Positions 1-64,000 of a stretch of 64,000 nt of DNA are shown one piece after another (within the stretch, counting starts at the first letter, position 1; every line of letters begins with the position of its first letter). Source of the DNA: Mya arenaria (Eukaryota; Mollusca; Bivalvia; Myida; Myidae). A model generated the notes under the pieces. It did no database searches and had not been told where the DNA came from. It was given only the letters and a program-made list of their open reading frames with translations. A program made the position numbers and the translations under genes. The stretch spans positions 8,907,117 through 8,971,116 of the forward strand of contig NC_069125.1 of NCBI RefSeq assembly GCF_026914265.1. The letters are read 5' to 3'.

Positions 1-1423
1 CCTAATCTAAACGCAGTAGTAATAACCCTTTTATTATGCATTGCTGGTTTAAATCACAAAAAAAGACATGCCGTATATCATAATGAATGTTATTTTTATG
101 ACGAACTATATTATTTTATGGCGTCATTTTAAAAACGTCCAATGAAACTGCATTGCCAGAGTGGAATACGGACTGCCGTATTTTGCGATATGTATTGCGT
201 GTGGATATCAAATGGGTATATAATAAAAGCTTTTAGCTATCTCATCAATCCCTTCGATGACATATATTTACTAGGGACTCTTAAAATGTAGTTTCATAAA
301 ATATTTCTATGATGAATGTCTATCATGTAAACAACAGTAAAAGTTAAACGGAACTGGAACACACCAGTTGATGACCCGATGAGAACTATCGTGTTACTGG
401 GTGTTAAAGTAATGTACACTGTATGAGTCGACTATGTCGCAATGTTGATATAACTATAATTTGTCCAACGCTCACTTCGAAAGTCTCCAAGATAAACAGC
501 ATACAAGTTTCAAGTGTTTTATTTGATTATGATAATAATAAATAACAGTGATTACAATTCCTTTTCACTAATTTATAATGTTAATATATCTTTGTAATTT
601 TGATACGAAATCCTAACAGAGGTGTATCCTTGACGCTTGTCAAAACCAGAATGTTTTATTAATATATTTTGGTCAGTATCTACCACGACTGTCATAAGGC
701 TAAAAATTAGTAAATATTACATAACATTTATACTGGACCGCCGCATTTAGAAATAAGACGTTTTAACAATAAAATGCGCTTAGGGCGATAAGCATTAACG
801 ATATATATCTAAAGCATGTAGTTGTAACGTGATGGATATGTAACAAACAAAAGAGAATGGTAAAAGTAATATGCAATAGACATTTGAATATGCAAAATAT
901 ATATGTAGTCTTATAAAATAAAATTTAGTAATAAAAATGCTACAAGTAAATTATCGCAAATAATTGGCGATGTAGCATAGTCATGAAGTACATGAAATAT
1001 AATTCTATAAGAATAATTATTCCATACACAACCATAGTACTCCAGTTAATATCAACACTGTAGTTATAAGTGGATTCATTCTTTATGCGCCTTTATCGTT
1101 TCCGTTTCAAGAATTGAATGTATACTTAATTTTACCCTATTGACTGGTGAAACAAACTTACATGGGCATGTTTTGTTGATTTAAAATGAAATTTGAAAGG
1201 CGCTAAGGCGGCAGGAGTTCATTGATTCAATTGTTATTTACCAATGCAGTCAATTGATTACCCTAAGGATATGCGTTTGTGGATCGACTGTTTAGAACTT
1301 TACTAAAGTAATAACGTCATCGTTGTTTACTCTTCAAGTTGAAATAATTATTGATATGCTGACATATTTAAATAAAACCAGTACAGCTGAAACAGTGGTC
1401 TCAATATTTATATGAAAAGTATA
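1..1423. other. No feature seen
   Basis: A+T-rich sequence without a coding frame, TIR pair or tandem repeat that I can support. Confidence 0.5.
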
Positions 1424-1700
1424 GAAAAAAGCTCAGTAGCCAAACGTTTAAACCCCGTTTAATGGCACGGGTCAAACGCCAAAGACATAGAAAACAAAAA
1501 CAAAACATCACAAACAAGAATCACGGAACAACAGCACAAAACTCCACAAACGACATAGTGCATATATACTATATAAAATCAAAGTGTGTTTATGAAGGAT
1601 TGTTAGGTACCGCCTTGGAACGATCAGTAAAATAAATTTAGAGTGGGTTTAAACAAGTTTGCTCGCAAAACCTCATTCTTATCCCTACACGCCTGAATAA
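1424..1700. repeat. Dispersed repeat family D, copy 1
   Basis: About 275 bp beginning AGCTCAGTAGCCAAACG, with a shared middle (CGCCAAAGACATAGAA, then an A/C-rich tract and CATATATACTATATA). Two further copies in the same orientation lie at 34040-34240 and 53547-53820. No TIRs or ORF; class unknown. Confidence 0.6.
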
Positions 1701-2054
1701 AGTTAACACGCAAAAGGTAAATCTTATCAAGTCTTGTTGTAAATCTGGAAGTTTTAGAGATACACACGTGTGATCTGTAGTGCAGAAAAAGTTTTACGAC
1801 GATGACTTTAACGACGTTGATAAGTTTAGATAAGGTAAGCTTTACTCATTTCTATAAAGTTACGTCGCTCATTTTATGAGAAATCAAATAAAAACACACA
1901 AACACTTCCAATATATAACTTGAAATGCTCTTTCACAATCTGATATATCTGAAATGCTTATCCCATTCAGAGGGAGCCAACTGTGAAGAAACAAATATAC
2001 ATAAGAAACGGCTATGGATTTAAAGGGTATAATATAAGGTGGTTTATTTAAATT
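1701..2054. other. No feature seen
   Basis: A+T-rich spacer before the left copy of the duplicated terminal-exon block. Confidence 0.4.
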
Positions 2055-3583
2055 GATTTTTTTACTTGTATATCATAATATTTGTATACATATATGGACA
2101 AACTCAAAACTATCCTTTAACTCACATTTCCTTCAAAATAGTGTGCCTTTTAGCAATAGAAAGTAACATAATGATAACCATTGTTTGGGGTTGAAGCAAA
2201 GATTTTCTTAGACATCTTACGTTATATTGATGATATAATTAGCTTTTAATTTAATGAATATTTGTCTTTATAATGAATGTTTAGTAATCATTGTAGGGCA
2301 TATATGATTGTCAATCAATGCGGAAGTGGTTGACAGCTGACTTGGCAAAAATACGATTTTGGTTGTTAAGCTGTCACATTTGCCTTATATTCATAGTATT
2401 TTAGTTGGATCATTTTCTATGTGAAGCAGAGAGGGCCGGGGTCCTTTTTGGACTGGAGATTACTTTTGGGGAGCAGACGATGTTAGTCTGTCTTCTAGTA
2501 GCTCACTTTTTGTAAATATATATGTATAAATTGTAAACGTAAATAAAAGTATGGACTCGGAATCATTGTCTTTCTGTTTAAACAAGTTTAAGTGGACACT
2601 TAGATAGTACTCAGTAGTGTTACGCTACAAGACATAACAATTAGTGACTCCATCGATTCAGGATAAAGTCAGTACTAGTTACTTCGCTTTTGTCGATAGC
2701 CCAACGTTACTGTTTCGTGTCGGAAAAGGATGGCGTGTGGTCCGAACTCGAAAAGAAACGCCGCTTTGAGCAGCATCAACCTAATAAAAGAAAGTAGCAT
2801 TTAAACTTTCAACAGACTGAGATATTACAAAAACGCGGGAAATGAATACGTATTGGCCATCCTGGTGGGCAAAGAAGTTGAGAATTTAGAGTGAAAAATC
2901 GAATCACGGACATAATACACCATGAAAATGAAAACTTACTTCTAGTGGTTACATGTCCGTGACCATATACAACATATCAGTTGTCTATATACATTCAAGC
3001 CCGACCAACAGAATTACTTGCGAATGACATCACCAAACACATGCCTGCATTTTGTTCAGCTGTCACTGGCGGTTCAATGTGGGGCGTATCCATAAACGAA
3101 CTGGTCATATTTCACATTATTTAAACCTAACGGCTTGCAGAAAACAGGTTTTCAACCGAACGTTGGATTCGAATATGCAGGTGTGTCCAAACACAGTATC
3201 ACATAAAACCAGCCAAGTACGTACAAGTTTAGCAGAAAAAGGGGCATTTGAACTGAAAATCTAGAATTCCCTTTTTTTAAAGACAGGAAATGCCCAAATT
3301 TACCTCCAGTGTATTTTAGACAGAAATTTGACCTCCACGATTTCGACACTATCTCATTATAACTGAGTGCTACTTTTAGCCAACCATTTATAACAATCAT
3401 GTACGAATTAATCATTGAAATTAAAAAAAATGTGCCTGCTTACGGGGACATTTGTGTCCACTTGTTAGGCAGAACCACCTTGCTAAATCAACACCCGTCC
3501 CTTGTTTTTAAGATTTGAGCATAATTTAAAAATCTACTGTTTGTTGCCTTGAAATACTTTTAATTCACTTCTCACCACAACCC
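2055..3583 (+). pseudogene. Relic copy of collagen-trimer terminal-exon block (copy A)
   Basis: Clearly paralogous to 59700-60790 and 62600-63690. The coding part (about 2641-2769) still shows F-V-D-S-P-T-L-L-F-R-V and G-W-R-V-V-R-T-R-K-E-T-P-L followed by TGA and AATAAA at 2783-2788, but it is split from its acceptor by an insertion of about 475 bp and has an 11-nt deletion that shifts the frame just after I-S-D. Non-functional remnant of the tandem family on the right flank. Confidence 0.6.
2293..2632 (+). mobile_element. Possible solitary LTR-like fragment
   Basis: Lies within the insertion that interrupts copy A. Begins TGTAG and ends CTACA, has an AATAAA, and is about 340 bp, as LTRs of Ty3-like elements can be. 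No matching target duplication found and no internal coding region, so this is a weak call; it postdates the duplication that made copy A. Confidence 0.25.
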
Positions 3584-3585
3584 AG

Positions 3586-3910
3586 CAAACAAGCACAAAT
3601 GGGGCCAAATGGGCTATATCTGGGCAAGCCCTGTATTGGTTATCGATGTGGGGCCCATATGGGACCCATAATAGAAAGGTGTGCCCCTATTGGACCCACG
3701 TGGGTCCCATGACCAAGTAACTTTGCAGAAATAAAGTGACTAAGTTAAAAAAGAGAGTAAAAGTTGGTCCATTTTCGTTTTTTATGGATATTCTTTCATA
3801 AATATTCGTAGATGTGAACATTTACACATTAAAAGCTGTGTGTTGATCACTAATGTGGGACTCATTTGGGACCCATATACATACAGTTAGGTTTTGCCCA
3901 TATATATCTG
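3586..3910. repeat. Palindromic-unit element, copy 1
   Basis: Starts CCCAGCAAACAAG and is built of short self-complementary units (GGGGCCCATATGGGACCC, GGACCCACGTGGGTCC). Same family at 39722-40040 and 43910-44030, the last ending in the complementary CTTGCTTGCTGGGG. Confidence 0.55.
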
Positions 3911-4325
3911 CATAAGCATGGCCGCGCATTTATGAGCATAAGTACAATTAGATAGTATTTCTTTTTCTCAGAGTATTTCACATTCCGACATCCAGAAGAA
4001 GTCATCACTTTTAATGCAAGATTGACAACCATTATTTCAATTGTTTTGTTCATAAAATAACTGATATATGATATGTATTCCAAGAACTACGCATCTGATA
4101 TAGTAAACTGAAAACATCCATTTAGGAAGTAGTTCAGGTCCGTCCTCTTCTTCTCGTTGTGCGTTACACGCGAGCCAACATCATCAAAGGGACAAAGAGA
4201 GGAGTCAAATAACATATGTCAACCATTTCACCTGGTAACGAGTTGACACAGTGAATATGTACTTCTCCTGTGTGTATACAGGAAAGATTAAACACAATTA
4301 TTTAATTTATTTTGCCTTGTTATTT
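3911..4325. other. No feature seen
   Basis: Unremarkable A+T-rich sequence. Confidence 0.4.
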
Positions 4326-5640
4326 TTCAAAAACTAGTTTGAGAACTCCCCCAATGTGACTTAAGTACTTGATATTTTGCTAAAAGTTAGCATAATTCGT
4401 CACCTTAGTGCAACGACTCAATATTTGCTTCTGTTTATATGTGCATTTATTGAGTTTTTGCACTAGGGTGACTATATATTGATTACACTATTCTATGTAT
4501 AAAATTTCGAATGATCTGGATTTCCAAAAATGCTATTGATGGCATTGCCAATTAAGTTGAAGCATTGGGACATTTAAATTTGGACATAACTTGTCTAGCC
4601 ATAGTTTGGAATCATTCTATTTAGTTGAAAAGGGGAACCTTTTTCACTTAAAAACGTTTATTAGGTATTATTTTGTCAGATATACTTTCTGCCGCTTGCA
4701 TACCATATTACGCCACTTCATTTTCTGTGTTGATTCTACCAAGGACCTTTAAAGGCCATGGTTAAATATAAGAAATAATTTTAATATACTATGCATGCCA
4801 AATAATGACAAAATGTGTACTTTTAATTAGATTGAGAACTCCCCAAATAATTGTAACAGCAGAATATCTTGATTGGGTTGATGTTGTTGCTGTTGTTGTA
4901 GTAACCAGTAGTGGACGTTTTGATGGTGGTAAGCAAGTATTTGTTTCAATGACATTTAAACCCTTATTATGGTTGGAAATGCACGTTAGAACGTGAAATC
5001 AGTAATCATTATATTTCATTAAAGGATATCGAAACAAATAAAGGGCATCAAGATCACTCATCGATTTAATCCTGTACAGATAGATACTCACGCAAACGGG
5101 ATTTTCGGCCTAACGTAACTAAGTTTTTCATGTCTGACCTTTGAATAATCAGCTATAGGTCTTTCATTTCAACTTGAAAAGCCGACTTACCATTGGTAAG
5201 TAATGTAATACGAAACTGTCAAGAAATGTAAAAAAAATATATAAACACAATGATCAATAAAAAAATGGTAATGCGCAATGTAAGCATGTAGCGAGTGTTA
5301 TGAAGGCTTTGATATTCACTGGACAGTTTTTTTATTGAGTATTACAATTTAATACTACATAGTTATTCGAAACCATAACGTTCTTGATCATGTGCTAATC
5401 GAGAAGTCTATGTCCTATATGTTGTTGACAATCTACCAAATCGTTGTCGAGACTGCTTACAACCTCGGACCCTCAAGTGTTTCTACGCAGTCAAAGTATC
5501 TCCTTCAATAAGTGTAAGAAAGTGCATTTTGCAGTTGTCGCACGTGCTTCGCACATTTCTAATATTGTACAGGATTTGCACGTGCATCAACAAAGAACAA
5601 TAAAAGAACTTCTGAAAACTGTCTTGCTTGAGGCTTCACA
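4326..5640. repeat. Diverged segmental duplicate, left copy (block X')
   Basis: Aligns by eye, in the same orientation, with 52055-52950 (for example CGAATGATCTGGATTTCC in both, and the TGTTGTTG run with its flanks) and, for 5430-5640, with 55640-55860. Divergence is heavy with many indels. The part matching the minus-strand exon candidate at 55650-55801 is degraded here. Confidence 0.55.
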
Positions 5641-6634
5641 ATACTTGCCTTCTTAAACATTTAATGAGCACGCCAAGCCATATGTACGCCTATACATATT
5701 CACGTGTACTTAACAGAGCTTGGTTGATAAAGGCAATCCACGTGACCAAATCCAACTTTTATGCACTTATTACACAAATGCAAAACGTCGTTTCAACCAA
5801 ATCCATCATGAAAAGGTGACCAAATGCTTCATATTATATTTCGAAGTATTTTAGTAATGCAATTGTACAGAACGCAAAAGATTCAGACTCATCGCTGTAG
5901 TTAGATGAATACTTAAATCAGCAAAGAATTATACTTACTGGCGTCTCTGAATCTTTTAGTTTCGACGAAGTAACCAAATTGATTAAAACAATATAAGGCA
6001 GCACAAATCATTAGTTCGACTGCATACTGAATGAACTCGTTATGAATGCTGTACCTTCTTTGACCCTCGTTATCTTGTTATATAACATACCCGTTCATGA
6101 GAGTTCCCATATAGTGACAAACGAGAATAATCATCCTATTTATTAAGGTGGATGCAAAAACAATTCCGACCACTAGTTATCGGTCTCTTTTTAAAAATTG
6201 AGCAACTTATTCTTAATAGAATAAACTGATATCTGGAGCGCAATAAAATCTATTGTCCTTGTGCACAACAGCATAGTTTGCAGAAGTTGGGTTACAACTT
6301 ATTTCACTGAGCAAGAAACGGAGTATTAAAATATTGAACGTAACGGCATTTTAATGCTTAAAATAGACCGACTGGATAAAGTAGGCCTTTTTTTTAAAAT
6401 AATTTAAACGTCTTATAAAAATCTGATTTCTGATATCGTAAGATATGCAGGACAGGTATCAAGCCCATTCGAAATAATTATTATCCCTATTTTATATATC
6501 ACCTTTTTGTCTCCAGCGCTTAATTGATATCGTTTACCAACACTGCCGCACGTGAAACATAGAGATTAAAGCAGACAAAACGAACATGATAGTATTCAGT
6601 AAAAGCAAGAAGCCGTTGAAAGGAGGAATTAAAT
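5641..6634. other. No feature seen
   Basis: A+T-rich; no supported element or coding frame. Confidence 0.4.
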
Positions 6635-7140
6635 ATGGAAAACTTCCCCCAGACATATAACTTGTTTACTGAGGAAAATAATAACTTTGAATCAGATGAA
6701 ATATTTGATGATCTTTTACAAAAAGCTAGAAACTCATTGTATCATATGGTCTGTCGAGGCGTACATCCCTTTGAAGATGACTTACTGGTGTAATGAAGCC
6801 TCAACACCAAACTTGTCCTTTCTACACTTTTATAAGGCGCTGAGCTATGAAAACAAATACAACAGCGTCTGTTAACGATGACCTTGACAAGTTCCAACAC
6901 CCGATTGCCAAGTAAATACAATGTTTTACTTTGCGGACAAGATCCGTACAACATGACCATACTTGTGGAAGCTTTATACGGAATAAGCTCGGAGGTGTAA
7001 ATAAGAAAACTTCTATTTCTGCACGAAAAACTGTCGCTTCCAGAAAATAACAAAAGAGATCTTTACAGGATAAAAAGTGGTTTACCTTGGGCTTAATTCC
7101 CGATATATGTAAATTACTCGACATATACAATCGTTGTTAT
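6635..7140 (+). pseudogene. Degraded coding sequence of unknown family
   Basis: A 52-codon frame starts at ATG 6635 (M-E-N-F-P-Q-T-Y-N-L-F-T...F-E-D-D-L-L-V). Another frame between 6850 and 7000 reads S-K-Y-N-V-L-L-C-G-Q-D-P-Y-N-M-T and V-E-A-L-Y-G-I-S-S-E, and after a stop continues K-L-L-F-L-H-E-K-L-S-L-P-E-N-N-K-R-D-L-Y to about 7100. Composition is protein-like across roughly 500 bp but frames are broken several times. Family not recognised; could be a host pseudogene or part of an old element. Confidence 0.3.
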
Positions 7141-7430
7141 TGATGTGCATGGACATTTGCGACCAAAACGATATATTAAAACTATGTTTTAATGCTCATT
7201 GTTTCAGTACAAAACATGTCTGTACAAATATATTTTTCATTTAGTCGGAAATATTGACACTTCATAACCAAACAAAGTTATTAAATGTACTAACCACATT
7301 CCATAATTGTTTGTTCGAACTTACTTAAACTTACGTGTACATGTCTTATTTCGTGTAATTTCCTGAACGCTGGTGCGATTAAACATTCATTTTTCACATT
7401 TTCTTCGTGGGTTTTCCCTGTCTTTCGATA
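7141..7430. other. No feature seen
   Basis: Spacer between the degraded frame and the LINE 3' end. Confidence 0.4.
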
Positions 7431-8530
7431 TACATAACATACATAACATAATGTTTATTGTAGTACAAGGCCTCCGGCCCAAAATACAAATATCAGAGAA
7501 TTACATAATAGTGGTGACAGAGTTATGCATATATAAGTAGTATAAATATAAAACTGTATAATACAAATATATCAGGAACATATAACTATGATAGAAAACT
7601 ATCGATCACGAATGAATTCCTCTCGAATAGCAAAAGCCTTTGCAATATAGTGTGCAACCAATATAACACTTCGCCTATTGTAGTCTGATAATAGTTTGTA
7701 AAACAAGTGAAGCGTTATCATTCTATTTTCAAGTTGGTCATACAAGTACGTTTGTCTAACATCATTGTACAACGGACAGAGTAATAAAAAGTGATATTCA
7801 TCCTCTATAACATAGACATTTCGTTTCAAACAATAAGGACAAAACCTGAAGTCCCGATCAATTTTATCGTGTCGGCCTTTTTCAATTTGCAATACGTGAC
7901 TAGAGCAACGGAAATTAGAAAACGTCTTTTTCAATATGAATGGTAGATCCATGGAAAGGTATCTTTCTGGGTTTAAAAGACTTTTATAATATCTGTAGTG
8001 TAGCGCTTTCGGAGAAGAATCAACAAATCCCTGCATCTTCTACATTGCACAGTCTTTAAGTCTGCTTTTAAATAGCACAATAAAGTTTGTTATATTTCCT
8101 ACTTCGCCAGCGATCCATGCAAAACCGAAACCATGTTCGAATAAAAGTTTTTTCACTCCTGTGGCCCATGTTGTCTTGCCAGCACCGTCTAACTCGCGAA
8201 GCATTAGATAACAGTTTTTAGGGTACCTATAGTTAGGCATGCTTATCAGTTTTGTCCAATACTTTACACAACGAGTCATATATATCACATTTAAAGGAAG
8301 TCTTCCACACTCGCCCAACGCTAAACAGTTAGAAACATTTCTATTTAGACATGCTATATATTTACTAAAGCTTGTATGTACACGTTCGACATTTTCAATA
8401 TGACAATATCCCCATAACTCCGATGAATAACACAATATAGGTGCAACTATCGAATCAAACAGTTTGAATGCATCCTTCAACTGAAAGTATCCAAAACGTT
8501 TCTGAAACGCATATATATTTGACACTGCCT
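7431..8530 (-). mobile_element. 5'-truncated LINE (end of reverse transcriptase and Cys-rich tail)
   Basis: Minus-strand frame from 8525 reads L-F-D-S-I-V-A-P-I-L-C-Y-S-S-E-L-W-G-Y, then G-E-C-G-R-L-P-L and Y-W-T-K-L, typical of the thumb/C-terminal part of Jockey/CR1/L2-type LINE reverse transcriptases, followed by F-C-P-Y-C-L-K-R and Y-H-F-L-L-L-C-P, the C-terminal zinc-knuckle motif. One in-frame TAG at 8042-8040 breaks it. The 3' end at about 7431 has GGGCCGGAGGCC, AATAAA and short ATGTTATGT-type tail repeats. Dead copy lacking endonuclease and most of the RT. Confidence 0.8.
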
Positions 8531-8864
8531 TCGGCTATATCTGTTTAAATTGTTAATCTGCGCAGATGCTATTGGTGAAGTTCAGAATTCACAATGTTAA
8601 ATCGCTTTTCACTTGTCTCAAACGTGACTAAGATATAGTCATATATCCCATGTAATAAGCAGTTCTATTTCGTTTCGAGAAGCCATCGGCACTTGCAAAA
8701 TAATGTTTCACACATATTTTTTTTATCTTATTTATTTTTTGCTCATATTTGCCATATACAAATATCATGCCAATGTACATTATAAAGAGAGACTTTGTTT
8801 AATAACTTGTTCAATCTGCAATATCCTAATAGCCTTTAACCGCATGAATACAGCGTAATACTAT

Positions 8865-9185
8865 TTAAGGTAAGATCCCATCAAAAAGTTGCATTTTTAC
8901 TATTTTTCTTCTTCCCATTCCAACCATATTTTTGTCTCACAATAACATAAAAACAGCATGCATAACTCCTAAAACCTTCTATATACGCACCCAAGTTTCA
9001 TTGACCTAGCTTGCAAACATTTTATGATAAACAGGATTCAGTCAAAAAATGGAATTTTCATTATTTCCGTTGCCATATGTGTTATCGAGACTACCATAAA
9101 ATGACGTGCATAATCCCATGCTCATCTTTATCCACATACCTAAAGTCAGATTTCACCCGTGAGCTATGACCTTCTTTGAGTATTC
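8865..9185. repeat. Diverged segmental duplicate, left copy (second part)
   Basis: Aligns with 58750-59060: shared AAGATCCC-TCAAAAAG start, TTTTTGTCTCA-AATAACATA, CGCCCAAGTTTC-TTGACCTA and CCGTGAG-TATGACCTT end. Non-coding. Confidence 0.6.
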
Positions 9186-10112
9186 AGTTAATATTTCAAA
9201 AAAAGAGTTCCGTACACCTTAAACGTTCTGTGATAGCTCTCAAGGGTTCTAATCAACATATTGTTATTTAAAGGGACATTTTCAGCTGAACCATAATGGT
9301 TATTTCATCTGCTTACATTTACACTAAAAAGTAAAGACTAGACGTGTTTGGGTGAAACGCCAACTGTTTTGATACCGTCAACAAAACAATTATAAATTGT
9401 CCTGACATTAAATGCGAGTGTTGGAAAGTTGATGGCTATGCATATCAGTGATGCCGTATAAGTTAAATTTATTATCTGACCACTGATTCGTGAGTGTGAC
9501 CTTGACCTTTGACCAACAGGCATGGGTTGTGCAAACGACACGCCGTCTTATGGTAGACATTTTCACATTTAAAAAAAAAACCTTTCATGGCAAAAAACAG
9601 CCAGGGCATTTCTAGACAATATGCAAAACCTTATAAAATGTATCCCTGGCATAGATGACAACAGCTCAAATTCTGCTGCTGATGGAATATCAGGCTTGCC
9701 TTCCGAATATATAGATATGCCATATATGGAACAAAATGATTACTAAAATGTTTGACAAATAAGTATTAAACACGAGCTTAGAAGACAGTTTTGATTATAT
9801 AGTTTTATCTTGCTGTCAAAAATTGTCAAGCTACCAACTGAGCTAACTCGTCAACTTACAAGTCGTGGCGCAAACCACAATGCTTGTATTGTACTTCAAC
9901 ATTTAAATTATCAAAATAAAAAACAACATAATAACCAAAGATTCTCTTGAATTATTGAAAAATAAAACTAGCTATATCTGATAAGCACATTACCTTAAGA
10001 GTTCTGAATAGCACGGTTGCCAATGTGTGAAACCTTTTGTCATTTGCAGGAAGAATTTAGAAAATTTACGAAACTCAGAGTAATGGAATTTTCTACTAAT
10101 ATTTAAGGAATG
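9186..10112. other. No feature seen
   Basis: A+T-rich; no supported element. Confidence 0.4.
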
Positions 10113-10250
10113 AATTGCGGGATTGATGTCATTATCGGGGTATTAACGCAGTTTGGGTGGTTAAAGTGTGTGCAGTCCGAAGGACTCCACGCTTACTTTA
10201 TCCAGCCCAATTGCGTTCATATCCCCGATAATGACATCAATCCCGCAATT
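10113..10250. mobile_element. Fold-back MITE (138-bp near-perfect palindrome)
   Basis: The outer 28 bp (AATTGCGGGATTGATG...) are repeated in perfect reverse complement at 10223-10250. The inner part is also inverted with few mismatches down to a central AGTCCGAAGGACT, so the whole unit folds into one hairpin. Reads as a small non-autonomous element; no target duplication identified. Confidence 0.75.
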
Positions 10251-12223
10251 AATTACTTATATTTACAAACATTGTTGATTATTTCATTCAAGATTTGTTT
10301 ATTTTTTTTTTACTTCATTTCATTTAAGAAAACCTAATAGTAATCCTTTCTCACCCATTCTGTAAATGGAACGATTCGACCGTAACCGGAAACAGTTGAT
10401 CAAATGACGTCACAATAACGCGTGAAAATACCAACCACAATACCAACAAAACATATAATATATCATAAACTAACACTTTCTAAATGGTTGATTTATTTTA
10501 CGGACTCTGCTGACACAATACTAACAATTACAAGATAAACAATATCCATTTATAGTGTTATGTGATGATTCGCGATCCGAACATATCCGAAGATGTTGCG
10601 TTCTTCGGATGATAACCGCAATTGCCGAAAGACAGTCCATTTAAGGAATGGATTTTGAGGTGTAAACATATAAGAATGAGCCCTTGTAACACGTTCAAGT
10701 TAAAGCTTTTCCATAAACCTTATTTAGATTATCGCACGAAGCGAACGACAATGGTAAACAAACGAGCAAATTAAATAATTTAATGACTTTAATCAAATTA
10801 ACAACACTTTACATTTTTCAAAAATTTAAAACGTGTTTGACAAGAATATAACTTAATACGTCTAACATTCTGCAGAAGCATTAATGTAAGTGCATAATTA
10901 CATAAATACATGTTTTAATCGTTCGCATAGTTTACACATGTATTTTAAAGAAACATTTTCTCAATATCAAGCCTACTTAAATAGGAAGTACATGTATCAC
11001 AGATAAAACTAACAGAATTTATTTAACAATAATGTATGATGATATAAAGAAGGTAATGGTGACTGCTAAATTGTTTAGGTAGCAGTAAATTAAAAAATTA
11101 TAAATACTCACCCCCAAAAAGACGATACCAAGTTCATATAACACTTTTTTCACTTTTTAAGTTTTTCATGAAAAATAACAAGATACCTTTTTTGTATAAC
11201 CTAACGCCTATACAATTTATAAAACGAAACGATTCAGTTGCCTGCATAAGAATAACTTTCGGTACTCATAACTTTGAACGTCAATGTAATTATATTTGAT
11301 GTAAACGTATTGTCATAACTCAAAATTTACCTCAAACATCGTTTGTTTCTTGGGTAAGTACACATTCTAGTAATCTTAATATCGCCCACAAGTTAATGAA
11401 GTTTTATAAATTGACTCAAATTAAACACATGCTCATGTATGTATACTCGTGAACGATAAAACACCAAATATTTCAATCCTTTAAAATGAGTTTGAGTACG
11501 ATTCCTTCATGCCTCAAGCATGGTACTCTACGGTAATCTTAAACTTAAACATAAAATTTCATTCCAGATTTCAGGATTAATCCTAAGTATTATAAATTGT
11601 ATACACGTTCGTCAAAGTCATTGTATTTTATTGCTCCGCGCTTGCTCTCTCCAGGTGATAATAGATTAATGGCCAGAATTTTTGAACACCCTCGGCATTG
11701 TTTTTTGGAAAAAACTATGTGAACTTTCACATTTGAAACATCCTCCTGAAATTGACAATCAATAATATCAAATTTAATTATAATCATCATACTTATAGTT
11801 AGTATTTTTTATTTCACAAACTGTTGGCTCGTCTTATAAACGATCTTTTTATGGTAACTTAATGATATAATCACATACAGGATTTTGTTTTGATTTTTTC
11901 GACTTTGGGAAATCTCATTATCATGCCAAAACAGCTAAAACAATACGAAATATACATATTTTAAGCTTTTTGCACGCACTAAACCGTATCAGAGCTGGCT
12001 TTGTAAAGATCTTGTTTTGGAGTGTCTGTTTTTCAAGAAACTTCTTTTTTTATTCGTTCACGGAATCTGTTTTTACCGAATTGAAAAGTGTGATATTTTT
12101 TGGGGAAATATACATTTTTCTACAAGGGGAAACAGCCTTAAGAAGGCAGTAATTTGCAACAAGAAAAACACTGACATAGAAATATCGAATACTTAATAAC
12201 GTATAAATATAGTTTTATTACTC
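10251..12223. other. Downstream flank of the fusion gene, no feature seen
   Basis: About 2 kb of A+T-rich DNA; open frames here are short and without protein-like composition. Confidence 0.4.
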
Positions 12224-12229
12224 TTGCAC
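12224..12229 (-). terminator. Poly(A) signal AATAAA of the fusion gene
   Basis: AATAAA on the minus strand about 250 nt after the stop codon. A weaker ATTAAA lies nearer, at about 12421. Position suits a short 3' UTR; not proven. Confidence 0.4.
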
Positions 12230-12479
12230 TTTGATTTTGGCTCCTTAACAAAACATGTTAATTTAATATTGTGTGCCTACAACAATTAGCATATTTTGAT
12301 CATTTTTGCAGAGCCGTTCCTTACTACAAGACTTCATAAGAAGTGCATTTGAGACTACTAGGGAGACTTTTAAATTCAATAAGTCACATTAAAAGACCAA
12401 GCGGAATATTTTTCCATTCTTTTAATGGCCTCTGGCAAATAGATTTTGCCATTGAGCTAGAAGCCATGCAAACGAGTGT

Positions 12480-12647
12480 TCACTTGACCAAAGCCATACA
12501 TACATGTTTTTTGCGAAGAACTGTGTTTATATCGTCGAGGCTTCGGATGAATGCATGAAACATTTTCCTTACACTGGCAGGTGCAACATCATAGACATCC
12601 AGAAGTTTTGTGAAGTTATTACTGTCCACTATAAACCTCTCTGACGA
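12480..12647 (-). CDS. Exon 20: C-terminus and stop codon
   Basis: Acceptor CATGTTTCAG|TCG, phase 0, 55 codons then TGA at 12482-12480. Contains F-T-K-L-L-D-V-Y-D and F-H-A-F-I-R-S-L-D-D. A GTATGT after K-K-H could act as a donor to a further exon, but the frame closes within 8 codons and a poly(A) signal follows, so a terminal exon is preferred. Confidence 0.65.
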   Translation of the reverse strand, partial: SSERFIVDSNNFTKLLDVYDVAPASVRKMFHAFIRSLDDINTVLRKKHVCMALVK

Positions 12648-15600
12648 CTGAAACATGTGTAAAGAACACTATTAGTTCAGGGCCATTTTGGTAACCTTCT
12701 AGCCGCACTACCTGTTATGGCCAGTGTATGTGTTTATAGCTATCAATAAATAATAAACAGCAGGTTGGATAAGGCTTTTTAAAGGATTTTCAGTATCCTA
12801 CTACCGAGTTCAAACGTTTAAACAACCGTTAACAGTAACATTAAACATTTAAATGTTGACAACTGTTGTTTATATGTAATATAAAACCCGCAAGTTTTAA
12901 TTGTATACAGTGGTGTAATGGATATGGTCACATACTGCAGACAGAGTACTGAAGCTCGATTTATGCTGTCAGTGGAAAAAAAAATCTAATATCTTTGTTA
13001 TCATTACACAAACATTTTTTTTAAACTTTTATATTTTATCATAATAAAACAGTCGTATATGTGTCTTAGTAAGTTGATATTAATTACGATGGTTTATGGG
13101 TGAATAAATCTACAGGGTAATATATCCTTGTTTAAGTGGGTTGTAAAAACAACAAAACGTAGGATAGGGGTAATCCTGAACCGAGGTGTGTGATTTAACA
13201 TATGCGGCAGAGGCTTCTAGCAGGAGCTACATACCAAAAATATAGGCTCTGCGAAATGCGCTTTTTGAAATGATAAGTTAAAACTTAATTTACCTCTGAC
13301 GGATTATAAGAGCAAATTTGTGGTGGCACCATACACATATTTTTGAAAATCTCTTCAACATGGTTTGGTGATACAATGTCAGCCACATCGTTGTCCTGAA
13401 AGTCAATTTTTGCAACATTCCGAATTTGGGCAATCAGTTCTCTTCGAGCTATCCAAGCTGATGAAGCCTGTTCAAGAGATTTAATCTCCTTCAAATGGAC
13501 CTCTCTAGGTCCATGTTCTACTTGTATGCTAACAGCCGCAGCATAGGCCTTCAATTGATCCTCGTTTTTAACGAGGTATTTCGTAGAATCACCATCGCCT
13601 ATAATAAAGATATTTTATCTAAAATACTAAAATAGTGCAATCGGGTACTTGGTAATATCGTCACTATTGAAGAGCTATGTGAAATACATGTTTTTGACAA
13701 ATGGGAAATACACATTTTACGAAATTGCCATTATACTGATTTTAAATATGAGTAAACCATCAGAACATCATCGTGTGATCAAAGTTTCATTATAAACATA
13801 GAAGGGGTGAAGCAGATATAAACAAACAAGAACCAAAACTCGGAACATCCATACATGTATGACTGATAACAAAGTGCATTCCTATACTTTCGCCCTATAA
13901 AGTAAAAACAACACATAGCTTAAACACTTACCTAATATGTTTCTAAATAAGCTTTCCCTCAGCTTTTGCACATTTTCAAATTGATTGAGGGAGAGTAATT
14001 CACTCTTTCCTTCCCCGCCTTTTGGTGTCTTTATCTTGAATTGAACGACCACCGGAAAATGGTATCTGTAGGCCAAAATGCAGTCTTTTTCCGAAAGTTT
14101 TTGTGCTGAAAATGACGGGCGGCCAATGCTTTTCATCTCAGTAACTTTAAAGTGTTCAATATAATTTTCAATAAATGTATGCAAGGTGTTCACTGTCAGA
14201 AAGCTCCCAGTGAACAATATTTCGGCAATGTCTTTACACCTCGTACAATCTGTATGTTGGAACAGTTTCTGTTTGGTCTCGTCGGTTGCCGTGAGTGCTT
14301 TGATCAATACACCAATATACTTGCTTTCTTTTTTTCTATGGTCCACCGAAGAGGTTGTAGTCGCCGTACTACTGTTAAACTGAACGACAATTTTGTCTTT
14401 TAATGCAGCTTTTATCTCGGCATCACCATGACAACAATCCTCAAAAATGAAAACCTTCTCAACCGTTCTTAGCTTTTGTATTTCATTGCATAATTCAACG
14501 TCTTGCATCAGTTCATTTTCACTCAGTTGGAAGAAGCCCTCATTGTCATCGATAGTTGATCCTGTAACACTCTTAAGAGGATTAATTGACTGGTCTCTGT
14601 TCTCTGCATTTTCTTGTTTCGTCTGGAAACCATGGTGACCCGAATACACCACTATAAGAGTTTTGAGGTTCTGCATGCTTATTTTTTTAAAGGCACTCTG
14701 AACTTTGCTCCACATCGTATTGTCTTCCTTGCCTAATTCATTTGGTGTAACAACTTCAATGCTTTCCTCCCTGTTGATTTTGAAATAAACATTATGTTGT
14801 CGGATTGTTAATGAATTTGTTTATTTGTTATTGTAGCAAGGGTTCATGATAAAACAACAGTATTGTTTAAAGTTCGACTTTAGTGAGGTCTTTTGGTCAG
14901 ATATCCAATTTATTAAAGAAGAATGAAAGTGTATGAATACAGGTGTTCCGAATAACAATATGAAATAATGTATGCTCTGGGACAAAACATTATAGAAGCT
15001 TATTTTAGCAAAGTACAAAGCGAGGAAGCATTATGATGATGTTCGAGTTATTGCCAAGGTTTAAGAGTTTGCATTATGACAACGACTGCGACAAACTAAA
15101 AGATCTACCTGATGCACATGACTGGAACACTTCTACTTGTGATAACCTCTTTCAGTCTTTGCACATCATTGGTGAAGGTTTTAGTTACTTTTTCATTTTC
15201 GTCATTTCCTGCTATCAAAATGGCTCCCCATTTATCCCCTGGAATGCAAAATATAAAGGATATTTCATTGTTGTTCAAAAACTCATTATTGCATTGGTCT
15301 CTTCAAAAGGGTACCAGTACTGGTTTCTACCACAGACACAGACTAGCTGTTACAGCTTAGGTGAATATATTACAATATTAACAGGATCTTGGTTAGATTT
15401 ACCAGTAACATGATTTTCTGGTTCTACAATAATGAATGGAATACTGATCCCAAACCGGAAAATAAATTCCCAAACTAATTCAAATAGCTTAATTAACAAA
15501 CAGAAACTTAAAAGGGCAATTTAAGTCGCTTACCAATAAATGGCTGCAGCTTCGTTTCACAAGTGTGACAAATAATTGGATTCAAGAAGGAATTTCTCAT

Positions 15601-18600
15601 ACAAGATGCGCACACCTTGATAGGGGTAAAACACATTTCGTCATGTTTCAGAAACTCGCTTTCAGCCGCTAAAGATAAAGCACAATGTATTATTCAAACC
15701 AAATGCATCAAACCCAACTTTGAAATCCATGGTGAATTAACACAAATTTGAGATAAACTTTCTTCTCCCTTGGACAAAAAAAGGTTTTATAGTTTAGTGA
15801 GATCCCACTCTAGGTCATGTATCCCTACAGGGTACTTCAAAAGGTTATGTTATATAGTCTTTAACATCCCAACCACACACAAAACAAACTCATTTTGTTG
15901 TAGCTTCATTATACATGATCGATTATATATAAAATTATATTAGTATTATATATCTGCCACAAATTTACATTTTTGAACTTTGAATTAGAAAAATGTCACA
16001 AGTACCTAAATATCTGCTTTCACGAAGGTCAAGCATTATTTCATTTGATTTATGGTCTAGAATTTACACCAACAACTTATTTATATAGACAAGGGAATAT
16101 ATCAAGTGACAGCAAAATGTTTTCTTAAGTCTAAATGTCTTATACAGAATAGTATATATGCCTCTTGCTAAAATCCAACTCTATAAGCAATTACACAAAC
16201 CATGTATCGCCCATCTTTTTCAGGTTGATATGTAGATAACTGTGAAATTATTTATATTTGTTGGCATGGACATTCGTGGTTTTCGAAAAAGGACAATTTA
16301 ATGAGTACTTTAATTTAAGTATGGGATATCATTAATTATATAACGTTTTAGAGCACAATCATTCTGAAGAACTTCACAAAATGAACCAAAAACTCACCAG
16401 CATGATTCACTACACACACTTCGCATTCCACCTCGGATTTTCTGGTCCACTTTTCTGCACCTACCTCGCGCATTAGCACCTTTAATTTTAAAGTAAGTAA
16501 ATAACATAGACATATGTTTAACTACAACATTAAGTTATGTGTAAAAGATATATTTTAAAGTACCATATATAGCCAATAACATAAAAGTATAGAATCTTTT
16601 GAAATGTACTTCAGCAAAAATTACACTTTGCTTTCTGACTTTGACATCTTGCATTCTGATATGCACATCTTGCTTTCTTACATGTACACCTTGCTTTATT
16701 GCCTCCTTTATTCGCTATTAAGGTGGCACACGCCTAATGGGCAAGTTCTATATATATTCAGGACCTGCTGCTTAATAATATTTAGCTTTAACCTTTTTGG
16801 AACATAATGCAAAACATCAAAATGTTTAACCGTCACGGTTAAAAAATAAGGGTTTGAAATTCCCAACCACCTATTTAAGCCGTGACTGCAAGTAAGAAAA
16901 TCTTCAAAGAAGCTCATATTTATCTGTAGAAAAGAAATGAATAACATTTTAATGAAAATACTGTTTACACTTCTGTAAAAATATGATAGCTAATGAATAA
17001 AAAGAAAAACAAAGATGCTTCTGAATCGATTCTAATCGCTATCATGAAACCCTCTAAAGATATGTAGTCCTGTGCTTTACAACATAGGCAATTTAAAGCA
17101 TTAACTTTGAAGAGTTTCAAGTGGAGGTTTTCATTAGGGGTGTGCTACCGTAAGGCATCTGTATTGCTAACTTCATGTAAGCTCCTTCGTGTGTATTGAC
17201 TGGTCCAAAGTAACATTCAACGTTTGCTTATGAATAATTGTGCATGCGTATGTTTTCAGAATAGTTTTGCGGTCAATTATCAATTTCTTCATTACTCTTA
17301 GATATGATCGTGTTTAATATTCTTATTTCAAGTTTAAACATTATATAATGTACAACGACTGTAGGAAAGTTATCATAACTTATGATAAGTCACTCTCGTT
17401 GGCAAGGTGTAGCGCGAGAGGTTTTAGGGGGAAACCGGACCACCCAGAGAAAACGCACTTGTCCGACTTGGTGACCACTAACCAAACTCACATGCGCACA
17501 TGCAAGGAATCGAACCAGGGTCGGTTAAGTGAGAAGCGAGTGCGCTAACAACTGCGCTTACCGGACATTTATGTTCTTATTTTAGATATCGTTTTACCCT
17601 AGCTAGCATTATAGCTTACTTCCTGACTAACTTTCTTTCTTGCTTAGTATTCCAATTTTCAGCATGAATGACAAATTTCTGAAAGCAATTGGAAATACTG
17701 CAAAGCATTTCCGTCTGGTTGAGTATAACTTCCCGAGCCTACGCCATATGGTGTTAAAAAACGAAGATGTTTTACATTTTGCTTCGTGGCTTGTTACAAA
17801 GCGCTTGCTTGCATGTGCTCTTCGGTTATACGGAGAATGTATAGTTTCATATTGATTTGTAACAGATTATAACACCTCGAGTATTAACTTTGAAAATAAA
17901 TTGAATGGAATATAGCATGAAACTAGATGACCAATATAACTTTTAACTTTGTACTGTTGCTCAGATGACGAAGTTAAGATACAATAAGGCAAGAAGTACA
18001 AGTCAGAAAGAAAGATGTAATTGTCAGAAAGCAAGATGTAAATATAAGAAGGCAAAATGTACAAGCAAGATGTTATTTTTTGCTTTAATGCCCTCCCATA
18101 AAATTAAAGCAGTTATGCAACATTTACCACTGTATGTTTTAACACAGGACATAAGAAAAACTGTGCGCAGAATTAAATCAATTGAATGAAGGGTAAAGAA
18201 ATAATTTGTGATCAACAAAACATGCACTAACACTTCAAAAGGACACAATATGCTCTAAAACTTTAGCCTAAGTTCATTAATCAATCAAGAGCCATAATGT
18301 GTACTTAGCACGGAATGGTATTATATACCATGAATGTAAGATGGTCGTCAATAATTGTGTGAAGTATTAAGTCTATTGAATGAAGGGTATAGAAATATTT
18401 AGTACAGATCCCAACTTGCCCTAAAAAAAATTTCACACTAAATGTGTCATAAAACTTTAACCTAAGTTTCTAAGTCAATCAAGGTCCATATTTTGTATTT
18501 AGGATAATATGTAACCTCATTGTGTGATGGTCCTGAACAACTGTGTGAAGTATTTAGTGAATGACATGAATGGTATTAGAGACATAAGTGAAAACGCAAA

Positions 18601-21600
18601 CATGCCCTTACACTTTAACCGGACGCCGACGCTGGGGCGAGTAGTAACGCCTCCTTATTCTTCGAATAGTCGAGCTAAAAACAACATGAACGAATAAACT
18701 TTTATGTGAAATAGCATGAAGAAACAAAATAGCTGAAACTGGATAGCTTTTAGTTGAATAAAAAAATGTAGGTAAATGGATTGATCATGTTCAACGTATT
18801 GAAATCCTTGAACCAATTGTCAAAAGGTGTCATCCGCTGGTAGTGTTCAGACTGCCAACCAAGTATGAGGTTCCTTGGCCCAGGGATTTATCAACTGCTT
18901 CCAAATATGAGATTCTTAGACCGTGTTGCACAACAAAAGTCAAAAGTAGTCCCGACCATCCTGCCTACGAAGTTTGAGGTCCCGGATACAAGCGTTATTC
19001 AGTTATTCATTAGAAACGGATTTTCAGCCAAAAGTCACCTCGACCTTGACCCTTGACCCACTGACCTCAAAATAAAAACGTTTATCTACTGATCATGACC
19101 AACCTACCTACTAAGCTCGAGTTCCCATTGGCACTAGCTGACAGTTGACAATATTATATTTATATAATGTCTTGAGCTGAACCAATGTCTCCACATGATC
19201 TAGGTACATGCCATTGCAATACGGGTGTAGTGTAACGAACTCTTAAAAACGTTGAAAACGAGATAATAAGTATCTTCCATGGCCGAGAGTGTTAGATAGG
19301 TTCATTCCGACCCGAGCGTAGGGTGTTTTGCGGAAACGAGGCTTATCGAATTTTCGCAAAACACCCTGCGCGAGGGTCGGATGAACCTATCTAACACGAG
19401 CGGCTATGGTAGATGCTTTTTCTCCCACCTCAGTTAAACAAAATTAAATAAAATTAAATAAAAATGTATTGTTTGATGTATGTCTTTTGCGCTTAGTGAA
19501 AATAATTGCGTATGGATAAGCGATATTTCGTGGTTGTCATTGATATGCGCGCAGTGATTCAGATTATGTAATAGTAAAATCTTTAAATAGTTCTAAGGAG
19601 AGTGAAGCATTATATATTGAAAGGTGTGTAAAAACTGTTTTATGGTGACATTTGAAGCGAGAAATAATTAAATAGCGTTCTAAATATTGCTACAAGACAA
19701 GATTTCCATGATGCTACAGACGACAGTCTTCAACAAGGGAGGTAATTACAATGTGGTGACCATTAAAAAGGAGTTCCATACGGGCATTTTATCTTCGCCC
19801 GTTGGAAAGATAATAATTTCTAGCATGGTTAAATTATTGGATCTACTTATCTGACGCGGGAGAAATGAGTTTCTATGCAATTATTTGAAATAAACAAGAG
19901 CTGTCGCAAAGACAGCGCGCTCGACTATTTCGCCGCGTTTCAGTGTAAGGATTGAAAAGATTTAGCGAAAAATGCATGGATCACTGTAAAATAAGATTTA
20001 AATGTAATACATGATGTATTTGCTGAGATATTAACATAAATGTTGTTAGATGCAAAATTTTAACCAGACTAATAATAAAGGCCCAATATTTTCAATATAC
20101 AGTTATCTTGGTTATTCAAGTAGGTTGGGTGGTTGAGTACCATTTTATAACGTGTCTATGCAATACATCAAGTAGTTGCATATGTAATTACCTATGTGTG
20201 CTTACATGCAAAACCTTAATCAGAATTTCTAAGTCGCATAATAAAGGGGCAAAAATATGCAAGATAGAGTTATCTTACTTGATTATTTAAGAAGGTTGAA
20301 TGGTTGGGAGCCTGTGTATTAAGTTGTTGTTGTTGTTGTTGTTGAGTTTATAAAGGTCTGCCCGCGCCCTATAATGGCTGCATTATGGCTTGACCCCGTC
20401 ACATCCCCAAGTGTGACTTAAACAGAATTTTGAATCCAAAGGGGGAGTTTTACCCCCATCGGTTGATGGGATATTCGCCAAAGGAGTAATTTTGTACCCA
20501 AAATGCCGCGAAACCTGCGATAAATGACATCTAGAGTGGCCCCACAGCTCTGAATATTGGATATGGTTTCATTGCTCTAGTCTTAACTACAGTTGTAATT
20601 TAGATATTGCGTTGTATCTTAAAAAAACATTTACGTGTAAGAATGGTATTTTTCGAGGATGGGCAAGACTCGCGATCAGTTCATTGACAAGAAAGTGTTG
20701 TGAGAACAGGACTTTTCGCCCACTACATGAATTTATATTTCTAATATATATATGAACTGACCACTTTGTTGTCGATGCCCAACTATTGCCACACTATTTA
20801 ATTATTGAAACTTCTTCAAGACCAGACAGTGCGTTAACATTACTTATTTTCCCTACATGTTTTTTAAGTGTTCATGTACATATACAAAGAGGGTTACTAT
20901 GGTTTATTTCTTTTTAAACAAACAATTAAAATAATAATAATATAAAGTTTTTTTGTTTTTTTGTTTTTGTTTTTTTGTTTTTTTTTAATGTGTATTAAGT
21001 TTCAATGCAATACATGATGCAATACATGATGTATTTGCTATTGACTTAAAAGTGGTTACATGCAAAACCTTAACCAGAATTTCTATGTCGAATAAAAAAG
21101 GGCCATTGTTTGAATTTTACTTCATTAATTAAGTAGGTTAGAAAGTTGGGAATACATATCTAAAGTTTCAATGCAATAAATGATGTATTTGCTGAGATAT
21201 TGACTTAAATGTGGTTACATGCAAAACCTTACCAGAATTTCTAAGTGGAATAATAAAGGGCAATTATTTTGCATTCAATGTAAACTAGAGTTATCTAACT
21301 TGGTTAATTAAGTACGTTGGATGGTTGAGTACCATTGTATAACGTGTTACTGCAATACATTAAGTAATAGCTGAGATATAAACATATGTGTGCTTTCATG
21401 CAAAACCTTAATCAGAATTTCTAAGTCAAATAATAGAGGCCCATTATTTGCATTAAAAACAAAGTAGAGATATTTAACTTGGTTAATTCAGAAGGTTGGA
21501 TGGTTGAGTACCGTTGTATAAAGTCTCAATGCAAAAACATCAATAGTTGTTGAGATATTAACCTATGTGTGCTTACATGCAAAACCTTAACCAGAATTTC

Positions 21601-24600
21601 ACAAGTCAAATAATAATGGCCAATCATTTGCATTAAATTCAAATAAGTGTTATCTAACTTCATTCATTTAGTAGGATAGATAGTTGGGAATACATATCCA
21701 AAGTTTCAATGCAATAATTGATGTACTTACTGAGATAATGACTTAAATGTGCTTAAATGCAATACCTTAACCAAACTGTGACGCCGACTCCGACGCTTGG
21801 GTGAGTAGTATAACTCTCCTTATTCTTCGAATAGTCGAGCTAAAAAATGTTGCATATAGTTTAGCATTTAGATTTGACCTCGTGACGTATTGTTTGACCC
21901 AACGTTACCCAGTTTTAAACTAAGACAAGAGGGCCAAGTTGGCCCTATATCGCTCAACTGAGTAAAACTTTGTGCTATTGAATTGTTGATAATTAGAGGG
22001 CAATAACAGGGATTTGACTTCTCTGATATATTATGCCAATTCACTTTCTCACCAAATTTTGTGATGATTGGACAAATGCTTAAAAAAGTTATTAATAGGA
22101 CAAGAGCATTTTAATGTTATTTCTATAATTAAAGCGCAATAACTCTCTAGTAAGTACAGCAATTTTTCTAATTATCAAACACGTTCATACACATTCTGAC
22201 CAAATTTGTCATAATTGGACAAAGGGTTCAAAAGTAATTGATCGGACTACATACTGGATGGTGCCTGTCTGCCGTTCCATTCACCTTAGGTGGAACTAGT
22301 ATACATCCAGTTTTTTAAACAGGCGTGTAAAAACATGACAAATATGTATTTGTTTAAAAAGATACCAAGGACAATAACTCTTACAATATTAAGGTTGGAT
22401 TCATATAACTCCTCACAAAAATATCACAATTTTCTGTGAATAAGTTAATAAAATTTGAAGTTGGTACCTTCAATGATTTTAAAACAATAAAATAACAATA
22501 AAAAAACCAGATGACCCATATTCAAACTTGACTTAAAAATTATCAAAACAACCTTTTTGACAAATATCCAGGATATTTGGGTTAAAAATGTTACCTCTAG
22601 AGTGTTAACAAGGTTTTTCTATATTTGTGCTCTGTGACCTAGTTTTTGATCCCAGATGACTCATATTCGAACTTGAGCTAGAAATCATCGAAAAAACCTC
22701 TCTGACAAATTTCCAGGATATTTGGGCTGAAAATGTCACCTCTAGAGTGTTTACAAGGTTTGTCCATATTTGGGCTCTGTGACCAAGTTTTTGACCCCAG
22801 ATGACCCATATTCGAGCTTGAACTAGAAATCATCGAAACAACCTTTCTGACAAATTTCCAGGATATTTGGACTGAAAAAGTAGCCTCTAGAATGTTAACA
22901 AGATTTTCCTATTTCCGGGTCATGTGGCCTAGTTTTTCATCCCAGATGAACCATATTCGAACTCCTCCGAGTAATTACTGGGACAAACATCCTGACCAAG
23001 TTTCGTGACAATTGATGCAAACATGTGACCACTAGAGTTTTAGCAAACTATGTGTGGACGGACGACGAACGACGGACTATGGTGAGCTAAAAGGTCAATT
23101 ATTCTAATAAAGTTTCATGAAATTTGACCAGGAATATTCCAGAATATAGCCCCCAGAGTATTCACAATGACTTTCTAAGATTTGACAAAGTTTACCCGTG
23201 TGAGGTAGTTTCGAACTGATCTAAAATTTCATCGAGGGAAATAGTCCGATTAAATTTCATGAACATTGGAGCGGATATATGTCCTCTGTTTGTTCGATCT
23301 AAGATTTGACCTAATGACCAAACATTTTGCATCACTTTAAATGTCTATAAACATTATACCAAGTACAATTTCATAAGAGACCTAGGTTCTGACATCACGT
23401 GACACAGATTTAACTGGTCAATGATTTCGACAAGAAAATATTCTGATTAAGTTTCATAAATATTGGATCAAATATATTCACCCTTTAGTATGTTTCAAAG
23501 AACTTTTTCTTAGATTTGACCTAGTGACCTATATTCTGACCCCATATGACCAACATATAAAATGCGATGAGATCAAGTGTTATATATCATTCAAATCTGT
23601 TTTTTTTATAATCTGACCAAATATTGCTATGATATGGTTCGGGATTATTTTTTGGACGTAATGTTTGATCACATGACACCCAGATTGAAATTTGCCCAAG
23701 AGTATATCAAAGGAAAATATCCGATAAAGTTGGACAACTATTTGACCAAATAAACTGATTGGTGTGTGTTCCAAAAAATAATTCTAAGATGTGAACTTGT
23801 GATCTAGTTTTAACCCCATGTGACCCATTTTTTGCGAGCAGTTGAGACATGATCAAGGGAAACTGACCAAGTAATCTGAACATTATCTATTAAATCCCTA
23901 CCAAAATATTATTCCGATAATATGGTTCCAGACAAAACACCTATTAGATTACATCTAGAGACCAATTTATCACATGTGACCCAATCTTAAATCTAAACAA
24001 CAGTTCATAAAGTCGGATGAATATTGAACCAAATACTGCTTTTTGTTTTTTAAAGATTATTCTAATATTTGACACAGTGACCAATTCTTTTAACCCATGT
24101 GAATATCTTTTACAAGCGGTCGAAATTTACCAAGGGAAAAGTTCTGGATAAGTGTTAACACCTTCTGACTTATTTCTTCCAATATGTGGTTTCATATAGA
24201 AAAGTCGGACGGACAAAAGAACGGAAGGAAGGTTTGACGGACGGGCGGACTGACGGACGGAAAGAAGGAAGATCGGACAACGCCAAAACAATATACTCCT
24301 CCCGAAACCTTCGGTTCGGCGGAAGATACAAAGCTGAATATATTTCTTACCTCCAGCTCTTTAAGCATATCAGAAATCTGGAATGTTTTTCCTAACGTAT
24401 GCTGTCTCGGGCTTTCAACACAACTGTCGGCTAAATCCAGTATGACTTTCCTAACCCGCTTATTTTTCCAAATCGCTTCCTTTAAAAAAACATCAATGAA
24501 CCATTTGGAAGCTGTAACGTATTTAATTTTTGCATTTAGAAACACAATACAATAGAAGAAATTGGATGTTATAAGATTTGGAAATTGTAATGTTTTTTAC

Positions 24601-27600
24601 AAACTGTCAACTATGATATCTAAGCAACAAGCGATTGTTTATCCGTAAAACATATGTCTCCCCGTCTTCCGCATGCCAACTGTACAAAAACTTTGACGAA
24701 GTTCTAAAGACATATTATATGAAAAAGATCTGTCGTAGGACAACGCGCTCGATTATACGCCATTTTTTTCCATTTTTTTAAAAGTGATCCTGAAATTGAC
24801 CCTGAGGGCGCTTAACGCAATCCAAAAAAGGTCTCCATAAACTCTTCCTTTATACCAATGTAGTCGTATAATGTCAAGCCTAGCTTAATTTATTCAGAAC
24901 CGACCGTTTTTTATTTTTAGTAACAATAAACATGACCCCAGGGGCCAAAAGAACAGTGCCATGAATGTTCACCATAAACACTTCCTTTATACCAAGTTTG
25001 GTTATAATAAGTAAATCCTGACCTTAGTAGTTCAGTACCAACCGTTTTTCTAATTCTAGCAACAGTTACCTTGACCTGAAACCTAGGGGTACCAAACGCA
25101 GCCTCATTTCTTCCTGTATACCAAGTTTGGTTGCAATATATCAACCCTATTTAAAGGCATTCAGTACCAACCGTCTTTTTATACTTGTCTTTACTGTGAC
25201 CTTGACCCCCAAGAGCCCCAAATGCAATCCTTTAAAGGTCTCCATATACTCTACTCATGTACCAAGTTTGGTCAAAACATGTCGATCCTTACTTAAGATA
25301 TTCAGTACCAACTTGTTTTCTATTTCTATGTGGGAAAGACGTTGACCTTGACTTCATGGACCCCAGACCCCATCCCATGAAAAGTCTCCATGAGGTCTAC
25401 CTTTATAACATTTTGGTCACAATATGTCCACCCTAACTAAAGTAATCAATCGTTTTTCTATTGTTAGTATCAGTGACATGACCTTGACCATTGGGGTCCC
25501 AACCCCAATCCACTGAAAAGTATCCATTAATTATTCCTATATACCTAGTTTGGTCAAATTATGACAAATCTTATTAAAGTTAAAAGTTGAAAAAACGATA
25601 CCATAGGTGATTTTGACGCAGCCCTCCCGAAAAGGTTTCACTTGGTGATCTTTTTTTATAAAAGCGTGCCTTTCAAAAGCAATAAAAAGGTCAAATAAAA
25701 AAGAAATAAAAATTCAATAGGCTCATAATTTGTATGTAGCTTTAATATGGAGTAATGTAGCCTAATTATGTGATGGCTACTGTGAAAAGTATGAAGGCCG
25801 TTAAATGAACTATACTTATCTGAGTTAAAAACTCCAAATGCCGAAGCACTTTAATCACACTTTTTAAGTCAATCAACGGCCATAATTTGCCTTCAGTATA
25901 ATATGGAGTAATGTTATTTAAATATATGATGGCCGTAATCAACTATATTGTCCTTAAACTTTAACCGGACATAATGTGCCCTAAAACTGTAACCTATGTT
26001 TCTAAGTCAATCAGAGGCCATAATTTGTATTCAGGATGATAATATTATGGTGTTATGTACCCTAATTGTAATCGACAACGATTGTATTAAGCATAAAGTC
26101 AATTGAATAAAGTACACAGAAGTTTTTAATGAAAATCCCAACTTGCCCTTGACCCGTACACAACTTGCCATTAAACTTTAACCTACGTTTCTAAGTTAAC
26201 CAGGGCAACGACACATCTGTATCCATCCATTTGGGGGCAAAAAAGCAGTTTGAGTCATAACGGCATGCGCATATGATAACAATTGTGCATTTGAGCTTAC
26301 CTTGACAATTATTACACTCAGAGTGTTGGCCCTTTAGGTACATGTGTGTATTGACACTAGCAACATATGTACGAAGTTTCAACTGGATATCTTCAATGTG
26401 TTTTACTTAGGTTATGGCAAAATTGAAGATGTATTTTTAACAATGACACCGACGCCGACACCAAGGTTATCTTTTTAAAATGTAATGTATCAAGGATTAA
26501 AGTGTCGTTGGAGACATATTGTAAAAACCGGTCATGGATTATCATTTATATTAAATATAATGTGCATGAGTTGCACAATTACCAGAAAGGAAACAGTGAG
26601 ACCTTGACAATAGAGAGGATGCAAAACACTACACATACATGTTTGTTTGCGTGTACATGTTGCTGATGGCCTTACAATTTGTTTCTCGTTCTACTTGCAA
26701 GGCAAAGACTCTTAAACTCTCGTAGAAAAAAACGCCGTTTTCGTGATGGTGTAAACTTCACTACCGTTTACCTACAGATACCTGTCCTCGATTATAACTT
26801 CTCGCTTTTAACTTCTACAAAGTACACTTACCTGGATGACGATCACATTCACACATATCCGTAGAAGAAGCATTTCGCAACCCCTCCAATAACTCAAACC
26901 TTCGTTTTGAAAACCCCCCAGATAAACTTATGAAGTGGCAATGCAGATCTGTGTACATAAATTAGTTTACCTGAATATTTTCCTTCAAAGACCATTTTGA
27001 CATAGTCTGTAGGGTACAGTTTGCAAACCTTTTAACTGGACTGATTCCAGTAAGTAGTTCTCTAATCACTGAAATACAATTAGATTTCTTCATCAATGAA
27101 TAAAAACTTCATTTTTTTACGGTCATAATATAGTCTTTGCTTCAAATATTTTAAAATAATATTTTCCACAATGACAAGCCTTGTGCATTAATAATTGTGC
27201 TGAAACATCCTGATTTGACACATTATTCATGGGCATGCGATACGGTTAGTCGCAAAATGTCCAAACTAGCTAAAATAAGTTTGGCCCTTGACCGTGACCC
27301 TAAGGAGCCCAAACGCGGTCCCATGAAAGGTCTCCATAAACGTTTCCTATATACCATGTTTGGTCACAATATGACAATCATATCTACATTTATTGAGTAC
27401 CCATCGTTTTAATTTTTAGTACCAGTACCCTTTACCTAAACCCAAGGGTCTCAAACGCAATCACATCAAAGGTCTCCATAAACACTTCCAATATAAAGTT
27501 TGATTACAATATGCAAACACTTACTTAAGATATTCAGTACCAACTGCTTTTCTATTTTTAGTTATTATGAGACTGACCTTTAGCCTAGGGCCCCAAAACG

Positions 27601-30600
27601 CAACCCAATGAATGGTTACCATAAGCTTTTTTCTATATACTAAGTTTTTTACAATAAGTAAACCCTAACTAAAATTATTCAGAACCAACCGTTCTTCTAT
27701 TTCAGTAAGAGTGACGTTGACCTTGACCCTAGGGGCAAAAACGCAATTCCATGAAAGGTCTTCATAAACCCCTCCTTTACACCAAGTTTAGTCGCAATAT
27801 GTAAACCCTAACTAAAGACATTCAGTACCAACCGTTTGTCTATTTTAAGTTACAGTGACCTTCACCTTGACCATATGGCCGCAAAGCGCAATTACAGCAA
27901 AGGTATCCATAATCTCTTTCTTTATACCAAGTTTGGTCGCAATATGTCAACCTTAACTAAATTAATCAGTACTAACCGTTTTGTTTTAACAGTAACATTG
28001 ACCTTGATCCCAGGGACCAGGCGATTCCATCAAAGATCTCCATAAATTCTTCATATATATATACCAAGCTAAGTGACAATATGTAAATCCTAACTAAAGT
28101 TATCCGTTGTCATATTTGTAATCCCGCCCACCCGAACAACGACGTACGTCATTCTTATAACCAGGTCTCAGTTGGTAAAAAATGCGGCTCATGGGCATAC
28201 TTTATTTTGTCATTAACACATTTTTTTACTTATTTCAATGCACATAAATCAAAATCACGTTTCAGTGCACAAGTCATTTAACAACAATGTCATAATTAAA
28301 ATAATCGCCTATCAAGAGTGCAAAACAAGTGACTCATTGAAATATCAGTACATTCAACCCTAATTTTAACATTTATTTGTTGCTTAGTTGTTTTAAGTTG
28401 TTTGTAAACTTACAAATAGATCTCTTTTTGTGGTTAATATCAAACGCAAATGTAAGCTTTAAAAGATAAGCCAGTTAGTGATGATTAAAATCAAGCAAAT
28501 AATCACATGTATCGAGAAGTATCATACCAATTCCAAAGTTGTGGTAGTCATGAAACTTTGTCAAACCCTCGAAATGGGTTGTTGGAAAGTAGCCAACACT
28601 CCCAGAAATAGGAAATAGCGTGTCCAAGCTTGTATCGTTGGGCTCCTTCATTTCTCTTGCTAAACCAAAATCGATCAACCTTGCATTGTTACTCAAATCC
28701 AGCACGATGTTTAGGGACTTTATGTCCATATGCAAGACATCATTCCTGTAAAATCATGATAGCTTTACAAAGCTAATATATTTTGAAAAAACATTCAATA
28801 TGCGGCTTATAAGTAGAGAACAAGTTTAAAAGTGCAACATTTCATGCAAGGCATTTTTGCATGAATTTATTTTAAACTTCTTGCATAACACAATCCAGAT
28901 AGCCAAATCTTTCTAATTGCCATCTCTTGTTTCAACCTACCTGTTTGAAACAGATGGATCTAATATTTGCCTCCATATGTGAACAGTATATGTAAAAGAA
29001 AATTTCAGCGAAACATATAAAACGTATACAAAACTGGAACACCAAACATATATTTATATAGTACAAATGCATCGAAGGACATACTATAAACATATACGAG
29101 TGCTTTGATTACATACATGCACAGAATATATATAAATACCACCCGTTAGTAAAGAGAAATACTTTTTGCATCAAAATAGTAAATAAAGAAAAAAGAAAGA
29201 AAAAAAGTAAAAGGATTTTGTAACTATAGAGTGCAACTCTTAGAAAGCAAACCAAAAATCTAGATTTCAGTTTGCATTATATTAAGGTTACAATAACTTT
29301 AGTTATTAAATTAGTATCTATAGCTGATTGCAAAGAAAGAAAGCTAGACGAAAGAGAAATTCTAGATCTCAATTTGCATCCACGAACCCAATGTGTTATA
29401 GGATATGAACTAAAGGGAAAAGATATATGAAGATTTTGAGTTATGTCCAAAGAGTGCACATCGAATGGAAATTTATGCCAAATTATCAAAAAATACATCA
29501 TTCGAATATATGCATAAACAATCTTGGCAATAGATCACTAATACAGACAAACCAGTATTATATGCGCAAATATGCTGCTATTGGCATTTTCGACACCCTA
29601 ATGCTAACATATTTTACATACTGCATGAGCCAGAAAAAGACAACTAGACAGAGCCGTGCATAGTCCACCAGCAACAACACGAATTATCACGATGCATTGT
29701 TCAAGGGTTGTACATCTCAGAAATGTCATGTCTTCAATGATTCCATATTTTTATACAAATACTGCCATATTTTATTTTGAAGATCGCTTAATTAGGGGCA
29801 ATAGCACAGACGATGAACAACAAAGTTGTCGTTAATGCAGTGACACTTTGAGCAACGATGTTGAAAAGTTCCCCATTATATGACATACTCTTTTATATAA
29901 TTCAGCGATATATTTGTCTTTCTCGTAATTTTCCATATTAATGAAGGTTGTTTTTCATTAAACACGTATGGGAGTAACTATTCTAACTGCGGTTGGCTAA
30001 AGAGTCTCGTCACACGTTCACGCTTCTCAAACAAAGTTACGCACGAGTAAAAAATATTCTTTTCCAGACGTGCTTATTAGGAAATGTTTCTTGTCTGATA
30101 TAAATGTCCAGATATTCAAGCAATCTATACTTTTGTCTGTAGTAATTGGGCTTAAACAGACAGAAAGCTTTCATTTACATGCAAACCTTCCCATGCAGTT
30201 TGGCAATATTGATAACTGAAAAAAATAAAGAGCATAAATAAACAGGACGATGAAAAGTTACTGCAAGATAGTGAATGTCAATTCGCGTCTGTTGCACTTT
30301 AATGAGACTGTTAGCATTATTGAACATTTAAGTCAATGAAATGTATGAGATATTTTCAAGGAATCAAGTTTCAAAATTAAACTTTTATATAAAAGAGCAT
30401 GAATAAAAAAACTATTTTAGCTCATGATCATTCGACCTTGACCTTTGAACCACAGATATCAAAATCAATAGGGCTCAATTTAAAGTTATTACCAACATTC
30501 CTACCAAGTTTGAGGTCACTGGTACCAAGCGTTCTTCATGTTTTGATTTAAGGCTCAAGGTCTATACATTGACGATAGACCCACTGACATCAATCTCAAT

Positions 30601-33600
30601 ATATAATTGGTCCTGGTCATGTCCAATGTGAACTATGTTTGAGGTCCTTGGGGACCAGCTTTTTTCAAATATTTATCAAATATTCAGCTTAATGTCTCGA
30701 CGACCTTCATATTTGACCTATTGATCTCAAAATAGTTAGTTATTATAGGCTGCTCGTGACAAACCAGTCCATCAATTTTGAAGTAAAATTTATCAAGCGT
30801 CCTTTAGTTATTGATCGGAAAAAGATTTTCACTTAATATCACCACGAATTCCTCCTACTCACCTGAAAATCAATACTGTCATCTGCCTGCGGGGTCGTAG
30901 TGACGCTTTTTCCATTTATGTTTATAAATCAAAAACTTTTACTTCAAACTTGAACGAATCGAAAAATCAGTTGGCAGTCAAATATGTAGTACAATACTGA
31001 TATATCCCCCTCCAAATGAATCATATTATTTCCTTCACATTTTGAAGAAACATATTTATTGAACAAATGACATAATGTAAAGAAATACTGCAGTCAGAGT
31101 TATAGTTCCTGTGTACTGCACCCCCCCCCCCTCCTCGAAATGACTTATTTGAGTATCAAGACACTACCTATGGGGCTTTTGGTGTCGTGCTCCGTTCAAA
31201 AAAAGAGAATAAAATGAACAAAATTACCCCAACAAGATTTATGGGTCCTGTGCACTGCATATATCCTTAATATAGTTAAAATGTATGTGAAGTTTTAAAC
31301 CAAGACCGAAGAGACTTTAGGAGTTATTCATCGGCTTGAAAATGAACAAATGGCATTTACTGAAAACATATCGCGGACACTTTTTCTTCCTTTGCACAGC
31401 ACGTCTCCTCAAAAATTATGGGTTTTATTTGTATATAAAGTTTGGAGTAAATACCTCAATACTTTTCGGGCTGTCCTCTGGACAAAAATGCTTAGGAATG
31501 CATATAGCCATGCAAGCATTTTCTTGTTATCGTTCCATACTTATTCTTTTATTTGTTCAATGTTACCACGACCTTGGTGCCATACTTATCTCAAAATCAA
31601 TAGAGTCATCTGCTGATCATGACCAAACCGCTCCACCATGTTCAAGAACTTATTGTCTAGTAAGCAGGCCGACCAAGGTTGGTCGGCCGACATGTGCAAG
31701 CACAATATAACCACGCTCATTTAAAAGGTTATTTACACGTGGTGACATAGACGAAATCGGCATACACTATTTACTCAAGCTTTGGAAAACAAAAGGGCTT
31801 AGTCAATGAATTTGGCGTAGCACTATATTCATTTAGGGGCGTTCTTAATATGAGTATAAACAAATAAGAAAAAAAATAGTTGTGTTACCTGAAGTCCTTT
31901 ACAGGGGAATGCAAGTAGCTTATTGCAGAAGCCACTTGGTAGATGATCTTTAATCTCGTTTTTTGCGTCATTCTAACAGGGTTTGTTGCATTTATTGAAA
32001 TGGACTTTGTGTCTTCTTCGATAGCCTTCAAGAGATCTCCACCCTCGAAATATGGTGACACAAAAGAGAAGTATCTGTAAAATAAGTTCTAAACCGTATG
32101 ATTATAAAAATACAAATACTATGGGAAATAATTTAATTAAACGCAACAATCTATCAGCATGTTTAAAGTTTAATTTTCATTCCGTATGTATTTGATAACA
32201 GTTTTAATCGTACATACGCATTTAAAAGATATAAAAAAATTCTGTCCAATGGGATGGTAGTATTTATTAAATTTGGCGTACATTTATTAAAGCAAATCAG
32301 CAGTAGATGATAAGTTAAATCATGTCAATCGGTAGATCTAAACAGAGGCTTGTTCAAATAACAAAATATAATCTCGAACATCACAACAGTGAAAGGTAAT
32401 TGTATAAACAAAAACAAATGGTTTTTTGACTGAATCGCATTGAACGCTTTTATTTTGGTCATTATATACTTACACCCTTAGAAGTATATTTTGGAGAGAG
32501 TAAATGATGTAATGAAGAAAAAAATTAGATATAGTTTAGAAAAAAACTATAATGCAATTACGCGGTTTTGTCCCTGCTGTAACATGTTGTCTTTAGCATA
32601 ACGCAGGTGATGCTAAACATGTACTTTCAAAGTTGGTTTCATAAACAATCAAAACAAAAAATGGTCTTTTATTACAAATTAAGCTATCAAAATAGTTTGA
32701 GCCTGATAAAACTGCCTGACATATTTGATTTGTTTTTTCTATTTCATTCTAGTTAAAGTCAGGACACAAAATGATGCTAAAACATGGATATGATTTTGTT
32801 GTCGCAATAACAAGGGGAATTTAGGATCTACGAGTATTTTATAGCAAATAAGCAAAATAAATCAACAATTTTCTCTTTGCTTTTCTAAACATCTGTACCA
32901 ACTAAAAATATATATCCTACACTAGTTATTAAACAGAAAAAGTGACAGCTACGAAATGGACCTTCAGGCTAAGAAGTACAGGTTACGCAAATAGTTTTTG
33001 AGGTATCCATTTATTAAACGAGGAGTGTCAAAAATACTGTACACAAAATTCCCGCAACTTCTAAAACTGTTCATATTGCAACAAAAAGTAAGGTTTTTGC
33101 GCTGTGCATACTATATATTAACTGAGTTTAATTCAAGAATTTACATTTGCCTCTGATACGAAAACTGTGACAAAAACAATATTCAAGGGGTGCAATCTTG
33201 TAAAAATGGACGATAACTTATAGAGTATAACCAGGACGGACGTTAGGCGTATACCGGTATGGTTCACCTTTGAGCTTGGCTTAGTTAGTTCAAAGTTTTA
33301 ATGGAATTTAATAGAGATGGCCACATGTGAAAATGCGTATGCCAATAAACAATGTGATCACAATTTTTAAAGATTGTATAAGAAGTGTTCAAGTAAAGGG
33401 CGCGAACAAATTGAATTTGATGAAGTTCAAGACTGTAACCAATTCTGTTTAAAATTGGATAAAACTGATTCAGTTACTTAGAAAAACGGACAGACATTCT
33501 TAAATTAGTCGAGCTATTATACCGACGAGTCACTGACAATTACTTGCAGAACAAAAAGACTAACAAAAACGTACCTATATCTCACAGTCTGATCTGTCAG

Positions 33601-36600
33601 CAAATCTTCATGGTATGCAAGTAATGGCACAATCCCAAAATGGAGTATCCTTGCTGCAAGCTTCTCCTGTAATAAAAACAATTGATACGTGCTGAATGCC
33701 ATTGACATTTACTTTGTGCCCATATCAATTGTTAATCTTTTTGCATGTAGGTAAAGGTGGCTGCCTCTCCCTCAAGAGGCCAAGGGTTCTATACCGCCTT
33801 TTGAATAAGGCATCTATAAATGGACATCAGTACTTGGTAACAAATTTGTTTGAGATTCCTAACCGCTAACAGTCAGACGTGCAGTAAATTTGATATACAC
33901 AATAAACAATCATCATTATGATTCACTCGGACATAAAAGGAGTTTAAAATAGTAAAATGGAAACGCTAGGAACAATCCTGTAGCCGAACTTTCAACTATG
34001 AACTTTTTCAAAGATATATGAATAACTACAGAATCAAGCCAAGTAGTCGAAAGTTTAAACATGAACGTCGTTTAATGGTACAGGGTAAACGCCAAAGACA
34101 TAGAACACAAAAACAAACAATCACAAACCAGAAACATGGAACAACAGCACAGAACTCCAAAACAGCATAGTACATATATACTATATAGAAAACTAGGGGT
34201 GTTTATCAAGGATTGTTAGGACAGCCTGTCAGAAAATCAAGAAACGAGAGACATCCAATGCAACATACACAAAAAAATAAGTACTTAAGTACAGTTCCTA
34301 AAAACATGTTGGGGTTACTGATTTGAAAACAAAACTTACATTTGTGATAGATCTCATCTTATCCAGATCATTATTATTTATGTGCAATTCCTTAATGACC
34401 ACTTTAATGTTAAAACCTGGAACACTTGTTTCGGCTGAAATCAATTGAAAACACAAAACGATTATTTTCAAAATACAGACATATAGAAGAAAGAGATAAA
34501 TAGCAGTGGTGTGTCGAGTTAAACAGACATATGATATAATATTCAATGAATGCAGCCTCTAGAAAGTTCATACGGAGCATTTTACGTACAAATTAACGTT
34601 TTAAATGTACATTTTTAATATCCGAGACTAACCTAATTTTCATAGGTATGCACCATTTTCATCAAGAGTTTGTAGAAAACGTGTCTACTTAAGTATTATA
34701 ATAATAGGCAATGTGAAATGGAGCGAAGTTTCATAAAGCTTGGAAAGAAGTGTGGATATCTACAATGGACGATTCATGTTTGACGACAGCTAGTCATAAT
34801 AGCTCATCATGAGACAATTTGCTCATTAAGTGTTTGTATTGAAAAAGTAACGAAAGAAAACTCACTTGCAAATACTTTAGCACCATTTGTTTTTGCCAAT
34901 TCTTTTGCTTTGCCGACTTCCTTGATGTTTGCTATTTGAGATTGGTTGAGACTAATAAGACGTCCATCAAACAAATCTCGTTTAATAACCATCAACAAAT
35001 CTTTCTTAAGGCCTTCTAACGATGAAGTTAAATCATTTGTTGATGGCATATATATAGTTTCTCCTAATTGTAGCTCATTTGTGGTTTTATTAGCTGGGGT
35101 TCCGATGGGTTGTGGTTCAGGGTCTAACAAAACCTCTGTAAGTCATTCAATAATGTATTCAGAAGGTAATATATGAGTATGTTATAACAAGAGCACCGCT
35201 ATTTGAGGTCAATGCACTTCCTTTTCCGGAGCATATGTCGACACCCATTCTTGTCAAGAGTTATGGGACTTGAACATTTGCGTATTGTCAAAGTAAACAT
35301 GAATAACAAGTTTGATGTATATACTAATATATTCGAACTTTATTTAGCTACGTCAAACGTTTTGCACAATATTGACGACGACAACACCGAGGTTAAATTT
35401 TTTGCTTCGTCAAATAAACTATGAACACTGTTCTATTCTTCAGTCTGTTGACAGCCCAGTCAATTTTAATAATAAGCATAATATTTACCGATGCCAAATC
35501 CAACTTCTTTTCTTAGTTGTTCCCAGTCAATAGTAACAGCAGTGCATCTCTTCATTTCCAGAAAAAGGACCCTAAATGTTGCCTTATTTGCATTTCCCCG
35601 TTTCCAATGTTTCAACATATTGTTAATCTGCTCTATAAGAGAATATCCGAAGTCCAGTTTAATTCGTTCAACGGATGGTTTTGTTACGCCCAAAACGTCG
35701 GCGAGTTGTTCCCAGCCATTGCCGATGGCAGAAGCAATGCTGACTAACTCACGGTCACTAGGTTCTTTGTCTAGCTTTTCAAGAATACAAGCAGATCTTG
35801 AACCTGAACACAATAACAAGGCAATGAATCAATGCTAGCATGTGATCTGCATAACTTAATTTGTACTTAAAGGCCAGGTGTTTTTCAGTAAAATGCCGTC
35901 AGCAGAAAATTAAGCTTATCTGCTTGTTTTTTGAGATAATCTCAAAGTGGTGTTGTATTGTTAGACAACTGCAGTACTTTTATTAAATCTAAAAAAACTG
36001 AAAATCATCATGTAGGTATATTTAAATCTGGTAGCAGACAGCTTATACTGACAGATAGATTTCTGGACCATGATGGAAGTTTACATTTTCAAAAAGGAAG
36101 ACTAATATACTGAATGACTTCGATAAGTCTAATACACCACTGTTTTACAAGTGTTAAATACACCAGAAGAGTGGCCACTTATCTGATTCTCTCTGTTTGA
36201 CAGTTCTTCCGCGGCCTTTTAAACAAAAGCGAATGATATAAACTTAAACCAATATAATCTGTAGCACTGCATGCATAAGCTAGTTGTCAAAGCTCGTCTG
36301 ACTATCATTTAAACCAAGTTTCATTAACTTCAAAATCATTGCCTCTTCAGTGGTAACGAATAAATCTTGTAATGATAAAAGATGGTTAGACGACAAAAGA
36401 CTTTTATCTTTACAAGTGTTACCATCAAATATGCATATATTTCTTTAGATTAAATCATAAGTGTATACATGCATGTCAACATTCATTTTATCGCATATGT
36501 TTATCATGATTAATGAGAATTGAACATCAACGCGCATTATCACACAAGGAGCACTGATTATTAAATACACAAATATTTCCAAACCTGGTGACCACAAATT

Positions 36601-39600
36601 ATCCTGGTATCATATCAGACAGGTTTATTGACATAAAAAGAAAATGTAGGAAAATAAAATGTTAAAATTAAACAGAAATAAAAAAAACAAAAACGAATAA
36701 GTTTTTCTTTGGACTTGCGGCATCCAAATATACAGTTTATAAGGTACTTTCAGTCATAAAATGTACATTTAACTAACCAGCCAGCTTTACCCTCACTTGT
36801 TTCCACTAAGTTAGCTTTATCAATACAGCCTCAGGCATCAACATTTACCTTTATAATGTAAAAGTTAAACGTTTTTTTAAGGTATCATACCGGAAACATT
36901 TCTGCGCGCCGGTTGCAGCTCCTGTTGTTTAAGCATTTTGTATTTCCTTTAAACCAATTCAGCTCGGTTCTTCTCCTTGCAATGCTAAACTTTTTTTTGA
37001 TCTAATACAAGGTTTAATCGCTTTTGTTTAGTTTTAGCCGAACACTCTTTGAATATTTTGTACCCATCAACACCTGTAAATAGTAAAAAAAGGTATAGGC
37101 AGTCAATGCAATATACATATGAATCATTTCTGCTGACTTTAATGAACAACAAAACTATCAACAACAAGAACCATTAGTCAACAGTGAGATGGCACAAAGC
37201 ACAGCAAATACTGGCCAATGTGAGGATGTTTTCCCGGTAATGCAGCTAAAAACACTTATTTTATCATTATTTTACTCTATGATATCGATATTGCAGGAAC
37301 AATACAGTTATGGAATAAAAAGTATATTGGTTTTAGTGGGGTTCGAACCCACGCCAGTCAAGCCAAGAAAAAAGTAGAAAACAGCCGTCAAGTCCTCACG
37401 GCCGACGGGACATCATCAATATCAGTGGATATGTTGACCTGTTAATGATACATTGATAACGTCACGTGATAATGTCAATCAACCAAACACGCAACACCAC
37501 AGCCGTAATTTTCACTCGCGTTACTAACTCGAATGAAAATTGTGGTCTTCAAAGACGACATTTGAGCAAATATCAACATTTGCAGAAGGGTTCCACCTTT
37601 TGGTATTTTTGTTTTAACACTCCATATGATTTGCCACACTTTATTTCGTAATTAAAAAAGTGCATGTTACAAAACATGAGCGATTTACTTTAAGTGCTTA
37701 CTCATAAAATAACAAAACAGTCTGGGAAAATCTATGATTATTCATCAAAGGAAAATTGACACAACCTTCGTACAAATGTCAAAGTCATTCAGTTAGGCAA
37801 CATTCATTTTTGTACTCTTAAGATTGTTCAGCATTTTAAAAGACGACACACTAATATTATATATTGTTATTGTCTTGAAATTGTGTTATCCTTAATCAGA
37901 GAGTACACAAACTACATCGATCGATGTACGTGTTGCTTATAATCAGAAATGCATGCGGCCAGACTGATCCGGGGATTGAACCCGGGTACCCCTGTCTGCA
38001 TGTCAGGTGCTCTACCATCAGAGCAACCCCTCCCCTTTCGGTTACTCGCATTATCTCCGAACTGTGCGAGTCAGTTCGGTGATATCGACACCCCCCAACC
38101 GCAGACTTGAAATTGTCCTCAAAGTTCAGGAAGCCAGTGCTACGGCATATAATATTAAAAACTTGAGAGCGTATGTGCTGCCGAACAGGGTTGTCATGGT
38201 CCAACGCTTGGTGCCAAATGACACAGAATCAGAAAATTATACGGCCAGTCCGGGGATCAAACCTGGCACCCCCTCCTTGCAAGTCAGGTACTTACCGGCC
38301 CAGATAAACAAAATTTTATTATTAAACCATAGTTTTATCAGTACTACACATTAAAGTTGCTACGTTTGGATAACGACAAAGGTTATTAGGTTTCATTTAT
38401 AAACTGAAGACAATTAAGAACAGAAGTGAAACTAACACACATTTCAAGACCCATTTCTATTTGCAAATTAGAATTAAGACATCTAAGTATTCAAAATAAC
38501 AATAACTTGGTGTTTTGCATTATTAATATGTTCTTATTTCAATTCAACCAGTTCTTAATAGTGATTATAAGATTATAATCAAGTTTATATATTCTTAAAA
38601 TAGTTGAAATTAGGTATATGTTGCATTATCCAGTACACAACGAGAATATTGAGAATTTTCTTACCCATTCACAAATGGAGTTAAATACATTTATTATGTA
38701 AATTATTCATAGTTCCTTACAAAAATAAACTGATGCTGTCTTGTTTACCATTGAAAAGTTTACCCCAGAAAGTTACCGTTCAAGACTAGGTCTTACTTTT
38801 ATAGGACGGGCTTCAAAAACACCCATCGCCGAAGTGGTGGGACTAGATTTTATTTGAATTTTGATAGAAAATTGTAAATTTGTAGTTGAAATTGAGATAA
38901 AACATCAATATGTTCATGACCCAGATAACGTTCAATGATATAGGACTCATCATACTATCAAAAAAACTACAATCGTATAAAACAGGTAAACTCAGTTTCT
39001 AATCTTTAGTCATGACACTAAACATAGCTTTACGTGCTTGAACCGTCAAAACTTGCATTATTTTGCCAAATTTACCATTATAATCGAACAACAATCCAGG
39101 CAATAAAACACCATTTACAATTTCAAGGACAGCATTGACAAAGTTACTTACAAGCTTGTTTCTAAATTTTTCTCGTGAAAAACCACAATTTGAGTTGTAT
39201 CAGTTTTAACCGATATATCCTGTAATTGTTAATAATCATACATATAGTGGTGCCTGTTGAAAAGATCAACTTCACTTTATGCAGTATCTACCCAAAGTCT
39301 TATGATAAAGTCAGTGGTTATCATTATATGAAAAATATAAATCATTATCAAAATAGTATAACTCATAATTCAATAACTTACATGTCCGCGCTGTATATCT
39401 GGATTTTCTTTTCAGCGACAATCCGAGTCAGGTTAGAGGCGTTGTTTGCGATAACGTCATTGATTCCTTCCATACCTGTGTTATTCAGGGGTTATCTCAA
39501 CAGTTCTGATATACATTTAGGCGAAATAACAATTGTAAGTCGTTGTGTCTTTCAAAAGATCGACATATGATATAACTGCTGTCGTCGGTGACGGCCGGCG

Positions 39601-42600
39601 GCGGCCGGCGGCGGCGCTGTCAGCCAATATTTATGCGAAAAGCTAAACATTGTAAAGACAATTACTTAATTATTCATTTTATAATCATTATAACCCACAA
39701 AACTAAAGTACTATACTACGTCCCAGCCAGCAAAAAATATGGGACCCATATGGGTCCCACATGGGTAACCATATGGGTCCCATGTGGGCTACCCATCTGG
39801 GCCCCACATGGGTTTTGCAACAGGGCTCCATGTGGGTCCCATAAGGGCAACCCATATGGGCTGTATGTGGGACCCATATGGGCCCCACATGGGTTTTGGA
39901 ACTGGGCTCGATTTAGGACCCACATGGGTTTTTGAACTGGGCTCGATTTAGGACCCATATGGGCCCCACATAAGTTTTTGAACAGGGCTTGATATGGGAC
40001 CATATGGGTCTCACATGGTATTTGTGGGCTCTATATGCCCTACCTAAGATATTAAATTGGGGTAAACCGTTACTTTTGTTATTACATGTTATAATATATT
40101 GATTCCAATTACCTAAAATATTTGATCTTGAGTGTTCACCTATTGCATTACTATCCTTTCACTGGTTATCTAGACAAACAGCTATGTTGAGAAGTACAAA
40201 TGACATAATGTCAACATAATATTTAATTACACAACAAAGATAGCAATAATCGTATTAAGTTTATTAACATGAAAACATTAGAAATGTAAAACAAGATGTA
40301 CACTAAAAAAGTCAACAAAAATTACATACTGACAATGTTAAGATTTTGCGTAATACTGGCAATATAAAAGTGGCACACAAGAAAAATGTGACTGAAATTA
40401 TGACACATTTTTTTTCAGTTTTGTTTGACAATACCAAGCTAAAAAGATCTAGTACATTTATATGGTAATTTGATTAATAACTTAATAATAAGTGAAAACT
40501 TTGTTTTATTGATTGTATCTGTCAGTTAAAGCTGTCAAACTGAAAAAGCGTGTCAAAAATTACATGTAAAAAACACACTTTTTAAAGGCTTTAACGACAT
40601 TCGGAGCTCCTCGGCCATTTTATCAAAAACAACCTCTGATGTATTTGGACGGTTTACATACTCAAAATGCGGTATGTTTAAATCCGCTGCAAGTAGATCA
40701 CGTAGTAAATTTTTTAGCAGTTAAACTTTATGACTTAACTCTTGGGAATCTTAATCATGTTTGCAATAATACACTTCACTGGCAATCAATTTAAACTTAG
40801 ATCAATAAATACAATTCTAAAACCCTACATTTAATTAAAGATATAATTAAGAAATTTACAAACTACTTCAACGGATGTACCGGCATACATCTGTGGTTGT
40901 TTTCGATAAAAATGGCCGAGGAGCTCCAAATGCTTTAACGAAAGACGCACAAGTCTAATAAACAGAGCATGGAGTGCATCTACACATTCAAGTATAACAA
41001 TATTGCTTAGACATAAAGCAGTGTTTCAAACCAGAAATGAAATAACAGTTTTAAGTTAATTGGCACATAGGATTCAATCACAAAAATCATACATGTAAAA
41101 TAAAAAAGAATTTAAAAAAAAGAAAACAATTAAACAAAAACCAGAGCTATTGACACAATTAATGCACCTTGTAATACTGACTAGTGAACTGACATGACTA
41201 AATGTTAAAACATATATATATATCCTTATTTCCTCCATGTTTGTTGAGTTACATTACAAAATACATATGAAACAAAAGTAGAGCAACAGTATATAAGTTA
41301 TAACAAATATTTACATAATACACATCAAGAAGGATTAATTAATATATACACACTCAATCCATAGGTTAAAAACATGTATCTACCATGTACAAATCTGGGA
41401 TCACTGTTAACACCAGGGAAATAAATGGGGTTGATATAATTAGTCAGCTGGCCCCAATTTCTCGAAAGTTCTTAAGCGTAACACCCTTAAGTAGCTTATT
41501 TCATTCAGCCAAATTTCTTACTTCATCTTAAAATAAGTTTATTGTGAGTGTATCAAAGTTTAAAATGGTGTTCCCAGGATAAGAAAATATTATAGTAAAA
41601 CAAAAACCGACATCATTCCGAGATATTATGGTAATTATTCAATGCCAACAGGTTTCCCTTATTAAAAGTCTTCTTTAGAACAATCATCCAAATGTGAACT
41701 AAACATATTTGTCTTGTTGATGGGTCTCTTACTTGTCATAGACAGTTTGTCTTATGTTTATACAAAAAAGTAAAAGCAACATGGATTTGCCTATAAATAT
41801 AGATAAGAAATGCTCTTCTTGCAACCCTTAACGATATGAAAATTTAGGGAAAAAGTTGGAGATATCTCATTATTACATTGTGATACATTTTGCATACAAA
41901 CTACATAACATGTCACATGACATTGTTGTGTTTATGATAAAACAATAGAAGCATACATATTGTACATAATCAATTTGAAAAATATTCTGACAATTTTTGT
42001 TGGTTTAATTCTGAGTCGTAAATCCGAATTTTTATAGTAAATAAGTCAACATTCTACTCAGGAAGCATCGGGGTGACCCTTGCTCGGTCTTTGCGGCCAA
42101 CCTCACGACCTCGAGACTCGGAAAGCCACTACTATATGGCCCCCTCCATTTCCTTGCGGTTCTAAAGTGTGTTGCTGGGTTCAATTGTAGACATCCTGTA
42201 AATAGTGTTAGTGGATAGATGAATATCTGAGACAGTTATTTCATCAAAGTGATTATCAAATGTTTAGTAATAAATAAGCAGCATTTTATCGGCAACTATA
42301 TATGGTAATTTTAGCTAGGCAGATAAATTTAGATAGGTATCTTAAAAAGTTTGTCATTTTTTAACACTAATACTCAGTTATATTTTTTTTTATTCATTGA
42401 TGTATATGCACAGCATAGGTAGTTTAATTTAGCACACCTTAATATATACAACAACAAAACCACCTATTGAAACAGATGTTTATCAAGTGGAGTCTGTCCA
42501 GTATTGGCGGGCCAGATTTGTTGTCAACACCGTCTTCATTACCCGGGGAAACAGTGTCCACTGTGTCACTCCCACCATATTCTGCCAAGTATTTTACCTT

Positions 42601-45600
42601 GAACAAAAAGTTGTGCATGAAAATGCCTGTAAATCCACATATAAATTCAAAACAGCAAAAACTTTCAAGCAGAACCATAGTATCACACTCAATGTGGTAC
42701 AATTAAATATTAAAATTTGAAGCACTGTCAGCGCCCCCTATACTGGCTCAGTTTGTGTGCCTGCCCTTAAATTGATAATATTAGATCACGTTTCAAAAAC
42801 AAACTTAAATGAATAATGTCATTTCAAAATGTAATTTTAAAGCTCAAATTATGCATTTTTAAATTTAAAGACACCTCATAAAAAAATCAATCAACTATGT
42901 TTGGGAAACTTACAACGGATGTTGCAGCATGCGCTTGTGACTTTCGCTCTTTGAAGGCTGCCAAATCCACCACAGTTTTGAGGGGGAAAGATATCCCCTC
43001 TGGCAACTCACTCGGAACTGCATCTTGTGCTTAACCTCTCGCCAGGATGAGAAGCAGGAGCTGCGTATGCTGTCGCAATTGCGCCTGCTGGTTTCACAAA
43101 TCACAAAGATCCAGGTGTCCCGATCTGGAACAAATAACATTCTGTCAAAAAAATTTTTTTAAACAAGACACTTCAGGTAATATACAGTAAACCATTAAAC
43201 CAATAATGTGATTGGCTGTTTGTTAATGTTTAAAATAATAAAAAGATGCAAGGTTCAATTATGAAAACCATTTTACATTCCATTATTTTTTTTATTTACC
43301 TTCTTGGATTCTGCTCTGCCGAGCATCGAATAATGAACGGGTAGCTGGAATGTTTGGGGTGTTGGTCTTGGCTGTAACAGGGCCATCATCATCACCATTA
43401 GCAGCAGTGGCAGGCTGTTCACCCTGGCTCATATCCTCGTACAGCCTCGATCCTTGGTGCACTTTTAAATTGGATAAAAGATTAATGATTGTTAGAATCC
43501 ATTCAAGAGAAAAGAATATGTTAAAGTCTCTTTGGAGGTCTATATATGTAAATAGGTTCCCCACAGCTGCATGAACCATTAATTTTGCCGTTGTTTTTTT
43601 TTAGTTTTGTTTTGGCATCTGCCATCCCGAATGCCTTTACTTTATAATTTATATATTATCGCGAAATTATATAACAAAATACAAAATCGTAGCACAAACA
43701 ATACTTCTAAATGAAAGTCATCAGTAATTCACTTGTTGAAAATCAAATTACTATAAATATAAATACAAGTTGCTTTAAAAGTATTAAAAGGCATAAGATG
43801 TGAAGCCAATTCATGAAATAATGGACTTTTTTCACATAGTATCGATGTTTACATATTTTTATATAACAATGATCTTCATTTCCCTTTGTGTATCCAATTA
43901 ATATAGATGAGCAGCTATATGGGTACCATCTGGGCATTCTCAACCATATGGGTCCTATATGGGCCCCATATGGGCTTTTTGCCCAGATTCAGCCCATATG
44001 GGACCCATTTAGCCTTGCTTGCTGGGGTGTGCCTATTATGTCTATCATATATTTTCTTGTAAGAAAAATCCCCTCGATAACTCCAGAATTATACTCCTTA
44101 CACTATAAAACAATAATGGTTCATTTCTTTGTGCAAACAATAACTCATTACGAGGTAACAGTGTTTGTGGATATAATGTTCATGCCAGTTTATTTTGTCA
44201 AATGAATCGGCCATAGAAACACCAGAATAATGAATATAAATTACGAATAAATATTTTTTAAATAACTCACTGTTCACATTAACTTACAATTGATAATTTA
44301 GTATCCCATAAAAAGTTGTTAAGCAATCGGACGTTAATAATTTGAGAAATCGCATTTGTCTACGGTACTTTGGGACACCCCTCGTATAATTGGTTGATTG
44401 CTTTGCTTTCTGTTAATCAAACCGCTTAAAGTTTACAAGTACAAAAGTTGCTGCAAGATGCAGCAATTGGATGTTAGCGCGGGCCAACTATTGGTTATGC
44501 AAGTCTATATGTAGGGTAAGAACGAAGTAAATGAAGTAAGGACTAACATTGATTGTAGATGTCAGTGAAATGAAGTTACTTAAAAGATGACAGAATTGGG
44601 CTGTTGTTTTGAAATGAAAATAAAACTTAACACAATAACAATTGTACAACTGATGGTATATCTATGACAGAAATCATAATTGTATCAAATAACTTTATTC
44701 ATGAACTGTATCAATATACACACATTTATAAAAGACAACATGGCCACAGTGGTGGTTTTCTTTTGGAGTGGCTGATATGATAGCTGAAATGTTAAATATG
44801 CCAACATGATTTGGTAAATTCTGGGCAAAGTTCGAAACGTTGAGAATTTGTACTTTGATGAAATGTTGACTTTAAACAGGAGTAGCACCAAACGTTAATC
44901 CAAAAAAACTAATTAAGGACATATGCTTAAAACAATGTTTACTTTTGGCTAATAATCCGCGAAACAAGTTGACCGTTATAATTAAGTGTTACAAAGCCAT
45001 TGATTCTAACTGAAAAACACATAAAACTGTTTGCTTATGTAACAGATTTTAACACAATTAAAAAAATACATTTAACATAAACTGAAAGAAGTTGGTTATG
45101 CATGAGCTGAAAGAAAGAAGTCTGATCATCATTATTAATGTCATTTTCCTTGTTCTGTGGCGTAGATGATTTATAGGCACGCAGGATGTTTTAAACAAAG
45201 GAAAGAAGTTTAGCATATACTGACACTTACAGGTAATAAACATTATGTAATCATCATGCATTATGCACTTTTAAGGCATAAGATATAAGAATGATGAGCA
45301 GAATGTGATGCAGGTTGATAGTGGTATGACTAGGAAGTTGATCACTTAATGTGTATGGAAATATAATGACACAAAAGATTTATGAAGAAAGTGCTGAAAA
45401 TTATAGGTTACAATGAAATGAAGTGAGGAATATGTTTTAATACATGAAAAGTGAAGCATTTGTACAAAGTTTGGTGGAAATGTGTTAATGTTATTTTGCC
45501 TGTAAAACTTTTCAATTCTTTAAAATATGACATCGAAATATAAGAATAAATACTGCATTGAGTATTACTGAAATGTGAAAATATATACAAATAAGAAAGA

Positions 45601-48600
45601 ACATGAGCAATATGACATTTTATATACATTTTGTATTCAACAAAGAGTAATAAGCATGATAACAAAATATACAGAGTTAGTATGTATGCTGGGAATGGTA
45701 GAGTTGTACTGAAATGTAATAAACAATAGAAAGAATATTTGTTATAATTTGGTTTAAGTGCGACATATACAGACAAATTAATACAATACTAAAATACATG
45801 CTGGTACTATTTCATAAGCAACGAAATAGAACAGGTATGAAAGAAAAGAATATAAATGAAAATGCATGAAAACCTAGTAATATGTACCCAGTATGCAAAT
45901 GCACAGTATTTGAATGAAACTATTAATAGGGTGATAAATATCTTTTTCATGGGGGGGGGGGGGGCTTAAAAAGACTCAGTTTCAGTTGTTATGTTGGAAT
46001 GAATTGGGTTGAAAATGGGTTTATTTGTTAAATGATTTACTAACTTAAAAGTTGAAAGTTGTCAAACCCAAAACTATAAATGATATGCCTGGAGTTTTAT
46101 ATCATCAGTATAAGCATTGCTGATATGGTTGATAGCCAAAAGGCCATTATTTTTTAAAGTTTGAAAAGTCATAAATCACGAAAATGAAAAACAACAACAC
46201 ACAATAGAATGGTTAAGGGTAATGCAAAAAAGCAGGGTAAGTTGAGAAGTTGAAACAGGCATACTTTTTTAAGCATTATGAATTCTAATGTTTGTAAATG
46301 GAGAGTCAGTGCCTATAAAAGAGACATTAAATGATATATTCATCAGAGTTAAAGCTGCACTCTCACAGATTGAATGTTTGACAACTTTTTCATTTTTTGA
46401 CTTAGAACGAGCCATATTTTGCGAAAATCCATTGAAACCAGTTATATAAGACAGCTGATAAAAAAAGAATGCAGATTTTTATACGCAAGTTCAAAAATTG
46501 ATGTTTTATGCAATTTTCTTAAACTGGTAATAACAGCTTTAGCCATAAGACATTAATTTTCAAATGGAAATATGAAAATCTGTGATTTGAATTTTTGTCA
46601 GTAATCTCAAATCATTTGTTTGTGGATATTAACACAAAATTTGCGCTTTCCAAGACAAAAAATAAAAAAAGTTGTTCAAATGGTAAATCTGTGAGAGTGC
46701 AGCTTTAAGCATAACAGGTAGTAAAGAAGGGTGACATGGCAAAATGACATAGTGATATAAATACAAGTATTTCTTGTAAATTAACATTTTGTAACTGTTT
46801 AATTGAGATGTTGAAAAACAGAACATTGTTAAATATATGTACATATGAGAAATTAATTTAAACATTAATGGGAATTAAACTTAGCAAAAGCATAGTGATA
46901 TCTACAGAGCATTATGCAAACATCAGTGTTCAGATAGACAAAACCTTGAATGAGAATTCTTATAATACTGTCAAATGTCTCTGATTTTAGGAACATGTTT
47001 TGTAAATAATTATTGAAATTGCAGAACATTTAAGAAAACAATAGGAAGATAAGTAATCATTATGATGAGGTTATTAAATAATGTTACGATTCTGTAAAGT
47101 CATATATGGTGACTGTAAGATATTGGCACAACTGTCACTTAACATATTGACAGAATGGTAAAACAGAACAATGGTAAAAATGTAAGTACACTATTTTATA
47201 AATATCAAATTTCAAATCCCCCGCCACGGAGTGGGGAGGGGATTACAGAAACACTTCATCAGTCTGTCTGTCCGTCTGGCTGTAACATTTCGTGTCCGTG
47301 CTATAACTTACTTATGCATTGATGGATTACCATATTGCTTGGTACAAATGTTATCCTCATTGAGACGATGAGCAGTGACATTGACCAGGGTCCATAACTC
47401 AAAGATCAAAGTCACACGAGATATTTAAATGTCAGAGTACACATACTCGTGTCCGCGCTATAAACTCTTCCTACATATATCAAGTTTGGTCACAGTATGT
47501 CAGCCTTAACTGAAACAGTAATCTATTTTTAGTAACAGTGACAACGACGCTAGGGGGCCAAAAAGCATCCATTAAAGCTCTGCTTGAACTTGTCCTATAT
47601 ACCAAGTTTGGTCACACTATGTCAATCCTTACTTGAGTTATTCAGTACTTACCATATTTCTATATTGACCTTGACCTAGACCATAACTCTCGGGGCCAAA
47701 AACACAATCTCAGGAAAGGTCTCTATAAACTCTTCCTATATACCAAATTTGGTACCAATAAGAAGACCCTTACTTAAGTTATTCAAAACCAACCCTTTTT
47801 CTATTTATAGTAACCTTGACCTTGATCATAGGGGCCTCAAACGCATTCCCATAAAAGGTCTCCATAAACTCTTTGCATATACCAAGTTTGGTCTCTGTAT
47901 GTCAAACCTAACTAAAATTATTCGATACATAAGGTGACTTTGACGCTGCCCTAACACCAGCCCACCCGAACAATGACACAGGTCATTCAAATATCTTGTT
48001 TTCCCTTTATGAAAATGTGGTTAGGAATATAAAAATGTGCCTTTCTGAAGAAATTAAAAGAAGAGTTAAAAAGAAAAAAAGACATTCAAGTGCAATAATT
48101 TGTATTTAGGGTTAACATGAAGTTATGTTCCTTAGTGTAAGATGGTCGTCAATAATTCTGCGAAGTATTAAGTGCATTAAATGAAGGTATAGAAGTTTTT
48201 TTTATTAAAATCCCAATTTGCCCTAAAACTTTAACTTGCCCTAAAACTTTAACCTAAGTCAATCAGGGGCCATAACTTGTATTAAGGATAATGTGAATGA
48301 AGGGTATAGAAGTTATCAATAAATATATCAACCTGCCCTAAAATTTTAACCTAAGTTCCATAGTCAATCAGGGGCCATTATGTGAATAAAATATGATATG
48401 GAGTTATCTTACCTAATTATGTGATGGCTCTGAACATCTGTGTAAAGTATTACGGTAAGTCAATTGAATGAAGGGTATTGGACTTATTAGTGAAAATCCC
48501 AACTTGTTCCTTTAACCTGCCCTGAACCTTTAACCTAAGTCAATCAGGGGCTATAACTTGTATTGAGGATAATACAGAGTTATGTAACCTCATTGTGTGA

Positions 48601-51360
48601 TGGTCCTGAACAAATGGGTCAAGTATTAAGTTAAATGAACGAATGGTAGAGAAGTTATCAATAAACTTTAACCTAAGTTTGATAGTCAATCAGGGGCCAT
48701 AACTTGTATAAAGGAGTTATCTATTCCCATTATATGATGGCCCTGAACAACTGTGTGAGGTATTAAGTCAATTGAATGAAGGGTATTGGACTTATAAGTG
48801 AAAATCCCAACTTGCCCTAAAACTTGAACCAGACACCGACACCAGAGCCAATAGTATAGCCCACCTTATTCTTAAAATAGTCGAGCTAAAAAAACACAAA
48901 TGTGATAATATATTTATAGCATGTGTTTTCTCTTCAAAAACAGTGAAAAAAGGTTATGACATCACCACAAAATATATGTATCACTTTATCGAAAATACTT
49001 AAGGCTTGCTATTTCATCGATGTTATGAATCAAGACTCATTTTCCTTTTTTTTAGCCAAAATAACCTTGACATTGATCTTACCTACACTACACACAATAT
49101 GTATAACTTTAACGAATACTTTTTTATTATGTTCAAATATTCAAGAATATTTTAGGTTACTGATCATACAACTTGTATTTCTATATTCTTGACCAGTGGT
49201 TGTGTACAATTTTGATCAGATTCAACATACCGGTCAGGTTGCGAGAAAAACAAATTGCCTTGTGTTGACTTGATGTAGTGTCAGCTAAAGCATTGAGGCA
49301 GGTTGTTTCGTTAAGAATCAATTGGTCCTTTCACACTTGCAATGACAAGTTTTTCATTTTCAAACTTTCCTCTAGCGTTTATAGGGAAGAGCACTGTGAG
49401 GTAGAAGTAAAATGCAGGATCATCACCGATTGTTTTCAGTTCAGGTATTGTGATGAGGAGTAACTCAACTGTTGAAGATCAAGTTGGAACAGTTTCCGCA
49501 TTTCATACCTACTGCTGCGTTTGATAACAACCTCAGCTGTGCAAAAGTAGGCCACTTGTGTAAGGGACTGGCTCTAACATAGAGGAAATTTGTCAAGGTC
49601 CATTTACTTGTTGCCACACTCTAAAAAGATATGAAAGGAGTTTGTTAAGTTATCATGATAAGTGAATGTAGCACTGAAGACCTGATAACATGAAACATGA
49701 GAAATGAAATAACTCTAAACATTAAACTGAGGTGAATTTGTTAGGTTTCAAGGTTGATTTCATAAGCTTTATTCGAAATGTGAATTGACAGGTAATTTGC
49801 AATTTGATGTCAATTCTGAATCAGGTTATACAAATCAAACATTGATGCATAAATTGCAGAATAATAATTAAGATTAAGTATTTATATACAAGTAATGATT
49901 TCATTCCTTTATTCAGCTATTGAGTTAAGCAATTTTGTTAGAAAAAGTAAAAAAAATTTAAGGAAGGCTTGTTTATAGGTCATGTATTTTGTGCGAAATA
50001 AAAATCAAAATGATGTCTAAAAAAAGACTATATTGTAAAATAATGTAAGCTTGTAGAGTGAATTTTTTTTAAACATTATATGAAATTGTGAATAATTGTA
50101 AAAACATTCAATTATTTATGGAAATGCATTGAAACATCCATATGTTTTTGTTTTATTAAAGGTTGAATGTTAATACCAAAAGCAATGCTATTTAAAGTTG
50201 CAGTTAAAAACTTAGCAAAATATTTGCCTAGCTTTAGTTGTGTTACATAACAACACAAAATGCAGAAGGTTTGGGATTTCATTTTTAATATGAATGCTGG
50301 CTATTGTTCTGAAACCATAAAGTTAACAGGAAACTAAGAAAAAGAACAAACCTGGTTTTGGGCAGCGGGGCAGCACTGATATTTGTGGGCTGAAGAATAC
50401 TCATTTCTTGGAACTCCTCAGTCCTGGCCCATTCTTGTTGGTGGCCATTTTGGTTGGACAGAATCCCGTAAAACATGTTTATTATTTTAAACTAATGCAC
50501 CAGTCAATTGTAACCACGACCCCCAAGGTTTGGGGGTATACCAGGGATAGCCGGGGAAATGGACCATGTTTTTAACTTTCAGGTGGCCCTGCATTGCCGG
50601 GTGAATGGGATGGTTGTGTCTCGCTTAAATTATAGCGGGGAATGGGCCTTACCTAGGGCCCCTGGGGTGCAGGGCATTTGGCCAGATTAAACCATCTGTT
50701 CATTCCCGCAGGACGTGATTTTAGCCAAGATTGGCTGGACCTATGGTCAGGGTCCTCGCTATTCCCCTGACCGGGGGGGGGGGCGTGGTTTTAATTGACT
50801 GATGCATTTGTCTAAAATAATAACTGGTGCATAATGAAAACGATGCAAAAATGTAATGACTACGAACAAATCACCTTAAACTCGTTACATACAGACTGAC
50901 ATGCAAACTTTGCGTATGCATTACAAAGAAGGGCTTGAAATATCATCCCTACCATTGTGACTGATTCAGTTAGACGCGTTAATGTCCAAATCGAACGTTT
51001 TTGTTGCGGTATTTCACTTCGATTCAACCTCTCGCAATTTTGACCTTGACCGCACATTCGCCTAAATCTGAAATGCAAGAAGCGTTTTCATTGGACGGCT
51101 ATCATTCCTGGTTTTAATGACGCAATTTGGAAAAGCCTTCAAATGTTGTCCAAAATGAAAGTAGGAATACCGCAAAAAAACCGTGCTACTGTTTAAATCG
51201 AAAGACACGAAACCTGCTTTTAAAATGATAAATATAAAATAACAATAGTTTTTCAGTTCACTACGTAAAAAAAAATGAAAATACCTTTCCCCAACCGCCA
51301 GCGTGTTGACCTCGATATCCCTAATCTACTGGACGCTTGCATCTGACCCGTACACGTCAT
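12480..51360 (-). CDS. Death domain - Pelle/IRAK-like kinase - zinc finger - caspase-like fusion gene (20 predicted exons)
   Basis: Read on the minus strand, 20 exons with GT/AG borders join in phase into about 1187 residues. Exons (start of each in transcript order): 51360-51285, 43461-43300, 39475-39382, 38842-38797, 36921-36891, 35803-35489, 35135-34866, 34434-34340, 33666-33575, 32074-31889, 28745-28528, 27068-26971, about 26892-26832, 24511-24351, 16479-16398, 15668-15534, 15238-15109, 14770-13932, 13598-13294, 12647-12480. Visible domains: death domain about 150-235, kinase about 305-635, Cys-rich finger about 650-702, caspase-like about 708-960. Kinase lysine, catalytic Asp and DFG are kept, as are the protease His and Cys motifs, so both enzymes could be active. 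Death-domain kinases of the Pelle/IRAK type act below Toll-like receptors; C14 peptidases cut after Asp, Arg or Lys depending on subfamily. A cytosolic immune or death-signalling role is inferred. No transmembrane segment or signal peptide is seen. Exons 1-5 and 13 are the weakest; the rest are strong by domain content and phase. Confidence 0.72.
12648..13293 (-). other. Intron 19
   Basis: GT...AG intron between exons 19 and 20, no element seen. Confidence 0.6.
13294..13598 (-). CDS. Exon 19: C-terminal region of unknown fold
   Basis: Acceptor TTATTATAG|GC and donor TCAGAG|GTAAAT, phase 1 in and 0 out, 101 codons. Looks largely helical (L-K-A-Y-A-A-A-V, L-E-Q-A-S-S-A-W-I-A-R-R-E-L). No family recognised. 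Confidence 0.75.
13932..14770 (-). CDS. Exon 18: caspase-like catalytic core
   Basis: Acceptor AATCAACAG|GGAGG and donor ATTAG|GTAAGT, phase 2 in and 1 out, 279 full codons in one exon. Catalytic His motif is V-V-Y-S-G-H-H-G (about residue 796); catalytic Cys motif is F-I-F-E-D-C-C-H-G-D (about residue 863). These are nearer to metacaspase/CHAT-type Y-S-G-H-G and D-x-C-H-S-G than to the Q-A-C-x-G of animal caspases. Sixty-six residues part the motifs, with a Ser/Asp-rich insert between. A basic H-R-K-K-E stretch after the Cys could be a processing site (inference). The 3' part is a long unassigned region. Confidence 0.88.
15109..15238 (-). CDS. Exon 17: N-terminal part of caspase-like domain
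   Basis: Acceptor GCATTCCAG|GG and donor ATCAG|GTAGAT, phase 1 in and 2 out. K-W-G-A-I-L-I-A-G-N-D-E-N followed by T-N-D-V-Q-R-L-K-E-V-I fits the first strand and helix of peptidase C14 folds (A-L-L-I-x-N ... D-x-x-x-L). Confidence 0.8.
15534..15668 (-). CDS. Exon 16: Cys-rich finger (RING-like)
   Basis: Acceptor TTATCTTTAG|CG and donor TTATTG|GTAAGC, phase 1 in and out. Adds H-D-E-M-C-F, V-C-A-S-C and I-C-H-T-C. Together with exon 15 the spacing is C-x2-C-x17-C-x6-C-x2-C-x10-C-x2-C with two possible His ligands, like a RING finger lacking the usual C-x-H centre. A ubiquitin-ligase or simple zinc-binding scaffold role is possible; not decidable here. Confidence 0.75.
15669..16397 (-). other. 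Intron 15
   Basis: A+T-rich intron between the two finger exons; nothing else seen. Introns 16-18 (15239-15533, 14771-15108, 13599-13931) are each about 300 bp and also empty. Confidence 0.6.
16398..16479 (-). CDS. Exon 15: start of zinc-finger segment
   Basis: Acceptor ATTAAAG|GTGCTA and donor GCTG|GTGAG, phase 0 in and 1 out, 27 codons. After a basic stretch it encodes E-C-E-V-C-V-V-N-H, the first Cys pair of the finger. It joins in phase to the kinase end 7.9 kb upstream, so kinase and protease halves would be one reading frame; the long intron makes this junction the key one to test. Confidence 0.7.
16604..16712 (+). repeat. 21-bp minisatellite, array 1
   Basis: About five units of a TTGCTTTCT-ATGTACATC type motif. 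A second array of the same unit in the opposite orientation is at 17965-18072, so the two form a loose inverted pair around 1.25 kb of intron 14. Confidence 0.6.
17395..17572 (-). mobile_element. tRNA-derived SINE
   Basis: On the minus strand from 17572: a tRNA-like head with A-box-like TAAGCGCAGTTGTTAGCG and B box GGTTCGATTCC, followed by a conserved body rich in GTGGTCACCAAG and GGTTTCCCCCTAAAACC. Such tRNA-headed SINEs are common in molluscs; subfamily not assigned. It lies in intron 14 in the sense of the host gene. Confidence 0.7.
17965..18072 (-). repeat. 21-bp minisatellite, array 2 (inverted)
   Basis: Units such as GAAAGCAAGATGTAAATATAA, the reverse complement of the array at 16604-16712. 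Confidence 0.6.
18260..18680 (+). mobile_element. Helentron-like non-autonomous element, 3' part
   Basis: Two to three B-type units (TCAATCA-GGCCATA, GTGTGAAGTATTAAGT, GAATGAAGGGTAT) lead to a 3' end with hairpin TATTCTTCGAATA, then GTCGAG and CTAA. A hairpin followed closely by CTRR is the Helitron/Helentron terminus. The 5' end is not found. Confidence 0.55.
18780..19160 (+). repeat. Diverged tandem-repeat fragment
   Basis: Two or so units with AAGTTTGAGGTCCC and GACCTTGACCCTTGACCCACTGACC; same repeat family as 30420-30920. Confidence 0.45.
19272..19415. mobile_element. Fold-back MITE (about 143 bp)
   Basis: Left arm CCGAGAGTGTTAGATAGG...GGGTGTTTTGCG is mirrored by CGCAAAACACCC...CTATCTAACACGAGCGG on the right, giving a stem of about 60 bp with a short loop. 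Confidence 0.75.
19893..21847 (+). mobile_element. Helentron-like element with about 180-bp internal tandem repeats, near full length
   Basis: 5' end ACAAGAGCTGTCGCAAAG with hairpin GCTGTC-GACAGC and GCGCTCGACTATTTC; 3' end with hairpin TATTCTTCGAATA and AGTCGAGCTAA. The terminal CTCGACTATT and AATAGTCGAG are subterminal inverted repeats. Between them lie about seven units with TGCAAAACCTTAACCAGAATTTCTAAGTC. No ORF, so non-autonomous. Interrupted by an unrelated insert at 20324-20988. Confidence 0.65.
20324..20988 (-). mobile_element. Insert flanked by 11-bp direct repeats inside the Helentron-like element
   Basis: Both borders carry TGTGTATTAAG (20313-20323 and 20989-20999). One end is (TTG)n, i.e. 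(CAA)n on the minus strand, as in SINE or LINE tails; the other is T-rich. 665 bp without an ORF. Retroposed insertion is likely; family unknown. Confidence 0.45.
21925..23092 (+). mobile_element. Helentron-like element, second type
   Basis: 5' end ACAAGAGGGCCAAGTTGGCCC (hairpin) with CGCTCAACTGAG; 3' end GACGGACTATGGTGAGCTAAAA. Inside are four units of about 146 bp starting at 22505, 22656, 22797 and 22943, each with CAGATGACCCATATTCGAACTTGA. No ORF. Confidence 0.55.
23093..24320 (+). repeat. Degenerate tandem-repeat region with GGACGG/GGAAGG simple repeats
   Basis: Loosely repeated TTGACC-AGTGACC-AT-TGACCC text continues to about 24170, then a purine-rich GGACGGAC/GGAAGGAAGG tract and a hairpin CCGAAACCTTCGGTTCGG at 24302-24319. 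Probably the body and 3' end of a further old Helentron-like element. Confidence 0.4.
24351..24511 (-). CDS. Exon 14: end of kinase C-lobe
   Basis: Acceptor GTTACAG|CT and donor CTGGAG|GTAAGA, phase 1 in and 0 out, 53 codons. L-D-L-A-D-S-C-V-E-S-P is the helix H motif of Pelle-like kinases (L-A-x-x-C-x-x-x-x-P); the final S-D-M-L-K-E-L-E matches the usual helix I ending. The expected Arg after the Pro-containing loop is not seen, a small divergence. Confidence 0.85.
24722..26475 (+). mobile_element. Helentron-like element with A-type then B-type units
   Basis: Degenerate 5' end (AAGATCTGTCGTAGGACAAC, CGCGCTCGATTATA). About six A units of about 135 bp (24790-25600; ACCAAGTTTGGT, ATTCAGTACCAACCG, GTGACCTTGACC), then B units (25680-26180), then GACACCGACGCCGACACC. 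Same A-then-B order as at 47205-48895. Fills most of intron 13. Confidence 0.5.
26832..26892 (-). CDS. Tentative exon 13 in the kinase C-lobe
   Basis: Exon 12 ends in phase 0 but exon 14 needs phase 1, so a 3n+1 exon is expected between them. A strong donor (CATCCAG|GTAAGT) ends an open stretch containing N-A-S-S-T-D-M-C-E-C-D-R-H-P in the right phase. The acceptor is uncertain: GAG|TTA gives 61 nt, a second GAG 9 bases on gives 52 nt, and either leaves an intron of only about 80 nt. If this is wrong, the gene has a frame break here. Confidence 0.4.
26971..27068 (-). CDS. Exon 12: kinase C-lobe helices F-G
   Basis: Acceptor TATTTCAG|TG and donor ATTCAG|GTAAAC, phase 1 in and 0 out. Encodes V-I-R-E-L-L-T-G-I-S-P-V-K, close to the L-L-E-L-L-T-G-x-x-P-V of Pelle-like kinases. 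Only this frame is open. Confidence 0.85.
27190..28170 (+). mobile_element. Helentron-like A-unit array
   Basis: About six A units of roughly 140 bp (AAAGGTCTCCATAAAC, ACCAAGTTTGGTCGCAATATG, ACCAACCGTTT-TCTATTTT), ending CCCGCCCACCCGAACAACGACG. Lies in intron 11, sense opposite to the host gene. Confidence 0.55.
28528..28745 (-). CDS. Exon 11: kinase catalytic loop, DFG and activation segment
   Basis: Acceptor GATTTTACAG|GAATG and donor GGAATTG|GTATGA, phase 2 in and 1 out, 72 full codons. Contains the catalytic loop HMDIKSLN (His, Asp, Lys and Asn kept, Arg of HRD replaced by Met, so a non-RD kinase), LIDFGLAREM, and G-S-V-G-Y-F-P-T-T-H-F-E-G where APE is expected. The reading frame continues past the donor to a stop, but splicing here joins to exon 12 to give F-G-I-V-I-R-E-L-L-T-G, the expected helix F motif, so the donor choice is firm. 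Confidence 0.9.
28746..30400 (-). other. Intron 10, distal part, no element seen
   Basis: A+T-rich, some purine-rich runs near 29180-29215. Confidence 0.4.
30420..31640 (+). repeat. Diverged tandem repeats of Helentron-like type
   Basis: Units of about 130-140 bp (AAGTTTGAGGTC, AAGCGTTCTT, GACCTTGACCTTTGA) from 30420 to about 30920, then a second series (TATGGGTCCTGTGCACTGCAT type) to 31640, with a C10 run at 31121. No ends recognised. Confidence 0.4.
31663..31690. repeat. Short perfect hairpin
   Basis: GGCCGACCAAGGTTGGTCGGCC: 10-bp perfect stem. Could form a cruciform; no function assigned. Confidence 0.5.
31889..32074 (-). CDS. Exon 10: kinase hinge, helices D and E
   Basis: Acceptor TTTTACAG|ATAC and donor CTTCAG|GTAAC, phase 2 in and out, 61 full codons. 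Hinge region F-V-S-P-Y-F-E-G-G-D-L-L (compare the usual Y-E-Y-M-x-x-G-S-L), then K-I-I-Y-Q-V-A-S-A-I-S-Y-L-H, the helix E that precedes the catalytic loop. Confidence 0.85.
32075..33574 (-). other. Intron 9, nothing seen
   Basis: 1.5 kb of A+T-rich intron without recognisable repeats. Confidence 0.5.
33575..33666 (-). CDS. Exon 9: kinase N-lobe (helix C and next strand)
   Basis: Acceptor ATTACAG|GAGAAG and donor TATAG|GTACGT, phase 0 in and 2 out. Encodes E-K-L-A-A-R-I-L-H-F-G-I-V-P-L-L-A-Y, matching the helix C to strand 4 region of Pelle-like kinases; the leading Glu is the likely salt-bridge residue. Confidence 0.8.
34035..34240. repeat. Dispersed repeat family D, copy 2
   Basis: Shares CGCCAAAGACATAGAA, CATATATACTATATA and GTTTATCAAGGATTGTTAG with the copies at 1424 and 53547. 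Lies in intron 8. Confidence 0.6.
34340..34434 (-). CDS. Exon 8: kinase N-lobe with ATP-binding lysine
   Basis: Acceptor TGATTTCAG|CC and donor AAAT|GTAAGT, 31 full codons. Contains N-I-K-V-V-I-K-E-L, the VAIK-type strand with the ATP-contacting lysine (about residue 346 of the predicted chain). Confidence 0.8.
34866..35135 (-). CDS. Exon 7: linker and start of kinase N-lobe
   Basis: Acceptor CTTACAG|AG and donor GCAA|GTGAG, phase 1 in and out, 89 full codons. The first two thirds are a Pro/Thr-rich then Leu/Lys-rich linker. The end (I-K-E-V-G-K...N-G-A-K-V-F-A) sits where the glycine-rich loop of a kinase belongs; the loop is poor in glycine compared with usual kinases. Confidence 0.75.
35188..35300 (+). 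repeat. Helentron-like 5'-end fragment
   Basis: Starts ACAAGAGCACCGC, the same ACAAGAG opening as the elements at 19893, 21925 and 52953. Short fragment in intron 6. Confidence 0.35.
35489..35803 (-). CDS. Exon 6: death domain
   Basis: Acceptor GTGTTCAG|GT and donor ATCG|GTAAAT enclose 104 full codons. The sequence has the death-domain pattern: L-V-S-I-A-S-A-I-G, then G-W-E-Q-L-A-D-V-L-G, V-E-R-I-K, a Q-I-N-N-M-L-K-H-W helix and A-T-F-R-V-L-F-L-E-M near the end. Death domains form homotypic complexes with adaptors such as MyD88 or FADD. With a Pelle-type kinase downstream this is the layout of IRAK/Pelle. Family assignment is from pattern; the partner is not known. Confidence 0.85.
35804..36890 (-). 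other. Intron 5, nothing seen
   Basis: About 1.1 kb, A+T-rich. The nearby open frame at 36990-37076 has an acceptor (TTTACAG|GTG) but ends in a stop and was not used. Confidence 0.4.
36891..36921 (-). CDS. Predicted exon 5 (31-nt microexon)
   Basis: Acceptor AACAACAG|GAGCTG and donor TCCG|GTATGA frame 31 nt, phase 0 in and 1 out (E-L-Q-P-A-R-R-N-V-S). It supplies the single leading base the death-domain exon requires. Support is splice sites and phase only. Confidence 0.35.
37325..37415 (-). repeat. Possible SINE relic
   Basis: Contains a good B box (GGGTTCGAACCCC on the minus strand) but no convincing A box at the right distance. Confidence 0.25.
37960..38300 (-). mobile_element. SINE with two tRNA-like heads
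   Basis: At 38036-37967 (minus): GGTTGCTCTGATGGTAGAGCA (A box) and GGGTTCAATCCCCGG (B box) with a poor acceptor stem, so not a working tRNA. At 38295-38243 (minus) a second, more worn head with CCAGGTTTGATCCCCGG. Same orientation, about 260 bp apart, suggesting a dimeric SINE or two adjacent insertions. Confidence 0.6.
38797..38842 (-). CDS. Predicted exon 4 (46-nt microexon)
   Basis: Acceptor AATCTAG|TCCC and donor AAA|GTAAGA frame 46 nt, phase 2 in and 0 out, coding for I-P-T-T-S-A-M-G-V-F-E-A-R-P-I-K. Chosen because it alone bridges the phases of exons 3 and 5 in this interval; support is splice sites and phase only. Confidence 0.35.
39382..39475 (-). CDS. Predicted exon 3: helical N-terminal segment, alternative start
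   Basis: Acceptor AACACAG|GTATGG and a strong donor ACAT|GTAAGT enclose 30 codons (M-E-G-I-N-D-V-I-A-N-N...S-A-D), phase 1 in, 2 out. The segment looks amphipathic. The ATG at 39473-39471 is a possible alternative translation start if exons 1-2 do not belong. No family recognised. Confidence 0.5.
39590..39620. repeat. GC-rich simple repeat
   Basis: CGGCCGGCGGCGG units, about 30 bp. Confidence 0.6.
39722..40040. repeat. Palindromic-unit element, copy 2
   Basis: Starts CCCAGCCAGCAA, then over 20 near-copies of ATGGGACCCATATGGG/CCCACATGGG-type units on both strands, with AACTGGGCTCGATTTAGG as a second-order repeat. Gives long but meaningless open frames on both strands. Confidence 0.7.
40598..40932. 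mobile_element. MULE-like MITE with 9-bp target duplication
   Basis: TIRs of about 55 bp (left CATTCGGAGCTCCTCGG; right its complement). Flanked by CTTTAACGA on both sides (40589-40597 and 40933-40941). 335 bp, no ORF. A 9-bp duplication is typical of Mutator-like elements. Sister copy at 54417-54748. Confidence 0.8.
40942..42430. other. Intronic spacer with a possible MITE end
   Basis: Mostly plain A+T-rich. GGCCCCAATTTCTCGAAAG at about 41452 resembles a MITE terminus, but no partner TIR was found. Confidence 0.3.
42435..43130 (-). pseudogene. Fragments of an unrelated protein in intron 2
   Basis: Minus-strand frame ending at a donor near 42911 reads LPEGISFPLKTVVDLAAF with a helical run (Q-L-L-L-L-I-L-A-R) before it and a stop between; from memory this resembles the start of DUF4806-type domains. 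A second fragment at about 42620-42490 reads K-Y-L-A-E-Y-G-G-S-D-T-V-D-T-V-S-P. Not continuous with the host gene frame; likely a dead gene or transposon-borne gene. Low certainty. Confidence 0.3.
43300..43461 (-). CDS. Predicted exon 2: acidic/low-complexity linker
   Basis: Open for 53 codons, phase 1 in and out. Acceptor AAAAG|TGCACC has a modest pyrimidine tract; donor is GAAG|GTAAAT. The encoded stretch is hydrophilic (a Q-G-E-Q-P-A-T region, then N-G-D-D-D-G-P) and ends in A-R-Q-S-R-I-Q-E, which runs smoothly into the helical start of exon 3. No family recognised. Confidence 0.45.
43910..44030. repeat. Palindromic-unit element, copy 3
   Basis: CATATGGGTCCTATATGGGC-type units ending in CTTGCTTGCTGGGG, complementary to the left end of copy 1. 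Confidence 0.65.
44031..46348 (-). other. Intron 1, part, nothing seen but simple repeats
   Basis: A+T-rich intron; a G12 run at about 45952-45963. Confidence 0.5.
46349..46708. mobile_element. TTAA-flanked MITE
   Basis: TIRs TTAAAGCTGCACTCTCACAG / complement with about 60 bp of similarity into the element; both ends fall on TTAA, the target of piggyBac-type transposons. 360 bp, no ORF. Confidence 0.75.
47205..48895 (+). mobile_element. Helentron-like element, A and B units with 3' end
   Basis: Opens with a hairpin CCCCGCCACGGAGTGGGG, then A units (47450-47950), B units (48040-48840) and the terminus ATTCTTAAAATAGTCGAGCTAA. Best complete example of the A-then-B layout in the window. Lies in intron 1. 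Confidence 0.6.
48896..50280 (-). other. Intron 1, part, nothing seen
   Basis: A+T-rich. An open minus frame at 50476-50285 (G-H-Q-Q-E-W-A-R-T-E-E-F) borders a MITE, but has no usable acceptor and a phase that does not fit exon 2. Confidence 0.4.
50477..50824. mobile_element. MITE with about 45-bp TIRs
   Basis: Left end TTATTATTTTAAACTAATGC...CAGTCAATTGTAACCACG is mirrored on the right by CGTGGTTTTAATTGACTGATGC...AAAATAATAAC. 348 bp with a G+C-richer centre and a G-run. Target duplication not clear. Confidence 0.75.
51285..51360 (-). CDS. Predicted exon 1 (start codon)
   Basis: ATG at 51360-51358 opens 25 codons (M-T-C-T-G-Q...R-L-G-K), preceded in frame by a stop and ended by a donor GGGAAAG|GTATTT in phase 1. 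It lies 300 bp downstream of the CpG-rich promoter-like segment and is richer in G+C than the introns around it. It is Arg/Ser-rich with no recognised domain. Phase fits exon 2, but the 7.8-kb intron makes the link tentative; it could be 5' untranslated sequence, with translation starting at the ATG in exon 3. Confidence 0.3.
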
Positions 51361-51599
51361 GTAATCAGATAATAGACTGGTTCACCGATTTTCTAAGATT
51401 ATACATTCTGCGCATTCGTGGTTTATTCTTTTATGTAAAAATATTTAAATTAAAAAGAGAAGTTTTCTCAACAACTGTGCATTTATGATATTTTTTCTCT
51501 AAAAGAGTTATTTAAAAAAATCTCTGGTTTTAATTTGCCTTATATTTTCAAAGCTTCACATATTAGAAGATTACCAATCTTCTATTGCAAAATCGAACA

Positions 51600-51830
51600 G
51601 GAACCAGTCTAATGGCGAACTGCTTCGGAATTATCCGAGAGCGGACGGTAAAAAACGGCGCATGCGCGATCAAAACAATGAAAACGCCGCATGCGCAAGC
51701 CCATTGCACCAGGGACACTTCTAAAACAATCAATATATGCGCCGGGCGCCGATGCGCCCGCGCAATAACTTGATACACGAAAGCAAAACTTGCCGGGAAA
51801 GAGCGCAGAGCACGAATAAAGCATAAATAT
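51600..51830 (-). promoter_or_regulatory. CpG-rich promoter-like segment with two NRF1-type sites
   Basis: The one CpG-dense stretch in this part of the window. It holds a perfect palindrome GCGCATGCGC at 51658-51667 and CCGCATGCGC at 51687-51696, both matching the NRF1 consensus, plus a GC-rich GCGCCGGGCGCC block near 51740. It lies about 300-500 bp upstream of the predicted first exon on the minus strand. NRF1 sites mark constitutive promoters in animals. Could also serve a plus-strand transcript. Confidence 0.5.
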
Positions 51831-52054
51831 ATGAGTATCAGACAGTATCGGGTGTGACTAAATGAGCAATCCATTGCTGAACTTAAAAAATATAAAATGG
51901 TTGGGCAATGTAGGATAATCCTATGAATAATGTTTCAAATGTTGTTACAAACAGCAACAGGATCAACAAAATTGTAGTTCATGTGTCTATTGTATGTTGA
52001 CATAACGGATTGAACACTGAAAATTAGTTTGGCCTTGATTTTGCACGTAAAATA

Positions 52055-52950
52055 GTTTGAGACCTCCCCCAATCTGACTAAAGTACTAGGTCGTTCTAAA
52101 GATATCACTCGTCCATGTATGTTGCGAATGATCTGGATTTCCAGACTTTCTATTTATAGCTTTGCAAAAAAAGTTGTAGCAAGGACTTTTTAGTTTGGAA
52201 TCTAGCCATGGTTTCAAGCTATTTTATTTAGTTCAGAAGTAATTTAGTTTTCTTTTAATGTTTATGAGGTATCATATTGTCTAATTTATATACTTCCTGC
52301 TGCTTGCGTACTATTATGTCCCTTAATTATCTGCGTTGATTATACCACAGACCATGATATTATATATATTGGGCTTTATATGTATATAACACACGAATAT
52401 TATATACTGAGTAGCTCGGCATGCCAACTAATGCCAACACGTTTATAAGAATATGATTTAATTAGATTGAGATTGACTGCCTCAAAAATTGTATTAATCA
52501 GCAGTAGCTAGAGAGTGATGTTGTTGTTGTTGCTGCTGTTGCAGTAGTTGCTTTAGATGACACCACCATCCAGACGTCCATACCCGTACGTTCGAATTGC
52601 ACGTTAAAACGTAAAGTCAATGGTTGTTCTACTTCATTAAAAATATAGTGCTTTGTTAGTTGTGTGAAGGATATCAAAACACATTAAAGGGACTCTTGAT
52701 CACTCACCGATTGGATGCTGTACAGACACTCATTTAAACGGGGTTTTCCTGTCTGATTTTTAAATAATAATCTTGCCGACTTAACATTGGAAATTATGTT
52801 TCTGTAATATGAAAACGTCAAGAAATGTAAAAATGAAATGAGCACGACTATGAATAAATCCTAATGCGCGATATTAACATATAGCTAATGGTATAAAGGA
52901 ATTCATGTTAGCAGATATCTATGAAGAAGTTGATGTTTTTTATAATAACA
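52055..52950. repeat. Diverged segmental duplicate, right copy (block X)
   Basis: Counterpart of 4326-5200, same orientation. Confidence 0.55.
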
Positions 52951-52952
52951 AG

Positions 52953-53140
52953 AGACCCATGAGGGCCTATGCTCTACTGGCATTATTCTTGTGATCATTT
53001 TAAATCCAGAGCATGCATGTATGGGTATAATAGGCAACATACTTATAGTTCACTTGGAACATTTTCAACGGTGTTTGAATTAGCTTCAAACGTGGTATAT
53101 TCAACATATGAGGGCAGAAAATGAGGTAAGCTTATTAGTT
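52953..53140 (+). repeat. Helentron-like 5'-end fragment
   Basis: Begins ACAAGAGACCCATGAGGGCC with a partial hairpin; no 3' end found. Confidence 0.4.
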
Positions 53141-53546
53141 CGATGAACTATTTTAATATGTGTCAGTGACGTTTTCAAAACTGTACACATAGGCCAAATT
53201 TAATTGTTAAAGCTTCAAAATGACCACATTCCGCAACGCCCAAGTACAACATTAATATTTGATTCCAAACTGTAGTCGTGATCCAAATTTCTTGAAAAAT
53301 CTCTGGTTTGGCTTTTTGGCGACTTCTGTGGCTTTTGCAATTATGTTCAAGCATTGTAATCTGAATGTAAAAAAGGACAAGATATACGATGTTAAATTGC
53401 AAATTCGTGATAAAGAATTAGTGATGTATTCTATTATTTTAATCTGATTGTCGGCTTGAAAAAGTCTCTGGTTTTGCTTTTTGGGCTACTTCAGTGGCTT
53501 TTGCAAGTATGTTCAATATTTATGTGAAAAACTACATAAACAAGCT

Positions 53547-53820
53547 CAGTAGCAAAACGTTTAAACATAAACCCGGTTTAATGGCACTGGGTAAACGCCA
53601 AAGACATAGAACATAAAAACAAAAAATCACAAGCAAGAGACATGGAAGAACAACACAAAACTCCACAAACAGCACAGTGCATACATACTATGTATAAAAA
53701 ACTAGGTATGTTTATCAAGGATTGTTAAGTACCGCCTTGGGACGGTCAGTAAAATGTATATTTACTGGGGGTTTAAACCAGTTTAAGTGCACAAACCTCA
53801 CTCTCAAACCTCAAGCATTT
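53547..53820. repeat. Dispersed repeat family D, copy 3
   Basis: AGCTCAGTAGCAAAACG start, CGCCAAAGACATAGAA and GGATTGTTAAGTACCGCC shared with copy 1 at 1424. Confidence 0.6.
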
Positions 53821-54416
53821 TAATCTGAATAAAAAGGAGGCCACACAATGTATTGAATTATAAAGGCTAGTTCTACTCGCAAATTGTGATGAAAAATTCG
53901 TGATTTCCTTTTTTCACATTACAATGTTGCACAACTGAATAGAGATAACACAAACATATTCTATTTCTCTATTAGCTGACATGCAGTTATCATAAAATCT
54001 ATGAACGCACCTATAAATGTATGTTCATGTTGCTATGCCACAGCAAATGTAACAGAGTGAGCGGGGATGACACTTTTATATCGTGTAAAGCAGAAGCTTT
54101 AATAGAGTGACACATTTAAAGAAAGTTAGAGTTAAAAAGTTAGACTTTGAAAAGGCGTAGTCCCTAAAAGTTTTTGTCAAGTTAAGTTGCAATGTTAAGT
54201 TATAAGACCTGCGAGGCAATTTATTCCAAACTTGATTAATCACATTTCTTTAATCTTATAAAGTTATCGAAAGTTCAAGCTGACTTGTAATAGGTTGTCC
54301 AAAGCTTCGGCATTTTTCTCATATAAATCGTTACTGAATTTAACTTTAACTAGATGGGTAAATCTCCAGAACTCTCCATATTAATTGTTTACCAGTATGA
54401 TGCTTACCCGATACTT

Positions 54417-54748
54417 CAGTCGGAATTTCTCGACCATTATACATCGAATACAACCTCGGATGTATGCCGGTACATCGGTTAAGTAATTCGTTTTTTTTAA
54501 TAATAGTATTAATTCCTTGTAGTGTTTTAACATGTTGTATATCTAAGTTTAAATTGATTGCCGATGGAATGAATCATTGAATAAAAAATATGATTCCCGA
54601 GAGTAAAGTCATAAAGTTTAACTGCTTAATTGGAATTACTTCGCGATCTGCTTGCAACGTAGTTAAATGTAAAGATTTCTGACATTCCAAACCGTTCATA
54701 TACATCCGTTGTTGTTTTCTATGGAAAATGGCCAAGAAGTTCCGAATG
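54417..54748. mobile_element. MULE-like MITE, second copy
   Basis: TIRs CAGTCGGAATTTCTCGACC / complement of CATTCGGAACTTCTTGG; flanked by CCGATACTT at 54408-54416 and 54749-54757. 332 bp; same family as 40598-40932. Confidence 0.8.
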
Positions 54749-54929
54749 CCGATACTTACCTCAACTATCTGGTCATCGGCTCCCTAACAGTGCTACAATG
54801 CTGGGAATCAAACTAAAATAGATAATTAACTCTTGCAAAGAATAAGCGTACGTTATTGCGGCTTTTTCCACTGCATTCCTTCAGAGTGTTAGTTGAATAA
54901 AGTTGTTGGAGCGTAGTGCACCGACAGAA

Positions 54930-55115
54930 TGTAACACTGGTTGAGTTACCCTGGTCCTTTTGCCTGCACCAGTTTATAACACCTTCATACGGGATCCCCG
55001 TTTAACGTCCCTTCCGGAAGACAATAAGAATGCTCGGCATACATCACGCGCGGAATCGAACCTTCGACCCACAGGTAAAACGTAGGCTTGTCAGATTGTT
55101 TTAAAGGGTGATCAC
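54930..55115 (-). mobile_element. SINE fragment
   Basis: Minus strand: B box GGTTCGATTCC, then GGAAGGGACGTTAAACGGGG, a stretch I recognise from invertebrate tRNA-SINE bodies. A box not clear. Confidence 0.45.
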
Positions 55116-55194
55116 CATAAGTACATCAACCCTGTTCAAGACAATTTGAAGTATTAACAATTAAGCTACCTAGCTAATATGAATAACAATTGCG

Positions 55195-55536
55195 ATGGTT
55201 AAGCGTAGGTTGTTTCGTTTTTTATTTCCCCTGCACCGCAAAGTGAAAATCATCAGGACTTCGCAATTATTCGGTGATCCGATGATTTCTCCCTCCAAGT
55301 TTTGCACAGCTACGTGTGGAAAGGCTGAAACGGCTTTTATGAACAAGCAGATGCTTAAAACGGAGATCGGTAATCTGGAATACTTACAAAATGGTATGCC
55401 GAGAATATTTGGCATAGATCTCAAACTAAGTCACATTGCGCCTTACTATATATTACGAGACTTTGACCTGAATAACGAAATAATAATGGAGCTTAAAAAT
55501 GCATCATCAAAGGGACAGCCATCCGAGCCGGGTTAA
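55195..55536 (+). CDS. Hypothetical 113-residue ORF
   Basis: Intact ATG-to-stop frame in a segment richer in G+C than its surroundings: M-V-K-R-R-L-F-R-F-L-F-P..., later F-G-I-D-L-K-L-S-H-I-A-P-Y-Y-I-L-R-D-F-D, ending Q-P-S-E-P-G and stop, with AATAAA immediately after the stop. Basic N-terminus, no signal peptide. Family not recognised; an intronless retrocopy or a real small gene are both possible, and chance cannot be excluded. Confidence 0.35.
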   Translation: MVKRRLFRFLFPLHRKVKIIRTSQLFGDPMISPSKFCTATCGKAETAFMNKQMLKTEIGNLEYLQNGMPRIFGIDLKLSHIAPYYILRDFDLNNEIIMELKNASSKGQPSEPG

Positions 55537-55649
55537 TAAAAGCATTGAGGAATTATATCTCAGACACTTTTTTGAGTACTTCAATTGTATACCACGCCAA
55601 TGTGCTAATCGAAAGTTCTGTGTTGAATTAATGAGAAATATATACTAAC

Positions 55650-55801
55650 TTCGACCACCCACCTATTTGTATCTCGTGCTCGTTGTCGAGACGACCGTTT
55701 ACTTTGGACTCTCAAGTGCCCTTCTTTAGAAAAACTATCACCTGGAATGATTGTACGAGCACGCATTTGGTAGATTTTCGCACGTGCACCGCTCATAACG
55801 T
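55650..55801 (-). CDS. Candidate Arg-rich exon, minus strand
   Basis: Acceptor AACATTTCAG|AC and donor GAA|GTTAGT enclose 50 codons (V-M-S-G-A-R-A-K-I-Y-Q-M-R-A-R-T-I-I-P-G, then S-K-R-S-S-R-Q-R-A-R-D). The paralogous site at 5430-5600 keeps the acceptor AG but its frame is broken. Partner exons not found; protein family unknown. Confidence 0.3.
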
Positions 55802-55861
55802 CTGAAATGTTGTACAGGATATGCATATGCATCAACTGGACACAATAAATGAACTACTGGT

Positions 55862-58440
55862 TACTTGACTAGAAATAACGATACAGAAACTTAATAACTT
55901 TTATCCGGAATATTGACAAATTGATTAAATGTACTGACTACATTATATTGTCATTTGTTCAAGCGATCTCCGGATGGGTAAAAGCATATAAATTGACTTT
56001 ATATATTATTATAAAAAGGGCAATTTACTGAAAATTTTTCCCACCCGGTCCTGACAATCATTTAGAGAATTTGTACTGCCTTTATATAATTTATAACGAC
56101 TTCATAGTTCAATGTTCACTTTTACTAACTTTGTACTCGTCGTGTTCTCTTGATAGTGTTAACTGTTTTTTCGGTGTCGGTCATATTTGTTTTAAATTGT
56201 TAATCTGCAGAACTTCCATATGTGACGTTCTGGATTTATAATAAAAACGGTAAAATGGTGAAGATTAGTAAAATAATAAAAATTACAGAGAATAAACTAT
56301 AATCATAAGGATACGTATCTAAATTTACAGAATTTATATGTTTAATATGCGGAAACGCTATTTTCTTGATCATTGTCTACTTCTTACCTCATATATCGCC
56401 TAATAACATTGTCAATGTCAACGGGCTATAACAAACATAGGCAATTTGAACAATGATTTCTTTGTTATCTCGCTTACTATGATGCATATACTCATTGTAT
56501 AGCATTTGAGTGCTTATTCAAGAAAAGCGGTTAAACTGGCGAGATAAATCCTTAGCTTGAGCTACCTTTCGTAGGAAATATAATTACTAATAATATGAAC
56601 AATCAAATAATAATAAAATGTGTTTTAATGTAACGAAGCATTTTGTAAAATTTAATTGCAACATTTATTCAACTCTCGTCATTATATCTACTATATAATG
56701 GTAGCACAATTCAAGGTGAATACATCGTCATAGCTTGGAACTTGTATTGATGTTTGAAATTCAGGATCTAGGTGTGCAAATCAGCAGCAAAGGGCGCGCC
56801 TTAAACATGCTTGATGACTTAATGGCATGCACTATTTTGCCAACAGAATATATTTGGAAATGTCCAGCATAGAGAGTTGTTTTAGAGGCTGAAGTGTCCT
56901 TGTGGACTTTTGAATGATCCAGTCTCCTGTTGTTTAACATACCACATCCAGCAATTCAGGCGTTTCTCATTTATACGTTTTTTAACACAGTTTATCTCGC
57001 AATGTTATGATAACCATAGCCCTACTTGGTTGAAGACCTTGTTCACTTAGTTGTAGTTAGTTGTGGCAATTTAATACGATCTACAGTCAAGAATTGACAC
57101 ACATTTTGGCGAAATGTTCTCATACAAATAATCTTACAAAATGCCTTCATAAATGGTTTGATGAACGAAATTTTCAATGAAATGGTAGATAGAATACAAG
57201 CCATCCGTAGCATCTGGGCTCCATCTCACCATTTCCTTGACCTTAAGACCATAGTGATGATGTTAGAGTGTTAATGGCTGTTTAAACTCTATTGTGAAAA
57301 GCATATTAAAATACTTTTTAGTGTAATGACTCTACAGCTGAACTCACTAAGCGAGTTATTTCCTACATTTTTTATAAAATCGCGTTTGTTTCACATTGCA
57401 TGAAATACTTATGATTGCAAAATCGTTTAAAAGAATTGTCTTCATTAAATTTACTGTCGATGTACGTTCGATACTGACAAGAATCATTTTTTGTTACGAT
57501 AACTTGTCTCTTGCATCATAAAACCTATTGCACACGTAGGGAGCGTGTATAGTGCTGTTTTGATTGTTTCGTTGTACTCTCAGTAGATGGGTCCTACAAT
57601 GTGTAATGATTTAGTATTTTGCACTTGTCACATCGCATTACATGTATTTCTGAATTCTTAAATTGTCATGGATCTATATGAAAGAGCGTAGTGTTATACT
57701 ATAGTAATTTCGTTAGTTTTATACTTTCGCTCATTTTTGACGATTCGCTTCAATAGCACATGTTACTCTGGTTCCCAGTTTAACTTTGTCATTATAACAT
57801 TTCATAGAGTGAGCCGGACTTCAGTTCCGTATCTCCATTAAGAGAGTATTTAGCCTTGCGGTTCCCGCAAACGTTGAGAGAAGCTCCTTCTCGCCAATTT
57901 AAGTAAATATTATCTGTCCTGCACACAGTGTAAGTACTTTTCCTGGCACTTCACTTTGTCATAGTTTTATCTATATCATGTTTAGAATGTTTCTTGTAAC
58001 ACGAGCATAATAACGTTATCGTCGAATTCCCGAGTGTTCTCGCACTCGCATCACTTCGTACTCATTTGTTTATAAGCACATCGTGTTATTTTAGCAATGT
58101 TTACTGTAGAAATACCACATGCTCGAATATGTTTTCTTCAGCTAAGACTGTCTTACAGAGTATTATGTCATATTTAAAGATTTATAAGGTTTAATATGTA
58201 GAGAAATACAGTATTGACTTAGAAAATTAAGGTTTTATTGTACTCAGTTTATAAGAAATGTAACGTGATTACAGTTTCCATCAGCTTATACACTTTCTAA
58301 ATCTGTTTCATGCATATTAATGTTACGCTTATAGATCTATATCTATTTGTTACACAGGCATGTTATTCTAGAATTCTTATGGTATTTTCATTGTCTCTTT
58401 TCAGTCTTTTACCATCATATGTACATCTTAGAATAAAGAA
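55862..58440. other. No feature seen
   Basis: 2.6 kb of A+T-rich sequence without supported genes or repeats. Confidence 0.4.
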
Positions 58441-58460
58441 TCGATAACAAGCTAGGATGT

Positions 58461-58751
58461 GTGGGTTTATACTTACTGCCTAATATAATCGACAAAGCAC
58501 CGTCTTATAATGGGGCAGCACATAAATGTATCTGCAAATGTACAATTACAATGATCCCATGGTATGATCTGAGTTCTGATAAAACTGAACGTAATACTTT
58601 TTACGCAAAGTTATGTAAAGATCCAATCAAATGTGGTAATTACACTATTTTTTTTCTGTCGGACAAAAAGAAAAAAAAAAACGTTTTCTATCTTCAAACT
58701 ACAAATAGCGTTCTACAGCATAACATTAATATAGCTATAAATGTTTTTTAG
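58461..58751 (+). CDS. Cys-containing open frame, possible exon
   Basis: Open without ATG (GTG at 58461). Reads A-P-S-Y-N-G-A-A-H-K-C-I-C-K-C-T-I and Y-A-K-L-C-K-D-P-I-K-C-G-N-Y, a secreted-peptide-like Cys spacing, before an A-run at about 58668. No clear splice pair; weak. Confidence 0.2.
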   Translation: MGLYLLPNIIDKAPSYNGAAHKCICKCTITMIPWYDLSSDKTERNTFYAKLCKDPIKCGNYTIFFLSDKKKKKNVFYLQTTNSVLQHNINIAINVF

Positions 58752-59060
58752 TGATGCCAAGATCCCGTCAAAAAGATGCATTGCTACTTTTTATCTTGAC
58801 AATGCAACCATTTTTTGTCTCATAATAACATATAAAATAACATGCATTGTCTCTTAAAAAACATTTCCAGACGCCCAAGTTTCGTTGACCTACCTTGCAT
58901 ATTTCGTGTGTATGCAAGAATTAGTCAAAAGGTGGAAATTTTCTATATCCGTTGTCATAGCGACCATATTCTATGTCCGGCAATAACATAAAGAGCGTGC
59001 ATAACTCTATATCCACATACATTTATTCACATTTTGACCCGTGAGTTATGACCTTTCCGA
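58750..59060. repeat. Diverged segmental duplicate, right copy (second part)
   Basis: Counterpart of 8865-9185, same orientation. Confidence 0.6.
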
Positions 59061-59344
59061 GTATTCAATTGTAAATGTATTTTACCTTTATAGGTGTAGT
59101 GTACCATTTGCGTACTGATATTTCAAGAGTTAGCTACCCTATAAACTTATTGCATTCGCTCTCTTCTGACTTTAACATCAATTTAAACCGATAGGACACT
59201 TTAGGACAAATTAATACATTTAATATATTTAACGGGATTTTTCGGCTGCACACTAAATGTTTGTCAGGCAAACGCTATCTCTTTCGAGCCTGCAAATAAT
59301 CACCTGGATCTTGAACACTACACGCCGTCTGCTTAAAGTGAACA

Positions 59345-59504
59345 CCTAGCACCACTCAGAATGCGCCCCTTTCCTCCAACTCCCCACTAAGGGAGGAGAG
59401 GAACGTTCATCAATGACAGGGACCGTGCCGCTATGACCCAGCGGCGGACCCTGCCCGCTTCGCGCTCAGAAAGGGGCGCTCTGTCTCGTCCTCGTGGTGT
59501 TAGG
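59345..59504. mobile_element. 160-bp MITE at the start of tandem copy B
   Basis: Ends CCTAGCACCAC and GTGGTGTTAGG, each followed inward by a match around GCGCCCCTTTC. G+C-rich. Repeated at 62246-62405; a worn part is at 61529-61590. Confidence 0.65.
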
Positions 59505-59814
59505 TCCCGTCAGTTTTACCTGACGTCCTGGCGACACTTAATATAGAAATGATCCCTAAGAGTAAGGTCTTAACTAATCAGTGTTTTGAGTAGTATATAT
59601 TTCAGTGCTCTATATCAATAGCAAGGTTTCAGTATTTAACTTACATTAACTACTATTTTTGAGTGTTAAATTCACACAATAATATTTCGTTTAGTGTCCG
59701 TACTATTTCAATTGAACATTGTTTACTTGTTTACAATTATAATTGTATACATACATGGACAAACTCAAAACTATCTGTTTAGTCACATTTCCCTCAAAAT
59801 TGTGTGCCTTTCAG

Positions 59815-59969
59815 AAATAGACTCAACAATTAGTGACTTGGTAGTAACTCCATCTATTCAGGATAAAGTCAGTACTAGTTACCTCGCTTTTGTTGATAGC
59901 CCAACGTTACTGTTTCGTGTCGGAAATGGATGGCGTGTGGTCCGAACTCGAAAAGAAACTCCGCTTTGA
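59815..59969 (+). CDS. Terminal exon, collagen XV/XVIII-type trimerisation domain (copy B)
   Basis: Acceptor GTGCCTTTCAG|AA, phase 1, then 51 codons to TGA and AATAAA at 59983-59988. The end S-Y-L-A-F-V-D-S-P-T-L-L-F-R-V-G-N-G-W and R-V-V-R-T-R-K-E-T-P-L resembles the L-x-V-R-V-x-N-G-W/F-R-x-V core of the collagen XV/XVIII NC1 trimerisation domain, which zips three chains at the C-terminus of secreted proteins. Upstream exons were not identified. The frame also runs upstream to an ATG at 59694, whose Leu/Ile-rich start could be read as a signal peptide, giving a 91-residue intronless alternative. Confidence 0.45.
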
Positions 59970-61099
59970 GCAGCATCAACCTAATAAAAGAAAGTAGCAT
60001 TTAAAGTTTCAACAGGCTGAGATATTACACAAACGCGGGAAATGAATGCATTGCATGCACGTATTGGCCGTCCTGGTGGGCAAAGAAGTTGGCAATTTAG
60101 AGTGAAAAATCGAATCACGGACATAAAAACCATGAAATGAAAACTTACTTCTAGTGTTTACATGTCCGTGACCATATACAACATATCAGTTGTATATATA
60201 CATTCAAACCCGATCAACAGAATTACTTGCGAGTGACATCACCAACTACATGTCTGCATTTTGTTCAGCTGTCACTGGCGGTTCAATGCGGGGCGTATCC
60301 ATAAACGAACTGGTCATATTTCACATTATTTAAACCCAACGGCTAGCAGACAACAGGTTTTCAACCGAACCGTAGATTCGAATATGGAGGTGTGTCCAAA
60401 CACAGTTTCACATAAAACAAGTAAAGAACGTACAAGTTAAGCAGAAAAGGGGCATTTGAACTGAAAATCTAGCATTCCATTTTTTTTAAAGACAGGAAAT
60501 GCCCAAATTTACTTCCAGTGTATTTTAGACAGAAATTTGACCTCCACCATTTCGACACTATCTCATTCCAACTGTTTACTGCTACTTTTAGCCAACCATT
60601 TATAACAATCTTGTACGAATTAATCATTGAAATTAAAAAAAATGTTCCTGCTAACGGGAACACTTTTGTTGACTTGATAGTCAGAACCACCTTGCTAAAT
60701 AAACACCCGTCCTTGTTTAAAAGATTTAAGCATAATTTAAAAATCTACTGCTTGTTGCCTTGAAATACTTTTAATTCACTTCTCACCACAATTGACATTA
60801 GATATTCGCATGGTTCATTTACACACAACGTAAAACTATCAATTTTGAATTGACAAAAGCATTGTCTCTAAAGCAATAAGTAATTTACTAGAATAGTACA
60901 TAGTGTAAATTAGATAACATGCACATTTGTTTTTTGAGTACGATTTTATATTTTAAATCCGGATTTAATTGTGACTTGATTATGCATTATGGTTAAATGT
61001 TTTATTATACAGTACATACTTGCTATCTACTTTCGAATTTGCAAATGTAAAATAGCTACTAACAGAGCGGTAAGTTACTTTTGTATATTCATATGCGCG

Positions 61100-62013
61100 G
61101 TTAACGTTGTGCAATCCCGGGTGAGCCATAGCATTGTGGATCTATATGCGTACATGCGCACATTCAACCGAGCCAAAAGCGTTTGAACCTCTGCTAACGA
61201 GAAGACTTCGATCGACTTGTTAGTCAGAACCACCATGTTAATTCGACACTCATCTTTTTCGATTTTTGTTTTTTAACATTTAAATATAAACAATTACGTG
61301 TATGTGGTTGTTGTTTTATTATCAGAAAATTAACCTTAAGAACCTGGTTTCAGGAATAAACGTAATTCGAATAAGAAACTAAGCCAGCTGATTGGGTTGT
61401 TATTATTACTGTCTAATAGGATTATAGGATTAAATTCGATAAAAATGTTTTCTCTCTGTTTTTCTTTAAATGACACCAGTTAATTAATCAGGCAGAAATC
61501 GCTCAAGATTTTTGTGTTTGAATATTGGCTCCACTCAGAATGCGCCACTTTCCTTCAACGCTCCACTTAGGGGGGAGAGGAACGATCATCGTGTCTTATT
61601 TGAAAGAAATAAGATTTTCAGATCTAGTATTTCAAATCAAACACTCATTCGACAAAGCAAAGCTAGTTTTATGTCGTAATTCCATTAACAATAATGTGTA
61701 CCTATAAAACGTTGGTTCAAAAACATATAATTTTAAGTGACTTGGTAGTGATAGGTAACTCTATCGGAACAGGATAAGCTTAAATACTAGTTATCTCGCT
61801 TTTGTTAAGCTCAATATGTTACAGCCATTTATAGACGCGAGAAATCATCATATAAGTACTAGATTTTCGTTGTGCAATTCCGGGGTGAGCCGTAGCATTG
61901 TGGATCTTTGTACAACCGAGCCGAAAGCGTTTGAACTTCTGCTAACAAGGTGACTTCGGTCTACTTGTTAGTCAGAGAGCACCTTGCTAATTCGACACTC
62001 ATCCTTTTTGTCG

Positions 62014-62098
<85 letters not shown>

Positions 62099-62245
62099 AT
62101 TAATAGCTTTCAAAGAACGATCTATTTTTGTATTGAATTGTTGTTGCTTCTTGTGGATACCCAATTAAACACGTAAACAAGCACATCATTCTGCTGCAAA
62201 ACAGTACGGTAAGTTTGTCTTACAATGGATTTAGTGTTTTTGAAT
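61100..62245 (+). repeat. Worn remnants of the same tandem unit
   Basis: 61529-61590 matches the MITE; 61738-61830 matches the terminal exon (TGACTTGGTAGT, ACTAGTTA-CTCGCTTTTGTT); 61090-61260 and 61865-62010 match each other (GTGAGCC-TAGCATTGTGGATCT). Coding potential lost. Confidence 0.6.
62015..62095. repeat. (AAT)n microsatellite
   Basis: About 80 bp of AAT repeats with one interruption. Confidence 0.95.
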
Positions 62246-62405
62246 CCTAGCACCACTCAGAATGCGCCCCTTTCCTCCAACTCCCCACTAAGGGAGGAGA
62301 GGAACGTTCATCAATGACAGGGACCGTGCCGCTATGACCCAGCGGCGGACCCTGCCCGCTTCGCGCTCAGAAAGGGGCGCTCTGTCTCGTCCTCGTGGTG
62401 TTAGG
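62246..62405. mobile_element. 160-bp MITE at the start of tandem copy C
   Basis: Same as 59345-59504; the flanking sequence to the left differs from that of copy B. Confidence 0.65.
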
Positions 62406-62715
62406 TCCCGTCAGTTTTACCTGACGTCCTGGCGACACTTACTATAGAAATGATCCCTAAGAGTAAGGTCTTAACTATTCAGTGTTTTGAGTAGTATATA
62501 TTTCAGTGCTCTATATCAATAGCAAGGTTTCAGTATTTAACTTACATTAACTACTATTTTTGAGTGTTAAATTCACACAATAATATTTCGTTTAATGTCC
62601 GTACTATTTCAATTGAACATTGTTTACTTGTTTACAATTATAATTGTATACATACATGGACAAACTCAAAACTATCTCTTTAGTCACATTTCCCTCAAAA
62701 TTGTGTGCCTTTTAG

Positions 62716-62870
62716 CAATAGACTCAACAATTAGTGACTTGGTAGTAACTCCATCTATTCAGGATAAAGTCAGTACTAGTTACCTCGCTTTTGTTGATAG
62801 CCCAACGTTACTATTTCGTGTCGGAAATGGATGGCGTGTGGTCCGAACTCGAAAAGAAACTCCGCTTTGA
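62716..62870 (+). CDS. Terminal exon, collagen XV/XVIII-type trimerisation domain (copy C)
   Basis: Acceptor GTGCCTTTTAG|CA, phase 1, then the same protein as copy B from D-S-T-I-S-D onward, TGA, and AATAAA at 62884-62889. The intact frame and kept acceptor AG despite base changes at the junction suggest a used exon, but no upstream exons are visible. Confidence 0.45.
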
Positions 62871-64000
62871 GCAGCATCAACCTAATAAAAGAAAGTAGCA
62901 TTTAAAGTTTCAACAGGCTGAGATATTACACAAACGCGGGAAATGAATGCATTGCATGCACGTATTGGCCGTCCTGGTGGGCAAAGAAGTTGGCAATTTA
63001 GAGTGAAAAATCGAATCACGGACATAAAAACCATGAAATGAAAACTTACTTCTAGTGTTTACATGTCCGTGACCATATACAACATATCAGTTGTATATAT
63101 ACATTCAAACCCGATCAACAGAATTACTTGCGAATGACATCAACCAAACACATGCCTGCATTTTGTTCAGCTGTCACTGGCGGTTCAATGCGGGGCGTAT
63201 CCATAAACGAACTGGTCATATTTCACATTATTTAAACCCAACGGCTTGCAGACAACAGGTTTTCAACCGAACCGTAGATTCGAATATGGAGGTGTGTCCA
63301 AACACAGTTTCACATAAAACAAGTCAAGAACGTACAAGTTAAGCAGAAAAGGGGCATTTGAACTGAAAATCTAGCATTCCATTTTTTTTTAAAGACAGGA
63401 AATGCCCAAATTTACTTCCAGTGTATTTTAGACAGAAATTTGACCTCCACCATTTCGACACTATCTCATTCCAACTGTTTACTGCTACTTTTAGCCAACC
63501 ATTTATAACAATCTTGTACGAATTAATCATTGAAATTTAAAAAAAATGTTCCTGCTAACGGGAACACTTTTGTTGACTTGATAGGCAGAACCACCTTGCT
63601 AAATAAACACCCGTCCTTGTTTAAAAGATTTAAGCATAATTTAAAAATCTACTGCTTGTTGCCTTGAAATACTTTTAATTCACTTCTCACCACAATTGAC
63701 ATAAGATATTCGCATGGTTCATTTACACACAACGTAAAACTATCAATTTTGAATTGACAAAAGCATTGTCTCTAAAGCAATAAGTAATTTACTAGAATAG
63801 TACATAGTGTAAATTAGATAACATGCACATTTGCTTTTAGAGTACGATTTTATATTTTAAATCCGGATTTAATTGTGACTTGATTATGCATTATGGTTAA
63901 ATGTTTTATTATACAGTACATACTTGCTATCTACTTTCGAATTTGCAAATGTAAAATAGCTACTAACAGAGCGGTAAGTTACTTTTGTATATTCATATAC

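Follow-up and report, generated by a model that had tools for sequence, protein, structure and literature searches.

A probable single gene in Mya arenaria for a death domain, a Pelle/IRAK/RIPK-type kinase, a cysteine-rich segment and a C14 peptidase

Background

Death domains, protein kinases and caspases are usually carried by separate proteins that meet via adaptors, as they do in Toll, TNF and PIDDosome signalling. CRADD, PIDD and FADD serve in the recruitment of caspases. In IRAK and Pelle a death domain is followed by a kinase of the RLK/Pelle type, the gatekeeper residue of IRAK being a tyrosine, and the death domain of RIPK1 is C-terminal. C14B peptidases are marked by motifs of the YSGHxG and D-x-C-H type. 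To our knowledge, animals are held to possess caspases and paracaspases, and no metacaspases.

Invertebrate genes that join some of these parts in one chain are known. The available text on amphioxus describes death-caspase and TNFR-caspase genes, backed by cDNA, as 'shortcut' hybrids (PMC2575513), and that on the sponge Amphimedon describes Death-like/TRADD-N proteins with N-terminal Death-like domains and a variable C-terminus, which is a protein kinase or a caspase (PMC8195603). Novel Gene 3 of sea anemones, as presented in the available part of its source, combines a protein kinase and a death domain with TIR, Roc/COR and SH3 modules (PMC5094078). In the bacterial EACC1/EACC2 systems caspase and protein kinase domains are described as sometimes sharing one chain (PMC8195603), and type I metacaspases are described as having a cysteine-rich segment ahead of a p20/p10-like fold (PMC6426788). 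Surveys of bivalve caspases name CARD, DED, DD, DSRM, FN3 and PB1 as partner domains (PMC7836458, PMC10967218); in the available text of these two surveys the word kinase is absent from the first and occurs once in the second, in the reference list.

Structure of the gene

All fifteen minus-strand exons proposed in an earlier note on this DNA were found in their places, from 35803 to 12480 of the window (the whole 64,000-nucleotide stretch analysed). When joined they encode 1050 codons followed by TGA, the sole stop, at the end of the frame. All 14 introns are bounded by GT..AG, and the phases agree across all 14. Two junctions had been singled out in the note, of which 24351/16479 is exact; the other, 15238/14770, had paired two exon starts (those of exons 12 and 13), and the junction there is 15109/14770. 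Exon 8 is the least certain exon, with a poor acceptor (-4.5 with generic matrices) that was chosen because it fits the phase. The acceptor of exon 10 is the lowest of the fifteen in one scoring (5.0) and scores 2.6 with the generic matrices, under which exons 7, 8 and 9 score lower.

The all-exon chain scored 277.7 (range over chainings 233-278), against 6.4-23.5 for 20 Markov (intron-like) controls and 25.2 for the best plus-strand chain over that region; the 28 kb of real sequence between 36 and 64 kb of the window gave 59.0 (plus) and 85.5 (minus), above the Markov controls. With codon statistics taken from exons 1-9 alone, the held-out exons 10-14 were recovered exactly and exon 15 in overlap (6/6), while statistics from exons 10-15 alone recovered four of the nine kinase-half exons exactly and three in overlap, exons 7 and 8 being missed. 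A stricter version, with exact sites, small site matrices and the top 60 candidates, recovered only 3/6 and 3/9. Codon statistics thus carry over between the halves, so that both are coding, with similar codon use. The best all-exon chain missed exon 7 and took in six decoys, the two held-out chains took in five and two decoys, and exon 7 was missed by two of the three chainings able to test it; because of the missed exon and the decoys, chaining is no test of the junction between exons 9 and 10. None of the 39 repeat pairs of at least 200 bases in the window (blastn, E<=1e-20) touches an exon.

Since exon 1 begins at an acceptor in phase 1, coding sequence must be missing upstream. The best candidate for a first exon lies on the minus strand at 43300..43579, with an ATG at 43579 or 43432, and ends at 43300 in phase 1, which fits the start of exon 1. 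From 43579 this putative member of the gene scores 24.4, where the best of 100 controls gave 11.3 and the plus strand 7.3; from 43432 it scored 22.2. Ten individual open frames up- and downstream, this candidate among them, gave no Pfam match at E<=0.1. No paralogous copy was seen in the window, where tblastn with the product matched its own exons and elsewhere gave nothing better than six matches with E between 4.4 and 8.9.

Domains of the predicted product

On the spliced product the Pfam models for the death domain, the protein kinase and Peptidase_C14 each exceed their curated cut-offs, and they follow one another in the order proposed earlier within one phase-consistent model; the zinc finger placed between kinase and peptidase in that proposal has no family match. 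Exon 1 (35489..35803, minus strand, as are all fifteen) opens at an AG acceptor and carries the death domain at product residues 19-80 (PF00531: E=8.4e-7, 29.5 bits against a cut-off of 22.6; E=1.9e-8, 34.8 bits on the stop-to-stop frame of the exon). Its nearest PDB sequence is CRADD (E=1.8e-5), with PIDD and FADD also near, and no IRAK or MyD88 chain occurs among the 29 PDB sequences that match at E<=1. In this respect the evidence does not bear out the earlier wording. An IRAK orthologue with an added tail, a candidate considered for this gene, is ruled out by these affinities with the CRADD/PIDD side.

The kinase occupies exons 2-9. Exon 2 (34866..35135, phase 1 in and out) holds a linker and the start of the N-lobe; exon 3 (34340..34434) the beta3 lysine, K209, in VVIKEL; exon 4 (33575..33666) the helix C region, inside the Pkinase match at residues 205-410; exon 5 (31889..32074) the hinge and helices D/E; exon 6 (28528..28745) the catalytic loop HMDIKSLN (324) and the DFG (344, DFGLA); exon 7 (26971..27068) the helix F region, VIRELLTGISPV; exon 8 (26832..26892, 61 bases) part of the C-lobe; and exon 9 (24351..24511, phase 0 out) the end of the C-lobe. 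Taken alone, the frame of exon 6 matches Pkinase over the cut-off (E=3e-9), and that of exon 5 matches PK_Tyr_Ser-Thr under it (E=5.9e-4). The best 60 of 1623 PDB matches begin with plant receptor-like kinases (SOBIR1, BRI1), followed by IRAK4, the first animal kinase among them (E about 8e-10), and then RIPK2. These matches bear out the kinase as one of the RLK/Pelle/IRAK-RIPK kind, as the earlier note had it, though its companion death domain is not of the IRAK/MyD88 type. The beta3 lysine, the HxD..K..N loop and the DFG are retained; by eye, GAKVFA at residue 189 stands in place of the glycine loop GxGxxG, and PTT occupies the position of the APE motif. Because the glycine loop and APE motif depart from the norm, kinase activity is not certain.

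Exons 10 and 11 encode a segment with four cysteine/histidine pairs, a cysteine pattern for which zinc binding is predicted and probable. Exon 10 (16398..16479) contains the first pair, CEVC 517-520, and exon 11 (15534..15668) the rest: H534, C538, C545, C548, C559 and C562. The segment could not be assigned to a named finger family: no Pfam finger exceeded its cut-off, the individual frames matching only double zinc ribbon models (E=0.093, 0.28), and DZR at E=2.6 was the sole Pfam match for it on the spliced product.

Exon 12 (15109..15238) begins the C14 peptidase fold with KWGAILIAGND, and exon 13 (13932..14770) continues it with YSGHHG (656) and EDCCHG (724), after which a p10-like part can be made out by eye. 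PF00656 matches the product from residue 589 over profile positions 19-206 of 233 (E=2.2e-6, 27.9 bits against a cut-off of 21.4) and the frame of exon 13 at E=4.8e-6, and the peptidase His and Cys are retained where expected. The protease had been called caspase-like, and the fold match sustains this as far as C14; it is not a canonical caspase, as EDCCHG replaces the QACxG motif of metazoan caspases (C14A) and two PDB sequence searches, with the peptidase half and with the p20 part, brought up no chain named caspase at E<=10. The peptidase half gave no PDB match at all at E<=10, and the p20 part three insignificant ones, among them 3bij (E=0.57), which we take to be orthocaspase-like. Matches to prokaryotic caspase-like profiles, from libraries that are prokaryotic by design, were weak; the EACC1-associated caspase profile reached E=1.3e-4 and 21.6 bits against a cut-off of 140. 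An ordinary bivalve caspase is ruled out by the missing QACxG. A structure model of exon 13 was useless (mean pLDDT 33.4).

The C-terminal region, with no known domain, extends through exon 14 (13294..13598) to exon 15 (12480..12647), which ends in the TGA at 12480; residues 788-1050 gave no Pfam match at E<=5.

One gene or two

One gene is likelier than two, and a single transcript over all fifteen exons is likely, judging from the sequence. The strongest alternative, a minority view that deserves some weight, is that two neighbours lie on the same strand: a death-domain kinase made of exons 1-9 and an unseen last exon within the 7.9-kb gap, and a finger-peptidase gene starting from the in-frame ATG at 16473, six bases into exon 10. 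Intron 9, between exons 9 and 10, is the longest of the 14 (7,871 bases) and the acceptor of exon 10 is weak, as two genes would have it. The gap also contains 10 polyadenylation-like hexamers (a raw count without a chance control) and, at 22776-22678, a candidate terminal exon with a score that two of 200 controls attain, but this candidate falls within a 145-base tandem array. Among the initial-exon candidates there, the ATG of exon 10 itself (17.1) excepted, none scores above 5.0. Because exons 10 and 11 share the finger, exon 10 belongs with the peptidase half; yet it opens at an AG acceptor whose phase suits exon 9, and its first residues appear to prolong the last kinase helix smoothly.

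It is also possible, if unlikely, that there is one gene in which the kinase, the peptidase or both are pseudo-enzymes that serve assembly only; this overlaps with our preferred reading of one gene, and the two likelihoods are not exclusive. The degenerate glycine loop and APE position, a Pkinase match that begins at profile position 26 and the weak peptidase match point in this direction, whereas the kinase lysine, HxD, Asn and DFG and the peptidase His and Cys are all retained. That pieces of separate genes were joined by an assembly error or in a pseudogene, with no working gene, is very improbable: one sequence only lies behind the model, but the window contains no N, the 1050-codon frame is without any frame-breaking change, the phases agree throughout and the codon statistics carry over between the halves.

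Comparison with known proteins

The product shares with IRAK and Pelle the order of death domain and RLK/Pelle-type kinase, but adds a peptidase half and has a death domain nearest to CRADD, PIDD and FADD; the position of the IRAK tyrosine gatekeeper appears by eye to be a serine. Like RIPK1 and RIPK2, which act in cell-death signalling, it combines a kinase with a death-fold domain (the RIPK2 kinase matches at E=1.2e-8 and the RIPK1 death domain at 0.005), but the RIPKs have no peptidase, and the death domain here is N-terminal where that of RIPK1 is C-terminal. YSGHHG and EDCCHG resemble the C14B motifs. With type I metacaspases and orthocaspases the product also shares, as far as the available description goes, a cysteine-rich segment before the p20/p10-like fold (PMC6426788). 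It differs from C14B proteins in the death domain and kinase in front, in its weak prokaryotic caspase matches and in the finger, zf-LSD1, the mark of type I metacaspases, giving no Pfam match at E<=5 ahead of the peptidase.

As in the amphioxus death-domain caspases, a death fold and a peptidase share one chain and replace an adaptor; the TNFR- and LRR-caspases of amphioxus are described as carrying QACxG in a chain without a kinase, and the product is the opposite on both counts (available text of PMC2575513). In the Amphimedon proteins kinase and caspase are named as alternatives with TRADD-N between (available text of PMC8195603), whereas the product has a kinase together with a C14 peptidase, and no TRADD-N was matched in it by Pfam at E<=5. 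The kinase follows the caspase in EACC1/EACC2 as described in the same source and precedes the peptidase here, and no EACC domain was found in the product. Novel Gene 3 is likewise a single marine invertebrate chain in which a kinase and a death domain are combined with additional signalling modules, but no peptidase is named for it in the available part of PMC5094078. Translated scans found no relative, whether the peptidase and the kinase were run against viral contigs or the finger-peptidase part against prokaryotic ones; such scans reach close relatives only, and neither collection includes animals, so the result carries little weight. In line with the earlier view, searches of the open-licence PMC literature met no described family with the order death domain, kinase, finger and C14 peptidase.

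Proposed function and significance

We consider, with moderate confidence, that the locus is one animal gene of at least 15 exons, encoding a death domain, a Pelle/IRAK/RIPK-type kinase, a cysteine-rich, probably zinc-binding segment, a C14 peptidase and a C-terminal region, and that its product is most likely an adaptor-free switch in cell death or immunity. The death domain would join an oligomeric death-domain assembly; closeness within it might then let the kinases phosphorylate each other or their neighbours, and the attached peptidases, gathered in the same way, could be activated by proximity or self-cleavage. The receptor sensing proposed earlier is not supported. On the best reading, the product extends the known invertebrate hybrid genes by a kinase-protease pairing. 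Rather doubtful, though possible, is a further reading in which one animal protein unites a death domain of the caspase-recruiting type, a Pelle-type kinase and a finger-preceded peptidase of metacaspase/orthocaspase character; the lineage would then possess, by retention or acquisition, a protease of this sort, probably specific for basic residues, with a direct link to death-domain and kinase signalling.

A natural protein that unites all three parts would let one ask directly, with no construct to be built, whether proximity by itself suffices to link phosphorylation with proteolysis, and it would add a kinase-protease pair to the invertebrate 'shortcut' genes described so far. Should the protease prove to be of the metacaspase kind, the gene would also bear on the usual view of animals as metacaspase-free.

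Gene structure and coding signal

On the minus strand, from 35803 down to 12480, we found the 15 exons that the earlier note had described, with GT donors, AG acceptors and consistent phases at 14 of 14 junctions, an agreement that is partly built in, above all at exon 8, as the reading frame guided the choice of some splice sites. Joined, the exons give 1050 stop-free codons closed by a TGA at 12480. An exon-chaining program that used codon statistics, generic splice matrices and a non-coding background from the introns of the same gene scored the gene region at 277.7 when codons were trained on all exons, at 233.1 with codons of exons 1–9 (the death domain and kinase half) only, and at 250.5 with those of exons 10–15 (the finger and peptidase half) only. 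As controls, 20 third-order Markov sequences modelled on the introns gave chain scores between 6.4 and 23.5, and for the plus strand of the gene region the score was 25.2. These Markov controls are too mild, since real sequence at 36–64 kb reached 59.0 (plus strand) and 85.5 (minus strand). The gene region is still well above all controls, this real sequence included. In held-out runs all six exons of the peptidase half were recovered (five exactly, exon 15 in overlap), as were seven of the nine of the kinase half (four exactly and three overlapping, with exons 7 and 8 not found); a stricter test requiring exact sites recovered 3/6 and 3/9. The best held-out chains took 5 and 2 decoys, 6 of these 7 inside intron 9, and the all-exon chain took 6 decoys and missed exon 7. 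A separate exon ranking is circular and was left out of the evidence.

As delimited in the earlier note the gene is not complete, because exon 1, which opens at an acceptor, lacks one base of its first codon. A strongly coding-like exon with an open start (43300–43579, minus strand) has a phase that fits exon 1. Taken from an ATG at 43579 it scored 24.4, against at most 11.3 in 100 controls and 7.3 on the plus strand of 35.8–50 kb; from an ATG at 43432 it scored 22.2. This exon is the best 5' candidate of the death-domain kinase-peptidase gene, but it may instead be the start of another.

We consider it fairly probable that exons 1–15 form one gene, this being what is left after the odds of the two contrary readings. 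Two genes could instead be split at intron 9, between exon 9 (24511–24351) and exon 10 (16479–16398). In favour of two genes, this intron is 7,871 bases long, and one site scoring ranks the exon 10 acceptor last among the 15, though the generic matrices of the chaining program do not; in favour of one gene, the exon 9 donor is good (9.8) and the phases of exons 9 and 10 agree. An in-frame ATG within exon 10 favours the split, and among initial-exon candidates in the gap the peptidase half has no better start than this ATG, which favours a single gene, as does the putative finger spanning exons 10 and 11. A terminal-exon candidate in intron 9 has a score matched by 2 of 200 controls; however, it sits in a tandem array.

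Domains of the predicted product

On the spliced product Pfam found three domains above cut-off, in this order: Death at 29.5 bits (cut-off 22.6), Pkinase at 66.9 (31.7) and Peptidase_C14 at 27.9 (21.4), the only further match at E ≤ 5 being TarS_C1 (0.077), under its cut-off. The single-exon frames of exons 1, 6 and 13 also pass the respective cut-offs. The kinase is of the RLK/Pelle/IRAK-RIPK kind, which agrees with the Pelle/IRAK-like kinase proposed before: in a PDB sequence search plant SOBIR1 and BRI1 came first, followed by IRAK4 and RIPK2 (best 60 of 1623). Lysine, HxD, Asn and DFG are all present in it, but motif inspection of the product found no normal glycine loop or APE motif. In the same kind of search the death domain was closest to CRADD (E = 1.8e-5) and PIDD, then FADD, with no IRAK or MyD88 among the 29 PDB sequences matching it at E ≤ 1.

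The putative zinc finger of the earlier note consists of four C/H pairs preceding the peptidase (C517/C520, H534/C538, C545/C548, C559/C562), but no Pfam family matched this segment above cut-off in the product or the exon frames. For the claimed caspase-like protease, the Peptidase_C14 match holds, but the QACxG of animal caspases is absent; the motifs are YSGHHG and EDCCHG. Against PDB sequences at E ≤ 10 the whole peptidase half had zero matches and the p20 part three insignificant ones, none named caspase. The NCBIfam "caspase, EACC1-associated type" profile (E = 1.3e-4, 21.6 bits, cut-off 140) and the PADLOC "caspase" profile (2e-4) match the peptidase, and as both libraries are prokaryotic these matches indicate likeness and do not decide between C14B and C14A. 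The peptidase is thus C14 by Pfam, not a canonical caspase, and its motifs lean weakly to the metacaspase/orthocaspase side. Residues 788–1050 gave no Pfam domain at E ≤ 5, with p10-like stretches seen by eye.

Other features of the window

Two full-length U3 small nucleolar RNA genes (minus strand, 62252–62472 and 59351–59571; 157.3 and 148.2 bits, cut-off 34) sit in a tandem duplication (59345–61094 and 62246–63998, identity 98.9%) that may extend beyond the window end. A block of about 950 bases common to both copies (59842–60791 and 62743–63695) matches 2642–3580 at 92%, the block being a dispersed repeat or another duplicated piece. Diverged repeats, mostly 67–72% alike between places, lie in introns and upstream (24797–25625, 27286–28103, 47463–47952), those at 27286–28103 forming an array of period 145; short repeats at 39737–40030 and 43944–43975 are rich in the palindromic word CCATATGG. 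Two adjacent open frames at 7602–8534 (minus strand) resemble by eye a non-LTR reverse transcriptase end, with no Pfam match at E ≤ 0.1.

Comparison with known hybrids and proposed mechanism

Marine invertebrates are well documented as carriers of hybrid immune genes (PMC2575513, PMC5094078, PMC8195603): amphioxus has death-caspase, TNFR-caspase and LRR-caspase genes, part of them with cDNA support (PMC2575513), sea anemones have kinase-death-TIR hybrids (PMC5094078), and oysters, amphioxus and sponges have many TRADD-N and death-like fusions (PMC8195603). Bacterial caspase proteins can also bear a kinase domain (PMC8195603). The closest precedent found is that of sponge proteins in which death-like domains are followed by a kinase or a caspase as alternatives (PMC8195603), whereas the Mya arenaria gene model has a kinase and a C14 peptidase together. 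In the parts of the open-licence literature covered we found no description of a death domain, kinase and peptidase in a single chain, in keeping with the earlier note, which knew of no family with this order. As that literature was the scope of the comparison, the order may already exist unnoticed in present annotations.

The gene model is real and unusual, a lineage-specific hybrid that has this domain order and catalytic-type residues. By analogy with the general knowledge of how IRAK, RIPK and death-domain caspases act, copies of the protein would be gathered by death-domain assembly, the kinase would phosphorylate in trans, and the adjacent tethered peptidase would be switched on through proximity or self-cleavage.
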